A DNA stretch of 64,000 nucleotides. Origin: Klenkia brasiliensis (GTDB lineage Bacteria; Actinomycetota; Actinomycetes; Mycobacteriales; Geodermatophilaceae). The notes beneath the pieces were generated by a model, which did not search any database, was not told the origin of the DNA, and was given only the letters and a program-made list of their open reading frames with translations. Location: positions 310,001 through 374,000 of the forward strand of contig NZ_FNCF01000003.1 of NCBI RefSeq assembly GCF_900100695.1, read 5' to 3'. Numbering within the stretch: the stretch's first letter is position 1; the number at the start of each line of letters is the position of its first letter. Made by a program: the position numbers and the translations under genes. Positions 1 through 64,000 of the stretch are shown one piece after another.

Positions 1-1
1 G

Positions 2-211
2 CTGGAGCAGCAGCCCGAGGAGCTGGTCATCGACCTCTGCGGGGTCCAGTTCCTGGGCTCCGCCGGTCTCGCCGTGCTCGTCGAGACCCAGAAGTCGGCC
101 CGGGCCCGCGAGGTGGGCCTGACCCTGGTCGCCTCCACCCGCGCGGTCACCCGGCCGCTGGAGGTCACCGGTCTGATCGACCTGTTCACCATCGTCGACG
201 GCAACAGCTGA
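2..211 (+). CDS. STAS-domain anti-anti-sigma factor, C-terminal part
   Basis: Only the last 69 codons are inside the window; the start lies to the left. The visible protein is the C-terminal two thirds of a STAS domain: a strand LVIDLCGVQFLG is followed by GSAGLAVLVETQKSA. The Ser of GSAGL sits where RsbW-type kinases phosphorylate anti-anti-sigma factors. In this family the unphosphorylated protein captures an anti-sigma factor and so frees a sigma factor. The kinase-STAS fusion, anti-sigma factor and SigF-type sigma factor within the next 3.5 kb are plausible partners, but that link is inferred from proximity. The gene converges on the topoisomerase gene with a strong hairpin between them. 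Confidence 0.85.
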   Translation: MEQQPEELVIDLCGVQFLGSAGLAVLVETQKSARAREVGLTLVASTRAVTRPLEVTGLIDLFTIVDGNS

Positions 212-227
212 CCAGCTGGCCCGTTCC

Positions 228-269
228 GCACGAGGACCCCGTCACCGCCCGGTGACGGGGTCCTCGTGC
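228..269. terminator. bidirectional hairpin terminator between convergent genes
   Basis: A perfect 19-bp inverted repeat (228-246 with 251-269) surrounds a 4-nt loop. It begins 17 nt after the STAS stop codon and ends 9 nt before the topoisomerase stop codon, so it can serve both transcripts. There is no clear T-run, as is usual for terminators in high-G+C actinobacteria. Confidence 0.85.
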
Positions 270-277
270 GTCCGGGG

Positions 278-1285
278 TCAGGCCGACAGCAGCCGGCACA
301 CCCCGGCCTCCAGCACCCGCTGGCGCTCGCGGTCGTCGGCGGCACCCGCGGCCTCGGCGAGCGCGTCGGCGATGGTCTCGCCGTGCTCGAACCTGTCGAC
401 CACCCGCGGGTCGACGTAGCTGGCCCGGCAGACCGCCGGCGTGTTGCCCAGCTGGTCCGACACCGCGCGGTAGGCCGCCCGCGCGGCCTTCGTGCGGCCC
501 GTGCGGGACGTGGGCGGCGGGTCCTCCGCCAACAACACGGCCATGAGCACGGTCGCTGTCCAGGTGCGGAAGTCCTTCGCGGTGACCTCGGCGCCCGAGA
601 CCTCCCGCAGGTAGGCGTTGACGTCGTCGCTGTGCACGTCGCGCCAGCTGCCGTCGGGGTTCTGCCAAGCCAGCAGCTCCTCCCCCGCGTCGTCCGGGCG
701 CTCGAGCAGCTGCCGGACGGCGGTGGCGGTGGCGGGGTCGGTGATCTCGACCTCGCGCTGCTTGCTGCCCTTGGCCAGGTAGCAGAAGGCCACCGTGCGG
801 CCGCGCACCTCGACGTGCTCCCGGCGCAGCGTCGCCAGGCCGTAGGTGCCGTTGTCCTCGGCGTACTGGTCGCTGCCCACCCGGAAGGCGCCGAGGTCCA
901 GCAGCCGGACGGCGAGGGCCAGGGCGCGTTCGCGCGGCATCCCCCGCCGGCGCAGCGCCGCGGCCACCGCGTCGCGGACGTCGGGCAGCGTGTGGCTGAT
1001 CTCCAGCACCCGCTCGTGCTTGGCGGCGTCGCGCTGCACCCGCCACTGGTCGTGGTAGCGGTACTGCCGCCGACCCGCGGCGTCGGTGCCGGTGGCCTGG
1101 ATGTGGCCGTGCGGCCAGGGGCAGATCCACACGTCGCGCCAGGCGGGCGGGATGGCCAGGGCCTCGAGGCGGGCACGCCGCCCGTCCCGGATGAGGGCAC
1201 CGTCCTGGTCGTGGAACGCCCAGCCGCGACCGCGCGCCCGGCGGGTCCAGCCCGGGGCGTGCACGTCACTGCGCCGGAGCCTCAC
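278..1285 (-). CDS. DNA topoisomerase IB (poxvirus/eukaryote type)
   Basis: The predicted 335-residue enzyme relaxes supercoiled DNA by single-strand cleavage through a 3'-phosphotyrosyl intermediate. The start is the GTG at 1285, giving VRLRRSDVHAPGWTRR, which matches the usual N-terminus of bacterial type IB enzymes; upstream codons look non-homologous. Expected catalytic positions can be placed: R135 in GAFRVGSDQY, K172/K175 in LAKGSKQREVEI, R240 in TAKDFRTW and the nucleophile Y290 in NTPAVCRASYVDP. The residue corresponding to the poxvirus catalytic His appears to be Asn (N281), which I believe is common in bacterial members. The gene is probably accessory rather than essential; it sits inside a sigma-factor cluster and may be expressed with the upstream kinase-STAS gene, 68 nt away. 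Confidence 0.92.
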   Translation of the reverse strand: MRLRRSDVHAPGWTRRARGRGWAFHDQDGALIRDGRRARLEALAIPPAWRDVWICPWPHGHIQATGTDAAGRRQYRYHDQWRVQRDAAKHERVLEISHTLPDVRDAVAAALRRRGMPRERALALAVRLLDLGAFRVGSDQYAEDNGTYGLATLRREHVEVRGRTVAFCYLAKGSKQREVEITDPATATAVRQLLERPDDAGEELLAWQNPDGSWRDVHSDDVNAYLREVSGAEVTAKDFRTWTATVLMAVLLAEDPPPTSRTGRTKAARAAYRAVSDQLGNTPAVCRASYVDPRVVDRFEHGETIADALAEAAGAADDRERQRVLEAGVCRLLSA

Positions 1286-1353
1286 CCCCGTCCTGGTGGG
1301 CAGCGGGCGCGGGCGGCAAACCTGCAGGCGGAACCGGATCGCCCGTTCGGGGG

Positions 1354-2112
1354 TCAGTCGTCGGCGAGCCGGACCCCGGCCCGGGCCAGCGCGGCGCGCG
1401 GCTGGGTGGCCGCCGAGACCACCCGCAGCGGCCAGCCGTTGGCCCGGCCGATCGCCGCGACCTCGGCCACCGCGGCGACCACCGCCGGCCCCAGGTGGTC
1501 GACGCCGTCCAGGTCGAGCTCGGCGCGCACCACCCCGCCCCGCGAGGCCTCCAGCAGCCGCAGCCGGACCCCGGCGGCCGCGTCGTCGGCCAGCGGGCCG
1601 GTCGCGCGCACGCACGGCACCGCCGCCGAGCGGTCGATGCGCAGCACGGCCAGCTCGTCGACCGACGCGGTGGCCCGCTCGGGGAGCGCCCGGGCGGGCA
1701 CCCGGAGGGTGACGGTGGTGCCGTCGGGGCGCCGGGAGATCTCCACGTCCTCGAGCAGCTGGTGCATGATCAGCAACCCGCGGCCGCGGTCACCGGGGTC
1801 GGCGTCCGGGGTGCGCCAGCCGCCGTGGTCGGCCACCACGGCGGTGACCCGGCCGGCCGGGTCCACCTCGACCCGCACCTCCATCGTGCCGCGGGCGCCC
1901 GGCGGGTAGGCGTGGTCGACCGCGTTGGCGCACGCCTCACCGACGGCGACCTGCAGGGCCCCGACGACGTCGGGGGTCACCTGGGCAGCCGACAGCCACC
2001 GGCCCAGCGACCGCCGCACGGTGACCAGGGAGGCCGCCTCGGCGGGGAGATCGAGGACCAGGGGGTCGGCGCGAGGACGGGGGTTCCCCGGAACTGCGCT
2101 CATCACGGCCAT
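1354..2112 (-). CDS. RsbW-type ATP-binding kinase fused to a degenerate STAS domain
   Basis: A 252-residue two-domain regulator. Residues about 15-140 form a GHKL ATPase of the anti-sigma kinase type, with an intact N-box (E59, N63 in VGEACANAVDHAY) and a glycine-rich lid (DRGRGLL, 108-114). Residues about 155-250 resemble a STAS domain, but where anti-anti-sigma factors carry the phospho-accepting Ser this one reads HLGPAVVAA, with P209 at the site. The protein therefore looks like an active kinase joined to a STAS module that cannot be phosphorylated in the normal way. The ATG at 2112 is chosen because AGGTG lies 7 nt upstream; an in-frame ATG at 2103 is possible. It diverges from the anti-sigma/sigF pair. 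A role in tuning partner switching is inference. Confidence 0.85.
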   Translation of the reverse strand: MAVMSAVPGNPRPRADPLVLDLPAEAASLVTVRRSLGRWLSAAQVTPDVVGALQVAVGEACANAVDHAYPPGARGTMEVRVEVDPAGRVTAVVADHGGWRTPDADPGDRGRGLLIMHQLLEDVEISRRPDGTTVTLRVPARALPERATASVDELAVLRIDRSAAVPCVRATGPLADDAAAGVRLRLLEASRGGVVRAELDLDGVDHLGPAVVAAVAEVAAIGRANGWPLRVVSAATQPRAALARAGVRLADD

Positions 2113-2201
2113 ACCACCGCACCTGCGCCGCTCCGGCAACCGCGACGGGCGCGCGGTGCGAACACCCGTGCGGGAGGATGGGCACGCCGTCCATCCGGAC
2201 G

Positions 2202-2211
2202 GTGTGCACAC
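2202..2211. promoter_or_regulatory. 10-bp palindrome upstream of the anti-sigma/sigF operon
   Basis: GTGTGCACAC is a perfect palindrome ending 19 nt before the ATG of the anti-sigma gene and just before GAGGAG. It lies in the 118-nt divergent spacer shared with the kinase-STAS gene. It could be an operator, but I see no convincing SigF-type GTTT...GGGTAT promoter beside it. Confidence 0.25.
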
Positions 2212-2230
2212 GTGAGGAGCGAACCAGCCG

Positions 2231-2725
2231 ATGGTCGACACGACCGGTGGCGCCGCAGGGCGCCGCACCGAACGCCTGGAGCTCCGGGTGCCCACCTCGC
2301 GCACCCAGCTGCCCGCCGTCCGGGCCATGACCGGGGACCTGGCCATGCGCATGGACTTCGACCTCGACGCCGTCGAGGACCTCCGCCTGGCCGTCGACGA
2401 GGCCAGCGCCACGCTCGCCTCGGTCGCCCAGCCCGGCACCCCGCTGGTCGCGGTCTTCGAGACCGGCCCCACGGGCCTGACCATCACCGCCTGGGTGTCC
2501 ACCACCGCGGGCACCGACGTCCCCCGCGACGGGTTCGGCTGGGCGGTCATCGCCGCGCTGGTCGACTCGGTCGACGCCGGGCCGGCCGACCGGGCCGACG
2601 TCCCCGGCGGCGAGGGCGGCGAGGGCCCGGTGGCCACCATCACCCTGGTCAAGGAGCTGCCACCCCCGCTGCGCGCCACGGCCGCCGCGGGCGACAGCGA
2701 CGCCGACCTCTCGGTGGCCCGGTGA
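2231..2725 (+). CDS. anti-sigma factor of the UsfX/RsbW type
   Basis: A 164-residue ATPase-fold anti-sigma factor, translationally coupled to the following sigma factor by a GTGA overlap. The segment DAVEDLRLAVDEASATL matches the N-box helix of RsbW-like proteins, but the usual Asn is replaced (E57 with T61 at the Asn position). The later FGWAVIAALVDSV region corresponds to the ATP-lid part without its classical glycine pattern. From memory, M. tuberculosis UsfX has the same kind of departure (LAVDEVCTRL). The likely job is to hold the adjacent SigF-type factor inactive until an antagonist with a STAS domain binds. Loss of the Asn makes strong kinase activity doubtful, which is inference. GAGGAG upstream provides the ribosome-binding site. 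Confidence 0.85.
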   Translation: MVDTTGGAAGRRTERLELRVPTSRTQLPAVRAMTGDLAMRMDFDLDAVEDLRLAVDEASATLASVAQPGTPLVAVFETGPTGLTITAWVSTTAGTDVPRDGFGWAVIAALVDSVDAGPADRADVPGGEGGEGPVATITLVKELPPPLRATAAAGDSDADLSVAR

Positions 2726-3684
2726 CCCGGGTGGTCGAGCGGACCCCCGACACCGGACCCCACGCCGTGGTGCCCGAGCCCGGGGCCCCCGCCCCCGAGC
2801 TGGCCGTCGAGACCGACGCCCTCGACGACACCGACAGCGCCACCACCGAGGCCACGGACACCTCCGAGGCCGCCGAGGCGCCCGCTGCTGCCCCCGCCGA
2901 GCCGGCGCCCCCGGTGTCGGACAACCGCCGGCGCGCCGAGCGCACCGCGCCGCTGTTCGTGGAGCTGGCCGCCCTCGCCCCCGACGACCCGCGCCGGGAG
3001 CGGCTGCGGGAGATCCTGGTCGAGGAGCACCTGCCGCTGGTCCGGCACTTCGCGCGCCGGTTCAGCAACCGCGGCGAGCCCTTCGACGACCTGCTGCAGG
3101 TCGGCACCCTGGGCCTGATCGCGGCCATCGACAGGTTCGACCCCACCCGGGGTGTGGAGTTCCTGTCCTTCGCCGTGCCCACCATCACCGGTGAGATCAA
3201 GCGGCACTTCCGCGACCAGGGCTGGTCGGTGCGGGTGCCGCGCCGGCTGCAGGAGCTGCACCTGTCGCTGAACGCCGCGGTCGGGGAGCTCGCGCAGAAG
3301 AACGGCCGCGCTCCCAACCCGTCCGAGCTCGCCGAGTACCTGGGCATCCCGCGGTCGGAGGTGCTGGAGGGTCTGCAGGTCGCCAACGCCTACCGGTCGT
3401 CGTCCCTGGACGAGCGGCTCTCCGGCGAGGAGGACTCCCCCACCCTGGCCGCCACCCTGGGCCAGGAGGACGCCGCGCTCGAGGGGGTGGAGTACCGCGA
3501 GTCCCTGCAGCCGCTGCTGGCCACCATCCCGGCCCGCGAGCGCCGCATCCTCATCCTGCGGTTCTTCGGCAACATGACGCAGTCGCAGATCGCCGCCGAC
3601 ATCGGCATCTCCCAGATGCACGTGTCGCGGCTGCTGGCCCAGACGCTGGCCAAGCTGCGCGAGGGCCTGCTCAAGGACGACTGA
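2722..3684 (+). CDS. sigF: SigF/SigB-family alternative sigma factor
   Basis: A 320-residue group 3 sigma factor that would direct RNA polymerase to general-stress or differentiation promoters. The GTG start overlaps the anti-sigma stop (GTGA). The first 75 residues or so are an Ala/Pro/Glu/Asp-rich tail not found in short SigB proteins. Region 2 follows (FDDLLQVGTLGLIAAIDRFD and the -10 recognition helix around TITGEIKRHFRDQGW), then region 3 (VRVPRRLQELHLSLN) and region 4 with its helix-turn-helix (MTQSQIAADIGISQMHVSRL). Pairing with an upstream UsfX-like gene is the mycobacterial and streptomycete sigF arrangement. Control is probably by partner switching, since two further STAS or kinase genes lie next door. 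Confidence 0.93.
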   Translation: MTRVVERTPDTGPHAVVPEPGAPAPELAVETDALDDTDSATTEATDTSEAAEAPAAAPAEPAPPVSDNRRRAERTAPLFVELAALAPDDPRRERLREILVEEHLPLVRHFARRFSNRGEPFDDLLQVGTLGLIAAIDRFDPTRGVEFLSFAVPTITGEIKRHFRDQGWSVRVPRRLQELHLSLNAAVGELAQKNGRAPNPSELAEYLGIPRSEVLEGLQVANAYRSSSLDERLSGEEDSPTLAATLGQEDAALEGVEYRESLQPLLATIPARERRILILRFFGNMTQSQIAADIGISQMHVSRLLAQTLAKLREGLLKDD

Positions 3685-3713
3685 CCGGCCGGCACCCACG
3701 CCACCGACCGGGT

Positions 3714-3773
3714 CGTCGACCGACGCCCACCGACCACGTCTCGCGACGACTGGTCGGCGGGCGTCGATCGACG
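3714..3773. terminator. long hairpin terminator between sigF and the SPFH gene
   Basis: Arms 3714-3736 and 3751-3773 form a 23-bp stem with two non-Watson-Crick positions and a 14-nt loop that holds its own 4-bp stem. Read from the minus strand the two odd pairs become G-U wobbles, and read from the plus strand they are mismatches. The hairpin therefore fits the SPFH-gene transcript better, although it can act on both. Confidence 0.8.
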
Positions 3774-3789
3774 CATCCGGGGTGGGCCC

Positions 3790-5115
3790 TCAGCGGCCCT
3801 GGTAGCCGGGGGGCGGGCCCCACTGCTGCGGCGGCGGGCCCTGCTGCTGCGGGCCCTGCTGGCCGTAGGGCGGCGGCGGGGCGGGGCGGTCGTCGTCCTC
3901 GTCGCGGGTGTCGCGCGGGTCGGCCGCGGCGCCGGACTCCCGGACGTCGGCGGTCAGCTCGGCCAGGGACGGCGTGCTGGGCATCTGCGGGTGCGGCGTC
4001 TCCGGGGCCACGTCGGCCAGCGAGCTCATCTCGATCCGGGCCTCGGGCTGGTCGGCCGCCTTGGGCAGCGCGGACTCGAACCAGTCCGAGGTGTCCAGCT
4101 TCTGGGCCGGCGCGGAGGGCTCGGCCCGGGTGCCGTCGACGTCCAGCCAGGACCGCTTGCCCTCCCCCTCGCCCGAGCCGCCCCGGCCGGCGCCGCCGAG
4201 GTTGGCCAGGCCCTCGAGGGCCTGGGAGAACTCGCTGGGCACGATCCACATCTTGTTGGCGTCGCCCTGCGCGATCTTGGGCAGCGTCTGCAGGTACTGG
4301 TAGGCCAGCAGGCCCTGGTCGGGCTTGCCGTCGTGGATGGCCTGGAAGACGGTCTCGATCGACTTGGCCTGGCCCTGCGCCTGCAGGAACAGCGCGGCGC
4401 GCTCACCCTCGGCGCGCAGGATGCGGGACTGCCGCTCGGCCTCGGCCTCCAGGATCGCGGCCTGCTTGTGGCCCTCGGCGGCGAGGATCTGGCTGGCCTT
4501 CTGGCCCTCGGCGGTCATGATCGCCGACTGCCGCTGGCCCTCGGCGGTGAGGATGGTGGCCCGCTTGTCGCGGTCGGCGCGCATCTGCTTCTCCATCGAG
4601 TCCTGGATGGACAGCGGCGGGTCGATGGCCTTGATCTCGACCCGGGCGACCCGCAGGCCCCACGGCCCGGTGGTGCCGTCGAGCACGGCGCGCAGCTGGG
4701 AGTTGATGCCGTCGCGGCCGGTGAGGGCGCCCTCGAGGTTCAGCCCGCCGACGACGTTGCGCAGCGTCGTGGTGGTCAGCTGCTCCATGCCGGTGATGTA
4801 GTTGGCGATGCCGTAGACGGCCAGCCGCGGGTCGGTGACCTGGAAGTAGACGACGGTGTCGATGCCGACCTGCAGGTTGTCGGCGGTGATGACCGGCTGC
4901 GGCGGGAAGCTGATGACCTGCTCGCGCAGGTCGATGGTGGCCCGAACGCGGTCGGCGAAGGGCACCAGGATCGCCAGGCCGGGGCTCAGCGTCCGGCTGT
5001 ACCGGCCGAAGCGCTCGACGACCTTGGCCTGCGCCTGCGGGACGATCGTGACGCTCTTGGCGAGCACGATGATCACCACGACGGCGATCACGAGGAGTGC
5101 GATGAGGGCTTCCAC
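3790..5115 (-). CDS. SPFH/stomatin-like membrane protein
   Basis: A 441-residue SPFH (prohibitin/stomatin/flotillin/HflK) protein anchored by one N-terminal membrane helix (about residues 3-20, ALIALLVIAVVVIIVL). The SPFH core follows: KVVERFGRYSRTLSPGL, then VISFPPQPVITADN, then DTVVYFQVTDPRLAVYGI. After it come tandem 11-residue units of the pattern ILxAEGxxQxA, expected to form a long helix or coiled coil. The last 130 residues are a disordered extension ending in a Pro/Gln/Gly-rich tail. SPFH proteins scaffold membrane microdomains and often modulate membrane proteases. The NfeD-like gene upstream is the usual partner. The GTG at 5115 with AGGAG upstream is the chosen start, because earlier in-frame codons precede the membrane helix with unrelated sequence. 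Confidence 0.9.
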   Translation of the reverse strand: MEALIALLVIAVVVIIVLAKSVTIVPQAQAKVVERFGRYSRTLSPGLAILVPFADRVRATIDLREQVISFPPQPVITADNLQVGIDTVVYFQVTDPRLAVYGIANYITGMEQLTTTTLRNVVGGLNLEGALTGRDGINSQLRAVLDGTTGPWGLRVARVEIKAIDPPLSIQDSMEKQMRADRDKRATILTAEGQRQSAIMTAEGQKASQILAAEGHKQAAILEAEAERQSRILRAEGERAALFLQAQGQAKSIETVFQAIHDGKPDQGLLAYQYLQTLPKIAQGDANKMWIVPSEFSQALEGLANLGGAGRGGSGEGEGKRSWLDVDGTRAEPSAPAQKLDTSDWFESALPKAADQPEARIEMSSLADVAPETPHPQMPSTPSLAELTADVRESGAAADPRDTRDEDDDRPAPPPPYGQQGPQQQGPPPQQWGPPPGYQGR

Positions 5116-5186
5116 GGGCGGGGCGCTCCTGACGTCGGTGGGGTGATCACCACTGATGGTGCCCTCCGGGCGGGCGCTATGCGAAA

Positions 5187-5206
5187 CCCGGGCGTTCAGG
5201 CCCGGG
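5187..5206 (-). promoter_or_regulatory. intercistronic hairpin at the end of the NfeD gene
   Basis: CCCGGGC and GCCCGGG (5187-5193 and 5200-5206) form a 7-bp stem around a 6-nt loop that contains the NfeD stop codon. It could be an attenuator or an RNA-stability element between the NfeD and SPFH genes. Its position on top of a stop codon makes a full terminator less likely. Confidence 0.35.
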
Positions 5207-5627
5207 AGACGTAGGCGATCGGGCCCTCGATCTGCACGATCCGCACGACCTGGCCGACGTCGTAGGCCTCGCCGTCGAGCTGGGTGCGGGCCGACCACTC
5301 GTCGTGGCCCATCCGCACCTGCCCGGAGGTGCCGGTGACCCGCTCGCTGACCTCGGCGGTGCGGCCGACGTAGACCTCGACGCCGTCGACCTGATCGGGG
5401 GTGCGCTCGGTCAGGTGCCGCTTGGCCACCGGCCGGACGACGAGCAGCAGGCCGAGGGAGACGACGACGAAGGCGACCAGCTGCAGGACGACGGCACCGC
5501 CGAGCAGCGCGACCAGCATCCCGCCCAGCGCACCCCCGGCCAGCATGAGCAGCACCAGGTCGAGGCTGGCGACCTCACCGGCCGTGAACAGCCCCGCCGC
5601 GATCAACCAGAGCACCCAGGCGGCCAT
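5196..5627 (-). CDS. NfeD-like membrane protein
   Basis: A 143-residue short NfeD protein: two or three N-terminal membrane helices (VLWLIAAGLFTAGEV, LDLVLLMLAGGALGGMLVAL, LQLVAFVVVSLGLLLVV) followed by an OB-fold domain (VDGVEVYVGRTAEVSERV to the C-terminus). NfeD proteins pair with SPFH proteins, and the gene lies directly upstream of one here. The pair is thought to organise membrane domains or help membrane-protein quality control. The ATG at 5627 has no Shine-Dalgarno but sits 6 nt after CAGACT, which suggests a leaderless message. The gene diverges from the hypothetical gene at 5681, as the corresponding genes do in M. tuberculosis (Rv1487/Rv1486c, from memory). Confidence 0.88.
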   Translation of the reverse strand: MAAWVLWLIAAGLFTAGEVASLDLVLLMLAGGALGGMLVALLGGAVVLQLVAFVVVSLGLLLVVRPVAKRHLTERTPDQVDGVEVYVGRTAEVSERVTGTSGQVRMGHDEWSARTQLDGEAYDVGQVVRIVQIEGPIAYVSRA

Positions 5628-5633
5628 CGCCCG

Positions 5634-5639
5634 AGTCTG
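5634..5639 (-). promoter_or_regulatory. candidate -10 element for the NfeD-SPFH operon (leaderless)
   Basis: CAGACT lies 6 nt before the ATG at 5627, at the distance expected when transcription begins at the start codon. It faces the TACCCT element at 5668 of the divergent gene. Confidence 0.35.
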
Positions 5640-5667
5640 GCAGAGCGCACCGTCCCCGTGGGCCGCC

Positions 5668-5673
5668 TACCCT
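5668..5673 (+). promoter_or_regulatory. candidate -10 element for the gene at 5681 (leaderless)
   Basis: TACCCT is followed by 7 nt and then the GTG start; there is no Shine-Dalgarno. This is the TAnnnT-N7-start geometry typical of leaderless actinobacterial transcripts. Confidence 0.5.
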
Positions 5674-5680
5674 CGACCGG

Positions 5681-6433
5681 GTGCCCGACCTCAGGACCCG
5701 CCGCGCCGCCGGTGACCCCGCTGGACGGCTGGCCGCCTGGGCGACCGCGTGGCTGGCCGGCCGGGTGCCCTACGACGACGCCCTGGAGGCGGTGACCGGC
5801 GACCGGGCCCACGTGGTCTCCGACGCCGACGGCACCCGGCCGCTGGGTGAGGTGCTGACGTCGCTGCGCGGTCGCGGGGAGCGCCGGCTGCGGCTGGTGC
5901 TCCCCGTCCCCGGCGACGTGCACGGCCTGCCGCCGGTGCCCGCGCTGGCCGCCGCCGCGGTGGAGGCCGGCCAGGCCGTCGTCGGCGACACCCTGGTGCT
6001 GCTGCCGGCCTCGGCCACCAGCGAGGCCGTGCTGTGGACCCAGGTCGACCTGCCGGCCGGCTGCCTGGCCCCGCCGCCGGTCGAGGGCACGCTGCGCTCG
6101 CTGTCGGGCCGGCTGGACCTCGCCGTCGGCGACGCCGCCCGCACCCTCGCCGGGCTGGACCTGGCCCGCTGGCACCCCGAGGTGCCGGCCCTGCTGGCCG
6201 GGCTGTCCGCGCGGGCCGAGGACCCGGGTCTGCCCCCGGACACCGACCCGGTCGCGGTCTCGGTGCTCACCCGGGCGCGCCGGCTGGCCACCGTGCTGGA
6301 CCTCGCGCTGGCCGACTCCCCCGGCGGCGCCGTCACCGCGGGCCAGATGGCCGCGCGGGAGCAGGCCCTCCGGCCGCTGGGCGACGCCGTCCGGGAGGCC
6401 ACCACCGCCGTCTGGAACTGGCTCCCGCGCTAG
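5681..6433 (+). CDS. conserved hypothetical protein (Rv1486c-like by position)
   Basis: A 250-residue protein rich in Ala, Leu and Asp with no motif I can name. It appears soluble, with no signal peptide or long membrane helix. Repeated short stretches such as GRVPYDDALEAVTGD and the C-terminal RRLATVLDLALADS suggest an all-alpha or alpha/beta fold. Its position is informative: it is the only opposite-strand gene between hemH and the NfeD/SPFH pair, exactly where M. tuberculosis carries Rv1486c (from memory), so it is probably a conserved actinobacterial family. The GTG start follows TACCCT by 7 nt without a Shine-Dalgarno. The stop codon TAG overlaps the hemH stop within one CTAG. Confidence 0.75.
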   Translation: MPDLRTRRAAGDPAGRLAAWATAWLAGRVPYDDALEAVTGDRAHVVSDADGTRPLGEVLTSLRGRGERRLRLVLPVPGDVHGLPPVPALAAAAVEAGQAVVGDTLVLLPASATSEAVLWTQVDLPAGCLAPPPVEGTLRSLSGRLDLAVGDAARTLAGLDLARWHPEVPALLAGLSARAEDPGLPPDTDPVAVSVLTRARRLATVLDLALADSPGGAVTAGQMAAREQALRPLGDAVREATTAVWNWLPR

Positions 6434-7608
6434 CTCGGGCGGGCGCCCGGGCGGCCGGCGGGGCGCTGGACGAAGCAGCAGGACGCCGGGCAGTTGGTGC
6501 CCAGCCGCGGTTCGCCACCGGCACGGCGCTCGGCCAGCAGGTCGACCAGCGAGCGGACGAACGCCGGGTGCGTGCCCGCCGTCGCCGCGCGGGCGAAGGC
6601 CAGGCCGAGTTCCTGCGCGGTCTCCTCCGCCTCGTTGTCCAGGTCCCAGATGACCTCGAGGTGGTCGGAGATGAAGCCCACCGGGAAGACGACGACCGCC
6701 TGCGCACCGGCGTCGGCGATCGCCCGCAGGTGGTCGTTGACGTCGGGCTCCAGCCACGGCACCGACGGCGGGCCCGACCGCGACTGCCAGACCAGGTCGA
6801 ACGACCGGCCCGGCGCGACGCGGTCGACCACCAGCCGCGCGGCGGTCTCCAGCTCGCGCTCGTAGGTGTGCCCCTCCGGGCCGGCGACGGCGGCCATCGC
6901 GTCGGGGATGGAGTGCGCGGTGGCGACCAGCCGGGCGCCGTCGCGCAGGTCCTCGGGCAGCTGCGCCAGGGCGGCGGCCAGGGCGTCGGCGTTGGCCTGC
7001 ACGAAGCCGTCGGCGTCGTAGTAGTGCGGCAGCTTCTCCGCCGTCGGGCCCGCCGGCGCGGCCGGGTCGGACTCCAGCGCCACCCGGGCCCGGGCGACGT
7101 CCTCGTGGTACTGCCGGCAGCCGGAGAACGAGGCGTAGGCCGACGTGGCGAGCACGTAGGCGTGCTCGATGCCGTCGGTGGCCATCGCGCGCCACACGTC
7201 CTCGACGTAGGGCGCCCAGTTGCGGTTGCCCCAGTACACCGGCAGGTCGACGCCGGCGTCGCGCAGCGCGGCGACCAGCGCCTTGTTCTGGTCGTTGATC
7301 GGGCTGACGCCGTCGAAGTGGTGGTAGTGCTCGGCGACGCTCTCCAGCCGCTCGCGCGGGATGCCGCGGCCGCGGGTGACGTTCTCCAGGAACGGCATCA
7401 CCTGGTCGTGGCCCTCGGGCCCGCCGAAGCCGAGCACCAGCAGCGCCTCCCGCCGGCCCGCCGGGGCCGGCGCGGACCCCGGGACGACGCCCCCGTTGTT
7501 GCGGGCGGCCAGCGAGGGTTCCTCGTCCGGCCGCTGCCCGTCGGGGGTGATGGACACCCCGTCGGGGAGCGGGTGGGCGGGCCGGGCAGGGAGGAGCTGT
7601 TCGGTCAC
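6430..7608 (-). CDS. hemH: ferrochelatase (coproporphyrin-type, actinobacterial)
   Basis: A 392-residue ferrochelatase that inserts Fe2+ into a porphyrin in haem synthesis; actinobacterial members act mainly on coproporphyrin III. After a non-conserved N-terminal stretch the family core begins at EALLVLGFGGPEG. The metal-site His region (LVATAHSIPDAM) and the later VVVFPVGFISDHLEVIWDLD block with conserved H and E residues are present. A Cys in YASFSGCRQYHED (about C164) and the C-terminal Cys cluster NCPASCC (C373, C377, C378) fit the [2Fe-2S] site known in actinobacterial enzymes. The GTG at 7608 is 8 nt after the inhA stop codon, so the gene is the third of a fabG-inhA-hemH operon, the order seen in mycobacteria. 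A start at 7662 inside inhA is less likely. Confidence 0.93.
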   Translation of the reverse strand: MTEQLLPARPAHPLPDGVSITPDGQRPDEEPSLAARNNGGVVPGSAPAPAGRREALLVLGFGGPEGHDQVMPFLENVTRGRGIPRERLESVAEHYHHFDGVSPINDQNKALVAALRDAGVDLPVYWGNRNWAPYVEDVWRAMATDGIEHAYVLATSAYASFSGCRQYHEDVARARVALESDPAAPAGPTAEKLPHYYDADGFVQANADALAAALAQLPEDLRDGARLVATAHSIPDAMAAVAGPEGHTYERELETAARLVVDRVAPGRSFDLVWQSRSGPPSVPWLEPDVNDHLRAIADAGAQAVVVFPVGFISDHLEVIWDLDNEAEETAQELGLAFARAATAGTHPAFVRSLVDLLAERRAGGEPRLGTNCPASCCFVQRPAGRPGARPS

Positions 7609-7615
7609 CGCCCAG

Positions 7616-8392
7616 TCATACCCCGACGGCGTGGAACCCGCCGTCCACGTGCACGATCTCACCCGTCGTCGCGGGGAACCAGTCGCTCAGCAGCGCCACG
7701 ATCGCCTTGCCCGAGGGCTCGGTGTCGGTGACCGACCAGCCCAGCGGGGCCTTGGTCTCCCAGGCCTCCTCGAACTGCTTGCTGCCCGGGATCGACTTCA
7801 TGGCCATGGTGCGCAGCGGGCCGGCGGCGACCAGGTTGACCCGGACGCCGTCGGGGCCCAGCTCGCGGGCCAGATACCGCGACGTCGACTCCAGCGCCGC
7901 CTTGGCCGCGCCCATCCAGCCGTAGACCGGCCAGGCGACGGTCGCGTCGAAGGTCAGCCCGACCACCGAGGCCTGCTCGCCGAACAGCGGCCGGCAGGCC
8001 TGGGTGAGGGAGGCCAGCGACCAGGTGGAGACCTGGAAGGCGGTGGCGGCGTGCTCCCACGCCACCTCCGGGAAGCCCTCGCCCATGGCCTCCTGCGGCG
8101 CGAAGCCGATGGAGTGCACGACGCCGTCGAGCTGGGCGCCCTCGGGCAGCACCTCGCGCAGCCGGTCGGCCAGCGTGGCCAGGTGCTCGGTGTTCGTGAC
8201 GTCGAGCTCGACGACGGCGGCCTCCTGCGGCAGCCGCTTGGCGATTCGCTGGCACAGGCTGAACGCCCGGCCGAAGTTGGACAGGACGACGGTGGCGCCC
8301 TGCTCCTGCGCGATGCGCGCCGCCGAGAAGGCGATCGACGCCTCGGTCAGCACGCCGGCGATCAGGACCGTCTTGCCCTCGAGGATGCCCAT
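7616..8392 (-). CDS. inhA: NADH-dependent enoyl-ACP reductase
   Basis: A 258-residue enoyl-[acyl-carrier-protein] reductase, the last reductive step of fatty-acid elongation (FAS-II), in the cytosol. It starts MGILEGKTVLIAGVLTEAS, the atypical Rossmann loop of the FabI/InhA family. The catalytic residues match M. tuberculosis InhA: F148, Y157 in WPVYGWMG and K164 in AAKAAL. The coenzyme-contacting Ser of HSIGF is at 94. It is 2 nt downstream of fabG and 7 nt upstream of hemH, reproducing the mabA-inhA-hemZ operon. A complete enzyme; nothing odd seen. Confidence 0.96.
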   Translation of the reverse strand: MGILEGKTVLIAGVLTEASIAFSAARIAQEQGATVVLSNFGRAFSLCQRIAKRLPQEAAVVELDVTNTEHLATLADRLREVLPEGAQLDGVVHSIGFAPQEAMGEGFPEVAWEHAATAFQVSTWSLASLTQACRPLFGEQASVVGLTFDATVAWPVYGWMGAAKAALESTSRYLARELGPDGVRVNLVAAGPLRTMAMKSIPGSKQFEEAWETKAPLGWSVTDTEPSGKAIVALLSDWFPATTGEIVHVDGGFHAVGV

Positions 8393-8394
8393 GC

Positions 8395-9177
<783 letters not shown>

Positions 9178-9894
9178 CTACCGATCAGTAGCGACGGCGG
9201 GGTCGCGCAGGGCGTAGCGGCGGTGGTCGACGTGCTCGCGCAGCAGCACCTCGTGCGCCCGGCGCACGGTGGTCCGCAGCTCGCCGCGCTCGGCGTAGGG
9301 CACCAGCACGCGCGGGCGGTCGAGCTCCTCGTCCCGCGCCGCCGCGAAGACCGCGCCCACCCGGTCCAGGCTGGTCGAGAACAGCTCGACGACCTCGGCC
9401 CAGCCGGGCCGGGCCGCGGTGTCCAGGCCCAGCTCGCGGTAGGTGCCCGGGCCGGTGTCGGTGGTCGGCAGCCCGAGCGGGCAGAACGGCTCGTCGCCGG
9501 CGCCGAGCACGCGGCCGGCCCACACGTCGGCGGCGAACACCAGGTGCCGCAGGGTCTCCGCGAGCGACCACTCGCCGTCCACCCGCCGGTCCACGAGGTC
9601 GGCCGGGGCCTGCGCCACCGTGCCCCGCCAGAGGCCGTCCACGACGTCCCAGGCCGCGCGCAGGTCGGCCGCCGTCCGGGCCTCGCGGACCGCGACCCGC
9701 TCGGGGAAGCGCCGGTCGAGCTCGGCGTGCACGAAGCCCGAGACCTCCACGCCCTCCACCACGAGGGAGCCGAGGTCGCCCGCGAAGGCGTCGATGCGGA
9801 CGTCGTCGACCTCGCAGCCGACCAGCCGGGCACCGCGCAGGTCGCACTCGACCAGCCGCAGGCCGCGCAGGTCGGTGCCGGGCGCGACGTCCAC
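9178..9894 (-). CDS. DinB-family protein with an N-terminal pentapeptide-repeat segment
   Basis: A 238-residue protein. Residues 1-45 contain a few pentapeptide-repeat units (TDLRGLRLVECDLRGARLVG), and residues about 70-235 form a DinB-like four-helix domain with the motif GEWSLAETLRHLVFAADVW, whose His and later HEVLLREHVDHRRYA His residues would bind a metal. DinB/DUF664 proteins include thiol-S-transferases, for example mycothiol-dependent enzymes; a mycothiol link is possible in an actinobacterium but is not shown here. The GTG start follows CAGGAT by 6 nt without a Shine-Dalgarno. It is probably transcribed alone. Confidence 0.75.
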   Translation of the reverse strand: MDVAPGTDLRGLRLVECDLRGARLVGCEVDDVRIDAFAGDLGSLVVEGVEVSGFVHAELDRRFPERVAVREARTAADLRAAWDVVDGLWRGTVAQAPADLVDRRVDGEWSLAETLRHLVFAADVWAGRVLGAGDEPFCPLGLPTTDTGPGTYRELGLDTAARPGWAEVVELFSTSLDRVGAVFAAARDEELDRPRVLVPYAERGELRTTVRRAHEVLLREHVDHRRYALRDPAVATDR

Positions 9895-9900
9895 CCGGCC

Positions 9901-9906
9901 ATCCTG
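9901..9906 (-). promoter_or_regulatory. candidate -10 element for the DinB-like gene (leaderless)
   Basis: CAGGAT on the minus strand, 6 nt before the GTG at 9894. The same hexamer precedes the VOC gene at 23160. Confidence 0.3.
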
Positions 9907-9927
9907 GCGCGGATCGGCGGGTGCGGT

Positions 9928-10278
9928 CTACCGCTCGTCGTACCGCAGCGCGGCCAGGCAGACCGCACCCCAGAGCGCCGCGAAGCCGACGGTCTTGCCC
10001 CAGGTGCCCCGGCCGCGCAGGGCCACCCCGAGCACGGCGGCGTCGCCCCAGTCGCTGGCCACCCGGGCGCCGACGGCGGCCCGGCGGGCCGGGCCGGCGG
10101 GGGCGAGCACCATGGCCAGCCCGATGGCGGTGTCGCGCACCCCGACCAGCCGGGTGAGGGTGCGGGCGTCGCGGTTGCGGGCCAGCCCGGCGGGCCGCTG
10201 CAGCAGCTGGGGGCGGGCGACGAGGGCGGCCGAGTAGGCGGCGGTGGCGGCGCCGGTGAGCACGGTCAGAGCAGGCAC
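9928..10278 (-). CDS. small membrane protein of unknown function
   Basis: A 116-residue protein with about three or four hydrophobic segments: ALTVLTGAATAAYSAALV near the N-terminus, DTAIGLAMVLAPAG, WGDAAVLGVALRG and TVGFAALWGAVCLAALRY. The pattern LTRLVGVRDTAIGLAMVL resembles small actinobacterial integral-membrane proteins of the DUF4267 kind, but I cannot confirm the family. The GTG start has a strong GGAGG 6 nt upstream. It follows the glycan operon on the same strand, 78 nt after its last gene, and could be read through from it. No functional prediction is offered. Confidence 0.6.
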   Translation of the reverse strand: MPALTVLTGAATAAYSAALVARPQLLQRPAGLARNRDARTLTRLVGVRDTAIGLAMVLAPAGPARRAAVGARVASDWGDAAVLGVALRGRGTWGKTVGFAALWGAVCLAALRYDER

Positions 10279-10356
10279 GGGGGTCCTCCGGGGGTCACGC
10301 GGTCAGGGGTGCCCGTTGGCTGGAGCCCCGTCGCCCTACCCCGGGCCCGGCGGGGG

Positions 10357-11226
10357 TCAACCGGCCAGCGCGGCCACCAGGCGCGCCCGCTGGTCGGCGG
10401 CGGCGCGGGCGACGTCCGCCCAGGCGGGCAGCACGGGCTCGGCCGGCAGCAGACAGCGGTCCAGGGCGGCGTCCAGCGCGGTCGGGTCCACCTCGTCGGC
10501 GCCCAGCAGCACCGGCCAGCCCAGCGCCGCCGCCTGGGCGCTCACCTTCGCCCCGCCCACGACCGGGTCGACGGCGATCACCGGCCGACCGCGGCCCAGG
10601 CCGAGGACCAGCCCGTGCAGCCGGGAGCTGACCACGACGTCGGCCCGGCCCAGCACCGCCTGCACCTGCGCCACGTGCTGCCGCTGGCCGGAGGGGGTGA
10701 GCAGGTCGGTGGCGACGTCGAAGGACCCCAGCCCGCGGTCGGCGACCCACCGCTCGACGACGTCCTGCACGTGGGCGTGCCGGCCGCGCGCGCCGTACTC
10801 GGGCTGGACCGGGGCGAAGACGGTGGCGACGACGGCCGGGCCGTCGCGGGGCGGGTCGATGGCCAGGTCCGGCCGGGGCGGCGACCCGGGGGCGTCCCGC
10901 GGCCAGACCGCGTCGAACCGGGCGGCCGCCGCGCGGTCCACCACCGACACCCCGACGGCCAGCCGGCGGGCGCGGGGGAACCGGTCGAGCAGGCCGGTGA
11001 GCAGCGGGTCCTCCAGCAGCGGTCCGCACACCCAGACCAGGTGGGTGTAGCCGGCCGGGTCGACGCGGGCGTGGTCCACCCCCCGGTCGAGGTAGCGGGC
11101 CCAGGCCACGTCGTGCGGGATGCCCGCGCCGGTCAGCCAGCCGCCGACCACCTCGGCGGCGCGCTCGTCGCCGACGGTCGCGATGACCTCGGTGAAGCTG
11201 AACCAGCCCACCACGAGCACCCTCAT
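10357..11226 (-). CDS. polysaccharide pyruvyl transferase-like protein
   Basis: A 289-residue protein of the polysaccharide pyruvyl transferase fold (PF04230, CsaB/WcaK-like). It begins MRVLVVGWFSFTE and carries the typical C-terminal block DVVVSSRLHGLVLGLG followed by GRPVIAVDPVVGGAKV. Family members transfer pyruvate from phosphoenolpyruvate onto glycan hydroxyls as ketals, changing charge; some relatives act differently, so pyruvylation is a prediction. It is the last gene of the heptose-glycan operon, and its ATG overlaps the preceding stop by one base (TGATG). It may add a final modification to the glycan. No signal peptide; cytosolic. Confidence 0.75.
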   Translation of the reverse strand: MRVLVVGWFSFTEVIATVGDERAAEVVGGWLTGAGIPHDVAWARYLDRGVDHARVDPAGYTHLVWVCGPLLEDPLLTGLLDRFPRARRLAVGVSVVDRAAAARFDAVWPRDAPGSPPRPDLAIDPPRDGPAVVATVFAPVQPEYGARGRHAHVQDVVERWVADRGLGSFDVATDLLTPSGQRQHVAQVQAVLGRADVVVSSRLHGLVLGLGRGRPVIAVDPVVGGAKVSAQAAALGWPVLLGADEVDPTALDAALDRCLLPAEPVLPAWADVARAAADQRARLVAALAG

Positions 11227-12155
11227 CAGGTCACCGGGTACTTCGGTGCCGAGCCGGCGGGGAGCCCGGCCAGCCGGGCGGCGTCCCAGGCGGCGAACCG
11301 GCGCTCCTCGAGCACCCGCAGCCCGGCGTCGACGTCGTCGGGCAGGGGCCGGCGGCGGGCCAGCACCCACGGCACCCCGCGCAGCGCCAGCAGCACCCCG
11401 CGGACCAGGTCGGCGTCGCGCGGGGCCGAGCGCAGCACGAACACCGTCCAGCGCAGCGCGCTGCGCCACGGCCGGTGCAGCCAGGCGTTCCACAGCGTGT
11501 TGCGCAGGCCCCAGTGCCGGATCCGGGTGTGGTTGGCCAGGCTCGGGTGGTGGTGCATGACCACGTCGTCGACGTAGCGCATCAGCCAGCCCTCGCGCAG
11601 CAGCGGATGGGCCAGCGTCTCCTCCTCGCCGCCGATGAGGAACTCCGGCGCGTACCCGCCGACCTGCTCGTAGGCGGCCACCCGGACCACCGACGCGCCG
11701 CCCATGAAGCTGAGCAGCACGGTGCCGGGCACGCCCTCGGTCTCCGGCAGCGGGCTGGCGGCCATCTCGGCCGAGATCGGGTCCGGGGCCTCCTCGTCGC
11801 CGACCACGATGCGGGCGTTGACCAGGGCCAGCCGGGGGTGGGCGTCGAGCAGGGCGACGGCCCGTTCGAGCCCGGCCCGCTCCCACCAGCCGTCGTCGTC
11901 GCAGAAGACGACGTAGGGCGTGGTGGCGGCCCGAACGCCCTCGGTGCGCCCGGCCGCGCCGGTGTTGGTGGGCAGGGCGCGCACCCGGACCCGGGGCCGG
12001 GCCGCCAGCAGCGCACGGGTGCCGTCGGTGGAGGCGTTGTCCACCGCGACCACCGGCAGCTCCAGCTCGGCGAGGCGGTCGAGGGTGTGCGGCAGCCAGG
12101 CCGCGCAGTCGTGGGTCAGCAGCACCACGGTGAGCCGGTCGGCCAGGCCGGTCAC
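11226..12155 (-). CDS. GT2 family glycosyltransferase
   Basis: A 309-residue GT-A-fold glycosyltransferase. The N-terminus VVLLTHDCAAWLPHTLDRL, the donor-binding VAVDNASTDGT and the DxD-type YVVFCDDDGWW motif are clear, and the later EFLIGGEEETLAHPLLREGW block matches the ED acid/base region of GT2 enzymes. It would transfer a nucleotide-activated sugar to the growing glycan at the cytosolic side of the membrane; donor and linkage cannot be read from sequence. The GTG start overlaps the GT9 stop codon by 4 nt (GTGA). A Trp/Arg-rich stretch around RHWGLRNTLWNAWLHRPW may contact the membrane. Confidence 0.85.
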   Translation of the reverse strand: MTGLADRLTVVLLTHDCAAWLPHTLDRLAELELPVVAVDNASTDGTRALLAARPRVRVRALPTNTGAAGRTEGVRAATTPYVVFCDDDGWWERAGLERAVALLDAHPRLALVNARIVVGDEEAPDPISAEMAASPLPETEGVPGTVLLSFMGGASVVRVAAYEQVGGYAPEFLIGGEEETLAHPLLREGWLMRYVDDVVMHHHPSLANHTRIRHWGLRNTLWNAWLHRPWRSALRWTVFVLRSAPRDADLVRGVLLALRGVPWVLARRRPLPDDVDAGLRVLEERRFAAWDAARLAGLPAGSAPKYPVT

Positions 12156-13072
12156 GCGGCGACCTCCGCGGCCGCGGCGAGCACGTCCCGCACGGTGGTG
12201 CGCAGCAGCACCGGGTCCACCTCGGTGCCGTGCGGGTCCCCGCGGTACCCGGGGTCGTCGGCCGGCCACAGCACCCGGTGCCGCGGGTGCACCGGCGGGC
12301 CCCAGCGGCGCGGCGACACCGGGCCGCTGAGCACCACCGAGGGCGTGCCGAACACCGCGGCCACGTGCGCGGTGCCGGTGTCGCCGGACAGCACCAGCCG
12401 GGCGGCGGCGACCAGCCCGCACAGCTCCTGCACGGAGAGGTCGACCAGCGCCGGTGCGCCGTCGGCGACCGTGTCGACCAGCGAGCGCTCCTCCGCCGTC
12501 CCCGTGACCACGACGCGGTGGCCGGCGCCCCGCAGCGCGTCCGCCACGGCGGACCACCGCTCGGCCGGCCAGCGGCGGGACCGGGACGCCGCCCCGGGGT
12601 GCACCACCGTCGACCCGGGCCGCACCGGCGGGGGCACCGGCAGCAGGCCCTCCAGCGGCGGCGGGGTGGCCGGGCCGCCCAGCTGCTCGGCGACCAGCCG
12701 GCACCAGCGGTCGACCTCGTGCTCGTCGTCGTCCCACACCGACCGGTCCGCGGCCGGGCCGTCCCCGGGCCGGGCGAAGCCGATCGTCCGGGCCGGCCCG
12801 AGGGCGAGCAACGGGTGCTTGGACGCCGGGCCGTTGCCGTGCAGGTCGACCGCGAGGTCGGGTCGGGCGGGCAGGCCGGCCACGTGGTCGAGGTGCTCGA
12901 CGGGGACGACGTCGTCGACCAGGCCGGACCCGCACAGCACCTCGGCGAACCGTTCCGGCGCGCCCAGCACCACCCGCCAGCCGGGCAGCCGGCGGCGCAG
13001 CAGCGCGAGCGCCGGCAGGCCGGTGACCATGTCGCCCAGGCCGATGGCGCGCAGCACGACGCAGGTGCTCAT
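12152..13072 (-). CDS. GT9 family (heptosyltransferase-like) glycosyltransferase
   Basis: A 306-residue GT-B-fold enzyme of family GT9, whose characterised members transfer L,D- or D,D-heptose from ADP-heptose in Gram-negative LPS cores. Visible features are LRAIGLGDMVTGLPAL at the N-terminus, DLAVDLHGNGPAS, then VVHPGAASRSRRWP and the donor-site block LVLSGDTGTAHVAAVFGTPSVVLSGP. It directly follows hldE and gmhA, so heptose as donor is a reasonable inference. ATG at 13072 overlaps the hldE stop codon by 4 nt (ATGA). One of two GT9 genes in the operon; the other is at 17091. Confidence 0.87.
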   Translation of the reverse strand: MSTCVVLRAIGLGDMVTGLPALALLRRRLPGWRVVLGAPERFAEVLCGSGLVDDVVPVEHLDHVAGLPARPDLAVDLHGNGPASKHPLLALGPARTIGFARPGDGPAADRSVWDDDEHEVDRWCRLVAEQLGGPATPPPLEGLLPVPPPVRPGSTVVHPGAASRSRRWPAERWSAVADALRGAGHRVVVTGTAEERSLVDTVADGAPALVDLSVQELCGLVAAARLVLSGDTGTAHVAAVFGTPSVVLSGPVSPRRWGPPVHPRHRVLWPADDPGYRGDPHGTEVDPVLLRTTVRDVLAAAAEVAA

Positions 13073-14358
13073 GCCCGGGCCAGCTCGGCGAGCGCGGTGG
13101 TGGACCGCCCGGCCAGGAACGGCACGGTGACCACCCGCCCGCCCCACCCGGCGAGGACGGCGGCCTCCGGCACCGCGACCCCGGAGTAGTCGCCGCCCTT
13201 GACCCACAGCTGCGGGCGCAGGCCGCGCAGCACCTGCTCCGGGGTGTCCTCGTCGAAGACGACGACGTCGTCGACGCAGGCCAGCGCCCGCAGGATGCGC
13301 ACCCGGTCGGCCTGGGGCTGCAGCGGCCGACCCGGGCCCTTGAGCCGGGCGACCGAGGCGTCGGAGTTCACGCACACCACCAGCCGGTCGCCCAGGGCGC
13401 GGGCGGCCTCCAGGGTGGCGACGTGGCCGGCGTGCAGCAGGTCGAAGCAGCCCCCGGTGGCGACCAGCACCCCGGCCCCGGTCGGGGTCGGGGCCGGGGC
13501 GGCGACGTGCGCCGACGCGGCGCGCACCGCGGCGGCGACCGCCTCCGGCGGCAGCGCACCGCCGGCCAGCGCCCACCCGGCCGCGGCGGCGAACGCGTCC
13601 CCGGCGCCGCAGGTGTCCCCGACGTCCACGGTGGGCGCGGGCACGGCCAGCACGCCGTCCTCCCCCACCGTGGCCAGCGCGCCGGCCGCGCCGAGGGTGA
13701 CCGCGACCGTGCCGGCGGCCCACTGCGCGCGCAGCGCCAGCGCCCGGTCGGCGACCGCGCCGACGTCGGGCCGCGGGCCCGGGTCGGCGCCGGTCGCCTC
13801 GACGGCGTTGGGCGTGACCAGCCGGCAGCCGGGCACCGGCGGGGCCCCGCGGGGGTGCGGGTCCCACACGACCGGCCGGCGGCGGGCCAGGGCGGTGAGC
13901 AGACCGCGCAGCTCCGGGTCGGCGGTGGCGCCCAGGCCGTAGTCGGCCACCACCACGGCGTCGGCCCCGGCGAGCACCGTGGCCACCGCGTCGGGCAGCG
14001 GGCCGACCGGGCCGGGGTCGCCGCCCCGGTCGACCCGGGCCACGGTCTGCCCACCGGCGCGGATCCGGTGCTTGACCGCGGTGCTCCCGGCCCAGGGCAC
14101 CGCGACGAGCTCCACCCCGGCCGGCAGCACCGACCGCAGGGTGGCGCCGTCGGCGTCCTCGGCCAGCGGGGTGACCAGCACGACCCGGCCGGCGCCGTCG
14201 GCGGCGGCGAGCGCGGCGACCAGCCCGGCGCCGCCGGCTCGGGTCCGCTCGGCGGCGGCGCGCACGACCGGCACCGGCCCGTCGGGCGAGAGCTTCTCGG
14301 CCCGGCCGTCGGTGTCGACGTCGAGCAGGGTGTCCCCGACCACGACCAGCGTCCTCAC
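13069..14358 (-). CDS. hldE: HldE-type bifunctional heptose 7-phosphate kinase / heptose 1-phosphate nucleotidyltransferase
   Basis: A 429-residue two-domain enzyme. Residues 1-290 are a PfkB/ribokinase-type kinase: VVVGDTLLDVDTDGRAEKLS, SPDGPVPVV, the glycine pair RAGGAGLVA and the catalytic GAGDAF (251-256, D254). Residues 298-429 are a cytidylyltransferase-fold domain: GGCFDLLHAGH (HxGH at 309-312), VNSDASVARLKG and LWVKGGDYSG. This is the HldE architecture, which phosphorylates D-glycero-beta-D-manno-heptose 7-phosphate at C1 and later adenylylates the 1-phosphate to ADP-heptose. Nucleotide specificity cannot be proven from sequence. With GmhA next door and a GmhB domain at 18092, all three non-epimerase steps of the pathway are present. 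GTG start overlaps the gmhA stop codon. Confidence 0.9.
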   Translation of the reverse strand: MRTLVVVGDTLLDVDTDGRAEKLSPDGPVPVVRAAAERTRAGGAGLVAALAAADGAGRVVLVTPLAEDADGATLRSVLPAGVELVAVPWAGSTAVKHRIRAGGQTVARVDRGGDPGPVGPLPDAVATVLAGADAVVVADYGLGATADPELRGLLTALARRRPVVWDPHPRGAPPVPGCRLVTPNAVEATGADPGPRPDVGAVADRALALRAQWAAGTVAVTLGAAGALATVGEDGVLAVPAPTVDVGDTCGAGDAFAAAAGWALAGGALPPEAVAAAVRAASAHVAAPAPTPTGAGVLVATGGCFDLLHAGHVATLEAARALGDRLVVCVNSDASVARLKGPGRPLQPQADRVRILRALACVDDVVVFDEDTPEQVLRGLRPQLWVKGGDYSGVAVPEAAVLAGWGGRVVTVPFLAGRSTTALAELARA

Positions 14359-14954
14359 GGCGCACCCGCCAGCAGCCGGGCGTCGAGCTCGGCGTCCAGG
14401 CCCGCGCACAGCACGTGCAGCAGCACCAGGTGCACCTCCTGCACGGTGGCGGTGAACGGGGAGGCGACGACGAGGGCGTCGTCGGCCACCTCGGTGAGCG
14501 CGTTCGGCCCGCGGCCGGTCATCGCCCAGCAGGTGACCCCGCCGGCCCGGGCCCGGCGCGCGGCCTGCACCACGTTCGGGCTGCCGCCCGAGGTCGAGAG
14601 CAGGACGGCGACGTCGCCGGGGCGGGTGTGCGCCTCCAGCTGCCGGGCGAAGCCCTCCTCGTGGCCGTAGTCGTTGGTGATCGCGGTCAGCGCGGACACC
14701 TCGGCGTGCAGCGCCACGGCGGAGAACGGCCGTCGGTCGTCGCGGTAGCGGCCGACCAGCTCGGCGGTCAGGTGCGCGGCCTGCGCGGCGCTGCCGCCGT
14801 TGCCGGCCGCGACCAGTCGGGCGCCGCCGGTCAGCAGCCCGGCCAGCTCCCGCCCCCACCGGGTCGCGGTGGCCACCGCGGCCGCGGACGCGTCCAGCGC
14901 CGCGGTCAGGTGCTGCACGTGCTCGGCCCCGACCGGCGTCGCCGGGCGGGTCAC
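14355..14954 (-). CDS. gmhA: sedoheptulose 7-phosphate isomerase
   Basis: A 199-residue SIS-domain protein, the usual GmhA length. It isomerises sedoheptulose 7-phosphate to D-glycero-D-manno-heptose 7-phosphate, the committed step of activated-heptose synthesis. Features: AAGNGGSAAQAAHLTAELVG with the phosphate-binding Ser and metal-site His/Glu, TAITNDYGHEEGFARQ, and VLLSTSGGSPNVVQAARRA. A phosphoheptose assignment is favoured over other SIS isomerases because of that block and the adjacent hldE. GTG start overlaps the preceding stop codon by 4 nt. Confidence 0.9.
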   Translation of the reverse strand: MTRPATPVGAEHVQHLTAALDASAAAVATATRWGRELAGLLTGGARLVAAGNGGSAAQAAHLTAELVGRYRDDRRPFSAVALHAEVSALTAITNDYGHEEGFARQLEAHTRPGDVAVLLSTSGGSPNVVQAARRARAGGVTCWAMTGRGPNALTEVADDALVVASPFTATVQEVHLVLLHVLCAGLDAELDARLLAGAP

Positions 14955-16147
14955 CGGGCCACCGCCGGGCGGGGCAGCCGTCGGTAGGCGTCCTCGGTCA
15001 TGCGGGCGACCTCCTGCCAGTCGTAGGTGGTGACGACGCGCTCCCGGCCGGCCGCACCCAGCCGCCGGCGGCGGTCGGGGTCGGCGAGCAGCGCGCGCAG
15101 CGCGGCGGCCAGCGCGGCCGGGTCGCGGGGCGGGACGAGCAGGCCGGTGCCGCCGTCCACGACGGTGTCGGTGAGCCCGCCGACGGCGGTGCCGACCACC
15201 GGGACGCCGCAGGCCATGGCCTCCAGCGGCACGATGCCGAACGGCTCGTACCAGGGCGCGCACACCACGACGTCGGCGGAGCGGATCCAGGCCGCCACCT
15301 CGTCGCGGGCACCGCGGCCGACCAGCCGGACCCGGTCGGCGACCCCGCGGGCGGCCGCGGCGGAGTGCACCTGGGCGGCGGCCGGGTCGGCGTCGAGCAC
15401 CTCGGCCGCCGGGCCGCCCAGCACCACCAGCTCGGCGCCCGGGACGTCGGCCAGCGCGGTGAGCACGTCGCCCAGGCCCTTGCGCGCCACCAGCCGGCCC
15501 ACCACCAGCAGCCGCGGCGCCCCGCTGCGGGGCGCCCGCGGCCCGTCGGGGGTGAAGGCCGTGGTGTCCACCCCGCTGGGCACGACGGTGACCTTCCGCC
15601 GGTCCACGCCGAGGGCGACGAGCTCGGCCACCTCGTCGGCGCAGGTGGCGACCACCCCGGCCGCGCGGCGGGCGACCGCGGTCTCGACCCGGATGCGCAC
15701 CGACGGGCTGGTGTCGGCGGCGCCCTGCCAGCGGCGCTTGACCGAGCCCAGTGCGTGGAAGGTCTGCGCGACCGGCACCCCGAGGCCGTGCGCGGCGTCG
15801 ACGGCGGCCCGGCCGCTCATCCAGAAGTGCGCGTGCACCACGTCGGGCGGGTCGGCCCGCAGCTCGGTGCGCAGCGCCGCGGCCAGCTCCGGGACGTGCG
15901 GCCAGAGCTGGTCCTTGGGCACCTCCTTGGGCGGGCCGGCGTCCAGGTGGCGCACCACCACGCCGGGCGCGAAGTCCACGGTCGGCGGGAGGTCGACGTC
16001 GTCCCGGCGGGTGTGCACGACGACGGCGTGGCCGCGGGCGGCCAGCGCGCGGGCCAGCATCGCCACGTGCACGTTCTGCCCGCCGGCGTCCTCCCCGCCC
16101 AGGGTGGCCAGCGGGCTGGCGTGCTCGCTGACCAGGTCGACCCTCAC
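14951..16147 (-). CDS. GT4 family glycosyltransferase (MshA/sucrose-synthase-like N-terminus)
   Basis: A 398-residue GT-B retaining glycosyltransferase. The N-terminus VDLVSEHASPLATLGGEDAG and QNVHVAMLARALAARGHAV resembles MshA and sucrose-phosphate synthase-type enzymes. The C-terminal domain has LLVVGRLVARKGLGDVLTAL and the GT4 EX7E motif around APWYEPFGIVPLEAMACG. The donor may be a UDP- or GDP-sugar or an activated heptose; sequence alone does not decide. GTG start overlaps the upstream stop codon by 4 nt (GTGA). It is probably not the mycothiol enzyme MshA, because the setting is a glycan operon. Confidence 0.85.
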   Translation of the reverse strand: MRVDLVSEHASPLATLGGEDAGGQNVHVAMLARALAARGHAVVVHTRRDDVDLPPTVDFAPGVVVRHLDAGPPKEVPKDQLWPHVPELAAALRTELRADPPDVVHAHFWMSGRAAVDAAHGLGVPVAQTFHALGSVKRRWQGAADTSPSVRIRVETAVARRAAGVVATCADEVAELVALGVDRRKVTVVPSGVDTTAFTPDGPRAPRSGAPRLLVVGRLVARKGLGDVLTALADVPGAELVVLGGPAAEVLDADPAAAQVHSAAAARGVADRVRLVGRGARDEVAAWIRSADVVVCAPWYEPFGIVPLEAMACGVPVVGTAVGGLTDTVVDGGTGLLVPPRDPAALAAALRALLADPDRRRRLGAAGRERVVTTYDWQEVARMTEDAYRRLPRPAVAR

Positions 16148-17094
16148 CGGGCCACCTCGGCGAGCAGGCCGTCGAGGTCGCCGAGGAACCGGTCGAGGCC
16201 GAACCGCGCCAGCGCGGCCGCCCGGGCGACCTGCCCGGCCGCGCGCGCGGAGTCGGGGTCGGCCAGGAACCACCGGACGGCGTCGACCAGCGCCTCGACG
16301 TCCGCGGCGACCACCCCGGCCCCGTCGGGGACGGCGGTCGGGGCCTCCGTCGTCGCGAGCACCACCACCGGGCAGCCCATCGTCATCGCCTCCACCAGGG
16401 ACAGGCCCAGCGAGGTCCACCGCGTGAGGTGCAGGTGGACCCGGCGCCGGGCGACCTCGTCGTGCAGGGCGTGCTGCGGCAGGTCCTCGAACTCCCCGAC
16501 CGTCGTCCCCAGGGCGGCGGACGCGCCGGTGACCTGCATGCCGAACAGGTCCAGGCCGAAGGGGGCGAAGTGCGGCAGCAGGTCGGTGCCGACGGTGCGG
16601 CCGCGGCGCAGCGGCTCGTTGCTGACCACCGACACCCGGGGCAGCTCGCCGGTCCAGCGGGGGCCGGGGTCGACCACGCCGTGCTCGAGCACCCGGGTGG
16701 GGGCCACCCCGTTGTCCCAGGCGACGCGGTTGAAGTGCGTGACGTGCACCAGCGGGACGTCGGCGCGGTCGGCGAGCAGGTGCCGGCTGCCGGCGGGGGT
16801 GGGCGGGGTGTCGTGCTCGACGTAGAGCGCCGGGACGTCGACGCCGGCCTCCCAGCCGGCCCACGCCCGCAGCAGCTCCAGGTCCCGCGGCCGCTGCAGC
16901 ACCACGACGTCGACCCCGGCGTCGCGGACCTGCTCGGGCGTCACCTCGACCACCGAGGCCGGCCAGTCCCACGTGCGCGCCCGCCCCAGCCCGTCGCCGG
17001 TGCGGCCGGGGACCACCGGCACCAGGTAGCGGTGCTCCCCCTGCACGACGGCGGTCAGCCAGGACCCGTGCACGTGCCAGACCAGGACGTTCAC
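16144..17094 (-). CDS. glycosyltransferase, GT4/GT1-like, unassigned
   Basis: A 316-residue GT-B-fold protein with a divergent N-terminal half (VNVLVWHVHGSWLTAVVQGE) and a clearer C-terminal half: VSVVSNEPLRRGRTVGTDLL, DLFGMQVTG, HLHLTRWTSLGLSLVEAMTM and GCPVVVLATTEAPTAVP. The TSLGLSLVEAM block corresponds to the EX7E-type donor site of GT4 enzymes, but the first acidic residue appears to be missing, which may lower or alter activity. YVEHDTPPTP in the middle resembles the corresponding loop in cell-surface galactosyl/mannosyl transferases. It lies within the glycan operon, with GTGA overlaps at both ends. Substrate unknown. Confidence 0.75.
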   Translation of the reverse strand: MNVLVWHVHGSWLTAVVQGEHRYLVPVVPGRTGDGLGRARTWDWPASVVEVTPEQVRDAGVDVVVLQRPRDLELLRAWAGWEAGVDVPALYVEHDTPPTPAGSRHLLADRADVPLVHVTHFNRVAWDNGVAPTRVLEHGVVDPGPRWTGELPRVSVVSNEPLRRGRTVGTDLLPHFAPFGLDLFGMQVTGASAALGTTVGEFEDLPQHALHDEVARRRVHLHLTRWTSLGLSLVEAMTMGCPVVVLATTEAPTAVPDGAGVVAADVEALVDAVRWFLADPDSARAAGQVARAAALARFGLDRFLGDLDGLLAEVAR

Positions 17095-18095
17095 GCCCGC
17101 ACCCCCACCAGCCGCTGCACGCCCTCGACCACGGCGGCCGGGTCGACCCCGGCCAGGCAGGGGTGGCCGGGCAGCGGGCACACCCGGGCCCGGCTGCCCG
17201 CGCACGCCGCGCGCTGGTCGCCGAGGACCACCCGGCGGTCGGTGAGCGGGGCCCACCGGAGGGCCGGCACGACCGGGGAGAACAGGCTCACCACGGGGGT
17301 GCCCACGGCGGCGGCCAGGTGCGCCGGGCCGGTGTTGCCGACGGCGACGGCGTCGGCGCCCCGCAGCACGGCGGCGAGCTCGGCGACGGTCAACCGGGCG
17401 CCCAGGTCCAGGCCGTGCCCGGCGGCCACGACCGAGGTGAGCGCCCGCTCGTCCGGTCCGCCGGTGACCACCACCGCGTGCCCGGCGCGCGTCAGCGCCG
17501 CCACCACCGCGCGCCAGCGGTCGGGCGGGTAGCTGCGGGCGGGGGCGTCGGCCCCGGGGTGCACCACCACGTAGCGGTCGGGCAGGCCGGCCACCGCCGG
17601 CAGCACGTCCACCAGCGCGAGCCGGCCGTCGTCCCCGGGCGGGAGGGCGAACCCGGCCCCGGCCGCGACCTGCAGCATGCGCACCGGCTCGGGCGCGTCG
17701 GCGGGCTCGGACAGCCGGACGTCCAGCAGCGACCCGGGGAAGTCGGTGCTCACCGCGGCCACCCGCGGCACCCCGGCCAGCCGGAGCAGCAGCGCGGTGG
17801 GCAGCGCGCTCTGGTGGAAGGAGGTGAGCACCAGCGCGGTGTCGAACCGGCCGCGCAGCCGGTCGACCAGCCCGGCCACCGCGGCGGGGTCGACCGGGCC
17901 GGCCCCGGCGGAGATCCAGGGCGCGTCGAAGACCTCGACGTCGTCCACCCCGGGCAGCAGCCGGGCCACCTCAGCACTGCGCGGCCCGGCCAGCACCGTC
18001 GTCGACGACGAGCCGGCGGCCACGGCCCGGACCGCCGGGCCGCACACCACGACGTCGCCGAGGGAGTCCAGCCGCACCACCAGGGCCCGGCTCAC
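17091..18095 (-). CDS. GT9 family (heptosyltransferase-like) glycosyltransferase
   Basis: A 334-residue GT9 enzyme, the second in the operon. Motifs: ALVVRLDSLGDVVVCGPAVR at the N-terminus, FDTALVLTSFHQSALPTALL, VVVHPGADAPARSYPPDRW and DAVAVGNTGPAHLAAAVGTP followed by VVSLFSPVVPALRWAP. A Cys-bearing tail (CAGSRARVCPLPGHPCL) near the C-terminus could form disulfides or bind a metal. By family it should transfer heptose from ADP-heptose. Two different GT9 genes suggest at least two heptose additions or two acceptor positions, which is inference. GTGA overlaps on both sides place it in the coupled chain. Confidence 0.87.
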   Translation of the reverse strand: MSRALVVRLDSLGDVVVCGPAVRAVAAGSSSTTVLAGPRSAEVARLLPGVDDVEVFDAPWISAGAGPVDPAAVAGLVDRLRGRFDTALVLTSFHQSALPTALLLRLAGVPRVAAVSTDFPGSLLDVRLSEPADAPEPVRMLQVAAGAGFALPPGDDGRLALVDVLPAVAGLPDRYVVVHPGADAPARSYPPDRWRAVVAALTRAGHAVVVTGGPDERALTSVVAAGHGLDLGARLTVAELAAVLRGADAVAVGNTGPAHLAAAVGTPVVSLFSPVVPALRWAPLTDRRVVLGDQRAACAGSRARVCPLPGHPCLAGVDPAAVVEGVQRLVGVRA

Positions 18096-19594
18096 CGCTG
18101 CCCCACCACCAGCGCGACGGCGGTGCCCAGGTCGCGCGCGACGGCGGGGGCGGCGGCCAGCTCGGCGGTGCGGGTCCCCGCGGTGGGCACCAGGACCGCG
18201 CGGGCGCCGGCGGCGTGCGCGGCGGCGACGTCGGACCCGATGTCCCCGACCAGCACGCAGTCGGCCGGCTCGACGCCGAGGGTCGCCGCCGCGGCGAGCA
18301 CCGACCCGGGCGCGGGCTTGCGGCAGGCGCAGCCGTCGTCCGGCCCGTGCAGGCACACCGCCCAGGCGTCGAAGGGGCCGAGCAGCTCCTCGACCCGGTC
18401 GTGCACGGCGGCCAGGTCGCGGGCGGTGAACGCGCCGCGGGCCAGGCCCGACTGGTTGGTCACCACCCCGACCGGCAGCCCGGCGGCGCGCGCGGCCCGG
18501 ACCGCCTCGACCGCGCCGTCGACGGGCCGCACCCGCGCCGGGTCGCCGTTGTAGGGGACGTCGACGACCAGGGTGCCGTCCCGGTCGAGCAGCAGGGCCC
18601 TCGTGCGCGGGGCCTCGTGCACCGGGCGCGGCGGGGTGGGCCGGGTCAGCGCGCGCAGCCACCACCAGGTCGCGGCCGGCGGGATCGCGGCGCTGGTGAG
18701 CAGCATCGTGGTCACCTCGGCGCGGTCCCGCGGCCCGGGGCCGATGCGGGCCCACGCGAACTCGGCGGTGCCCGCCGCCCACAGGGCAGCCGCCGCCGGG
18801 CTGCGCAGGGTCAGGGCGGCCAGCCCGGCGGCGGTGAGGACGAGGTGGCGCGGACGGCGCCCGGCCGGGGCGTGCGCGCGGTCGCCCCAGAGCCGGCCGT
18901 GGAACCGGGCCATGAGGACGTCGTCGGCGTTGCCGCGCTGCTGGCGCAGGCTGGTCCACCGGCCGGTGGGGCGCACCGGGTGGGTGGTGCGGCGCCGGCC
19001 GACGACCAGCCGCCGGCCGGTGGCCTGCACCCGCAGCGCGAGGTCGGCGTCCTCCCGGAAGGCGCGGGGGAAGCGCTCGTCGAACCCGTCGACGGCGGCG
19101 AGGACGTCGCGGCGGTAGGCCATGTCGGCGGTGATCCACCACGCCGTCGCCAACCCGGCGGTGCCGCGCTCCCAGTCGGTCGGCCGGCGCCCGGCCGGCA
19201 GCGGGACGTCGATCTCCGCCTGGGTGCCCGCGAGCCCGTGCCGGTCGGCCTCGGCGAGGTCGGCGGCGAGGTCGGCGCACCAGTGCGGCCCGACCACGAC
19301 GTCGTCGTCGAGGAAGGCGACCCAGGCCGTGCCCGGCGGGACGGCACGCCACCCGGTGTTGCGGGCGGCGGCCGGTCCGCGCCCACCGCCGTGCAGCACC
19401 AAGACGTGCCGGGCGACGTCCGGGGGCAGGTCGCGGACGTCGACCACCGGGGTCTCCCCCGGCTCCCGCCGGTCGTCCACGACGACCAGCCACGTCGGCC
19501 GCGGGCCGTCGGCCGCGGCGAGCGCGTCGAGGAGGACGCGCAGCGAGGTCCGCCCCAGCGTGGGGACGACGACGGCGTAGTCCGGGTCACCCAT
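18092..19594 (-). CDS. fusion of a GT2 glycosyltransferase with a GmhB-type HAD phosphatase
   Basis: A 500-residue fusion. Residues 1-235 are a GT2 domain (VVVPTLGRTSLRVLLDAL, ARNTGWRAVP, DDD at 96-98, FREDADLALRVQ). Residues about 250-320 include hydrophobic stretches that may be membrane helices. Residues 332-500 are a HAD-IIIA phosphatase of the GmhB type: DRDGT (337-341), TNQSGLARG (379-387), the zinc-binding pattern CLH...CACRKPAPG (C414, H416, C422, C424) and GDIGSD (450-455). GmhB removes the C7 phosphate of heptose 1,7-bisphosphate between the two HldE steps. No other GmhB gene is in the window, so this domain probably supplies the activity. ATG at 19594; it overlaps the carbamoyltransferase gene by 8 nt. 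Confidence 0.88.
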   Translation of the reverse strand: MGDPDYAVVVPTLGRTSLRVLLDALAAADGPRPTWLVVVDDRREPGETPVVDVRDLPPDVARHVLVLHGGGRGPAAARNTGWRAVPPGTAWVAFLDDDVVVGPHWCADLAADLAEADRHGLAGTQAEIDVPLPAGRRPTDWERGTAGLATAWWITADMAYRRDVLAAVDGFDERFPRAFREDADLALRVQATGRRLVVGRRRTTHPVRPTGRWTSLRQQRGNADDVLMARFHGRLWGDRAHAPAGRRPRHLVLTAAGLAALTLRSPAAAALWAAGTAEFAWARIGPGPRDRAEVTTMLLTSAAIPPAATWWWLRALTRPTPPRPVHEAPRTRALLLDRDGTLVVDVPYNGDPARVRPVDGAVEAVRAARAAGLPVGVVTNQSGLARGAFTARDLAAVHDRVEELLGPFDAWAVCLHGPDDGCACRKPAPGSVLAAAATLGVEPADCVLVGDIGSDVAAAHAAGARAVLVPTAGTRTAELAAAPAVARDLGTAVALVVGQR

Positions 19595-21263
19595 CGGCGG
19601 CCGGCCCCTCGCCCGCCAGCCCGTCGTGCGCCCACGAGCGGTGCACCACGAACGGCCCGATGGCCAGCAGGTCGACCGGGCCGGAGCCGAAGCACTCCAG
19701 CGCGTCCCGGGGGGTGTCGACCATCGGCCGGCCGGCGGTGTTCAGGCTGGTGTTCACCACCACCGGCAGGCCGGTGCGGGCCTCGAACCCGGTGAGCATG
19801 CGGGCCACCAGCGGTTCGGTCGCCGGGTCGACGGACTGGATCCGCGCGGTGCCGTCGACGTGCACCACGGCGGGGATGCGGTCCCGCCAGGCGGGGGCGA
19901 CGTCGTGCACGAAGAGCATGTGCGGGCTGGGCACCGGACCGCGGGAGAAGATCTCCTCGGCCCGGTCCAGCCGGACCATCGGCGCGACCGGGCGGAACTG
20001 CTCGCGGCCCTTGACGTCGTTGAGCCGCTCCAGGTTGGCCGCCCGGCCGGGGTGCGCCAGCAGCGAGCGGTGGCCCAGCGCCCGCGGCCCGAACTCGCTA
20101 CGGCCCTGGAACCAGGCGACCACGCCGTCGGCGGCGAGCACCCGGGCGACCTCGTCGGCGACGTCGTCGCTGCGCCGGTAGGCCACCTGCGCGGTGCGCA
20201 GCACGGCCTCGACCTCGTCGTCGGTCCAGCCCCGGCCCAGGTCGGCGCCGGGGAACGGGGCGGTGGGCTCACCGCCCCGCCAGGACAGCTCCAGCGCACC
20301 GCCCAGCGCCGTCCCGGCGTCCCCGGCCGCGGGCTGCACCCACAGGTCGGCGAACCCGGACTCCGCCGCGAGGCGGGTGTTGGCCACGCAGTTCAGCGCC
20401 ACGCCGCCGGCCAGGGCCAGCCGGGTCTCCCCCGTGGCGTCGCGCAGCCAGCGCGCGAGGTCGAGCAGCACCTCCTCGACCACCAGCTGCACGCTGGCGG
20501 CGAGGTCGGCGTGCTCGTCGGTCCACGGCTCGTCGGACCGGCGCGCCTTGGCCAGCGCGGCGAGGTCGACACCGGCGGTGGTGAACCCGCCGTCCCCGGT
20601 GGCCCGCACGAGGGTGCGCAGCGCCTCGGCGTGCCGGGGCCGGCCGTAGGAGGCCAGCGCCATCACCTTGAACTCGTCGGAGCTGCGCAGGAAGCCCAGG
20701 TGCGCGGTGACGTCCTCGTAGAGCAGCCCGAGGGAGTGCGGCAGCTGCTGGGTCGCCAGCACCTCCAGCACGCCGTCGCGGTAGACCCCGGCCAGCGAGC
20801 TGTGCCGCTCCCCGCGGCCGTCCAGCACGAGGACGGCGCAGCTGCCGCCCCAGGGTGCGGCCAGCGCGGCCGAGGCGGCGTGCGCGACGTGGTGCGGGAC
20901 GAAGCGGACCCGGTCGGGGTCCAGCCCCGGGATGCCCTCGGCGAGGAACCACGGTGCCTGCCGGGCGTAGGTGAGCCGGAGGTGGTCCCACGGGTCGTGC
21001 ACCCCGGCCCGCTCCGGCGCCAGGTGCAGGTCGGGGTCGTAGGAGTAGGCGACGGCGTCGAGGTCCTCGGGGCGCACCCCGGCGTGCGCCAGGCACCAGG
21101 CGGCGGCCTGGTCGGGGGTCTCCCAGGCGGAGAACGGGACCGGCCGCTTGCCGTGCTTGCGGCGGCTGAACCGCTCCTCCTCGGCCGCGGCGACCACCCG
21201 GCCGTCGACGACGACCGCCGCGGCCGGGTCGTGGAGGAGGGCGTTGATGCCGAGGACGCGCAC
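19587..21263 (-). CDS. carbamoyltransferase of the NodU/CmcH family
   Basis: A 558-residue carbamoyltransferase. It starts MRVLGINALLHDPAAAVVVD, and the nucleotide/metal-site motif VPHHVAHAASAAL follows (about residues 122-135). The C-terminal YrdC-like part contains GVVAWFQGRSEFGPRALGHR and PVVVNTSLNTAGRPMVDTP. These enzymes move the carbamoyl group of carbamoyl phosphate, through carbamoyl-AMP, onto hydroxyls of Nod factors, antibiotics or sugars. In this operon the likely acceptor is a sugar of the heptose-containing glycan, which is inference. GTG 21263 has GAGGTGA 3 nt upstream. First gene of the ten-gene operon. Confidence 0.9.
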   Translation of the reverse strand: MRVLGINALLHDPAAAVVVDGRVVAAAEEERFSRRKHGKRPVPFSAWETPDQAAAWCLAHAGVRPEDLDAVAYSYDPDLHLAPERAGVHDPWDHLRLTYARQAPWFLAEGIPGLDPDRVRFVPHHVAHAASAALAAPWGGSCAVLVLDGRGERHSSLAGVYRDGVLEVLATQQLPHSLGLLYEDVTAHLGFLRSSDEFKVMALASYGRPRHAEALRTLVRATGDGGFTTAGVDLAALAKARRSDEPWTDEHADLAASVQLVVEEVLLDLARWLRDATGETRLALAGGVALNCVANTRLAAESGFADLWVQPAAGDAGTALGGALELSWRGGEPTAPFPGADLGRGWTDDEVEAVLRTAQVAYRRSDDVADEVARVLAADGVVAWFQGRSEFGPRALGHRSLLAHPGRAANLERLNDVKGREQFRPVAPMVRLDRAEEIFSRGPVPSPHMLFVHDVAPAWRDRIPAVVHVDGTARIQSVDPATEPLVARMLTGFEARTGLPVVVNTSLNTAGRPMVDTPRDALECFGSGPVDLLAIGPFVVHRSWAHDGLAGEGPAADG

Positions 21264-21392
21264 GGGTCACCTCGCAGCTCACCCGGGAGGCCGGGGGTCT
21301 GCTCAGCGCGCGGTTCGACTGGCCGGGTCATGACAGCACGGGCCCGGGGGGTCCCGCACGTCGACCGGTCGCGGTCGCCGCCCGGAGGGGGC

Positions 21393-21398
21393 TACGGT
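21393..21398 (+). promoter_or_regulatory. candidate -10 element for the epimerase/decarboxylase gene
   Basis: TACGGT lies 44 nt before the GTG at 21443. The leader would be about 38 nt long and carry GGGAG just ahead of the start. It sits in the 179-nt divergent spacer shared with the glycan operon; for the operon itself I can point only to its ribosome-binding site, not to a convincing promoter. Confidence 0.35.
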
Positions 21399-21442
21399 CG
21401 GCCCGGCTCGAAGACGCGGCCGCCCTCTCGACGGGAGCCGCC

Positions 21443-22489
21443 GTGCCCAGCCCCCAGCCCGCCGTCCCCTTCCGGCACGCCGTCGTCACCGGCGGCGCCG
21501 GGTTCCTGGGCTCGCACCTGTGCGAGCGCCTGCTGGCCGCCGGCACCCGGGTGACCTGCATGGACGACCTGTCCACCAGCGACGGCAGCAACATCGCCCA
21601 CCTGCGGGGCGACCCCGCGTTCGCCTTCGTCCGGCACGACGTGAGCACCCCGTTCACCACCAGCGACGACGTCGACCTGGTGCTGCACCTGGCCTCGCCG
21701 GCCTCGCCGGCGGACTACCTGCGGCTGCCGGTGGAGACGCTGCGGGTGGGCAGCGCGGGCACCGGGCACGCGCTGGAGGCCGCCCGCCGGACCGGGGCGC
21801 GGATGGTGCTGGCCTCGACGTCGGAGACCTACGGCGACCCGCAGGTGCACCCGCAGCCGGAGAGCTACTGGGGCCACGTCAACCCGGTGGGGCCGCGCGG
21901 GGTCTACGACGAGGCCAAGCGGTTCGGCGAGGCGCTCACCACGGCCTACCGCAGCGCGTACGGGGTGGACACCGCCATCGTGCGCATCTTCAACACCTAC
22001 GGGCCGCGGATGCGCCGGGACGACGGCCGGGCGATCCCCACCTTCATCGCGCAGGCGCTGACCGGGCAGCCGATGACCGTCGCCGGGGACGGCAGCCAGA
22101 CCCGCTCGGTCTGCTTCGTCGACGACACCGTGCGCGGCATCCTGGCCGTGGCGGGGTCGGACCTGCCGGGGCCGTTCAACGTGGGGCTGCCCGAGGAGCG
22201 GTCGGTGCTGGACATCGCCCGGGCGGTGGCGGCGGTCGTCGGCGTCCCGCCGGACGTGGAGTTCGTCGGCCGCCCGGTGGACGACCCGTCGGTGCGCTGC
22301 CCCGACATCACCGCGATCCGCACCCGGCTGGGGTGGGAGCCGCAGGTCGGGCTGGCCGAGGGGTTGGCGCGCGCGGTCGCGTGGTTCCGGGAGACGGCGC
22401 CGGCTGGGGCACACTCGGGGGATGGCGACCCGGGGGCTGGTGCGGTTGGTGAACACGTCGGGTCGGGGCGTGCTGTGCCTGGCCGGTGA
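21443..22489 (+). CDS. NAD-dependent sugar epimerase/dehydratase, UDP-glucuronate decarboxylase-like
   Basis: A 348-residue extended SDR. It has TGGAGFLGSHLCERLL for NAD binding, the Ser/Tyr/Lys triad in ASTSETYGDP and VYDEAKRFGEAL, and the blocks IVRIFNTYGPRMRRDDGR and TRSVCFVDDTVRGILAVAG, which are close to UDP-glucuronate decarboxylases (UDP-xylose synthases). It is much less like ADP-heptose 6-epimerase (HldD). It would supply a pentose or modified hexose donor for the divergent glycan operon. GTG 21443 has GGGAG 5 nt upstream. The last 25 residues or so look non-homologous (GAGAVGEHVGSGRAVPGR) and overlap the next gene by 68 nt, so the C-terminus may be an extension past the original stop. 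Confidence 0.85.
   Translation: MPSPQPAVPFRHAVVTGGAGFLGSHLCERLLAAGTRVTCMDDLSTSDGSNIAHLRGDPAFAFVRHDVSTPFTTSDDVDLVLHLASPASPADYLRLPVETLRVGSAGTGHALEAARRTGARMVLASTSETYGDPQVHPQPESYWGHVNPVGPRGVYDEAKRFGEALTTAYRSAYGVDTAIVRIFNTYGPRMRRDDGRAIPTFIAQALTGQPMTVAGDGSQTRSVCFVDDTVRGILAVAGSDLPGPFNVGLPEERSVLDIARAVAAVVGVPPDVEFVGRPVDDPSVRCPDITAIRTRLGWEPQVGLAEGLARAVAWFRETAPAGAHSGDGDPGAGAVGEHVGSGRAVPGR
22410..22415 (+). promoter_or_regulatory. candidate -10 element for the small STAS-like gene
   Basis: CACACT is followed by 6 nt and the ATG at 22422. It lies inside the end of the epimerase gene, which would allow independent leaderless transcription of the small gene. Confidence 0.25.
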
Positions 22490-22700
22490 CGTCGACCCGG
22501 CCGCGGTGGCCGACTTCCACGCCCGCTACGGCCGGGAGCCGGTGCCGGTGGACGCGGTGGACACCGGCTCGGTGACCCGGCTGTCCGACGCCGCGCTGGA
22601 CCTGGTCCTCGACCACGTGCGGGCCGGTGAGCTGCGCGGGCGCGAGGTGCCGGTGCTGCGCACACCGCGCCCGGTGGCGGGGTCCGCGCCGCACGCCTGA
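22422..22700 (+). CDS. small STAS-like protein
   Basis: A 92-residue protein whose pattern of strands and helices recalls a STAS domain: VRLVNTSGRGVLCLAGDVDP, then FHARYGREPVPVDAVDTGSV, then TRLSDAALDLVLDHV. The TRLSDAAL stretch aligns with the DSSGL region of anti-anti-sigma factors, with a Ser in the neighbourhood. The N-terminal 23 codons overlap the end of the epimerase gene in another frame. Assignment is tentative, because the domain is short and divergent. If real, it may belong to a partner-switching circuit like the one at the left end. No hairpin is seen between it and the convergent VOC gene. Confidence 0.6.
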   Translation: MATRGLVRLVNTSGRGVLCLAGDVDPAAVADFHARYGREPVPVDAVDTGSVTRLSDAALDLVLDHVRAGELRGREVPVLRTPRPVAGSAPHA

Positions 22701-22725
22701 GCAGTCCTGCGCGTCCCCGTCCGGG

Positions 22726-23160
22726 TCACTGGATGCAGAACTCGTTGCCCTCGGGGTCGCGGAGCACCACCCAGTAGCCGCCGGGCTCCTCCCCCGGCCC
22801 GACCAGCTCCGCGCCGAGCTGCACGAGCTCGGCGGCCCGGGCGTCCACCCGGCGGCGGCGCTCCTCCAGGGGCACGCCGCGGCCCCCGCCCACGGTGACG
22901 TCCAGGTGCACCCGGTTCTTGGCGGTCTTGCCCTCGGGCACCCGCTGCAGCAGCAGCCGGGCACCGACGCCGTCCGGGTCGACCACCGACCAGGCGTCGT
23001 CCCACTCGTCCTCGGGCACGCCGACCGACGCGAGGTAGGCGGGCCAGCTCTCGTGGCCGTCCGGCGGCGGCTGGTCGACGTAGCCGAGCACCTCGGCCCA
23101 GAACCGGCCCAGCCGCTGCGGGTCGTGGGCGTCGAACGTCACCTGGAACGGGTTGGCCAC
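22726..23160 (-). CDS. VOC (glyoxalase/bleomycin-resistance fold) protein
   Basis: A 144-residue VOC-superfamily protein of the glyoxalase-like type common in actinobacteria. Features: VTFDAHDPQRLGRFWAEVLG at the N-terminus, RVPEGKTAKNRVHLDVTV in the middle and GGYWVVLRDPEGNEFCIQ at the end. The His and Glu residues at these places would bind a metal in enzymatic members. Substrate unknown. It resembles the second VOC gene of this window at 44026, sharing the RVPExKTAKNRxHxDV block, so they are paralogues. GTG start 7 nt after CAGGAT, with no Shine-Dalgarno. Confidence 0.85.
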   Translation of the reverse strand: MANPFQVTFDAHDPQRLGRFWAEVLGYVDQPPPDGHESWPAYLASVGVPEDEWDDAWSVVDPDGVGARLLLQRVPEGKTAKNRVHLDVTVGGGRGVPLEERRRRVDARAAELVQLGAELVGPGEEPGGYWVVLRDPEGNEFCIQ

Positions 23161-23167
23161 CCCGCCG

Positions 23168-23173
23168 ATCCTG
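23168..23173 (-). promoter_or_regulatory. candidate -10 element for the VOC gene at 23160 (leaderless)
   Basis: CAGGAT on the minus strand, 7 nt before the GTG start; the spacer to the upstream gene is only 24 nt. Confidence 0.3.
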
Positions 23174-23184
23174 GACCGTCCGGC

Positions 23185-24162
23185 TCAGGCGGACCAGGCG
23201 GGGTCGGTGCGCACCCGGTGCGCGGGGTCCTCGGTGCTGCCCACCCCCGCCCGTCCGCTCCCGGCGCGGGCCCGGCGCAGCGCCTCGCGGGAGGTGAGCA
23301 GTCCGCCGTCGGGGTCGGGGACCAGCCGGCGGATCCGGTCGTCGCGTGACCCCATGCTGTTGGGCAGGCTCATGATGAGGTCGGCGGCCAGCTCGTGCGG
23401 CAGCGGCGTCAGCCACGAGGCGACGGTGGCCACCAGCCGCGGCGGCACGGCCGGGAACGGCAGCCACACCCGGCGCAGCCCGGCCTCGTCGGCGTAGGCC
23501 CGCAGCAGCGCGCTGTAGGTGGGTCGCTCGCCGTTGGACACCTCGTAGGCACCGGCCGGCAGCAGCGCGCGGTCGGCCGCGGCGACCAGGTAGTGCAGGA
23601 CGTCGCGGACGGCGATCGGCGAGACCGGGTGCCGCATCCAGGTGGGCAGCGGGATGACCGGCACCCGGTCGGCGACGTGCCGCACCAGCTCGTAGGACGT
23701 CGACCCGCCGCCGAGCACCACCGCCGCCCGCAGCCACACCAGCTCGGGACCTGCCTCGCCCAGGGCGTCACCCACGTCGGCCCGGCTCTCCAGGTGCTCG
23801 GACAGCTGCTCGTCGGGGACGAACCCGCCCAGGTAGACGATGCGGGCCACCCCGGCGTCGGCGGCCGCCGCGGCGAACTGCCGGGCGCTGTCCAGGTCCT
23901 GCGCGGCGAAGTCGCCCTCGCCGATGGAGTGCACCAGGAAGTAGGCGACGTCCACCGGACCGGCCGCGGCGAAGGCCGCGGCGCAGGAGTCGCGGTCGGC
24001 GACGTCCAGCGTCAGCTCGGTGACCTCGTCGGACCAGTCGAAGCCGGCCAGCTTGCCGGCGTCCCGGGCGGTGGCGACGACGTCGTGCCCGGCACGGTGC
24101 AGCGCGACGACCAGCCGCGAGCCGATGTAGCCCGAGGACCCCGTCACCAGGCACCGTGTCAT
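23185..24162 (-). CDS. NAD(P)-binding atypical SDR (NmrA/complex I 39-kDa-like)
   Basis: A 325-residue protein with an N-terminal Rossmann motif TGSSGYIGSRLVVALHRAGH and the phrases AYFLVHSIGEGDFAAQDLD and RIVYLGGFVPDEQLSEHLES. These match actinobacterial NAD(P)H-binding proteins of the atypical SDR group, often found fused to DUF2867. The canonical YxxxK pair is not evident, so redox catalysis is uncertain; many relatives are sensors or use other chemistry. The C-terminal 60 residues are Arg-rich and probably flexible. It lies between the VOC and DAHP synthase genes on the same strand with short gaps, so the three could be co-transcribed. Confidence 0.8.
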   Translation of the reverse strand: MTRCLVTGSSGYIGSRLVVALHRAGHDVVATARDAGKLAGFDWSDEVTELTLDVADRDSCAAAFAAAGPVDVAYFLVHSIGEGDFAAQDLDSARQFAAAAADAGVARIVYLGGFVPDEQLSEHLESRADVGDALGEAGPELVWLRAAVVLGGGSTSYELVRHVADRVPVIPLPTWMRHPVSPIAVRDVLHYLVAAADRALLPAGAYEVSNGERPTYSALLRAYADEAGLRRVWLPFPAVPPRLVATVASWLTPLPHELAADLIMSLPNSMGSRDDRIRRLVPDPDGGLLTSREALRRARAGSGRAGVGSTEDPAHRVRTDPAWSA

Positions 24163-24201
24163 CGCTGGCTGGTGCCCACCGCCCCCGCCGGGGCAAACCG
24201 G

Positions 24202-25422
24202 TCAGCCGCTGCGGCGGGCGCAGGCGGCGGCGGCCAGCTCGGCGAGCAGGTCCTCGGTGGTGGCCAGGTCGACGCAGGAGTCGGTCACGCTCTGGCCGTA
24301 GGTCAGCGAGCCCGGGTCGGCGCGGTCGAGGTCCTGCCGCCCGGCGACGAGGTTGCTCTCCACCATGACGCCGCGGATGCCGTGCTCCCCGCCGGCGACC
24401 TGGCCGGCGAGGTCGCGCACGACCTGCACCTGGCGCACGTGGTCCTTGCCGCTGTTGCCGTGCGAGGCGTCCACCACGACCACCTCCGGCAGCCCGCGGG
24501 CGGCCAGCCGGCGCTTGGTGTCCGCGATGTGCGCCGGTGAGTAGTTGGGGCCGTCGGCGTCCCCACGCAGGATCACGTGCCCGGTGTCGTTGCCGGTGGT
24601 GCCCAGCTGGGCCGACACCCCGTGCCGGTCCACGCCGAGGAAGTCGTGCCCGGACCGCGCGGAGATGACCGCGGACACCGCGACGTCCACGGAGCCCTCG
24701 GGCGAGTTCTTGAACCCGACCACCGAGGAGAAGCCCGACACCCGCTCGCGGGCGGTCTGGTCGGTGACGTTGCGCGCGCCGACACCGTTGTAGGTGACCA
24801 GGCCGTCCACGTACTGCGGGGTCAGCGCGTTCAGCGGCTCGGCGGCGACCGGGACGCCGAGCGCGGTGATCCCGGCCATGAGCATCCGGGTGGCGACCAG
24901 CCCGACGCTGATCCGGCTCGACCCGTCGAGGAACGGGTCGTAGGCGAAGCCCTTCCAGTCGACCTCGGTGCGCGGCTTCTCGGTGTAGGTGCGCATCACG
25001 ATCTCGAGGTCGGCGCCGTGCCGCTCCCGCATCCGGGCCAGGAACGCGGCGTACTCCAGCGCGGCCACCGGGTCGTGGATGGAGCACGGGCCCGCGACGA
25101 CGGCGAGCCGGTCGTCGTCCCCCCGCACCACCGCGCCGACCGCCCGCCGTCCGGCCCGGGTGGTGGCCGCCGACGCGGCCGTCAGCGGGACCAGCGCGGC
25201 GACCGCGGCCGGGGTGACGACGGCGCTGGCACCGGTGATCCGCTGGTCGACCAGGTCCCCGGGGTCGACGGCGTCGGCCGGGCGGGTGCCGAGAGCCGCC
25301 TGGACGGCGGGCAGCAGCTCGGCGTGGGTGGCGTCGACCCGGTCGTTGACCCGCTGCTGCACCTCCAGCAGCGCCTCCGCGATGCGCGTGGCGGTGGGCA
25401 GCAGATCGGCGGGGGCGGGCAC
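24202..25422 (-). CDS. class I 3-deoxy-7-phosphoheptulonate (DAHP) synthase
   Basis: A 406-residue first enzyme of the shikimate pathway, condensing PEP with erythrose 4-phosphate. It is of the class I (AroF/G/H) type: AGPCSIHDPVAALEYAAFLA (from residue 110), TYTEKPRTEVDWKGFAYDP, RNVTDQTARERVSGFSS and VVVDASHGNSGKDHVRQVQV supply the PEP, metal and phosphate ligands. The N-terminal 100 residues, which include the regulatory helix region, are Ala-rich. Many actinobacteria rely on the unrelated plant-like class II enzyme, so this may be a second, differently regulated copy. The GTG start follows TAACCT by 8 nt. It diverges from the MFS gene. Confidence 0.92.
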   Translation of the reverse strand: MPAPADLLPTATRIAEALLEVQQRVNDRVDATHAELLPAVQAALGTRPADAVDPGDLVDQRITGASAVVTPAAVAALVPLTAASAATTRAGRRAVGAVVRGDDDRLAVVAGPCSIHDPVAALEYAAFLARMRERHGADLEIVMRTYTEKPRTEVDWKGFAYDPFLDGSSRISVGLVATRMLMAGITALGVPVAAEPLNALTPQYVDGLVTYNGVGARNVTDQTARERVSGFSSVVGFKNSPEGSVDVAVSAVISARSGHDFLGVDRHGVSAQLGTTGNDTGHVILRGDADGPNYSPAHIADTKRRLAARGLPEVVVVDASHGNSGKDHVRQVQVVRDLAGQVAGGEHGIRGVMVESNLVAGRQDLDRADPGSLTYGQSVTDSCVDLATTEDLLAELAAAACARRSG

Positions 25423-25430
25423 GGGCCGCG

Positions 25431-25436
25431 AGGTTA
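25431..25436 (-). promoter_or_regulatory. candidate -10 element for the DAHP synthase gene (leaderless)
   Basis: TAACCT on the minus strand, 8 nt before the GTG at 25422; no Shine-Dalgarno is present. Confidence 0.45.
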
Positions 25437-25497
25437 CCGGCTCCGGGGTGCGGGGCCGGACCGCTTGACCGGGGCAACGACCTGGGAGCCTGGACCC

Positions 25498-26913
25498 GTG
25501 CCGACCACGCCCCCCTCCCGCGCCCTGGTCCCGGTGCTGCTCTTCGTGGGCACGGTCGTCGCCGTCATCAGCAGCCTCGGGGCGCCGCTGATCCCGTCGA
25601 TCGCCGCCTCGACGGGTGCCTCCCTGGGCGACGCCCAGTGGGCGCTCACGGTCACCCTGCTGGTCGGCGCGGTCGCCACGCCGGTGATCGGCCGGCTCGG
25701 GGACGGCCCGCGACGGCGCGAGGTCGTCCTCGTCGTGCTCGCCGTGGTCACCCTCGGCGGCGTGCTGGCCGCGCTCCCGCTGGGCCTGGGGTGGGTGGTC
25801 GCCGGCCGCGGGTTGCAGGGCGTGGGGCTCGGCCTGACCCCCCTGGCCATCGCCACGGCCCGCGAGGCGCTGGAGGGTGAGCGGTCGCGGGGCACGGTGG
25901 CCGCCCTGTCGATCACCGTGGTGGCCGGGCTGGGGCTCGGCTACCCGCTCGCCGGGCTGGTCGCCGAGCTCGGCGGCGTGCACGCCGCCTTCTGGGCCGG
26001 CGCCGCCGTCAGCTGCGCCGCCCTGGTCGCCGCGGCCGTGGTGCTGCCGCCCGCGCGCCGGGGGACGCCCCGTCCCCTCGACGTCGTCGGCGCCGTGCTG
26101 CTCGGCGCGGGGCTGGCCGGTGTGCTCCTGGCCCTCGGCGAGGCCGGGACGTGGGGCTGGGCGTCGCCGTTGACCTGGGGCCTGGTCGCCGCGGCGGTCC
26201 TGGTGCTGGCGGGCTGGGCCCGGTGGGAGCTCCGGGCGCCCGCGCCGCTGGTCGACCTGCGGCTCGCCCGCGGGCGCGTCGCGGTCACGGCGCACTCCGC
26301 GGCGCTGCTCGTCGGGCTCACGAACTACCTGCTGCTCGTGTCGGTGCCCGTGCTCGTGCAGGCCCCCTCGGTGGGCGGCCCGGGTCTCGGGCAGTCCGTG
26401 CTGGTGGCCGGGCTGGCCCTGCTGCCGTTCTCCGCGGCCAGCGTGCTGGGCGGGCGGCTCGCCCGGGTGCTGGCCGACCGCGCCGGGCGCCTCGCGGTGC
26501 TGCCGGTGGCGGCCCTGGTCCAGGCGGCCGCGTTCGTCCTGTTCGGCCTCCTGCACGCGCAGCTGTGGCAGGTGTTCGTGGTCATGGCCGTGGCCGGGCT
26601 CGGGGTCGGGGCCGCGTTCGCCGCCTTCCCGGCGCTGGTCATCTCGACGGTGCCGCCCGCGGAGACCGGGAGCGCGACGAGCCTGAACCAGGTGCTCCGC
26701 TACGTGGGCTTCGCCCTGGGGAGCGCGGTGGCCGCCGCCGTCCTCGCCGCGGCCACGCCCGGTGGCGCCGCGGAGCCCGGGAGCAGCGGCTACACCACCA
26801 TCGCCGCCCTGGGGGCGGCGGTGTGCCTGGGGACCGCCGTCCTCGCCCGGCTGCTGCCGCCGCGCTCGGCACGACGGCCCGCCCCCGGGCGCCTGGACCA
26901 CGCCCGGTCCTAG
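25498..26913 (+). CDS. MFS transporter, drug:H+ antiporter type
   Basis: A 471-residue multi-pass membrane protein of the major facilitator superfamily. Around 12-14 hydrophobic segments can be counted. Motif A-like RLGDGPRRREVVLVVLAVV follows helix 2, and GRGLQGVGLGLTPLAIATA resembles the motif B region of DHA2-type drug antiporters. The PETG-like ending STVPPAETGSATSLNQVLRY matches actinobacterial efflux proteins. Substrate unknown; export of a small hydrophobic compound is the family expectation. GTG 25498 with GGGAG 9 nt upstream. It ends 9 nt before the quinone oxidoreductase-like gene, and its TAG stop is part of that gene's putative -10. Confidence 0.87.
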   Translation: MPTTPPSRALVPVLLFVGTVVAVISSLGAPLIPSIAASTGASLGDAQWALTVTLLVGAVATPVIGRLGDGPRRREVVLVVLAVVTLGGVLAALPLGLGWVVAGRGLQGVGLGLTPLAIATAREALEGERSRGTVAALSITVVAGLGLGYPLAGLVAELGGVHAAFWAGAAVSCAALVAAAVVLPPARRGTPRPLDVVGAVLLGAGLAGVLLALGEAGTWGWASPLTWGLVAAAVLVLAGWARWELRAPAPLVDLRLARGRVAVTAHSAALLVGLTNYLLLVSVPVLVQAPSVGGPGLGQSVLVAGLALLPFSAASVLGGRLARVLADRAGRLAVLPVAALVQAAAFVLFGLLHAQLWQVFVVMAVAGLGVGAAFAAFPALVISTVPPAETGSATSLNQVLRYVGFALGSAVAAAVLAAATPGGAAEPGSSGYTTIAALGAAVCLGTAVLARLLPPRSARRPAPGRLDHARS

Positions 26914-26916
26914 CCT
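26911..26916 (+). promoter_or_regulatory. candidate -10 element for the gene at 26923 (leaderless)
   Basis: TAGCCT, whose first three bases are the MFS stop codon, is followed by 6 nt and the ATG. No Shine-Dalgarno is visible. Confidence 0.4.
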
Positions 26917-26922
26917 CAGCAC

Positions 26923-27897
26923 ATGCGTGCCGTGCAGATCACCCGCTTCGGCGGCCCCGAGGTCCTCGACGTCGTCGACCTCCCCGACCCCGTCCCGGCC
27001 GACGGCCAGCGGCGGTACCGGGTCCGCGCGGCGGGGGTGAACTACGCCGACACGCACCAGACCGAGGACTCCTACCTCGCCCCGCAGCAGCTCCCGCTGA
27101 TCCCGGGCGCGGAGTTCGTGGGGACGGCGGAGGGCACCGACGAGCGGGTGGTGGGCCTGCTGCTCGGGGGCGGCGGCTACGCCGACACCGTCGTCACCGA
27201 CCCCCGGACGACGTGGGCGCTGCCCGACGGCGTGACCGACGAGCAGGCGCTGTCCCTGGTGCTGCAGGGCACCACCGCCTGGCACCTGCTGCGCACCTCC
27301 ACGCACCTGGCGGCCGGCGAGTCCGTCGTGGTGATGGCCGGGGCCGGCGGGGTCGGCACGCTCGCGGTGCAGCTGGCCAAGCGGTGGGGCGCCGGGCGGG
27401 TCATCGCCACCGCGTCCTCGCCGGAGAAGCGGGCGCTGGCCGAGGAGCTGGGCGCCGACGCCACCGTGGACCCGGCGCTGGCCGAGGACGACCCGAAGGC
27501 GTTCACCGCGGCGCTGCGCGAGGCCAACGGCGGCGCCCGGGTGGACGTCGTCCTGGAGATGACCGGCGGCACCGTGTTCGACGGCGCGTTCTCCGCGCTG
27601 GCCCCGTTCGGGCGGATCGCCGCCTACGGCATGGCCTCACGGCAGGCGGCATCGGCGGTCGCCCCGGCGTCGCTGATGGGCACCAGCCGCACCGTCGTCG
27701 GGTTCTGGCTGGCGCACTGCACCGCCCGGCCCGCGATGCTCGACGAGGCCATGACCGACCTGCTCGCGCTCACCGCGGCCGGCGACCTGCGGCCCGTCGT
27801 CGGCGGGCGGTACCCGATGACCGCCGTCCGGGAGGCCCACCAGGACCTGCTCTCCCGGCGCAGCACCGGCAAGCTGGTCCTGGACCCCGCCCGCTAG
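26923..27897 (+). CDS. NADPH:quinone oxidoreductase-like zinc-independent MDR protein
   Basis: A 324-residue medium-chain dehydrogenase/reductase of the quinone oxidoreductase group. It starts [20 protein letters not shown], has [14 protein letters not shown] in the catalytic domain, the coenzyme motif [20 protein letters not shown] and the typical LVLDPAR ending. The structural-zinc Cys cluster of alcohol dehydrogenases is missing, as expected for this group. It probably reduces quinones or enones with NADPH. The gene ends in a CTAG shared with the stop codon of the convergent ABC ATPase gene. Confidence 0.87.
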
Positions 27898-28649
27898 AGC
27901 GGGTCGAGCAGCCGCTGCAGGAACTGCCGGGTGCGGGCCTCGCGCGGCTCGACCAGCACCTCCGACGGCGGGCCCTGCTCGACGACGACCCCGCCGTCCA
28001 GGAAGAGCACCTGGTCGGCGACCTGCCGGGCGAAGCGCATCTCGTGGGTGACCACGACCATGGTCCAGCCCTCGGCCGCCAGCGACTGCATCACCCGCAG
28101 CACCTCACCGACCAGCTCGGGGTCCAGCGCGCTGGTGGGCTCGTCGAAGAGCACCACCCGGGGGCGGGTGGCCAGCGCCCGGGCGATGCCCACGCGCTGC
28201 TGCTGGCCGCCGGACAGCTGCACCGGGTAGGCGTCGGCCTTGTCGGCCAGGCCCACCCGCTCCAGCAGGTCCCGGGCCTCGGCGCGTGCCTCGGCCCGGT
28301 CGCGGTGCTGGGCCAGCACCGGGCCCGACGTCACGTTGTCCAGCACGGTGAGGTGCGGGAACAGGTTGTGCGCCTGGAAGACCATGCCGCTCTGGTCGCG
28401 CAGCGCCGACACGGCCCGGCGGCCGGGGCGGGTGGCCCAGTCCACGGCCACGTCCCCGATCCGGACGGTGCCGGCCTCCGGGGTCTCCAGGCCGTTCAGG
28501 CTGCGCAGCACCGTGGTCTTGCCCGAGCCGGACGGGCCGATCAGGCAGGTGACCGAGCCCGCGGGGACGACGACGTCCACGCCCCGCAGCACCGGGACGG
28601 CGCCGAAGGACTTGGTCAGCCCGCGGGCCTCCAGCAGGGGCGCGCTCAT
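27894..28649 (-). CDS. amino-acid ABC transporter ATP-binding protein
   Basis: A 251-residue ABC ATPase of the polar amino-acid (GlnQ/TcyC) subfamily. Walker [10 protein letters not shown] (38-46), Q-loop [17 protein letters not shown], signature [15 protein letters not shown], Walker [15 protein letters not shown] and switch His [10 protein letters not shown] are all intact. It energises the permease encoded just upstream (ATGA overlap) and the substrate-binding lipoprotein before that. A three-gene importer of the cystine/glutamine type is likely. The stop codon shares CTAG with the convergent oxidoreductase gene. Confidence 0.93.
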
Positions 28650-29314
28650 GCCGCCACGTACCGGGACAGGCGGGTCTCCAGGCGGGTCTGGCCGAAGGAC
28701 AGCACGAGGCACACCACCCAGTAGTAGACGGCCGCCAGGCCGTAGAGCGTGAAGAAGTCGAAGGTGGGCGCAGCGATCTGCTGGGCCGTGCGCAGCAGCT
28801 CGGTGACCGTGATCGCCGAGACCAGCGAGGTGTCCTTGACCAGCGAGATCAGCGTGTTGCTCAGCGGCGGCACCGCGATGCGGGAGGCCTGGGGCAGCAC
28901 CACGCGGCGCAGCGTCGTCCGCCGGTCCATCCCGACGGTCATCGCCGCCTCCCACTGGCCGCGCGGGACGGCGAGGATGGCCCCCCGGACGGCCTCGGAG
29001 GCGTAGGCGCCGACGTTGAGGCTCAGCCCGATGATCGCGCTGGGCCACGGGTCGAGCGTGACCCCCAGGGAGGGCAGCGCGAAGAAGATGATGAACAGCT
29101 GCAGCAGCAGCGGGGTCCCGCGGATGATCGACACGTAGGCACGGGCGATGCCCGACACCACCGGGTTGCCCGACAGCCGCATCAGCGCGAGCAGGACCGC
29201 CAGTGCCAGGCCGAGCACGAAGGTGATCACGGTGAGCGGGATGGTCCCGCGCACCAGTCCTTCGAGCAGCGGCAGCAGGCTTCGCCGGACCAGGTCCCAG
29301 TCGATGCCGTTCAC
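28646..29314 (-). CDS. amino-acid ABC transporter permease
   Basis: A 222-residue inner-membrane permease of the His/Glu/Gln/Arg/opine family. About five membrane helices are visible (for example [19 protein letters not shown] and [19 protein letters not shown]). The EAA loop that docks the ATPase is [40 protein letters not shown] is a family hallmark. It is the middle gene of the importer operon, 34 nt after the binding-protein gene and overlapping the ATPase gene by 4 nt. Confidence 0.93.
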
Positions 29315-29348
29315 GGTGTCCCCACCTGCCCTGCCGCTGCCCGCCGGG

Positions 29349-30125
29349 TCACTGCCCGCTGACGTCCTCGCCGAAGTACCGCTCGGAGATCTCGGCCAGC
29401 GTGCCGTCCTCGCGCAGGGACGCCAGCGCCCCGTCGACCCGCTCCTGCAGGTCGGCGCTGTCCTGCCGGAACACCAGCGCCTGCTCGCTGGGCTGGTCGA
29501 TCTCGGCGGCGATCTTCACGTCCTGGTCGCCGGTGGTCTTCTGGTACTCCAGGAAGGCGAGGCTGTCGTTGATCGTGACGTCCACGCGGTCCTGCTTGAG
29601 CAGGGTGATGGCCTGGGTGAAGCCCTCCACGACCTCGACCTGGGCGCCGGCCTGGGTGGCCACGTCGTTGAACGAGCTGGTCAGCGACTGGGCGCTGGTC
29701 AGGCCCGCGACGTCGGCGAGCGAGGTCACGCTGTCGTCGTCCGCCCGCGTGATGATCACGGCGGAGGACACCGTGTACGGGGTGGAGAACAGGTAGGCCT
29801 CCTCGCGCTCGGGGTTGATCGTCACCTGGTTGGCGATGACGTCGTACCGGTCGGACTCGAGGCCGGCGAAGATCGAGTCGAAGGTGGTCTCGGTGAACTC
29901 CACCTGCATGCCGAGCTCCTCGGCCACCGCCCGGGCCACCTCGACGTCGTAGCCGGTGAGCTCGTCGGTGTCGGGGTCGTGGAAGGAGAACGGCGCGTAG
30001 GTGCCCTCGGTCGCGACGCGCAGCACGTCGCCGTCCCCGCCGGAGGAGTCACCGGAGCCCCCGCTGCAGGAGGTCAGCAGCAGGGCAGCAGCGACGGACA
30101 GGGACAGGGACAGACGGGTACGCAC
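29349..30125 (-). CDS. amino-acid ABC transporter substrate-binding lipoprotein
   Basis: A 258-residue type II periplasmic-binding-fold lipoprotein. The signal peptide ends in the lipobox LLTSC, with lipidation expected at C20, then a Gly/Ser-rich linker. The mature domain starts DVLRVATEGTYAPFSFHD and has GYDVEVARAVAEELGM and TINPEREEAYLFSTPY, closest in feel to cystine/polar amino-acid receptors (TcyA/FliY type); ligand identity is uncertain. It is anchored on the outer face of the membrane and delivers substrate to the permease. GTG 30125 is the chosen start, because it begins the signal peptide. Confidence 0.9.
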   Translation of the reverse strand: MRTRLSLSLSVAAALLLTSCSGGSGDSSGGDGDVLRVATEGTYAPFSFHDPDTDELTGYDVEVARAVAEELGMQVEFTETTFDSIFAGLESDRYDVIANQVTINPEREEAYLFSTPYTVSSAVIITRADDDSVTSLADVAGLTSAQSLTSSFNDVATQAGAQVEVVEGFTQAITLLKQDRVDVTINDSLAFLEYQKTTGDQDVKIAAEIDQPSEQALVFRQDSADLQERVDGALASLREDGTLAEISERYFGEDVSGQ

Positions 30126-30184
30126 GGGGGCTCCGGTTCGTGGAGGGCGGGACGGTGTCGGGGGGCAGGCGGTGCTCGCTGCGT

Positions 30185-30226
30185 CAACCCGGTCGGACCC
30201 GCAGCATTCCGCCGGGTGACCGGTTG
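30185..30226 (-). terminator. hairpin terminator after the MoxR-DUF58-VWA operon
   Basis: CAACCCGGTC at 30185-30194 pairs with GACCGGTTG at 30218-30226 (one bulged C). An inner ACCCG/CGGGT stem (30197-30201 with 30213-30217) continues the fold. It begins 15 nt beyond the VWA stop codon. It also forms part of the 115-nt spacer before the ABC importer, so its position favours termination over a riboswitch. Confidence 0.65.
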
Positions 30227-30240
30227 CACAACACGGCGGC

Positions 30241-31197
30241 TCAGAGCAGGCGGTTGGTCCAGAGCAGGGACAGCACGACGCCCAGGAACGCGAACAGCAC
30301 CCCACCGCGCACGAACCAGGGGCTGATGTCCTGGGGCTCGGTGGTGTAGCCGATCTGGCTGCCCAGGTCGGCGTAGACCTGCTCCAGCTCCGACGCGCTG
30401 GCCGCCTCGGAGTAGCTGCCGCCGGTCTCGTCGGCGATCTGCTCCAGGGTGGCGCGGTCGACCGGCACCGGCTGCGACTGGCCCTCGATCTCGACGGTCC
30501 CGAAGTCGGTGCCGAACGCGATGGTGGACACCGGCACCTCGGCGGCGTTGGCCGACTCGATGGCCTGCGCCGGCTCGGCGCCCACCGTGGAGAACCCGTC
30601 GGACAGCAGCACGACCCGCGCCGGCGGGGCCGCCTCGCCGGCGTCCTGCAGGGTGGAGGTGAAGTTCTGGATCGCCGTCAACGAGGTCAGGATCGCGTCG
30701 CCGATGGCCGTCGCCTCGTTCAGCTGCAGGTTGTCGATGGCGACGCTGACCTGCTCGCGGTCGGTGGTCGGCGGCACCAGCGTGGTCGCCGTCCCCGAGA
30801 ACGACACCAGGCCCAGGTTGATCCGGGCCGGCAGGATGTCGACGAACTCCTTGGCCGCGGTCTGCATGGCCTGGAACCGGCTGGGCTCGACATCGGTGGC
30901 CTGCATCGACAGCGACACGTCCAGCGCCAGCATCACCGTCGCCCGCTCCCGCGGCACCCGCACCTCGGTCGAGGGCTGGGCCAGCGACAGCACGAACGCA
31001 CCGAGCCCGAGCACCACCAGGGCGAAGGCCAGGTGCCGCCGCCAGCCGGGCCGCCGGGGCACCAGCGACCCCAGCAGCGCGACGTTGGTGAACCGGGCGG
31101 CGTACTTCTGCCGCCGCCGCTGCAGCACGACGTAGAACGCGGCCAGCGCCACGACGGCGAGCAGGGCCAGCAGCCACCAGGGGGCCTGGAACGTCAT
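30241..31197 (-). CDS. VWA-domain membrane protein (BatA-like)
   Basis: A 318-residue protein with an N-terminal membrane helix (about 5-25), another near 57-73, a von Willebrand A domain and a C-terminal helix (WFVRGGVLFAFLGVVLSLLW). The MIDAS metal site is intact at DVSLS (93-97), with a Thr (VPPTTDREQ) and a Ser/Asp pair in LLSDGFSTVG further on. VWA proteins of this kind work with MoxR ATPases and DUF58 proteins, probably as an envelope chaperone or metal-insertion system. It is the last gene of the moxR-DUF58-VWA operon and overlaps DUF58 by ATGA. The same trio is Rv1479-Rv1481 in M. tuberculosis (from memory). Confidence 0.9.
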   Translation of the reverse strand: MTFQAPWWLLALLAVVALAAFYVVLQRRRQKYAARFTNVALLGSLVPRRPGWRRHLAFALVVLGLGAFVLSLAQPSTEVRVPRERATVMLALDVSLSMQATDVEPSRFQAMQTAAKEFVDILPARINLGLVSFSGTATTLVPPTTDREQVSVAIDNLQLNEATAIGDAILTSLTAIQNFTSTLQDAGEAAPPARVVLLSDGFSTVGAEPAQAIESANAAEVPVSTIAFGTDFGTVEIEGQSQPVPVDRATLEQIADETGGSYSEAASASELEQVYADLGSQIGYTTEPQDISPWFVRGGVLFAFLGVVLSLLWTNRLL

Positions 31198-32123
31198 CGG
31201 GAGGCACCTCCGGCGCCGGCGCGGCGGCGGTCGGCGACGAACCGGACGACGTCGGCCACCCAGTCGCGGTCGGTGCGCAGCCGCAGGTGGCCCGCACCCA
31301 CCCGGCGCAGCGTCCGGGCGATCTGGTCGCGCTGGGCGGCCGCGCCCTCGGCGAACCGGCGGCGGACCTCGTCGTTGCCGGTGGGCACCTCCAGGGTCTG
31401 CCCCGTCTCGGGGTCGACCACGGTCAGCAGCCCGACGTCGGCCAGCTCCAGCTCGCGGGGGTCGACCACCTCGATCGCCAGCAGCTCGTGCCGCTGCCCC
31501 AGGGCACGCAGCGGGCGCTCCCAGTCCGGGTCGCCGAGGAAGTCCGAGACCACGCAGACCAGACCCCGGCGCCGGGGCGGGCGGCGCAGCGACTCCAGCG
31601 CCTGCGCCAGGTCGCCGCGGCGCCCGCCCGAGGCGCGCGGGGTCTGCACGACCTGGCGCAGCATGCGGTCGGCGGCCAGCCGCCCGGGCAGCGCCGGGTA
31701 GCGGTCGACCTGCTCGCCGGTGGTCACCACCGCGCCCAGCCGGTTGCCGTCGCGGACGGTGAGGTGGCTGACCGCGGCGAGCCCGGCGATGGCCAGGTCA
31801 CGCTTCTCGCAGTCCGCCGTCCCGAAGTCCAGCGACGCCGAGAGGTCCAGCACGACCCAGGTCTCCAGCTCGCGGTCGGCGATGGTCTCGCGGACGTAGG
31901 GCAGCTGGGTGCGGGCGGTGGCGAACCAGTCCATCCGGCGGACGTCGTCCCCCGGGTAGTAGGGCCGGGAGTCCCCGGCCTCGGTGCCCGACCCGGGGAC
32001 CAGGCCGAGGTGGTCGCCCTGCAGCAGCCCGTCCAGCCGGCGGCGGACGGTGAGCTCGAGCCGGTGCAGCAGGACGGCGGCGTCACCGCCCTCGCCGAAG
32101 CGGACGGGGTCGGGGGCCGTCAC
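31194..32123 (-). CDS. DUF58 domain protein
   Basis: A 309-residue DUF58 protein. The family signature AGDSRPYYPGDDVRRMDWFA is at about 49-68, and a VWA-like half follows (ETWVVLDLSASLDFGTADCE, with DLSAS as MIDAS-type motif, and LVCVVSDFLGDPDWERPL). It is predicted cytosolic. DUF58 proteins are nearly always encoded between moxR and VWA genes, as here, and likely bridge the ATPase and the membrane VWA subunit. GTG start overlaps the moxR stop codon (GTGA). Exact function unknown. Confidence 0.9.
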   Translation of the reverse strand: MTAPDPVRFGEGGDAAVLLHRLELTVRRRLDGLLQGDHLGLVPGSGTEAGDSRPYYPGDDVRRMDWFATARTQLPYVRETIADRELETWVVLDLSASLDFGTADCEKRDLAIAGLAAVSHLTVRDGNRLGAVVTTGEQVDRYPALPGRLAADRMLRQVVQTPRASGGRRGDLAQALESLRRPPRRRGLVCVVSDFLGDPDWERPLRALGQRHELLAIEVVDPRELELADVGLLTVVDPETGQTLEVPTGNDEVRRRFAEGAAAQRDQIARTLRRVGAGHLRLRTDRDWVADVVRFVADRRRAGAGGASR

Positions 32124-33277
32124 GCCGACTGCGGACCCTGCTGCTGCGGGCCCTGCTGCTGCGGGCCGGAGAACTGCGTCCCGCCCCACGGGCCCGGCTG
32201 CTGCGGACCCGGGGGCACCTGCGGGCCGCCGGGCGACGCCGGCCCGAAGCCGCCGGCCCGCTGGCGCGGGCTGACCTGCGGCAGCGGCACGCTCTGCACG
32301 ATCCGCTTCACCACGTGGTCGGCGGGTACGCCGTCGGCCAGCGCGTCGTAGGAGAGCACCAGGCGGTGCCGCAGCACGTCGGCGGTGATGTCCAGGACGT
32401 CCTGGGGCAGCACGTAGTCCCGGCCCCGGACCAGGGCCAGCGCCCGGCTGGCCGAGACCAGGCCGAGGGTGGCGCGGGGGCTGGCGCCGTAGGTCACCCA
32501 GCCCGCGACGTCGGCCATGCCGTGCTCGCGCGGCGCGCGGGTGGCCACCACCAGCCGGACGACGTAGTCGACCAGCGCGTGGTGCACGAACACACCCGAC
32601 GCGGTGCGCTGCAGCCGGCGCAGGTCGTCGACGCCCAGCACGGTCTCGGCCTGCGGCGGGTTGGCGCCCATCCGGTAGACGATCTCCCGCTCCTCCTCGG
32701 GGCTGGGGTAGTCGACCAGCACCTTCATCAGGAACCGGTCGCGCTGGGCCTCGGGGAGCTGGTAGACGCCCTCGCTCTCGATCGGGTTCTGCGTGGCGAG
32801 CACCAGGAACGGGTCGGGCAGCGGGTGGGTGACGCCGCCGATCGAGACCTGCCGCTCGGCCATGACCTCCAGCAGCGCCGACTGCACCTTGGCCGGGGCG
32901 CGGTTGACCTCGTCGGTGAGCACGAAGTTGGCGAACACCGGACCGAGCTCGACGTCGAAGGCGTCCTGGCCGGCCTTGTAGATGCGGGTGCCGATGATGT
33001 CGGCGGGCACCAGGTCGGGGGTGAACTGCAGGCGGGCGAAGGACCCGCCGACCGCGGTCGCCAGCGTCTCGACCGCGAGGGTCTTGGCCACGCCGGGCAC
33101 GCCCTCGAGCAGCACGTGCCCGCGGGCCAGCAGGCCGACCAGCATCCGCTCGACCAGCCGGTCCTGGCCGACGATGACGCGCTTGACCTCGAACAGCACC
33201 CGCTCCAGCAGGGCGGCGTCGGTGGCCGGCGGGGTGTGCTGGGCGGACGGGTCGGACGGGCTGGCAGCGCTGGTCAC
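32120..33277 (-). CDS. moxR: MoxR-family AAA+ ATPase
   Basis: A 385-residue AAA+ ATPase. Walker A EGVPGVAKT (58-66), Walker B/MoxR signature LTDEVNRAPAKVQSALLEVM (from 120), sensor LATQNPIESEG and the arginine-finger region QLPEAQRDRF are present. MoxR proteins remodel partner proteins, here presumably the DUF58 and VWA proteins encoded downstream. GTG 33277 is chosen over GTG 33307 because AGGGAG lies 4 nt before it. The last 60 residues form a Pro/Gly/Gln-rich disordered tail (GPQQQGPQQQ) that resembles the tail of the SPFH protein at 3790. Confidence 0.92.
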   Translation of the reverse strand: MTSAASPSDPSAQHTPPATDAALLERVLFEVKRVIVGQDRLVERMLVGLLARGHVLLEGVPGVAKTLAVETLATAVGGSFARLQFTPDLVPADIIGTRIYKAGQDAFDVELGPVFANFVLTDEVNRAPAKVQSALLEVMAERQVSIGGVTHPLPDPFLVLATQNPIESEGVYQLPEAQRDRFLMKVLVDYPSPEEEREIVYRMGANPPQAETVLGVDDLRRLQRTASGVFVHHALVDYVVRLVVATRAPREHGMADVAGWVTYGASPRATLGLVSASRALALVRGRDYVLPQDVLDITADVLRHRLVLSYDALADGVPADHVVKRIVQSVPLPQVSPRQRAGGFGPASPGGPQVPPGPQQPGPWGGTQFSGPQQQGPQQQGPQSA

Positions 33278-33461
33278 GGGGCTCCCTGGCTGGGGTGTCT
33301 GGTCCACGGGGCCGGCGCGACCCCGGGGCCCAGTGTCCTACACCGTCGCCACGCCCGGGCATCCACAGCAGAGGGCCACACCTGTCCCACGGGCCCCGGT
33401 GTGCGGTACGGTTCGTACCGCGTCGGGCAGCTCCCCCCGTGGCTGCCCGGCGCCCACGCGT

Positions 33462-33494
33462 CGAGGGCCGGTCACCACAGGTGACCGGCCCTCG
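33462..33494 (-). terminator. hairpin terminator after the NlpC/P60 gene
   Basis: A perfect 14-bp stem (33462-33475 with 33481-33494) around a 5-nt loop, starting 23 nt beyond the NlpC/P60 stop codon. The rest of the 239-nt spacer up to moxR also holds a 6-bp hairpin (33404-33420) and a 7-bp one (33425-33448) that might be part of the moxR promoter or leader; no gene is seen there. Confidence 0.8.
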
Positions 33495-33516
33495 TGCGTG
33501 CGGGGGTGCTGCCCGC

Positions 33517-34914
33517 TCAGGCGCTGGGGCGCACCGCCCCGTAGTAGTCGCTGCCGAAGCGGACCGAGCTGACCTTGACGCGCAGGCCGCGGTCGGGGGC
33601 CTCGATCATCTGCCCGCCGCCGATGTAGAGCGCGACGTGGTAGATCGAGGTGTAGGAGCTGCCCGAGCCCCAGAAGAGCATGTCGCCGGGCTGCAGGCTG
33701 TCGGCGTCGACCTGCTTGTTGCGGTTGAGCCACCACTGGTCGCGGCTGGTGCCGCCGACCCGGATGCCGGCCTGGGCGTAGGCGTACTCCATCAGCCCGG
33801 AGCAGTCGAAGCCGTACACCGACTCGTCGGGCGAGATGCCGTAGGTCGGGCCGCCGGCGTTGCCGCCTCCCCAGGAGTACAGGACGCCGATCTGCGAGCG
33901 GGCGGCCGAGATCGCGGTCTGCGCGGCCGAGGCCGACGGGGCGCCGGCGGTACCGCCGACCGGGGCCGAGGAGCCACCGCCCGAGGACGAGCCACCGCCC
34001 GAGGACGACGACCCACCGCCCGAGGACGCGGACCCGCCCCCGGAGGACGACGGGCGGGGCGCGGTGGCCGTGCCGCCGGACGAGCTGGACGAGCTGGACT
34101 GGCTGCCGCTGCGGGCCGGGACCGCCGCGGTGGCGGCGCGGGCCGCGGCGGCCTGCTGCTCGGCGACCTGGCGGGCGCCCTGCATCCCGTAGAGGGTCTG
34201 CTGCGCGGCGGTCAACTGGGCCTGCAGGTCCGCGCTCTGGGTGGCCAGGGTGTCGGCCTGCGCGCGGGCGGAGGTCTCCTGCGCCTGCGCGGTGGTCAGC
34301 AGCTGCTCGGCCTGGGCCTGCAGGTCGTTAGCCGCGGTGAGCGCGGTGGCGGCCTGGGTCTCGGCGGCGTCGGCCTGCTGCTGCAGCGTGGTCAGCTGCG
34401 CCAGCACGTCCGTGCGACCGGTTCCGGCGGCCTCCAGCAGCGCGGAGCGCTCGATGAACTCGCTGGGGCTGCCCGAGGTGAGCAGCGAGGCGAAGCCGGG
34501 GCTGGTGCTGCCGCCCATGTAGCTGGTGCGGGCGTAGTCGTCGACGGCGTCCTGGCCCTGCGCGCGGGCGACGTCGGCGGCGTCGGCCGCGGCGGTCGCG
34601 GCGTCGGCGTCGGTCTGCGCCTGCGCGGCGGCGGCCTGCTTCTCCTCGTAGTCCTGCAGCGCGATGAGCGCCTGCTGGTGGGCGGCGTCGGCGGAGGCCT
34701 GGGCGGCGGCCAGCTGCGCGGAGATGGCGCCGACGGCGGCGGCGGCCTGGTCGCGGGCGGAGGCCGCACCGGCCAGCTGGCTGTCGGTCGGGTTCTGCGG
34801 GGCGGCCTGGGCGGCCCCGGGGGCGATCCCGACGGCGAGGGCCGCGGCGAGCAGCACCCCTCCCGTGCGGACGGCGACCCGGTTCCGGACCCTGCTGGCG
34901 TTCGTGCTGCGCAC
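33517..34914 (-). CDS. secreted NlpC/P60 peptidoglycan endopeptidase with N-terminal coiled coil
   Basis: A 465-residue secreted cell-wall hydrolase (RipA/RipB and Streptomyces SwlA type). A signal peptide (VLLAAALAVGIAPGAAQA) is followed by about 200 residues of Ala/Gln-rich coiled coil, then a Ser/Gly-rich linker around 270-325. The NlpC/P60 domain has the catalytic Cys in YGFDCSGLMEYAYAQAG (about C371) and the His in IYHVALYIGGGQM (about H426). It should cleave the D-iGlu-mDAP bond of stem peptides during division or growth; the coiled coil normally autoinhibits or recruits partners. It is directly upstream of the moxR operon, as ripA/ripB are upstream of moxR1 in mycobacteria. GTG 34914 has GGGGAG 10 nt upstream. 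Confidence 0.92.
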   Translation of the reverse strand: MRSTNASRVRNRVAVRTGGVLLAAALAVGIAPGAAQAAPQNPTDSQLAGAASARDQAAAAVGAISAQLAAAQASADAAHQQALIALQDYEEKQAAAAQAQTDADAATAAADAADVARAQGQDAVDDYARTSYMGGSTSPGFASLLTSGSPSEFIERSALLEAAGTGRTDVLAQLTTLQQQADAAETQAATALTAANDLQAQAEQLLTTAQAQETSARAQADTLATQSADLQAQLTAAQQTLYGMQGARQVAEQQAAAARAATAAVPARSGSQSSSSSSSGGTATAPRPSSSGGGSASSGGGSSSSGGGSSSGGGSSAPVGGTAGAPSASAAQTAISAARSQIGVLYSWGGGNAGGPTYGISPDESVYGFDCSGLMEYAYAQAGIRVGGTSRDQWWLNRNKQVDADSLQPGDMLFWGSGSSYTSIYHVALYIGGGQMIEAPDRGLRVKVSSVRFGSDYYGAVRPSA

Positions 34915-35028
34915 CGGTTGACAACTCCCCTGCGCCCGCGGCGGCCCGCGGCACGTCCCGCGGGTCCGCGGGCGCTCATCGACCACGGGACGCCGCCGTC
35001 GAGCGGCGCCGCAGAGGACGTCGTCGCA

Positions 35029-35056
35029 GGTGGAGCCGTCCTTGACCGGTTCCACC
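35029..35056 (-). terminator. hairpin terminator after ctaD
   Basis: Arms 35029-35040 and 35044-35056 pair with one bulge and one imperfect pair around a 3-nt loop, 14 nt past the ctaD stop codon. The remaining spacer to the NlpC gene is G+C-rich with several short hairpins. I compared it with the c-di-AMP riboswitch often found ahead of such hydrolase genes and did not find its conserved blocks. Confidence 0.6.
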
Positions 35057-35069
35057 CGATGGGGGGAGG

Positions 35070-36821
35070 TCAGGTGGGGTCGGGGTCGCTGCTCCCCTGC
35101 CGGGTGCCGGTGCCCACCATCAGCTCGCTGGCGTAGGGCTTGCCGCGGCCGGCGTGCGCCTCGGCGTCCAGCCGTTCCCGCAGGTGCGGGTAGTGCAGGT
35201 CGAAGGCCGGCCGGTTCGAGCGGATGCGCGGCAGCTCGGTGAAGTTGTGCCGCGGCGGGGGTGAGCTGGTGGCCCACTCCAGGGAGTTGCCGTGGCCCCA
35301 CGGGTCGTCGGCGAGCGCCAGCTGCCCGTGCCGCCAGGAGGCCGCGATGTTGTAGAGCAGCGGGATCATCGAGGCGCCCAGCACGAAGGACCCGACGGTG
35401 CTGATCGTGTGCAGCGTGGTGAACCCGTCGGTGGGCAGGTAGTCGGCGTACCGGCGCGGCATGCCCTCGGCCCCGAGCCAGTGCATGACCAGGAACGTGG
35501 TGTGGAAGCCGACGAAGGTCAGCCAGAAGTGCACCTTGCCCAGCCGCTCGTCCAGCATCCGGCCGCACATCTTCGGGAACCAGAAGTAGAGCCCGGAGAA
35601 CGCCGCGAACACGATCGTCCCGAACAGCACGTAGTGGAAGTGCGCGACCACGAAGTAGCTGTCGTGCACGTGCCAGTCCACCGGCGGGGAGGCCAGCAGC
35701 ACCCCGGTCAGCCCACCCAGCAGGAAGGTGACCAGGAAGCCGATCGCGAACAGCATGGGCGTCTCGAACGTCAGCTGGCCCCGCCACATCGTGCCGATCC
35801 AGTTGAAGAACTTGATCCCCGTGGGCACCGCGATCAGGTAGGTGAGGAACGCGAAGAAGGGCAGCAGCACGGCCCCGGTGGCGAACATGTGGTGCGCCCA
35901 GACCGTCAGCGAGAGGGCCGTGATCGCGATGAGGGCGAAGACCATGCCCTTGTAGCCGAACAGCGGCTTGCGGGCGAAGACCGGGATGACCTCGCTGACG
36001 ATGCTGAAGAACGGCAGCGCCACGATGTAGACCTCGGGGTGCCCGAAGAACCAGAACAGGTGCTGCCACAGCATCGGCCCCCCGTTCGCGGCCGAGAACA
36101 CCAGCGCCCCGAGGTGCCGGTCGGCCAGCAACGCCATCAGCGCCGCGGTCAGGATCGGGAACGCCAGCAGCACCAGGATGCCGGTGACCAGCGTCGACCA
36201 GGTGAAGATCGACATCCGGAACATGGTCATCCCCGGGGCCCGCAGGCAGACGATCGTGGCCACGAAGTTGACCGACCCGAGGATGGTGCCCAGGCCGCTC
36301 ACCGCCAGCCCGGCGATCCACAGGTCGGCGCCCGCGCCCGGGGAGTTGGTCACGTCCGACAGCGGGCTGTAGGCCGTCCAGCCGAAGTCGGCCGCCCCGC
36401 CGGGGGTGAGGAACCCGGCCACCACCGTCAGCCCGCCGAAGAGGAACAGCCAGTAGGAGAAGGCGTTCAGCCGCGGGAACGCGACGTCCGGCGCGCCGAT
36501 GTGCAGCGGCATCACCAGGTTGGCGAAGCCGACGAACGTGGGCGTCGCGAACAGCAGCAGCATGATCGTGCCGTGCATGGTGAACAGCTGGTTGTACTGC
36601 TCGTTGGACAGGAACTGCAGCCCCGGGCGGGCCAGCTCCCCGCGGATCAGCATGGCCATCAGACCGGCCGCCAGGAAGAATCCCAGCGAGGTGGCCAGGT
36701 ACATCAGGCCGATCGTCTTGTGGTCGGTGGTCCGCAGCAGCGCCAGGAAGCGGTTGCCCCGCCGCGGGGCGGGGACGTGCGGCGGCCGGACGACGATCGA
36801 GGACGGCGTCAGCAGGCTCAC
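35070..36821 (-). CDS. ctaD: cytochrome c oxidase subunit I (aa3 type)
   Basis: A 583-residue, 12-helix haem-copper oxidase subunit, the catalytic core of complex IV. Ligands are complete: H83 (TMHGTIMLL) for low-spin haem, H261 and Y265 (GHPEVY) for CuB and the cross-linked Tyr, H310-H311 (WAHHMFATG) for CuB, and H394/H396 (AHFHYVLF) for the haems. The C-terminus ends in a polar tail. No other oxidase subunit gene (ctaC, ctaE, ctaF) is nearby, so this is an orphan locus or a second copy of subunit I. GTG 36821 with GGGAG 5 nt upstream. Confidence 0.95.
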
Positions 36822-36886
36822 GGGGACTCCCGGAGGCCGGCCCGGCGCGAGCCGGGCGTGGGACTCGCGGGCTCCGAGTGGGGCCG

Positions 36887-36892
36887 ACGCTA
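36887..36892 (-). promoter_or_regulatory. candidate -10 element for ctaD
   Basis: TAGCGT on the minus strand, 65 nt before the ctaD start, in the 133-nt spacer after the acyl-CoA ligase gene and its terminator. No clear -35. Confidence 0.25.
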
Positions 36893-36903
36893 GACCTCCC
36901 GCG

Positions 36904-36951
36904 CCGGACCGGCAGCCCGGGGGCCGCCGGCCCGGCGCGGCGCCGGTCCGG
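36904..36951 (-). terminator. hairpin terminator after the acyl-CoA ligase gene
   Basis: CCGGACCGGC (36904-36913) and GCCGGTCCGG (36942-36951) form a perfect 10-bp outer stem whose 28-nt interior can pair further (GCCCGGG/CCGGGC-type). It begins 3 nt past the stop codon. Confidence 0.55.
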
Positions 36952-36954
36952 GCG

Positions 36955-38490
36955 TCAGTTCACCTGCCGCTCCTGGCTGCCCCAGAAGTCCTGCCGCAGC
37001 TTGAACTTCTGGATCTTGCCGGTGGCGGTGCGCGGGATCGCCTCGCGGAACTCGACCCGCTTGGGCAGCTTGTAGCCGGCCAGCTTGGTGCGGCAGTGCG
37101 CGATGAGCTCGGCCTCGGTGACCGTCTGGCCCTCGGCCAGCACGACCAGGGCGGTGACCATCTCGCCCCACTTCTCGTCGGGCACGCCGATGACGGCGAC
37201 CTCGGCGACCGCGGGGTGGCTGAACACGGCGTCCTCGACCTCGATCGAGGACACGTTCTCGCCGCCGGTGATGATCACGTCCTTCTTGCGGTCGGAGATG
37301 GTGACGTAGCCGCCCTCGTCGACCGAGCCGCCGTCACCGGTGTGGAACCAGCCGCCGTCGAGGGCCTCGGCGCTGGCCTCCGGGTTGTCCCAGTAGCCGG
37401 CCAGCACGGTGTTCCCCTGCGCCAGCACCTCGCCGGTCTCGCTGACCCGGATCCGGGTGCCCAGCGCCGGGACGCCCGCCCGGGACAGGTTCTTCGCCCG
37501 GTCGAGCGGGTCCAGGCCGTCGTCCTCGGCCCGCGGCCGGTTGACCGTCAGCAGCGGCGAGGTCTCGGTGAGGCCGTAGATCTGGTTGAACTCCCAGCCC
37601 AGGTCGGCCTCGACCCGGGCGATGGTGCGCGAGGGCGGCGGGGCACCGGCCACCACGATGCGCATCCGGTCCCGGCCGGGCACGGGCCCCTCGAGGTCGG
37701 CGGCGGCGTCGAGGACGGCGTTCCACACCGCGGGCGCACCGGCGGCGAAGGTGAGCCCGTGCTGCTCGACCCGGCGCAGGATCTCCGGGCCGTCGACCTT
37801 GCGCAGCGCGACCTGCTTCACGCCCAGCCCGGCCGCGGCGTAGAGCAGGCCCCACCCGTTGCAGTGGAACATCGGCAGCGTGTGCAGGTAGGCGTCGCGG
37901 TCGGACAGCTGCATGTGCATGCCGAAGGTGACGGCGTTGATCCAGATGTTGCGGTGGGTGATCTGCACGCCCTTGGGGCGCGCCGTCGTCCCCGAGGTGT
38001 AGTTGATCGTGGCGGTGGCGTCCTCGTCGGGGTCGGCCCACTCCCGGGGGGCGGTGCCGAAGTCCAGCAGTTGCTCGTACTCCTCGCCCAGCACGAGCCG
38101 GTGCGGCGCGGAGACGCCGGACAGCGCCTGGTCGACCTCGGGGTCGACCATCAGCACCGAGGCGCCGGAGTGCTCGACGATGTAGCGGACCTCCTCCGCC
38201 GACAGCCGGAAGTTCACCGGCACGCAGATGCGCCCGTAGGAGGGGACCGACAGCAGCATCTCCAGCAGCCGGGCGGAGTTGTGGCTGACCACGGCCACCC
38301 GCTCGCCCTCGCCCACCCCGAGGCCGTCCAGGCCCGCGGCCAGCGCCCGGCCGCGGCGGGCCAGCTCCCGGTAGGTGACCTCGCCGAGCGACGGCGCCGG
38401 CTGGTCCGGCTCGTCGACGACCCCGACGCGGTCGCCGTAGACCAGCTCGGCGCGGTCGATGAAGTCGCGGGTGGTCAGGGGCACGCGCAT
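36955..38490 (-). CDS. fatty acyl-CoA synthetase (AMP-dependent ligase)
   Basis: A 511-residue ANL-superfamily enzyme that activates a carboxylic acid as acyl-AMP and then acyl-CoA. Core motifs: P-loop-like [17 protein letters not shown], the A5 block [35 protein letters not shown], the hinge [17 protein letters not shown] and the catalytic Lys in [12 protein letters not shown] near the C-terminus. The sequence is nearest to FadD-type medium/long-chain ligases of actinobacteria; chain length is not predictable. ATG 38490 has GGAG 5 nt upstream. It is 33 nt downstream of the PAP2 gene and may be cotranscribed with it. Confidence 0.92.
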
Positions 38491-38523
38491 GCCGGCTCCG
38501 GGGGGTCGGGGCCGACCGCTGGG

Positions 38524-39522
38524 TCAGCCGCGGAGAGTGGTCGGCGTCACGCTAGCGCCGACCCCCGACACCCGCCGTCGCACCCGGCGCGCACCCTGCT
38601 CCAGGCGCGGCACCGCCCAGCAGACCCCGGCCGCGTAGAGCGCGCCGAGCACGGTGTCCACGACGTAGTGCTCCCCCGACCAGACCAGCACCAGCGGCAT
38701 CGCCACCGCGTAGGCCACGAGCACCACCCGCTGCCAGCGGCGCCGGACCAGCCGCAGCGCGAACAGGCACAGCAGCACCGCGAAGGCGGTGTGCAGGGAG
38801 GGCACCGCCGCCACCGGGTTCACCTGCCCCTGCCCGGCGTGCAGCAGCGCCTGGGCCCGGGGCAGGCCGAGCACCGCCCAGCCGTCGCCGCTGGTCCGGT
38901 GCACCTCCCCGATGACGTCGTGCCGGGCGGCCAGCCACGGGGGCGCTGCGGGGTAGAGCACGTAGGTGGCCAGCCCCGCCAGCGACAGCGCGACCACCAG
39001 CCGGGCGTAGCGGCCCCACCGGGCGCGGTCGCGCACCCACAGCACCGCCAGCACCAGCGGGGTGACCAGGAAGTGCGAGCTGTAGATGAGGGTCACCACG
39101 ACCTGCAGCCACGGCGACGCGGTCAGGTGCGCCTGCAGCCAGACGGTCGGCACCGCGCCGAAGACGGCCGCGTCGGCGTCCGCCGGCTCGGCGACGTGCA
39201 CCGGGGCGCCGAGGGTGTTCGCGATGCCGCGGCTGGCGTCGTAGAGAAGCAGCACCGCGCCCAGGGGCACCCAGTCGGCCAGCAGCCGCACCGCCCGCCG
39301 CCACCCGTGGCCGACGCAGCGGCAGGCCAGCCCCGAGAGCACCCACAGCAGCAGGCTGAGCCGGTCGGTCGGCAGCCCCTGCTCGACGCAGACGGCGAGG
39401 AAGGCCACCAGGTGCAGCGCGGACAGGACCGCGCGCAGCAGGCGCCCCCGGACGGGCCCGGCCGCCACCGGCACCGCGGCCGGCGCCGTGGTCGTCGTGG
39501 GGGGCACCGCCGTCGTCGTCAC
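38524..39522 (-). CDS. PAP2-superfamily membrane phosphatase/phosphotransferase
   Basis: A 332-residue integral membrane protein with six or more helices. The active-site motifs are VAAVPSLHTAFAVLLCLFAL (PSLH) and WSGEHYVVDTVLGALY (GEHYxxD), the variant found in the inositolphosphoryl-transferase-like PAP2 branch rather than classical PSGH phosphatases. It probably handles a lipid phosphate such as an inositol or prenyl phosphate, with catalysis on the outer side of the membrane. The N-terminus is a Thr/Ala/Pro-rich cytosolic tail. The GTG start is 7 nt after TACGGT with no Shine-Dalgarno. It diverges from aconitase. Confidence 0.85.
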   Translation of the reverse strand: MTTTAVPPTTTTAPAAVPVAAGPVRGRLLRAVLSALHLVAFLAVCVEQGLPTDRLSLLLWVLSGLACRCVGHGWRRAVRLLADWVPLGAVLLLYDASRGIANTLGAPVHVAEPADADAAVFGAVPTVWLQAHLTASPWLQVVVTLIYSSHFLVTPLVLAVLWVRDRARWGRYARLVVALSLAGLATYVLYPAAPPWLAARHDVIGEVHRTSGDGWAVLGLPRAQALLHAGQGQVNPVAAVPSLHTAFAVLLCLFALRLVRRRWQRVVLVAYAVAMPLVLVWSGEHYVVDTVLGALYAAGVCWAVPRLEQGARRVRRRVSGVGASVTPTTLRG

Positions 39523-39529
39523 GGCGCAG

Positions 39530-39535
39530 ACCGTA
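39530..39535 (-). promoter_or_regulatory. candidate -10 element for the PAP2 gene (leaderless)
   Basis: TACGGT on the minus strand, 7 nt before the GTG at 39522. It lies in the 155-nt divergent spacer with aconitase, which otherwise shows no feature I can name. Confidence 0.45.
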
Positions 39536-39677
39536 GGGGTTCTGGACCGCTCCGTGTGGTGTTCGCCGCACCGACACCCCCCGGCACTGAGGGAAGGGTG
39601 GCCTCACACCGCACGTCGGTGCGGGGGCTGGGATGATGGCCGGTGGCAACGAGAGCGGACCAAGAGGGTGGGGCACA

Positions 39678-42491
<2,814 letters not shown>

Positions 42492-42506
42492 TCCCGGAGC
42501 ACTGAC

Positions 42507-43268
42507 GTGGACCTGGGCCTGGGCGGCCGTCGCTACCTGCTCACCGGCGCGAGCCGGGGACTGGGGGCGGCGACCGCCCGGGCGCTGGTCGACGACGGGG
42601 CGCGGGTGCTGATCAGTTCTCGCTCCCCGGGGTCCGTGGACGCCGCCGTCGCCGCGCTCGGCGGGGCACCGGCGGCGCACGGCCTGGCCGCCGACCTCGC
42701 CGACCTCGGCGCGGCCGAGCGGCTGGTCGCGGCCTGCCGCGCCGACCTGGGCGGGCTGGACGGCGTCCTGGTGTCCGTGGGCGGGCCCGCGCCGGGCACC
42801 GTGCTGGACACCGACGAGTCGGCCTGGCGGGACGCGGTCGACTCGGTGCTGCTGGGCACCATCCGGCTGGTGAAGGCCGTGGTCCCCGAGCTCGGCGAGG
42901 GCGCGGCGATCGGCCTGGTGCTGTCCACCTCGGTGCGCCAGCCGATCGGCCACCTGGCGGTCTCCAACGGGCTGCGCCCGGGCCTGGCGATGACCGCCAA
43001 GGCCCTGGCCGACGAGCTGGGTCCCCGCGGCGTCCGGGTGTTCGGCCTGCTGCCGGGCACCATCGCGACCGACCGGATCACCGACATCGAGGCCGCCTCC
43101 GGCGACCCCCAGGCCATGCGGGCCCGCACCGAGTCCGGCATCCCGCTGCGCCGGGTCGGCCGGCCCGAGGAGTTCGGCCGCGTCGCCGCCTTCGCCCTCT
43201 CCCCCGCGGCCAGCTACGTCACCGGGACGATGATCACCGTCGACGGCGGCGTCACCCGCGGCCTGTGA
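42507..43268 (+). CDS. SDR-family protein with an altered catalytic triad
   Basis: A 253-residue classical-length SDR. NAD(P) binding is normal: TGASRGLG at 13-20, with SRSPGS after the second strand. The C-terminal part (PASYVTGTMITVDGGVTRGL) is also typical. At the active site the expected YxxxK reads SNGLR (S153 to R157), so both the catalytic Tyr and Lys are replaced, although Ser residues remain at 140-142. A sub-family with LSNxxR at this place exists in bacteria, so this is probably a natural variant rather than a decayed gene. It lies 15 nt after acnA and overlaps the chelatase gene by GTGA. Substrate unknown. Confidence 0.85.
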   Translation: MDLGLGGRRYLLTGASRGLGAATARALVDDGARVLISSRSPGSVDAAVAALGGAPAAHGLAADLADLGAAERLVAACRADLGGLDGVLVSVGGPAPGTVLDTDESAWRDAVDSVLLGTIRLVKAVVPELGEGAAIGLVLSTSVRQPIGHLAVSNGLRPGLAMTAKALADELGPRGVRVFGLLPGTIATDRITDIEAASGDPQAMRARTESGIPLRRVGRPEEFGRVAAFALSPAASYVTGTMITVDGGVTRGL

Positions 43269-43957
43269 ACGCCCCCGCCCCGGTACTGGTCGCCTGCGCG
43301 CACGGCACCCGCAACCCCACCGGACGGCGCCTGGTCGCCGAGCTGGCCCTCGCCGCCCGCCGGCTCCGCCCCGGGCTGATGACGACCGCGGCGTTCGTCG
43401 ACGTGCAGCCGCCCACGGTGGTCGACGTCGTCGCCGGCCTGGACCGGCCCGCCGTGGTGGTGCCGGTGCTCCTGTCCGGCGGCTACCACGTGCACGTCGA
43501 CATCGCCGGTGCCGTCGACCAGCGCCCCGGCGCGGTGGCGGCCCGCCCGCTGGGCCCGGACCCCCGGCTGGCCGAGGTGCTGCACGCCCGGCTGGTGCAG
43601 GCCGGCGCCGACCCGGCCGACCCCGGCACCGCGGTCGTGGTCGCGGCCGCGGGGTCCAGCGACCCCCGCGCCACCGCCGACGTCGAGGCCACCGCCGCCA
43701 TGCTGCAGGCGTCGTGGACCGGCCCGGTGACCACCGGCTACGGCTCCGCGGCGCAGCCGCCGGTGCCCGACGCGGTCGCCGCGGCCCGCGCCGCCGGGGC
43801 CGACCGGGTGGTGGTGGCGGCCTACCTGCTGGCGCCCGGGCACTTCCGCGACAAGCTGGACGCCGCCGGCGCCGACCTGGTGACCGCTCCCCTGCTGCCC
43901 GACGACCGCATCGCGCAGGTCCTCCTCGACCGCTACGACGCCGCCCTGCCCCGCTGA
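43265..43957 (+). CDS. sirohydrochlorin chelatase (CbiX/SirB-like)
   Basis: A 230-residue class II chelatase that would insert Fe2+ or Co2+ into sirohydrochlorin for sirohaem or cobalamin. It contains two repeats of the CbiX fold. The metal-binding His residues are in LVACAHGTRNPTGRRL near the N-terminus and LLSGGYHVHVDIAG (about residue 75); AYLLAPGHFRDKLDAAGAD is the corresponding block of the second half. Other sirohaem or sulfite-reductase genes are not in the window. The GTG start overlaps the SDR stop codon by 4 nt. A strong hairpin follows. Confidence 0.87.
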   Translation: MNAPAPVLVACAHGTRNPTGRRLVAELALAARRLRPGLMTTAAFVDVQPPTVVDVVAGLDRPAVVVPVLLSGGYHVHVDIAGAVDQRPGAVAARPLGPDPRLAEVLHARLVQAGADPADPGTAVVVAAAGSSDPRATADVEATAAMLQASWTGPVTTGYGSAAQPPVPDAVAAARAAGADRVVVAAYLLAPGHFRDKLDAAGADLVTAPLLPDDRIAQVLLDRYDAALPR

Positions 43958-43972
43958 CCCACCTCGATGCGA

Positions 43973-44010
43973 CACCCGGCGGGGACGACGGGCCCCGACC
44001 CCGCCGGGTG
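43973..44010. terminator. bidirectional hairpin terminator
   Basis: CACCCGGCGGGG (43973-43984) and CCCCGCCGGGTG (43999-44010) form a perfect 12-bp stem with a 14-nt loop, midway between the convergent chelatase and VOC genes. Confidence 0.8.
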
Positions 44011-44025
44011 CGACGTCCCGCGGTG

Positions 44026-44457
44026 TCAGCCGGGCTGGGGCAAGGCGTGCCGGCCGGGGGTGAAGACGCAGAACTCGTTGCCCTCGGGGTCGGCGAGCAC
44101 GTCCCACTCGATGTCGCCGGAGGTGTAGTCGGACGGCTCGCCGGTGCCGTCGCCGTCCCGGCCGCGGACCAGCGTCGCCCCCAGGGCGAGCAGCGCCGCG
44201 GTGTCGCCGACGACGTCGTGGTGCATCCGGTTCTTCGCCGTCTTCTCCTCGGGGACCCGGATCACCCAGATGAGCGGACCGTGGCCGGCCGGGTCGACGA
44301 TCGGCACCGGCCAGTCCTCGGGCCGCACCCAGCCGTCCTCCGGCGGGTCCGCGACGTCGCGCCGCACGTAGCCCATCGCCGCGCACCACCAGTCGGCCAG
44401 CGCCTGGTGGTCGCGGGCGTCCAGGCAGATGTCCTTGAACCGCGCGGGGGACGTCAT
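44026..44457 (-). CDS. VOC (glyoxalase-fold) protein
   Basis: A 143-residue VOC-superfamily protein. Recognisable blocks are FKDICLDARDHQALADWWCA at the N-terminus, IRVPEEKTAKNRMHHDVVGD in the middle and WDVLADPEGNEFCVFTPG at the C-terminus. It is a paralogue of the VOC gene at 22726. Enzymatic function is unassigned; members include dioxygenases, isomerases and drug-binding proteins. The ATG follows CAGGGT by 7 nt and lacks a Shine-Dalgarno. Confidence 0.85.
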   Translation of the reverse strand: MTSPARFKDICLDARDHQALADWWCAAMGYVRRDVADPPEDGWVRPEDWPVPIVDPAGHGPLIWVIRVPEEKTAKNRMHHDVVGDTAALLALGATLVRGRDGDGTGEPSDYTSGDIEWDVLADPEGNEFCVFTPGRHALPQPG

Positions 44458-44464
44458 GGCGGTG

Positions 44465-44470
44465 ACCCTG
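44465..44470 (-). promoter_or_regulatory. candidate -10 element for the VOC gene at 44457 (leaderless)
   Basis: CAGGGT on the minus strand, 7 nt before the ATG, located between the gene and the terminator of the sulfurtransferase gene. Confidence 0.3.
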
Positions 44471-44518
44471 CCACGCCGGGCGCCCCCGGCACGAGCAGCA
44501 ACCGGTCACCCCGGCGTC

Positions 44519-44546
44519 ATCCGGTCAGCGCATGCAGTGACCGGAT
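44519..44546 (-). terminator. 28-bp near-palindrome, probable terminator of the sulfurtransferase gene
   Basis: ATCCGGTCA (44519-44527) and TGACCGGAT (44538-44546) are perfect arms; a central GCATGC is itself palindromic, leaving only two mismatched pairs over 28 bp. It lies 35 nt past the sulfurtransferase stop codon. It could instead be an operator for the downstream VOC gene. Confidence 0.6.
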
Positions 44547-44580
44547 CCCCTCCAGGTGACCGGGGGGCGCGCGAACGGGG

Positions 44581-45372
44581 TCAGGGGCCGGTGGCCACCG
44601 GGCGCGACGGGTCGGCGACCCACTCCGACCACGACCCCGGCCAGAGCGCCGCCTCGACCCCGACGGAGGCCAGCGCGGCGACCTCGTGCGCCGCCGTGAC
44701 GCCGGACCCGCAGTGGACGCCCACCGGCGAGCCCCCGATGCCGAGGGAGGCCAGGTGGTCGGCCAGGTCGGTGCGGAACCGGCCGTCGGCGAGCAGGTCG
44801 GTGGCGGGCAGGTTGACCGCGCCCGGCACGTGCCCGGCCACCGGGTCCACCGGCTCCACCTCGCCGCGGAACCGCTCGGGCGCCCGGGCGTCCAGCAGCA
44901 CCGCGCCGTCCCCGGGCAGCGCGGCCGCCTGGTCGGCGGTCAGCACCGGCATGCCACCCGGTGACAGGACGACGTCCCCGTGCTGCGGGACGACCTCCCC
45001 GGTCTCCAGCGGCCCGGCCCAGCCGGCCAGGCCGCCGTCCAGGATCGACACGTCGACATGTCGACCCCAGCGCAGCAGCCACCAGGCCCGGGCCGCCGCG
45101 GTCCCGGGTCCGTCGTCGTACACGACCACCCGCGACCCGGACCAGATCCCCCAGCGGCGGGCGGCGGCCTGCAGGTCGGCGAGGCCCGGCAGCGGGTGCC
45201 GGCCGGCCGCGGACGGCGGGGCCGCCAGCTCGGTGTCCAGGTCGACGTACACCGCGCCGGGCAGGTGGCCGGCGAGGTAGCGCTCGTGGCCGTCGGTGCG
45301 CCCCAGCGCCCAGCGGACGTCGAGCAGCACCGCACCCGGGACGTCGTCCGGCCCGGCGAGCACCCCGGTCAC
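44581..45372 (-). CDS. rhodanese-type sulfurtransferase (mercaptopyruvate-type active site)
   Basis: A 263-residue two-domain sulfurtransferase. The N-terminal domain (VLLDVRWALGRTDGHERYLA) is inactive, as usual. The C-terminal domain carries the catalytic Cys in VGVHCGSGVTAAHEVAAL; the CGSGVTA loop is typical of 3-mercaptopyruvate sulfurtransferases, whereas thiosulfate enzymes have CRKGVT. The LARAPERF-type LLDARAPERFRGEVEPVDPV block is standard. It is cytosolic and probably moves sulfane sulfur in cysteine catabolism or cyanide detoxification. GTG start overlaps the stop codon of the upstream SnoaL-like gene (GTGA). Confidence 0.92.
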   Translation of the reverse strand: MTGVLAGPDDVPGAVLLDVRWALGRTDGHERYLAGHLPGAVYVDLDTELAAPPSAAGRHPLPGLADLQAAARRWGIWSGSRVVVYDDGPGTAAARAWWLLRWGRHVDVSILDGGLAGWAGPLETGEVVPQHGDVVLSPGGMPVLTADQAAALPGDGAVLLDARAPERFRGEVEPVDPVAGHVPGAVNLPATDLLADGRFRTDLADHLASLGIGGSPVGVHCGSGVTAAHEVAALASVGVEAALWPGSWSEWVADPSRPVATGP

Positions 45373-45809
45373 GGCAGCTGCGCGACGAGGGACTCGACCA
45401 CGTCGAGGGTGGTCGTCCGGGACGCCGGGGTGGCCGCGAAGACGGCGATCTTCCAGCGCCGGCCGTCCTTGACCAGCACGAGCGTGTGCACGGCCAGCAG
45501 GTCGGGGTGCAGCGCGCCGTCCGAGCCCGGCATGCCGGCGGTGGCCACCAGCACGGCGGTGTCCTCCCCCATCGCCCGCACCGACCGGACGGCGGCGACG
45601 TAGGGCGGCGGGGCGTGGTCGGCGAAGATCCGGCGCAGGTCGGCGGCGAACTGCAGCCGGCCGTGGTGCTGGGTGCCGTCGAAGCCGACCACGTCCGCGT
45701 CGTCGGTGAGGGTGGCCGCCTGGCGGGCGGCGCTGTGCGCGTTCCAGCCGTCCAGGTACTCGGCGTAGACGGCGCGGATCTCCGCGTCCTCGGGGTGGGC
45801 GACGGACAA
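45369..45809 (-). CDS. SnoaL-like/SgcJ-type small protein
   Basis: A 146-residue protein of the NTF2-like (SnoaL/DUF4440) fold: IRAVYAEYLDGWNAHSAARQ, ADVVGFDGTQHHGRLQFAAD and RRWKIAVFAATPASRTTTLD are the typical blocks of the SgcJ/EcaC family. Function unassigned; members range from isomerases and hydrolases to proteins without catalysis. The start is a rare TTG at 45809, supported by GGGAG 5 nt upstream. It is translationally coupled to the sulfurtransferase gene downstream. Confidence 0.8.
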   Translation of the reverse strand: MSVAHPEDAEIRAVYAEYLDGWNAHSAARQAATLTDDADVVGFDGTQHHGRLQFAADLRRIFADHAPPPYVAAVRSVRAMGEDTAVLVATAGMPGSDGALHPDLLAVHTLVLVKDGRRWKIAVFAATPASRTTTLDVVESLVAQLP

Positions 45810-45855
45810 CGGGACTCCCGGGGTGGTGCGGGTGGGACCCCTGTGACGTTAGTGC

Positions 45856-47736
45856 TCAGGCCTGCCCGGGTGCCGACGACACGGGCCGCTGGGCGAACTG
45901 GGTGCGGTACAGGTCGGCGTACCGGCCCCCGCGCGCCAGCAGCTCCTCGTGGGTGCCCCGCTCGACCACCCGGCCCTCGTCGAGCACCAGGATCAGGTCG
46001 GCGCTGCGGATCGTGGAGAGCCGGTGCGCGATGACCAGCGACGTGCGGCCGGTGAGCGCGGTGTCCAGCGCCTTCTGCACGGCCACCTCGCTCTCGCTGT
46101 CCAGGTGGGCGGTGGCCTCGTCGAGGATCACGATGCCCGGCGCCTTGAGCAGCACCCGGGCGATCGCCAGCCGCTGCTTCTCCCCGCCCGACATCCGGTA
46201 GCCGCGGTCGCCGACGACGGTGTCGAGCCCGTCGGGCAGCGAGGCGACGAGCGCGGCGATGCGGGCTCCGGTCATCGCCGTCCACAGGTCGTCGTCGGTG
46301 GCCTCGGGCCGGGCGTAGCGCAGGTTGGCGCGGATGGTGTCGTGGAACAGGTGCGCGTCCTGGCTGACCACGCCGATCGCGGCGCGCAGCGAGTCCGCGG
46401 TGGCCTGCCGGACGTCGACCCCGCCGACCCGCACCGCGCCGCCGGTGACGTCGTAGAGCCGGGGCACCAGGTTGGCGATGGTCGACTTGCCCGCGCCGGA
46501 GTGGCCGACCAGCGCGACCAGCTGGCCGGGCTCGGCGCGGAAGCTGACCTCGTGCAGCACGGTGGCGGGCTCGCCGTGCTCGGGCAGCGACAGGTCCTCC
46601 AGCGAGGCCAGCGACACCTGCTCGGCGGTCGGGTAGCGGAAGGTCACCCGGTCGAACTCCACCGAGCGGTCGGTCGCCGGCACCGGACGCGCGTCGGGGG
46701 CGTCGGCGATCATCGGCTGCAGGTCGAGCACCTCGAAGACCCGGTCGAAGCTGACCATCGCGCTCATCACGTCGACCCGGACGTTGGACAGCGCGGTCAG
46801 CGGGCCGTACAGCCGCGAGAGCAGCAGCGCCAGCGACACCACCGCGCCGGGGGTGAGCGAGCCGTCGAAGGCCAGCGCGCCGCCCAGGCCGTAGACCAGC
46901 GCGGTGGCGAGCGCGGCGACCAGGGTGAGCGCGGTGAAGAACGTGCGGCCGTACATCGCGGACAGCACGCCGATGTCGCGCACCCGTGCCGCGCGGGAGC
47001 GGAAGGACTCCACCTCGGCCTCGGGCCGGCCGAACAGCTTGACCAGCAGCGCGCCGGCCACGTTGAACCGCTCGGTCATCGTGGCGTTCATCGAGGCGTT
47101 GAGCCCGTAGGACTCCCGGGTGATCTCCTGCAGCCGCTTGCCGATCCGCTTGGCCGGCAGCACGAACAGCGGCACCAGCACCACCGACAACAGGGTGATC
47201 TGCCAGGACAGCGTGAGCATCACCGCGCCGGTGAGCACCAGCCCGATGGCGTTGGAGACCACCCCGGACAGCGTCGAGGTGAACGCCTGCTGCGCGCCGA
47301 TGACGTCGTTGTTGAGCCGGCTGACCAGCGCGCCGGTCTGGGTGCGGGTGAAGAAGGCCACCGGCATGCGCTGCACGTGCGCGAACACCCTGGCCCGCAG
47401 GTCGTAGATGACGCCCTCGCCGATCCGGGCGGAGTACCAGCGCTGGGCCAGCGAGCTGCCGGCGTCGACGAGCGCGAGACCGGCGATGAGCAGCGCGATC
47501 CGCACGATGTCGCCGGCGGTGCCGGTGAGCCCGGCGATCCGGTTGACGATGTCACCGGCCAGCAGCGGGGTCGCGACGCCGATCACCGCCGACAGGACCA
47601 CCAGGGCGAGGAAGAAGGTGAGGTCGCGGCGGTAGGGGCCGGCGACGCCGAGGATGCGCCGGACGGTGCCCCTCGGGATCTCCCGCGCGGGGGTCGCCTC
47701 GCGGCGGAAGGACCGCATGGCGGCCATCGAGGTCAT
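45856..47736 (-). CDS. ABC exporter, fused membrane and ATPase domains
   Basis: A 626-residue half-transporter of the MsbA/multidrug type that dimerises. Six membrane helices occupy residues about 40-340 (for example LTFFLALVVLSAVIGVATPL). The nucleotide-binding domain has Walker A LVGHSGAGKST, Q-loop GVVSQDAHLFHDTIRAN, signature YRMSGGEKQRLAIARVL, Walker B GIVILDEATAHLDSESE and switch His VIAHRLSTIRSADLILV. Substrate unknown; lipids or drugs are usual for the class. The ATG at 47736 is chosen, with ATG at 47727 and 47718 as alternatives. It follows the enoyl-CoA hydratase gene by 19 nt. Confidence 0.93.
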   Translation of the reverse strand: MTSMAAMRSFRREATPAREIPRGTVRRILGVAGPYRRDLTFFLALVVLSAVIGVATPLLAGDIVNRIAGLTGTAGDIVRIALLIAGLALVDAGSSLAQRWYSARIGEGVIYDLRARVFAHVQRMPVAFFTRTQTGALVSRLNNDVIGAQQAFTSTLSGVVSNAIGLVLTGAVMLTLSWQITLLSVVLVPLFVLPAKRIGKRLQEITRESYGLNASMNATMTERFNVAGALLVKLFGRPEAEVESFRSRAARVRDIGVLSAMYGRTFFTALTLVAALATALVYGLGGALAFDGSLTPGAVVSLALLLSRLYGPLTALSNVRVDVMSAMVSFDRVFEVLDLQPMIADAPDARPVPATDRSVEFDRVTFRYPTAEQVSLASLEDLSLPEHGEPATVLHEVSFRAEPGQLVALVGHSGAGKSTIANLVPRLYDVTGGAVRVGGVDVRQATADSLRAAIGVVSQDAHLFHDTIRANLRYARPEATDDDLWTAMTGARIAALVASLPDGLDTVVGDRGYRMSGGEKQRLAIARVLLKAPGIVILDEATAHLDSESEVAVQKALDTALTGRTSLVIAHRLSTIRSADLILVLDEGRVVERGTHEELLARGGRYADLYRTQFAQRPVSSAPGQA

Positions 47737-47755
47737 CGGTCCGTCCACGACGCGG

Positions 47756-48559
47756 TCAACCCCGGGGCGCGGGCGCCTGTTCCGCCGCACGCCCGGCCAG
47801 GGCGTGCAGCCGCCGGTACTGCGCGGCGCGCTCCGCGGCGTCCTGGCCGTCGTCGTCGGCGGCCGCGGCGCGGCGCACCAGGGCGGCGGTCTCGCGGCTG
47901 GCGTCGACGTCCGGCCCGAGGACGGCGGCGACCAGCTGGTCCACCGCGGCGTCCAGCTCACCGGCGGGGACGACGACGTTCGCCAGCCCGGCGGCGTACG
48001 CCTCGGCGGCACCCACCCGCCGTCCGGTCAGGCACATCTCCAGCGCGCGGCTGTAGCCGACCGCCTGCACCAGCGTCGACGTGCCGGTCAGGTCGGGGAC
48101 CAGGCCGAGCGTGGCCTCGGGCAGCGCGAACGTGGCCTCCTCGGCGCACACCCGCAGGTCGCAGGCCAGCGCGAGCTGCGCGCCGGCGCCGATGGCGTGG
48201 CCCTGCACGACGGCGACGGACACGATGCCCGGCTGCCGCAGCCAGCGGAACCCGGCCTGGTAGCCGCGGATCCGCTCCTGGGCGCCCTCGGGCCCGAGCC
48301 CGGCCAGCTCGCCGAGACCGCCCGGGGTGCCCGGGTCGGCGGCGAACAGCGACCGGTCCAGGCCGGCGGAGAAGGCCCGGCCGGCGCCGCGCACGACCAC
48401 GACCCGGACGTCGGCGGGCAGCGCTGCCCCGACCTCGGCCAGGGTGGTCCAGGTGGCCGGGACCTGGGCGTTGAGCTGGTCGGCCCGGTCCAGGAGGACG
48501 GTCAGGACCGGCCCGTCCTGCGAGGTGGTGACCCAGCCGCGCGCCGGGTCACCGCTCAC
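47756..48559 (-). CDS. enoyl-CoA hydratase/isomerase family protein
   Basis: A 267-residue crotonase-fold protein. The oxyanion-hole segments are GAGRAFSAGLDRSLFAAD and VQGHAIGAGAQLALACDLRV, and the glutamate-bearing FALPEATLGLVPDLTGTSTL follows. One hydratase Glu can be placed in the PEATLGLVPD block, whereas the usual first Glu is not evident, so hydratase activity is not certain. By position it corresponds to echA12 (Rv1472) next to Rv1473 in M. tuberculosis (from memory). The GTG start at 48559 overlaps the HTH gene's stop codon by 4 nt. Confidence 0.88.
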   Translation of the reverse strand: MSGDPARGWVTTSQDGPVLTVLLDRADQLNAQVPATWTTLAEVGAALPADVRVVVVRGAGRAFSAGLDRSLFAADPGTPGGLGELAGLGPEGAQERIRGYQAGFRWLRQPGIVSVAVVQGHAIGAGAQLALACDLRVCAEEATFALPEATLGLVPDLTGTSTLVQAVGYSRALEMCLTGRRVGAAEAYAAGLANVVVPAGELDAAVDQLVAAVLGPDVDASRETAALVRRAAAADDDGQDAAERAAQYRRLHALAGRAAEQAPAPRG

Positions 48560-48813
48560 TTCTTGTCGCCGGCCGGCCGGTTGGCCCCGCCCCGGCTGCG
48601 CAGGGTCGCCCCCGACTCGCTGAGCAGCCGGTGCACGAACCCGTAGGAGCGGCCGGTGTCGGCGGCCAGCACCCGGATGCTCTCGCCGTTGTCGTAGCGC
48701 TTGCGCAGGTCGTCGGCCAGCGTGTTGCGGTCGTCGCCGGTGATGCGCTTGCCCTTGGTCAGCCCGGCGGCCTCCCCCGTGCCCGAGGTGTCCGCTCCGT
48801 TCGAGTCGGCCAT
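48556..48813 (-). CDS. small helix-turn-helix protein (Rv1473A-like)
   Basis: An 85-residue basic protein. After a Gly/Thr-rich N-terminal tail come RNTLADDLRKRYDNGESIRV and LAADTGRSYGFVHRLLSESG, a compact helix-turn-helix with recognition helix RSYGFVHRLL, then a Gly/Arg-rich tail (LRSRGGANRPAGDKK). This family is a very common small DNA-binding protein in actinobacteria and, from memory, M. tuberculosis keeps a homologue (Rv1473A) beside the same ABC-F gene. Target genes are unknown. ATG 48813 has a strong GGGAGGGAG upstream. It is translationally coupled to the enoyl-CoA hydratase gene. Confidence 0.85.
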   Translation of the reverse strand: MADSNGADTSGTGEAAGLTKGKRITGDDRNTLADDLRKRYDNGESIRVLAADTGRSYGFVHRLLSESGATLRSRGGANRPAGDKK

Positions 48814-48947
48814 GACTCCCTCCCCGCCAGCGCTCCCGGTCGTGCCGGGTCCCCCACTGGTCGCCTGGCCGCCGTCCCTGTGACGCCGGTCCCGCTCGAA
48901 TGATCACCCCTGCGGCGGGACCGCGCGCGGTGACCGGCGAGCCGGGC

Positions 48948-50549
<1,602 letters not shown>

Positions 50550-50556
50550 CGGACCC

Positions 50557-50562
50557 AGGGTA
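50557..50562 (-). promoter_or_regulatory. candidate -10 element for the ABC-F gene (leaderless)
   Basis: TACCCT on the minus strand with a 7-nt spacer to the GTG at 50549, the same hexamer and spacing as for the gene at 5681. Confidence 0.5.
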
Positions 50563-50597
50563 CCGCCGGGACGGCCCGGTTCCGAGCGCCCGGCCGG

Positions 50598-50628
50598 TGA
50601 CCTGGGTAGCACTACCCGGTCCAGGTCA
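50598..50628. promoter_or_regulatory. palindromic element between divergent ABC-F and membrane-protein genes
   Basis: TGACCTGG (50598-50605) and CCAGGTCA (50621-50628) are perfect inverted arms. Inside, GGGTAG and CTACCC (50604-50609 and 50612-50617) form a second, partly overlapping dyad. Located 49 nt before both the ABC-F start and the membrane-protein start, it may be an operator acting on both promoters. Confidence 0.4.
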
Positions 50629-50676
50629 GGTGGTGCGGCGGAGGGCGGTGGGCCCGCGCGCCCCGAACCTGGGGTC

Positions 50677-52836
50677 ATGACTGCTCCGACCGACGCCCCG
50701 TGGTTGCTGCGCTGCCCGGTGTGCTCCACCCCGGTCCCCGACCGGGCCCACCCCGGGACGGCGTGCGCCGGCTGCGGGCTGCCGGCCGCCGGGCACGCCG
50801 GCGTGGTGGTGGGCCGGATCGGCGCCACCCTCGCCGAGCTGCACCGCGACCGCGACGCCCTGCTGGCGACCCTCCGGGCGCACGCCACCAGCCCGGCTGC
50901 CGCCCCCGCCCCGTCTCCGGCCCCCGTCCCGACTCAGGCCCCCGCCCCGCGGCCCGCGGTCCGCCGGCCGCCTCCGCCCCGGCCCCCGGCGGGCGGGCCC
51001 GGTGGGGCGCCCCCCGCCGGCCCGACGGTCACCCCCGCTGCCCCCGCGCCACGTCGGCGGGTCAGCCCGCAGCAGGTGCTCGTCGGTCTCGGCTCGCTGC
51101 TCGTGGTGGCCGCGGCCATGGCCCTCGTGGCGGTCGGCTGGACCCGGCTGGGTCTGGGCTTCCAGGCCACCGTCATGGCCACCGCCACCGCGACCGCCGC
51201 GGTCACCTCGGCGTGGGCCGCCCGGCGGGGCCTGCGGGCCACCGAGGAGGGCCTGGCCGCCACCGCCGCGGCCCTGCTGCTGGTCGACGTCACCGCCGCG
51301 AGGGCGCTGGGCCTCGCCGGGCTGGACGAGGTCCCGCTGCACACCTACACCGCCGGCGCCCTCGCCGTGGTCACCCTGCTGGCCGCCGGGCTGCGCGCCG
51401 CCACCCGGTCCACGCTGGTCTGGCCGGCGGTCGCCCTGCTCGCCGCGCAGCCGGTGCTGCCGCTGGCGCTCGGTGGGCACGCGGACGGCGTCGCCGGCGT
51501 CGTCGCCCTGCTGGCCCTGGCCGCGGCGGACGCGGCGGTGGCCGGCCGGTTGCCGCGCTGGTCCGCCGACGTGGCCCGGCTGCTGTCGGCCGTCGCGGCC
51601 GGGTGCGGGTCGTTGCTGGCCGTCGGGCTGGCCTGGTCGGCGCCGCTGGCGGAGGGGGCCGCGGCCACCGCGGTGCTGACCGCCGCGGCGGCCGCCGTCG
51701 TCCTGTTGGTGCTCCGGCGCGCCCGCCGGGGCGGTCCGGTGCCCGTGCCGGCCCCGGTGGCCTGCCTGGCGGCCGTTCCCGCGCTGGCGCTGGCCGGGCT
51801 GGCGCAGGCCGCCGGGGCGGTCGCCGCGCCGCTGCTGGCACTGGTGGGGCTCGCCCTGGCGACGGTCTGCGTGCTCGTCTGGCCGGAGCCGCTGGCCCGG
51901 GAGCTCGCCGGTGGGCCCGCGGCCGCCCTCGTGGTGGTGGGCACCGTGCAGCTGGACGTCGCGGACCGGCCCGCCGCCCTCGCCCTCGTGGCGCTCGCGG
52001 CGACGGTGCCCGCGGCGCTCACCGCGCTGGTCCGGCAGCCGGCCCGGGTCCCGGCCGTCGTCGCCGCACTGCTGCTGCCCGGTGGTGCCGTGCTGGCCGC
52101 CCGGGAGGGGGCAGTGCTCGCCGCACCCGTGGCCGGCCTGCTGCTCGCCCTGCTGGGCGCGGCCGCGCTGGGCCTGGCCGCGGTGCGGCTGGGCCGCCCC
52201 GAGGAGCGCGCGGCCGCGCTGACCGCGCCGGTGCTGGCTGCGGCCGCTGCGGTGACCGGTGCGTCGGTCGGCGCGTGGGGCCAGGTCGGGGCGCAGCTGG
52301 CGCTGGTCGGCGCGGCCGGCCTGGCCTACGCGGTCGCCGGACGGCGGGTCGTCACCGGCTGGGTGGCGCTCGCCGACCTGGTCGTGGCCACGTGGATCGC
52401 CCTGGCCGGTGCCGCAGTGGTCACCGTCGAGGCGTACAGCCTGCCGCTGGCCGCCGCGCTGCTGCTGGCCGCCGGGCCCCAGCTGCGGCGGGAACCGTCC
52501 TGGCGGGGCTGGGGCCCGGCGCTGGTCGTCGGGTTCGCCCCGTCCGTCGTCGCCGCGCTGGGCACCGGCGACCCGGCGCGCACCGGCCTGGTGGTCGTGG
52601 CCGGGGTGGTCGCCGTCGTGGCAGGCACGCTGACCCACCGGCAGGCACCGTTCGTGGTCGGTGCGGTGTCCGCCGGGCTGGTCGCCGCGGTGGAGACCGC
52701 CCCGTGGGTCGCCCGGCTGGAGTCGTGGGTGCCGCTGGGGACCGCGGGCCTGCTCCTGCTGGTGCTCGGGGCCTCCTACGAGCGGCGCCGGCAGCAGGCC
52801 CGGGAGGCCGTCGCCTGGGTGTCCGATCTGCGGTGA
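50677..52836 (+). CDS. large polytopic membrane protein with N-terminal zinc ribbon (SCO7613-like)
   Basis: A 719-residue protein. Residues 10-40 contain a probable zinc ribbon (LRCPVCSTPVP and CAGCGLPAAG, four Cys), then a short helix and a long Pro/Ala-rich linker (about 70-125). From residue 128 on, more than twenty hydrophobic segments follow almost without polar breaks. The architecture fits actinobacterial proteins annotated only as SCO7613 C-terminal domain-containing membrane proteins. No transport or enzymatic motif is recognisable. The linker suggests that the ribbon is a cytosolic docking domain. It is the first of two tandem genes of similar design; the second lacks the ribbon. 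ATG 50677; no strong Shine-Dalgarno. Confidence 0.8.
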   Translation: MTAPTDAPWLLRCPVCSTPVPDRAHPGTACAGCGLPAAGHAGVVVGRIGATLAELHRDRDALLATLRAHATSPAAAPAPSPAPVPTQAPAPRPAVRRPPPPRPPAGGPGGAPPAGPTVTPAAPAPRRRVSPQQVLVGLGSLLVVAAAMALVAVGWTRLGLGFQATVMATATATAAVTSAWAARRGLRATEEGLAATAAALLLVDVTAARALGLAGLDEVPLHTYTAGALAVVTLLAAGLRAATRSTLVWPAVALLAAQPVLPLALGGHADGVAGVVALLALAAADAAVAGRLPRWSADVARLLSAVAAGCGSLLAVGLAWSAPLAEGAAATAVLTAAAAAVVLLVLRRARRGGPVPVPAPVACLAAVPALALAGLAQAAGAVAAPLLALVGLALATVCVLVWPEPLARELAGGPAAALVVVGTVQLDVADRPAALALVALAATVPAALTALVRQPARVPAVVAALLLPGGAVLAAREGAVLAAPVAGLLLALLGAAALGLAAVRLGRPEERAAALTAPVLAAAAAVTGASVGAWGQVGAQLALVGAAGLAYAVAGRRVVTGWVALADLVVATWIALAGAAVVTVEAYSLPLAAALLLAAGPQLRREPSWRGWGPALVVGFAPSVVAALGTGDPARTGLVVVAGVVAVVAGTLTHRQAPFVVGAVSAGLVAAVETAPWVARLESWVPLGTAGLLLLVLGASYERRRQQAREAVAWVSDLR

Positions 52837-52842
52837 GGCCCC

Positions 52843-52848
52843 TACGGT
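52843..52848 (+). promoter_or_regulatory. candidate -10 element for the gene at 52855 (leaderless)
   Basis: TACGGT with a 6-nt spacer to the GTG start, in the 18-nt gap after the first membrane-protein gene, so the second gene may also be transcribed by itself. Confidence 0.45.
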
Positions 52849-52854
52849 GGGGCG

Positions 52855-54930
52855 GTGGACGGGAGCCGCGCAGCCGGCGCTCCCCCGCTGCCGCCCCTGC
52901 CCTACCCCGACGACGCCCGGCCGGTCTACCCGCCGCCGGTGCCCGCGGCCCCGCTGGCCGACCGGGTCACCCCGCAGGTGCTGCTGCTGGGCGCCGGGGT
53001 GGTCGCCGTCCTGGGGGCGGTGCTCTCGGTCTTCACCGTCGGCACGCCGGCCGGGGTGGTCGCGGTCAGCGTGCTGCTGGTGGTCGCGGCCGGGCTGGCC
53101 GTCCTCGCCGGGTACGCCGGCACCCCGACGTCGGGCGAGGCGCTGGCGGTGGCGGCGGTGGCCGCGGCGACGGCGCTGGTCGTGGTCGGCGCCCGGACCG
53201 CGCCCCGTCCGGAGCTGGCCGCGGGCACCCTGGCCCTGCTGGTGGCCGGGGGCACCGGTGCGCTGCGGCTGGTCGCGCCGCAGCTGCGCACCTGGCCGGT
53301 CGCGGCGTGGGCAGCCGGCCAGGCCGCCGTGCTGGTGGCGGTCCGGTCCACCGAGCTGCGCAGCGACCTGCTCACCGGGGTGCTGCTCGGCGTCGCGCTG
53401 ACCGGGCTGGCCATCGCGTGGGCCGGGCGGGGCGTCGTCGCGCTGGCCGGGCTGCTGGGGTCGGTGCCGTGGTGGCTGACCGGGGTGTGGGTGGCCGAGC
53501 GCGCGGCGTGGGGTGGCGACCGGCCCGCCGTGGCCGCCGGGTTCGCCGTCGCGGCCGCCGTCGGGTTGCTGGTCACCACCCATCCCCGGGTGCCGCGGCT
53601 GCCGGTGGCCGGGCCGCTGGTGCCGGTGCTGGCCGGCGTCGTGGCCGGCTCGACCGTGGCCGGCGCGGCCACGTCGGCCGGGCCGCGGTGGGTGCTGGGC
53701 GCGGGGTTCCTCGGGCTGGCGCTGGCCGCGCTGGTGGCGGTCGCCGCCTCGCGCGGGCCGGACTGGGTGCCCCGCGACGCGGGGCTGGCCGCGGCGGCCG
53801 TGCTCGTGCTGCTGTCGGCCGTCGGCACCGGGCGGGCCGGCCGGTGGGCCGACCTCGGCCTGCTGATGGTGACCACGGCCGCCGCGGCGGTGCTGCTGTC
53901 GGTGCGCAACCGGGACACCCGGCCCTCGACGGTGCCGATCGCGGTCGGCACGGTGGCGCTGGCGGTGGTGCTGCTGACCAGCGAGGGCCAGGTGTCCGGT
54001 GCCGCCGTGGGGGCCGCGCTCGTCGCGGTCGCGGTCGCCGCGCTGGCCGAGGCGGTGGTGCTGGCGGTGGTGCTGCCCTGGTGGGCGGACCAGCGGGTGC
54101 GGACGTGGGTGCGCCAGCGCGTGCGGCGGGCCCCCCGGGCGGCCACCGGCCCGGTGGACGACGTGCGGGACGCCTTCGCCGCCGCCGACACCGGCCGCGC
54201 CGACCCACCCGTCGGCGTCGCCGAGCCCGACCCGGACTCCCCCGACGTCCGCGCGGCCGGCTCCGCGGCGGTCACCGGGTCGGTGGTGGGCCTGCTCGGC
54301 GTCGGCCTGGCGCTGTCCGCGGGCCGGCCCGGGGTGACCGCCGTCCTGCTGGCCGTGCTCGGGCTCGCGCTGATGGGCCACGGCGACGTCACCCGCGGCA
54401 CGAAGCCGCCCGACGTCCCGGCCGACGAGCAGGACACCCGCGGCCGGGCCACCCGGGTGCTCGGTGGCGTCTGCCTGGTCGCGGCCGCCTGGACCGCCGC
54501 CGCGCTCGCCGGCTGGGACGTGCCGCAGGTCGTGCCGGTCGTCGCCGGGCTGGTGCTGCTGGCCGGGTCGTGGCGGGCGCTGCCGCACGGGCGCAGCTGG
54601 GCGTCGTGGGGGCCGGGCCTGGCGGTCGCCCTGCTGCCGTCGGTGGCGCTGGCCGTGCTCGACCCCACCCCGGCGCGCCAGGTGGCCACGCTGGTCGCCT
54701 CGCTGGTGCTGGTGCTCGGCGGGCTGGGCTGGGCGGTCCGGGCGCCGTTCGTGCTGGGACTGGTCGGCGTGCTCGGCACGACGGTCGGGTGGCTGGCCGA
54801 CGGCGCGCCCACGCCGTGGGTGGTCGCCCTGTTCGGCGTAGGCGCGGTGCTGCTGCTGGTCGGTGCGGTCCGCGAGCACCAGCGCCGCCGCGGCGACCCG
54901 GTCCCCGCCCGGGTGCGGACCTTCCGCTAG
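52855..54930 (+). CDS. large polytopic membrane protein, second of a tandem pair (SCO7613-like)
   Basis: A 691-residue protein with a Pro-rich N-terminal tail (GAPPLPPLPYPDDARPVYPP) instead of a zinc ribbon, then around twenty hydrophobic segments. A polar loop occurs near residues 425-475 (RRAPRAATGPVDDVRDAF and neighbours, rich in Asp/Pro). WASWGPGLAVALLPSVALAV aligns by eye with WRGWGPALVVGFAPSVVAAL in the preceding protein, so the two are paralogues. Function unknown. The gene ends in CTAG shared with the convergent acetyltransferase gene. Confidence 0.78.
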   Translation: MDGSRAAGAPPLPPLPYPDDARPVYPPPVPAAPLADRVTPQVLLLGAGVVAVLGAVLSVFTVGTPAGVVAVSVLLVVAAGLAVLAGYAGTPTSGEALAVAAVAAATALVVVGARTAPRPELAAGTLALLVAGGTGALRLVAPQLRTWPVAAWAAGQAAVLVAVRSTELRSDLLTGVLLGVALTGLAIAWAGRGVVALAGLLGSVPWWLTGVWVAERAAWGGDRPAVAAGFAVAAAVGLLVTTHPRVPRLPVAGPLVPVLAGVVAGSTVAGAATSAGPRWVLGAGFLGLALAALVAVAASRGPDWVPRDAGLAAAAVLVLLSAVGTGRAGRWADLGLLMVTTAAAAVLLSVRNRDTRPSTVPIAVGTVALAVVLLTSEGQVSGAAVGAALVAVAVAALAEAVVLAVVLPWWADQRVRTWVRQRVRRAPRAATGPVDDVRDAFAAADTGRADPPVGVAEPDPDSPDVRAAGSAAVTGSVVGLLGVGLALSAGRPGVTAVLLAVLGLALMGHGDVTRGTKPPDVPADEQDTRGRATRVLGGVCLVAAAWTAAALAGWDVPQVVPVVAGLVLLAGSWRALPHGRSWASWGPGLAVALLPSVALAVLDPTPARQVATLVASLVLVLGGLGWAVRAPFVLGLVGVLGTTVGWLADGAPTPWVVALFGVGAVLLLVGAVREHQRRRGDPVPARVRTFR

Positions 54931-55526
54931 CTGCCGAACAGGCTCTCGGCGCAGACCACGCGGTAGCCGGCGGCGAGGAAGCTGCGCAGCGACGCGGTGT
55001 TGGCCGGGGCGACCTGCGCCCACAGCTGGCCGTCGACGAACGCCGGGGCGGCCGCGGCCAGCGCGGTGCCCAGCCCCCGGCCGCGGGCGGCGGGGTCGAC
55101 CTCGATGCTGACCTCCCACCGGCCGGCCAGCCCACGCCCGAGGGTGAGCAGCGCAGCGGCGTCCGCCGTCCCCAGCACGCGCACCTCGGTGCGGTGACGG
55201 TGCGCCCGCTGCACCCGCGGGTGGTCGGCTGCCTCCAGTGGCTGCAACGACAGCGCCGGGGCGGCCGGGGCGGGCGGCGCGAGCAGGACGGCGTCCACCA
55301 CGCCCGGCTCCACGCCGGTCTCGTCGGCCAGCGCGGCGAGGAACCGGGCGGACAGCGGCGCGGCGACCGGGTCGGGCGACGCGGCCACCCAGGCGTCCAC
55401 CCAAGCCGGGTCGACATCGGCACCGACCCACGCCCACGCGGTGCCGCCCACGACGACGGCCCGCGCCCCAGGGGGCGCGGGCCGCGTGGTGACGCTGCCG
55501 TCGGCGGCGGGGTCGTCGCCCCGCAC
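54927..55526 (-). CDS. GNAT-family N-acetyltransferase
   Basis: A 199-residue protein whose C-terminal half is a GNAT domain: VSIEVDPAARGRGLGTALAA is motif A with the acetyl-CoA pyrophosphate loop (RGRGLG), then LWAQVAPANTASLRSFLAAG and YRVVCAESLFGS. The N-terminal half (AVVVGGTAWAWVGADVDPAW) is family-specific. The start is uncertain: GTG 55526 is used, but homologous-looking codons continue back to a CTG that overlaps the sufT stop codon, so true translation may be coupled to sufT. It is the last gene on the suf transcript. Substrate unknown. Its stop codon overlaps that of the convergent membrane-protein gene. Confidence 0.75.
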   Translation of the reverse strand: MRGDDPAADGSVTTRPAPPGARAVVVGGTAWAWVGADVDPAWVDAWVAASPDPVAAPLSARFLAALADETGVEPGVVDAVLLAPPAPAAPALSLQPLEAADHPRVQRAHRHRTEVRVLGTADAAALLTLGRGLAGRWEVSIEVDPAARGRGLGTALAAAAPAFVDGQLWAQVAPANTASLRSFLAAGYRVVCAESLFGS

Positions 55527-55546
55527 GAGCCGGTCGAGGAGCTCGT

Positions 55547-55947
55547 TCAGACCCGGAAGCCGAGCGCGCGCAGCTGCTCCCGGCCGTCGTCGGTGATCTT
55601 GTCCGGGCCCCACGGCGGCATCCAGACCCAGTTGATCCGGATGTCGTCGACCAGACCGGGACCGGGGCCACCGGTGAGGGCCTGGCGGGCCTGGTCCTCG
55701 ATGACGTCGGTCAGCGGGCAGGCCGCGGAGGTCAGGGTCATGTCGATGACGGCGACGTTGTTGTCGTCGACCTCCATGCCGTACACCAGGCCGAGGTCGA
55801 CGACGTTCACGCCCAGCTCGGGGTCGACGACGTCGCGCATGGCCTCCTCGAGCTCCTCCATGTCGGCCTTGATGACCGGCGCGGCGGGGGCAGTCGTCTG
55901 CACGGGGGTCTGCACGGGGGTCTGCACGGGGGTCTCGGTGCTCTCGG

Positions 55948-55951
<4 letters not shown>
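55547..55951 (-). CDS. sufT: SufT/MIP18-family Fe-S assembly factor
   Basis: A 134-residue protein with a DUF59 (MIP18/SufT) domain at about 25-134: EELEEAMRDVVDPELGVNVV, DLGLVYGMEVDDNNVAVIDM and LTSAACPLTDVIEDQAR, with the conserved Cys of AACPL. SufT helps mature Fe-S proteins when demand is high. The extreme N-terminus contains three perfect TPVQ units encoded by a 12-bp tandem repeat. ATG 55951 overlaps the sufU stop codon (ATGA) and has GGGGAGG upstream. Part of the suf operon. Confidence 0.92.
55898..55933. repeat. three perfect 12-bp tandem repeats within sufT
   Basis: CTGCACGGGGGT is repeated three times head to tail. In the sufT frame on the other strand it encodes Thr-Pro-Val-Gln units near the N-terminus. 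Copy number could vary without breaking the frame. Confidence 0.9.
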
Positions 55952-58519
<2,568 letters not shown>

Positions 58520-58535
58520 CTGGGTGGTGCCTCTC

Positions 58536-58871
58536 TCAGTTCTCGGCCGCGGAGGTGTCGACGAGGACGTCGTCGCCCTCGACGCGGACCGGGTGGGTGG
58601 TGACCGGCTTGTTCGCCGGCAGGTTGGTGGGCGCACCGGTGCGCAGGTCGAAGCACGACCCGTGCCAGGTGCACTCGATGGTGGGGACGCCGTCGACCAT
58701 CTCGACCTCGCCCCCGTCGCTCAGCGGGTAGTCCTGGTGCGAGCACAGGTCGGTGAGGGCGTAGACCGTGCCGTCGTGCCGGGCGAGCACGAGCTCGACG
58801 TCCCCGACGACGACGGGCACGGCTTCGCCCTCGCCGATCTCGCTCAACGCGCAGGCCCGCTGGAAGCTCAT
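58536..58871 (-). CDS. Rieske-type [2Fe-2S] ferredoxin of the suf operon
   Basis: A 111-residue small Rieske protein (non-haem-iron oxygenase ferredoxin type). The cluster ligands are C43 and H45 (LCSHQDYPL) and C67 and H70 (CTWHGSCFDL). It lies between sufD and sufC, overlapping the sufD stop codon by ATGA. Actinobacterial suf operons often contain this gene; it may supply electrons for cluster assembly or report cluster status, but its exact role is not settled. Predicted cytosolic. Confidence 0.92.
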   Translation of the reverse strand: MSFQRACALSEIGEGEAVPVVVGDVELVLARHDGTVYALTDLCSHQDYPLSDGGEVEMVDGVPTIECTWHGSCFDLRTGAPTNLPANKPVTTHPVRVEGDDVLVDTSAAEN

Positions 58872-60205
58872 GCCGGCTGCAGCTCCGACTCCGGGGTCTC
58901 CTGCTCCTCCAGGCCCGGCAGGGCGCCGAGCCGCTGCTCGATCGCCCCCATCAGCCGGTCCTGCAGGGCCGGCACGCCGATCCGCTGGACGACGTCGGCG
59001 AAGAAGCCGCGGACCACCAGGCGGCGGGCGGTCTCGGCGTCGATGCCGCGCGAGCACAGGTAGAACAGCTGCTCGTCGTCGAACCGGCCGGTGGCGCTGG
59101 CGTGGCCGGCGCCGACGATCTCGCCCGTCTCGATCTCCAGGTTGGGCACCGAGTCGGCGCGGGCGCCGTCGGTGAGCACCAGGTTCCGGTTGAGCTCGTA
59201 GGTCTCGGTGCCGGTGGCCGCCGGGCGGATCCGGACGTCGCCGACCCACACGGTGTGCGCCTGCTCGCCCTGCAGCGCGCCCTTGTAGACGACGTTGCTG
59301 CGGCAGTTGGGCACCGAGTGGTCGACCCACAGACGGTGCTCCTGGTGCTGGGTCTCGTCGGCGAAGTAGACGCCGAACAGGTCGACCGAGCCGCCGGGGC
59401 CGACGTAGGTCACGTTGCTGACCAGCCGGACCAGGTCACCGCCGAGGGTCACCACGACCTGGGTGAAGGAGGCGTCGCGGCCCACGACGGCGTCGTACTG
59501 CCCGCCGTACGCGGCACCGGGCGCCCAGTCCTGGACGCTGACCAGCTCGACCTGTGCGCCGTCCCCGAGGACGACGGCGACCGCACCGGAGTAGCGGGCC
59601 TCGCCCTGGTGGTCCAGCACGATCGTGGCCTTGGCGAACCGGCCGACCTCGACGACGGTCTGGCCCCAGACGACGTCCTCGCCGCCCTGGCCGCGCAGGG
59701 TCAGGGTGACCGGGGTGTCGAGCTGGGCCTCGGCCGGGACGCGGACGACGGTGGCGCCGCCGGCCCGCACCCGGGTGAGCGCGGCGAGCCGGTCGACCGG
59801 CTCGGGCAGTCCCTTGAGCAGCGGGTCGTCGGCGCCGACGGTGGTCAGCTCGACGCCCTCGGGCAGGTCGGCGTCCCAGTCGGGGCGCAGACCGGAGTCG
59901 GCCCCCTCCAGCAGCGGGCGGACCCGCTTCATCGGGGTGAAGCGCCAGTCCTCCTCGCGGCCGGTGACGACGGCGAAGTCGTCGGGGTCGGAGGAGGTGA
60001 AGCGCTCGGCCGGGGAGCCGGTGGGCACCGGACCGCCGTGGCTGTGCGCCCCGGCCGGGCCGCCGGTCCCCGCCGCGGGGGTGGTCGGCGGGCCGGCCTG
60101 CGCGCCGACGCCGTCGGCGAACAGCTCGCTGGCCAGCGCGGCGGACTCCGCGGGGCCGGCGATCGTGGCGGGGGTGTTCTCGTTCGTCACAGTGGGGTCG
60201 GTCAT
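58868..60205 (-). CDS. sufD: SufD scaffold subunit
   Basis: A 445-residue SufBD-family protein. After a flexible Ala/Gly/Pro-rich N-terminal segment (to about 60) comes DDFAVVTGREEDWRFTPMKR, then the right-handed beta-helix (for example VDHSVPNCRSNVVYKGALQG) and the C-terminal helical block HASATGRFDDEQLFYLCSRG with the conserved His. SufD forms the SufBC2D scaffold on which clusters are built and is needed for iron acquisition. The ATG shares one base with the sufB stop codon (TGATG). Confidence 0.95.
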   Translation of the reverse strand: MTDPTVTNENTPATIAGPAESAALASELFADGVGAQAGPPTTPAAGTGGPAGAHSHGGPVPTGSPAERFTSSDPDDFAVVTGREEDWRFTPMKRVRPLLEGADSGLRPDWDADLPEGVELTTVGADDPLLKGLPEPVDRLAALTRVRAGGATVVRVPAEAQLDTPVTLTLRGQGGEDVVWGQTVVEVGRFAKATIVLDHQGEARYSGAVAVVLGDGAQVELVSVQDWAPGAAYGGQYDAVVGRDASFTQVVVTLGGDLVRLVSNVTYVGPGGSVDLFGVYFADETQHQEHRLWVDHSVPNCRSNVVYKGALQGEQAHTVWVGDVRIRPAATGTETYELNRNLVLTDGARADSVPNLEIETGEIVGAGHASATGRFDDEQLFYLCSRGIDAETARRLVVRGFFADVVQRIGVPALQDRLMGAIEQRLGALPGLEEQETPESELQPA

Positions 60206-61641
60206 CAGCCGACGGCACCTTCCATCTGCAGCTCGATCAGGCGGTTCAGCTCGAGGGCGTACTCCATGGGCAGCTCCCGGGCGATCGGCTCGACGAAGCC
60301 GCGCACGACCATCGCCATCGCCTCGTCCTCGGACAGACCGCGGCTCATCAGGTAGAAGAGCTGGTCCTCGCTGACCCGGGAGACCGTGGCCTCGTGGCCC
60401 ATGGACACGTCGTCCTCGCGGACGTCGACGTAGGGGTAGGTGTCCGAGCGGCTGATGGTGTCGACCAGCAGCGCGTCGCACTTCACCGTCGAGGCCGAGC
60501 CGTGGGCGCCCTCGTCGACCTGGACCAGGCCGCGGTAGGACGTGCGGCCACCGCCCCGGGCGACGGACTTGCTCACGATGGTCGAGGAGGTGTGCGGCGC
60601 GGCGTGCACCATCTTGGCGCCGGCGTCCTGGTGCTGGCCCTCGCCGGCGAAGGCGATGCTCATGACCTCGCCCTTGGCGTGCTCACCGGTCATCCACACG
60701 GCCGGGTACTTCATCGTCACCTTGGAGCCGATGTTGCCGTCGACCCACTCCATGGTCGCGCCCTCGTGGGCCACGGCCCGCTTGGTGACCAGGTTGTAGA
60801 CGTTGTTCGACCAGTTCTGGATGGTCGTGTACCGGCAGCGCGCGTTCTTCTTGACGATGATCTCGACGACCGCGGAGTGCAGGGAGTCGGACTTGTAGAT
60901 GGGGGCGGTGCAGCCCTCGACGTAGTGCACGTAGGCGCCCTCGTCGATGACCATCAGGGTCCGCTCGAACTGGCCCATGTTCTCGGTGTTGATCCGGAAG
61001 TAGGCCTGCAGCGGGATCTCCACGTGCACGCCCGGCGGCACGTAGATGAAGGAGCCACCCGACCACACGGCGGTGTTCAGCGCGGCGAACTTGTTGTCGC
61101 CGGACGGGATCACCGAGCCGAAGTACTCGCGGAACAGGTCCTCGTGCTCGCGCAGCGCGGTGTCGGTGTCCAGGAACAGGACGCCCTGCTCCTCGAGGTC
61201 CTCGCGGATCTTGTGGTAGACGACCTCGGACTCGTACTGGGCCGCGACACCGGCGATCAGCCGCTGCTTCTCGGCCTCCGGGATGCCCAGCTTGTCGTAG
61301 GTGTTCTTGATGTCCTCGGGCAGCTCGTCCCAGCTGGCCGCCTGGGCCTCGGTGGAGCGCACGAAGTACTTGATGTTCTGGAAGTCGATCCCGGACAGGT
61401 CCGAGCCCCAGTCGGGCATCGGCTTGCGGTCGAAGAGCTTGAGGGCCTTCAGGCGGCGCTCGAGCATCCACTCGGGCTCGTTCTTGCGGGCCGAGATGTC
61501 GCGGACGACGTCCTCGTTCAGGCCGCGCTTGGCCGACGCGCCGGCGGTGTCGGCGTCCGCCCAGCCGTACTGGTAGCGGCCGAGCTGGTCGATCTGCTCG
61601 TCCTGGGTCAGGGCCTTGGCGGGCTGCTGCGTGCTGGTCAT
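60205..61641 (-). CDS. sufB: SufB scaffold subunit
   Basis: A 478-residue cluster scaffold. The N-terminus [20 protein letters not shown], the middle [20 protein letters not shown], and the conserved [20 protein letters not shown] with its Cys are all present; [20 protein letters not shown] carries the C-terminal Cys that accepts sulfur. The length matches an intein-free SufB, unlike M. tuberculosis, where the gene is interrupted by an intein. ATG 61641 overlaps the sufR stop codon by 4 nt and has GGGAGAGG upstream. Confidence 0.96.
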
Positions 61642-62432
61642 GCGGGCGTCCTCTCCCGGGTGCTTCGTCGGGTGTGGCTCGGTGCAGGGCGGCCGGTGGC
61701 CGCCTGCTCGTCTGGTGAAGGGCGCGGGGCCCGGCTGGTGTTCCCGGGGACGCGACCCGGGATGTGGGTGGTGCAGACCCCGTCGCCGTGGGCGATGGTG
61801 GCCAGCCGCTGCACGTGCGTGCCGACCAGCCGCCCGATGACCGCGGTCTCGGCCTCGCACAGCTGCGGGAACTCCGCCGCGACGTGCGCCACCGGGCAGT
61901 GGTGCTGGCACAGCTGCCCACCGCTGGAGATCGCCGAGGCCGAGGCAGCGTAGCCCTCGGCGGTCAGCGCCTCGGCGAGCACCTGCGCCCGGTCGACGGG
62001 GGCGGTGGAGGTGGTGGCGGCGCGCTCGACGGCGGTGGAGCAGCGCTCCTCCAGGCCGGCCAGTTGCTGCTCGGCGACGTCCCGGACGGCGTCGGGCCCG
62101 CCGTGCGCGGCGACGAACCGCAGCGCGGTGAGCGCCAGGTCGTCGTAGGCGTGCGGGAAGCCCGACCGCCCGGCGTCGGTGAGCACGAAGTGCCGGGCCG
62201 GGCGACCCCGGCCGCGGACCGAGCCGGGCAGCGCCCGCTCGGCGACGCGGCCCTCGGCGACGAGGGAGTCCAGGTGCCGGCGGACGGCGGCCGGGGAGAC
62301 GCCCAGCCGGCCGGCGAGCTCGGTGGCGGTCTGCGCGCCGTGCTCGAGCAGCAGGCCCGTCACGCGGTCGCGCGTGCGCCGGTCGTCGGGGTTCACCGAC
62401 GGCCGGGCGGACGGCACCGCGCTGGATTCCAC
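61638..62432 (-). CDS. sufR: SufR Fe-S-sensing transcriptional repressor
   Basis: A 264-residue regulator of the suf operon. A winged helix-turn-helix occupies about 18-90 ([40 protein letters not shown]). The C-terminal domain carries cluster-binding Cys residues C175 and C179 ([13 protein letters not shown]), C192 (PQLCEAE) and C220 (GVCTTHIPG). With its [4Fe-4S] cluster bound, SufR represses its own operon, and loss of the cluster relieves repression. The last 35 residues (from about [10 protein letters not shown]) are a basic disordered tail. GTG 62432 lacks a Shine-Dalgarno and follows CACACT by 6 nt. First gene of the suf operon. Confidence 0.93.
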
Positions 62433-62445
62433 AACACGAGTGTGC
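62430..62445. promoter_or_regulatory. candidate SufR operator and -10 region
   Basis: The start codon region contains the dyad ACAC-GA-GTGT (62434-62443), overlapping the likely -10 CACACT of the minus strand (62439-62444). A possible -35, TTGCGA, lies 16 nt further upstream. From memory, Streptomyces avermitilis SufR binds CAAC-N6-GTTG; here CAAC-N6-GTGC (62432-62445) is only a partial match. Confidence 0.4.
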
Positions 62446-62495
62446 GCTATTTCCCGGACGTCGCAAGCAAGGTCGCCCTAACCCGAACGTGCAGC

Positions 62496-62533
62496 CCACG
62501 GGGGGTGCGGGCAGCTGCCCGCACCCCCCGTGG
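62496..62533 (-). terminator. 38-bp perfect palindrome, terminator of the clpC-like gene
   Basis: Positions 62496-62514 are exactly the reverse complement of 62515-62533, giving a 19-bp stem with no unpaired spacer. It starts 15 nt past the stop codon of the clpC-like gene and also insulates it from the sufR promoter region. Confidence 0.85.
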
Positions 62534-62547
62534 CACCGCGTGCCAGG

Positions 62548-64000
62548 TCAGAGCGCCACCGGGCTCTCGACGGCGAAGTGCAGGCCGCCGTCGACCACCC
62601 CGACCCGCAGCCGCTGACCGCGCTGCAGATCACCGGCCAGCACCATCCGGGACACCGGGTTGTCGACCTCGCGCTGGATCGCCCGGCGCAGCGGACGTGC
62701 CCCGTAGGCCGGCTCGTGGCCCCGGTCGGCGAGCCAGGCCACCGCCTCCTCGTCGAACTCGACCGCGATGTCCTGCGCGGCCAGCCGACGCCGGGTCTCC
62801 TCCAGCAGCAGGTCGGTGATGCGGGCCAGCTGCGCCGCCTCCAGCTGCCGGAAGACCACGATCTCGTCGATCCGGTTGAGGAACTCCGGCCGGAAGGCCT
62901 CCCGCAGCCGCCGCAGGACGGCGTCGCGGACGTCGCGGCCGCCGTCGTCGGCGCCCGAGGTGAAGCCCAGCGGGCCGTGCGCGGCGTTGACGATGGCCTC
63001 CGAGCCCAGGTTCGACGTCATCACCACGACGGTGTTGGCGAAGGAGACCGTGCGGCCCTGGGAGTCGGTGAGCCGGCCGTCGTCCAGCAGCTGCAGCAGC
63101 GTGTTGAACACGTCCGGGTGCGCCTTCTCGACCTCGTCGAGCAGCACCACCGAGTAGGAGTTGCGCCGCACGGCCTCGGTCAGCTGACCGGCGTCCTCGT
63201 AGCCCACGTACCCGGGGGGCGAGCCGACCAGCCGGCTGACGGTGTGCCGCTCCTGGAACTCGCCCATGTCGAGCCGCACCATCTTGTCCTGGTCGCCGAA
63301 CAGGGCCTCGGCCAGCGCGCGGGCCAGCTCGGTCTTGCCGACGCCGGTGGGGCCGAGGAACAGGAAGCTGCCGATCGGCCGGTCCGGGTCGCCCAGGCCG
63401 GCGCGGGACCGGCGGACGGCCTCGGCCACGACCTCGACCGCCTCGTCCTGGCCGACGACGCGGGCGTGCAGCACGTCCTCCAGCCGCAGCAACCGGTCGC
63501 GCTCCTCCTCGGTCAGCTGCGCCACCGGGATGCCGGTGGCCCGGGAGACCACCTCGGCGATCTCGGCGACGCCGACCTCGGGGACGCCGGTCTCGTCGCC
63601 CGAGCGGGCCCCGGCGAGCCGCTGCTGCGCCGCGGCCAGCTCGTCGCGCAGGCCGGAGGCGCGCTCGTACTGCTCGGCGGCCACGGCCTGGTCCTTCTCC
63701 CGCTGCAGCCGCTCGACCTCCTGCTCCAGCGACCGCAGGTCGGTGGTCGGGCGGCGGACCCGCAGCCGCACCCGCGCGCCGGCCTGGTCGACCAGGTCGA
63801 TGGCCTTGTCGGGCAGGTGCCGGTCGGCGACGTAGCGGTCGGACAGCTCGGCGGCGGCGACCAGCGCCTCGTCGGTGAAGCGCACCTGGTGGTGGGCCTC
63901 GTACCGGTCTCGCAGGCCGCGCAGGATCTCCACGGTGTCGGCCACGCTGGGCTCGCCGACCAGGATCGGCTGGAACCGGCGCTCCAGCGCTGGGTCCTTC
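62548..64000 (-). CDS. clpC: ClpC-type AAA+ chaperone-unfoldase, C-terminal part
   Basis: The gene runs off the right edge; about 484 C-terminal codons are visible, from the end of the first AAA+ domain (ALERRFQPILVGEPSVADTV) onward. A UVR-like linker (EQEVERLQREKDQAVAAEQY and following) separates it from the second AAA+ domain: Walker A FLGPTGVGKTELARALAEAL, Walker B SVVLLDEVEKAHPDVFNTLL, sensor MTSNLGSEAIVNA and arginine-finger region FRPEFLNRIDEI. The short UVR-type linker favours ClpC over ClpB, which has a longer coiled-coil insert. ClpC feeds substrates to ClpP. A member of the second ClpC-like group is possible. Confidence 0.88.
   Translation of the reverse strand, partial: KDPALERRFQPILVGEPSVADTVEILRGLRDRYEAHHQVRFTDEALVAAAELSDRYVADRHLPDKAIDLVDQAGARVRLRVRRPTTDLRSLEQEVERLQREKDQAVAAEQYERASGLRDELAAAQQRLAGARSGDETGVPEVGVAEIAEVVSRATGIPVAQLTEEERDRLLRLEDVLHARVVGQDEAVEVVAEAVRRSRAGLGDPDRPIGSFLFLGPTGVGKTELARALAEALFGDQDKMVRLDMGEFQERHTVSRLVGSPPGYVGYEDAGQLTEAVRRNSYSVVLLDEVEKAHPDVFNTLLQLLDDGRLTDSQGRTVSFANTVVVMTSNLGSEAIVNAAHGPLGFTSGADDGGRDVRDAVLRRLREAFRPEFLNRIDEIVVFRQLEAAQLARITDLLLEETRRRLAAQDIAVEFDEEAVAWLADRGHEPAYGARPLRRAIQREVDNPVSRMVLAGDLQRGQRLRVGVVDGGLHFAVESPVAL

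What the first reader, a model, noticed from the sequence alone, without database searches (positions are those of the whole stretch)
10357..22489. Heptose-glycan operon in an actinobacterium
The sequence shows gmhA, an HldE-type bifunctional enzyme, a GmhB domain, two GT9 enzymes, two GT4-type and two GT2 enzymes, a carbamoyltransferase and a pyruvyl transferase-like protein in one operon. GmhA, GmhB and HldE are the established route to ADP-D-glycero-beta-D-manno-heptose, best known from Gram-negative LPS. The rest of the window is ordinary high-G+C actinobacterial chromosome, so no LPS is expected. The inferred product is a heptose-containing, carbamoylated and possibly pyruvylated surface glycan or glycolipid. 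No flippase, polymerase or priming transferase is encoded here, so export must be supplied elsewhere.
Basis: partly seen in the sequence, partly recalled or inferred. Interest (0 to 1): 0.78.

Follow-up and report, generated by a model that had tools for sequence, protein, structure and literature searches.

The report
Portable heptose-glycan gene module in Klenkia
An eleven-gene block in a soil actinobacterium looks able to make and attach an unusual seven-carbon sugar best known from Gram-negative outer membranes; relatives of it occur in many actinobacteria, and closely related strains carry it, lack it, or hold it at another place in the genome.

Summary
Observation confirmed. The window is from a Klenkia (Geodermatophilaceae). 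Ten overlapping minus-strand genes (21263->10357) encode a NodU/CmcH-type carbamoyltransferase, a GT2 enzyme fused to GmhB, two GT9, two GT4, a second GT2, GmhA, HldE and a weak pyruvyltransferase-family protein. All four NDP-beta-heptose steps have a candidate with key motifs kept, though scores lie below strict equivalog cut-offs. The heptose donor is probable; the carbamoylated, pentose-bearing glycan is inferred.

It is not rare: HldE is in 96 of 112 family and 51 of 396 phylum genomes; 61 of 80 named relatives keep GmhB-GT9-GT4-GT4-GmhA-HldE. ADP-heptose synthesis in actinobacteria is already published.

New here: the block behaves as a unit. In one Klenkia genome window 10352-22432 is replaced by 16 bases; another carries the block elsewhere; 4 of 9 Klenkia genomes have it. 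A six-protein tree joins it to soil Frankiales/Pseudonocardiales bins, not to other Geodermatophilaceae, so transfer is likelier than not. Export, acceptor and product are unknown.

The parts
10352..22432 (.). whole module, as bounded by the empty site in Klenkia genome G475 (in G474 the relocated copy aligns over 10372-22404)
   Evidence: blastn of the window against fetched Klenkia stretches
19587..21263 (-). O-carbamoyltransferase of the NodU/CmcH type (TobZ, GdmN and others)
   Evidence: Pfam Carbam_trans_N and _C; PDB 7xb6 E 2.2e-84, 9s2t, TobZ, GdmN
18092..19594 (-). GT2 glycosyltransferase fused to a GmhB heptose-bisphosphate phosphatase (GmhB part about residues 331-489)
   Evidence: alignment A3; one open frame in 33 of 80 relatives
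17091..18095 (-). GT9 (heptosyltransferase family) enzyme a
   Evidence: Pfam GT9 83.7 bits in the longer frame; PDB 3tov, 6dfe and 2gt1 at E 7e-7 to 3e-6
16144..17094 (-). GT4-type glycosyltransferase a
   Evidence: Pfam Glycos_transf_1
14951..16147 (-). GT4-type glycosyltransferase b, closest profile MshA but far below its cut-off
14355..14954 (-). GmhA, sedoheptulose 7-phosphate isomerase
   Evidence: H61, E65, Q172, H180 kept in 80 of 80 sequences
13069..14358 (-). HldE, heptose 7-phosphate kinase plus heptose 1-phosphate nucleotidyltransferase, with FLAGRSTT motif
12152..13072 (-). GT9 (heptosyltransferase family) enzyme b
   Evidence: Pfam GT9 69.1 bits in the longer frame
11226..12155 (-). 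GT2 glycosyltransferase b
   Evidence: Pfam Glycos_transf_2 74.1 bits
10357..11226 (-). protein of the polysaccharide pyruvyltransferase superfamily, activity uncertain
   Evidence: Pfam PF04230 in 8 of 8 homologues; AlphaFold model mean pLDDT 80.5, not compared with solved folds
21443..22489 (+). UDP-glucuronate decarboxylase (UDP-xylose synthase), divergent from the operon
   Evidence: PDB 2b69 E 4.6e-96; present in the same 4 of 9 Klenkia genomes as HldE and the carbamoyltransferase

Best explanation
[quoted passage not shown] Steps: GmhA isomerises sedoheptulose 7-phosphate; the HldE kinase makes the 1,7-bisphosphate; the GmhB part of the GT2 fusion removes the 7-phosphate; the HldE nucleotidyltransferase makes ADP-heptose and, by its FLAGRSTT motif, perhaps also CDP- or UDP-heptose. 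UDP-glucose dehydrogenase encoded elsewhere (contig C3) supplies UDP-glucuronate, which the decarboxylase turns into UDP-xylose. Two GT9 enzymes add heptoses, the GT4 and GT2 enzymes add the remaining sugars, and the NodU-type enzyme carbamoylates a sugar, plausibly a heptose as WapO is thought to do in Pseudomonas. Priming and export would come from the separate polysaccharide locus on C3. Shown: gene content, conserved motifs, gene order, co-occurrence, empty site, relocation. Inferred: every enzyme activity, the sugar sequence, the site of carbamoylation, the envelope location.
For: All four pathway steps have a candidate in one gene block. GmhA residues H61/E65/Q172/H180 in 80 of 80, HldE HxGH/GAGD/KGGDY in 81/80/80 of 81, GmhB metal-loop Cys in 23 of 23 and DxD in 22 of 23. 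GmhA-HldE adjacent in 80 of 80 and the six-gene order in 61 of 80 named relatives. Decarboxylase is UXS-like and, among the 80 relatives, is present in 9 of 10 loci that carry a UDP-glucose-dehydrogenase-family gene nearby against 28 of 70 others (one member of that cluster was profile-scanned). Module present or absent as a whole in Klenkia. Priming and flippase families on C3.
Against: No enzyme tested. GmhA, HldE (kinase part above all, 115.3 of 345 bits) and GmhB score below NCBIfam equivalog cut-offs. GT9 enzymes can in principle use other donors, and their similarity to solved heptosyltransferases is low. No priming, polymerase, flippase or ligase gene in the block, and priming or flippase numbers do not track the module across Klenkia. 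No HldD-type epimerase. Heptose in Klenkia has not been looked for.
Confidence: 0.6

Rival explanations
1. The module makes a small secreted or intracellular glycoside (a natural product), in the manner of septacidin, hygromycin B or the carbamoylated disaccharide of bleomycin, not an envelope glycan.
For: Published uses of ADP-heptose in Streptomyces are natural products (passage). Bleomycin has a carbamoyltransferase, a sugar synthase, a sugar transferase and an epimerase acting on mannose and gulose (passages). No export or priming gene in the block.
Against: No scaffold genes (NRPS, PKS, nucleoside or aminocyclitol enzymes) among the Pfam hits of the module or of the 29 neighbouring window proteins scanned. 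Presence in 96 of 112 family genomes and HldE groups that mostly follow host family fit a conserved structural role better. Up to seven glycosyltransferase domains point to an oligosaccharide.
Confidence: 0.2
2. The enzymes act on hexoses, not heptoses: the HldE kinase and GT9 enzymes have changed substrate, as is described for the bleomycin sugars.
For: Sub-cut-off equivalog scores, kinase part lowest; kinase identity to the solved heptose 7-phosphate kinase is low, E 3.2e-13.
Against: GmhA, whose known substrate is sedoheptulose 7-phosphate, and GmhB are both retained with their metal and catalytic motifs, and GmhA adjoins HldE in 80 of 80 relatives. The solved heptose kinase is still the kinase domain's best PDB match.
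Confidence: 0.12
3. The Klenkia block is the vertically inherited Geodermatophilaceae module, lost in five of nine Klenkia genomes and rearranged in one; no transfer from outside the family.
For: HldE is common in the family (96 of 112). Three carriers hold the block at the same site. In the HldE tree Klenkia lies near other Geodermatophilaceae, at an open fork. No integrase or transposase found beside it.
Against: A tree of six concatenated proteins joins Klenkia to one Pseudonocardiales and one Frankiales bin with support 1.0, apart from the other Geodermatophilaceae. 16 of 17 non-Klenkia Geodermatophilaceae loci show no carbamoyltransferase near HldE (four of them with short upstream sequence) and 16 of 17 have GHSTT where Klenkia has GRSTT. 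Another site in G474. Base composition differs, though a 6-kb stretch elsewhere in the window differs almost as much (0.195).
Confidence: 0.3

Closest known systems
NDP-heptose biosynthetic enzymes of actinobacteria (Tang 2018 PNAS, Tang 2022 Sci China Life Sci 'tridomain NDP-heptose synthetases', Tang 2024 Science; none of the three held, known here from citations and two commentaries)
   Same: GmhA, kinase, phosphatase and nucleotidyltransferase activities predicted; STTR5-type motif; actinobacterial hosts
   Different: In Klenkia GmhA and HldE are separate genes (in one frame in only 6 of 80 relatives) and GmhB is fused to a GT2; whether this operon is described in the 2022 paper could not be checked
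Pseudomonas LPS inner core (two heptosyltransferases and WapO carbamoylating heptose II; passages of PMC8005017)
   Same: Two GT9 enzymes, ADP-heptose route and a carbamoyltransferase in one genome; carbamoyl on heptose is the plausible shared chemistry
   Different: No Kdo, lipid A or heptose kinase genes in the module; no outer membrane expected; WapO itself was not compared by sequence
Bleomycin disaccharide genes blmC-blmG (passages of PMC7017467)
   Same: A sugar synthase, carbamoyltransferase, sugar transferase and sugar epimerase work together on a carbamoylated sugar
   Different: Hexose sugars described there and no GmhA named; the likeness of BlmC to HldE and BlmE to GT9 is recalled and was not tested
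GDP-heptose route of Rhodococcus and Mycobacterium (gmhD, hddA; passages)
   Same: Actinobacterial heptose activation; a gmhD mutant of R. ruber loses its capsule
   Different: GDP-alpha route there; the HldE-type beta route here
UDP-glucuronate decarboxylase UXS (PDB 2b69, 4gll, 4m55, 4lk3)
   Same: Full-length match, E about 1e-96
   Different: Sits in a heptose module; activity untested

Membership tests
NDP-beta-D,D-heptose pathway (GmhA, HldE, GmhB) | All four activities encoded, each best matched by the pathway family | tested here: met
NDP-beta-D,D-heptose pathway (GmhA, HldE, GmhB) | Scores above the curated equivalog cut-offs | tested here: not met
   GmhA 144.4 of 209.45; HldE 234.9 of 521; GmhB 116.7 of 178 bits
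NDP-beta-D,D-heptose pathway (GmhA, HldE, GmhB) | Metal and catalytic motifs kept | tested here: met
   GmhA 80 of 80 for four residues, HldE motifs 80-81 of 81, GmhB DxD 22 of 23 and three loop Cys 23 of 23; residue roles recalled
NDP-beta-D,D-heptose pathway (GmhA, HldE, GmhB) | NDP-heptose formed | not testable with these tools
   needs enzyme assay
Tridomain NDP-heptose synthetase | Isomerase, kinase and nucleotidyltransferase in one chain | tested here: not met
   GmhA and HldE lie in different frames in the window and in 74 of 80 relatives; one open frame in 6 of 80
STTR5-type heptose nucleotidyltransferase | (F/L)XXGRSTT motif | tested here: met
   FLAGRSTT in the window; strict motif in 12 of 81 sequences; motif defined in the commentaries
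UDP-glucuronate decarboxylase (UXS) | Full-length similarity to solved UXS above other SDR enzymes | tested here: met
   E 4.6e-96 against 1.7e-45 for the next family
ADP-heptose 6-epimerase HldD | TIGR02197 above cut-off for 21443-22489 | tested here: not met
   62.9 of 274.6 bits
Polysaccharide pyruvyl transferase | Pfam PF04230 above cut-off | tested here: met
   27.6 of 25.3 bits over 40 residues; 8 of 8 homologues match at E 0.01 or better
Polysaccharide pyruvyl transferase | Match to a solved pyruvyltransferase | tested here: inconclusive
   only 5ax7 at E 0.77; fold search not accepted
NodU/CmcH O-carbamoyltransferase | Both Carbam_trans_N and Carbam_trans_C domains | tested here: met
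   172.4 and 210.9 bits; solved homologues
LPS-type inner core locus | Kdo, lipid A or heptose kinase genes beside the heptosyltransferases | tested here: not met
   none among the module's Pfam hits; the whole genome was not searched for them

The most novel reading that the evidence does not exclude
Actinobacteria carry a swappable, LPS-inner-core-like surface antigen: a carbamoylated heptose-xylose oligosaccharide made by a transferable cassette that is gained, lost and relocated whole between strains, as expected if phages or predators select on it, with an STTR5-type synthetase that may use CDP- or UDP-heptose in place of ADP-heptose.
Probability: 0.22. Interest if true: 0.75.

Novelty: new variant of a known kind. 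Interest (0 to 1): 0.48.

Why it matters
A commentary by authors of the 2024 Science paper (PMC11573728) says that the roles of NDP-heptoses in their producers are largely unknown and suggests looking at genes adjacent to the synthetases. This block gives a concrete test: K. taihuensis and K. terrae carry it while other Klenkia genomes lack it, one with a near-clean empty site, so carriers and non-carriers can be compared chemically. It also predicts which sugars to look for (heptose, xylose, O-carbamoyl).

Tried and rejected
Considered and rejected: that GmhA/HldE belong to other SIS or ribokinase families; that 21443-22489 is HldD or a dTDP-glucose dehydratase (62.9 of 274.6 and 131.6 of 365.1 bits; UXS by PDB); that an obvious mobile element carries the module (no integrase or transposase among the 29 window proteins outside the module that were scanned, nor among 10 flank proteins at the G474 site; no tRNA in the window, nor in six of seven Klenkia stretches scanned, with one tRNA-Gln about 10.9 kb beyond the module's right edge in G474; stretch L150 was not scanned); that the number of priming transferases tracks the module (PF02397 matches 5,3,3,3,5,3,3,3,3 for G000 and G471-G478, fragments counted).

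Led nowhere: Rfam (no hit); boundary repeats (only weak ones at the left edge); paper searches gave no paper on this operon; alignment A1 held three rows read on the wrong strand and was not used; the careful HldE tree did not finish, so the quick one is reported; the first gene-order count penalised paralogues and was replaced by that; the first motif count missed rows and was replaced.
Full report
WHAT IS THERE. The window is G000:C7:310001-374000, GC 75.7%. Its HldE is 95% identical to that of G477, whose contig has the same length (769951) as the Klenkia taihuensis DSM 45962 record of L062, so the genus is Klenkia, Geodermatophilaceae. Ten minus-strand genes run from 21263 to 10357 and overlap at each of nine junctions: carbamoyltransferase, GT2-GmhB fusion, GT9, GT4, GT4, GmhA, HldE, GT9, GT2 and a pyruvyltransferase-superfamily protein. 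Start codons are inferred from these overlaps.

THE UNNAMED GENE. 21443-22489, on the plus strand, is a UDP-glucuronate decarboxylase: 2b69 at E 4.6e-96 over residues 12-319, with UDP-glucose 4-epimerase next at 1.7e-45. NCBIfam gives only SDR hits below cut-off. Its substrate maker, UDP-glucose dehydrogenase family PF00984, has a match in 9 of 9 Klenkia genomes. In the window's own genome that match is on contig C3 at 582.6 kb, near four of five priming-transferase matches (602.9-635.9 kb; the fifth is at 200.8 kb) and the one flippase-family match (637.3 kb). Among the 80 named relatives, 10 loci hold a gene of a cluster whose one scanned member is a UDP-glucose dehydrogenase; the decarboxylase is present in 9 of those 10 and in 28 of the other 70. 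That the C3 locus serves this module is inference.

HEPTOSE CHEMISTRY. GmhA matches 15 solved sequences at E 1e-8 or better, 13 named phosphoheptose isomerase and 2 DiaA, and keeps H61, E65, Q172 and H180 in 80 of 80 sequences (roles as zinc ligands recalled). HldE motifs HxGH, GAGD and KGGDY are in 81, 80 and 80 of 81. The GmhB part matches solved GmhB; in the 23-row alignment the three Cys of its metal loop are invariant and 22 of 23 rows keep the second Asp of DxD and the loop His (L120 is the exception). Against: GmhA, HldE and GmhB score below NCBIfam equivalog cut-offs, the kinase part most of all (115.3 of 345 bits). The window's FLAGRSTT fits the (F/L)XXGRSTT hallmark that two commentaries link to use of CTP and UTP besides ATP (PMC11461863, part 1 of 2 read; PMC11573728, whole). 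The strict motif is in 12 of 81 sequences. A looser pattern, xRST[TS], is in 60 of 81. Of the 17 with GHSTT, 16 are Geodermatophilaceae other than Klenkia and one is Paractinoplanes (with the names).

SPREAD. HldE at E 1e-20 or better: 51 of 396 phylum genomes, 96 of 112 family genomes, 4 of 9 Klenkia genomes (G000, G474, G477, G478). By tblastn (one piece over 60 bits) they hold GmhA 80, GT4b 77, GmhB 75, GT9a 74, GT4a 74, GT9b 69, GT2a 47, decarboxylase 37, carbamoyltransferase 33, GT2b 18, pyruvyltransferase-like 6. Order: GmhA-HldE 80 of 80; GmhB-GT9-GT4-GT4-GmhA-HldE 61 of 80; the eight-gene order from the carbamoyltransferase 18 of 80. Twelve loci have under 7.5 kb upstream of HldE. GT2a and GmhB share one open frame in 33 of 80 (28 no GT2a hit, 9 other frame, 5 no GmhB, 3 far, 2 stop); GmhA and HldE do in 6 of 80. 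In 37 of 80 loci there is a member of one SDR cluster, in 36 just after HldE (one member scanned); the Klenkia module has none.

THE MODULE MOVES AS A UNIT. In G475 (L149) window 1-10351 matches in three pieces at 91-92%, then window 22433-22708 resumes 16 bases later, so 10352-22432 is missing. Window 22709-24210 is also missing there (about 0.4 kb stands in its place), so the spot itself is variable. In G473 the match breaks from 9105 to 24199 with about 1.6 kb between. G477 and G478 hold the module at the same site, but both lack about 0.7 kb just left of it (9193-9931 and 9184-9914), and G478 has about 5.3 kb of other DNA in place of 22390-24200. In G474 window 10372-22404 aligns but nothing of the window's flanks does within the 8.4 and 13.5 kb fetched; the neighbours there include RtcB and a luciferase-like protein. 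HldE, decarboxylase and carbamoyltransferase occur in the same 4 of 9 genomes; one non-carrier, G476, is only 73% complete. Module GC is 78.7% against 75.0% for the rest; 4-mer distance 0.204 against 0.096-0.111 for three 12-kb controls, but one 6-kb stretch at 48 kb reaches 0.195, so composition is weak evidence.

ORIGIN. The HldE quick tree (81 rows) mostly groups rows by host family, with Klenkia on a long branch at an open fork near other Geodermatophilaceae. Six concatenated proteins (75 named loci with at least five of the six, plus the window) join the three Klenkia rows with L067 and L117, Pseudonocardiales and Frankiales bins, at support 1.0, apart from the other Geodermatophilaceae; the next fork is weak (0.263). 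L117 has the Klenkia order from carbamoyltransferase to GT2b. Of 17 Geodermatophilaceae loci other than Klenkia, 1 (L079) shows a carbamoyltransferase, 4 of the other 16 having short upstream sequence. Transfer is therefore more likely than not, but not settled.

KNOWN BACKGROUND. ADP-heptose synthesis in Streptomyces for septacidin and hygromycin B is stated in PMC10221265 (passage). [quoted passage not shown] I saw its citation only. A gmhD mutant of Rhodococcus ruber, of the GDP route, is reported to lose its capsule (passages of PMC12786566 and PMC12298843). Pseudomonas has a putative carbamoyltransferase, WapO, with carbamoyl on heptose II (passages of PMC8005017). A Frankia paper reports a heptosyltransferase-annotated gene raised under salt stress (passage of PMC5563000); its relation to this block was not tested. 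I found no paper on this operon in searches; the library holds openly licensed papers only.

VERDICT. A real heptose-glycan module, ordinary for actinobacteria in its core, of interest for its GT2-GmhB fusion (shared by many relatives), its UDP-xylose synthase and carbamoyltransferase, and its whole-module presence, absence and relocation in Klenkia. Product and location remain to be shown.

Noticed in passing
window 9178-9894 and 22709-24210: Both flanks of the module are variable too: a DinB-family gene on the left (found in 3 of 9 Klenkia genomes, and absent beside the module in G477 and G478) and two genes on the right (glyoxalase-like, NmrA-like) that are missing in G475. The site looks like a hotspot.
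   Followed up: partly
L120:3800-5284: In this Streptosporangiaceae bin the GmhB part of the fusion has lost DxD, the loop His and the following Lys, so the phosphatase is probably dead or the step is supplied elsewhere.
   Followed up: no
L098 (Parafrankia sp. EUN1f): A second, divergent HldE-like and GT9-like pair lies on the opposite strand near the main block (41% and 38% identity).
   Followed up: no
L093:11426-12133 and 36 further loci: A classical SDR follows HldE in 36 of 80 relatives (plus one further off in L080); it could modify the activated heptose. Klenkia lacks it.
   Followed up: no
L076: A contig labelled Chloroflexi carries the block with carbamoyltransferase and GT2-GmhB fusion and its HldE falls among actinobacterial rows: transfer between phyla or a mislabelled bin.
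   Followed up: no
L081, L082, L087 and other Microbacteriaceae/Micrococcaceae loci: An aldehyde-dehydrogenase cluster occurs in 32 of 80 loci and extra GT9 genes on the opposite strand in 15 (one ALDH member scanned), suggesting a different product in these groups.
   Followed up: no
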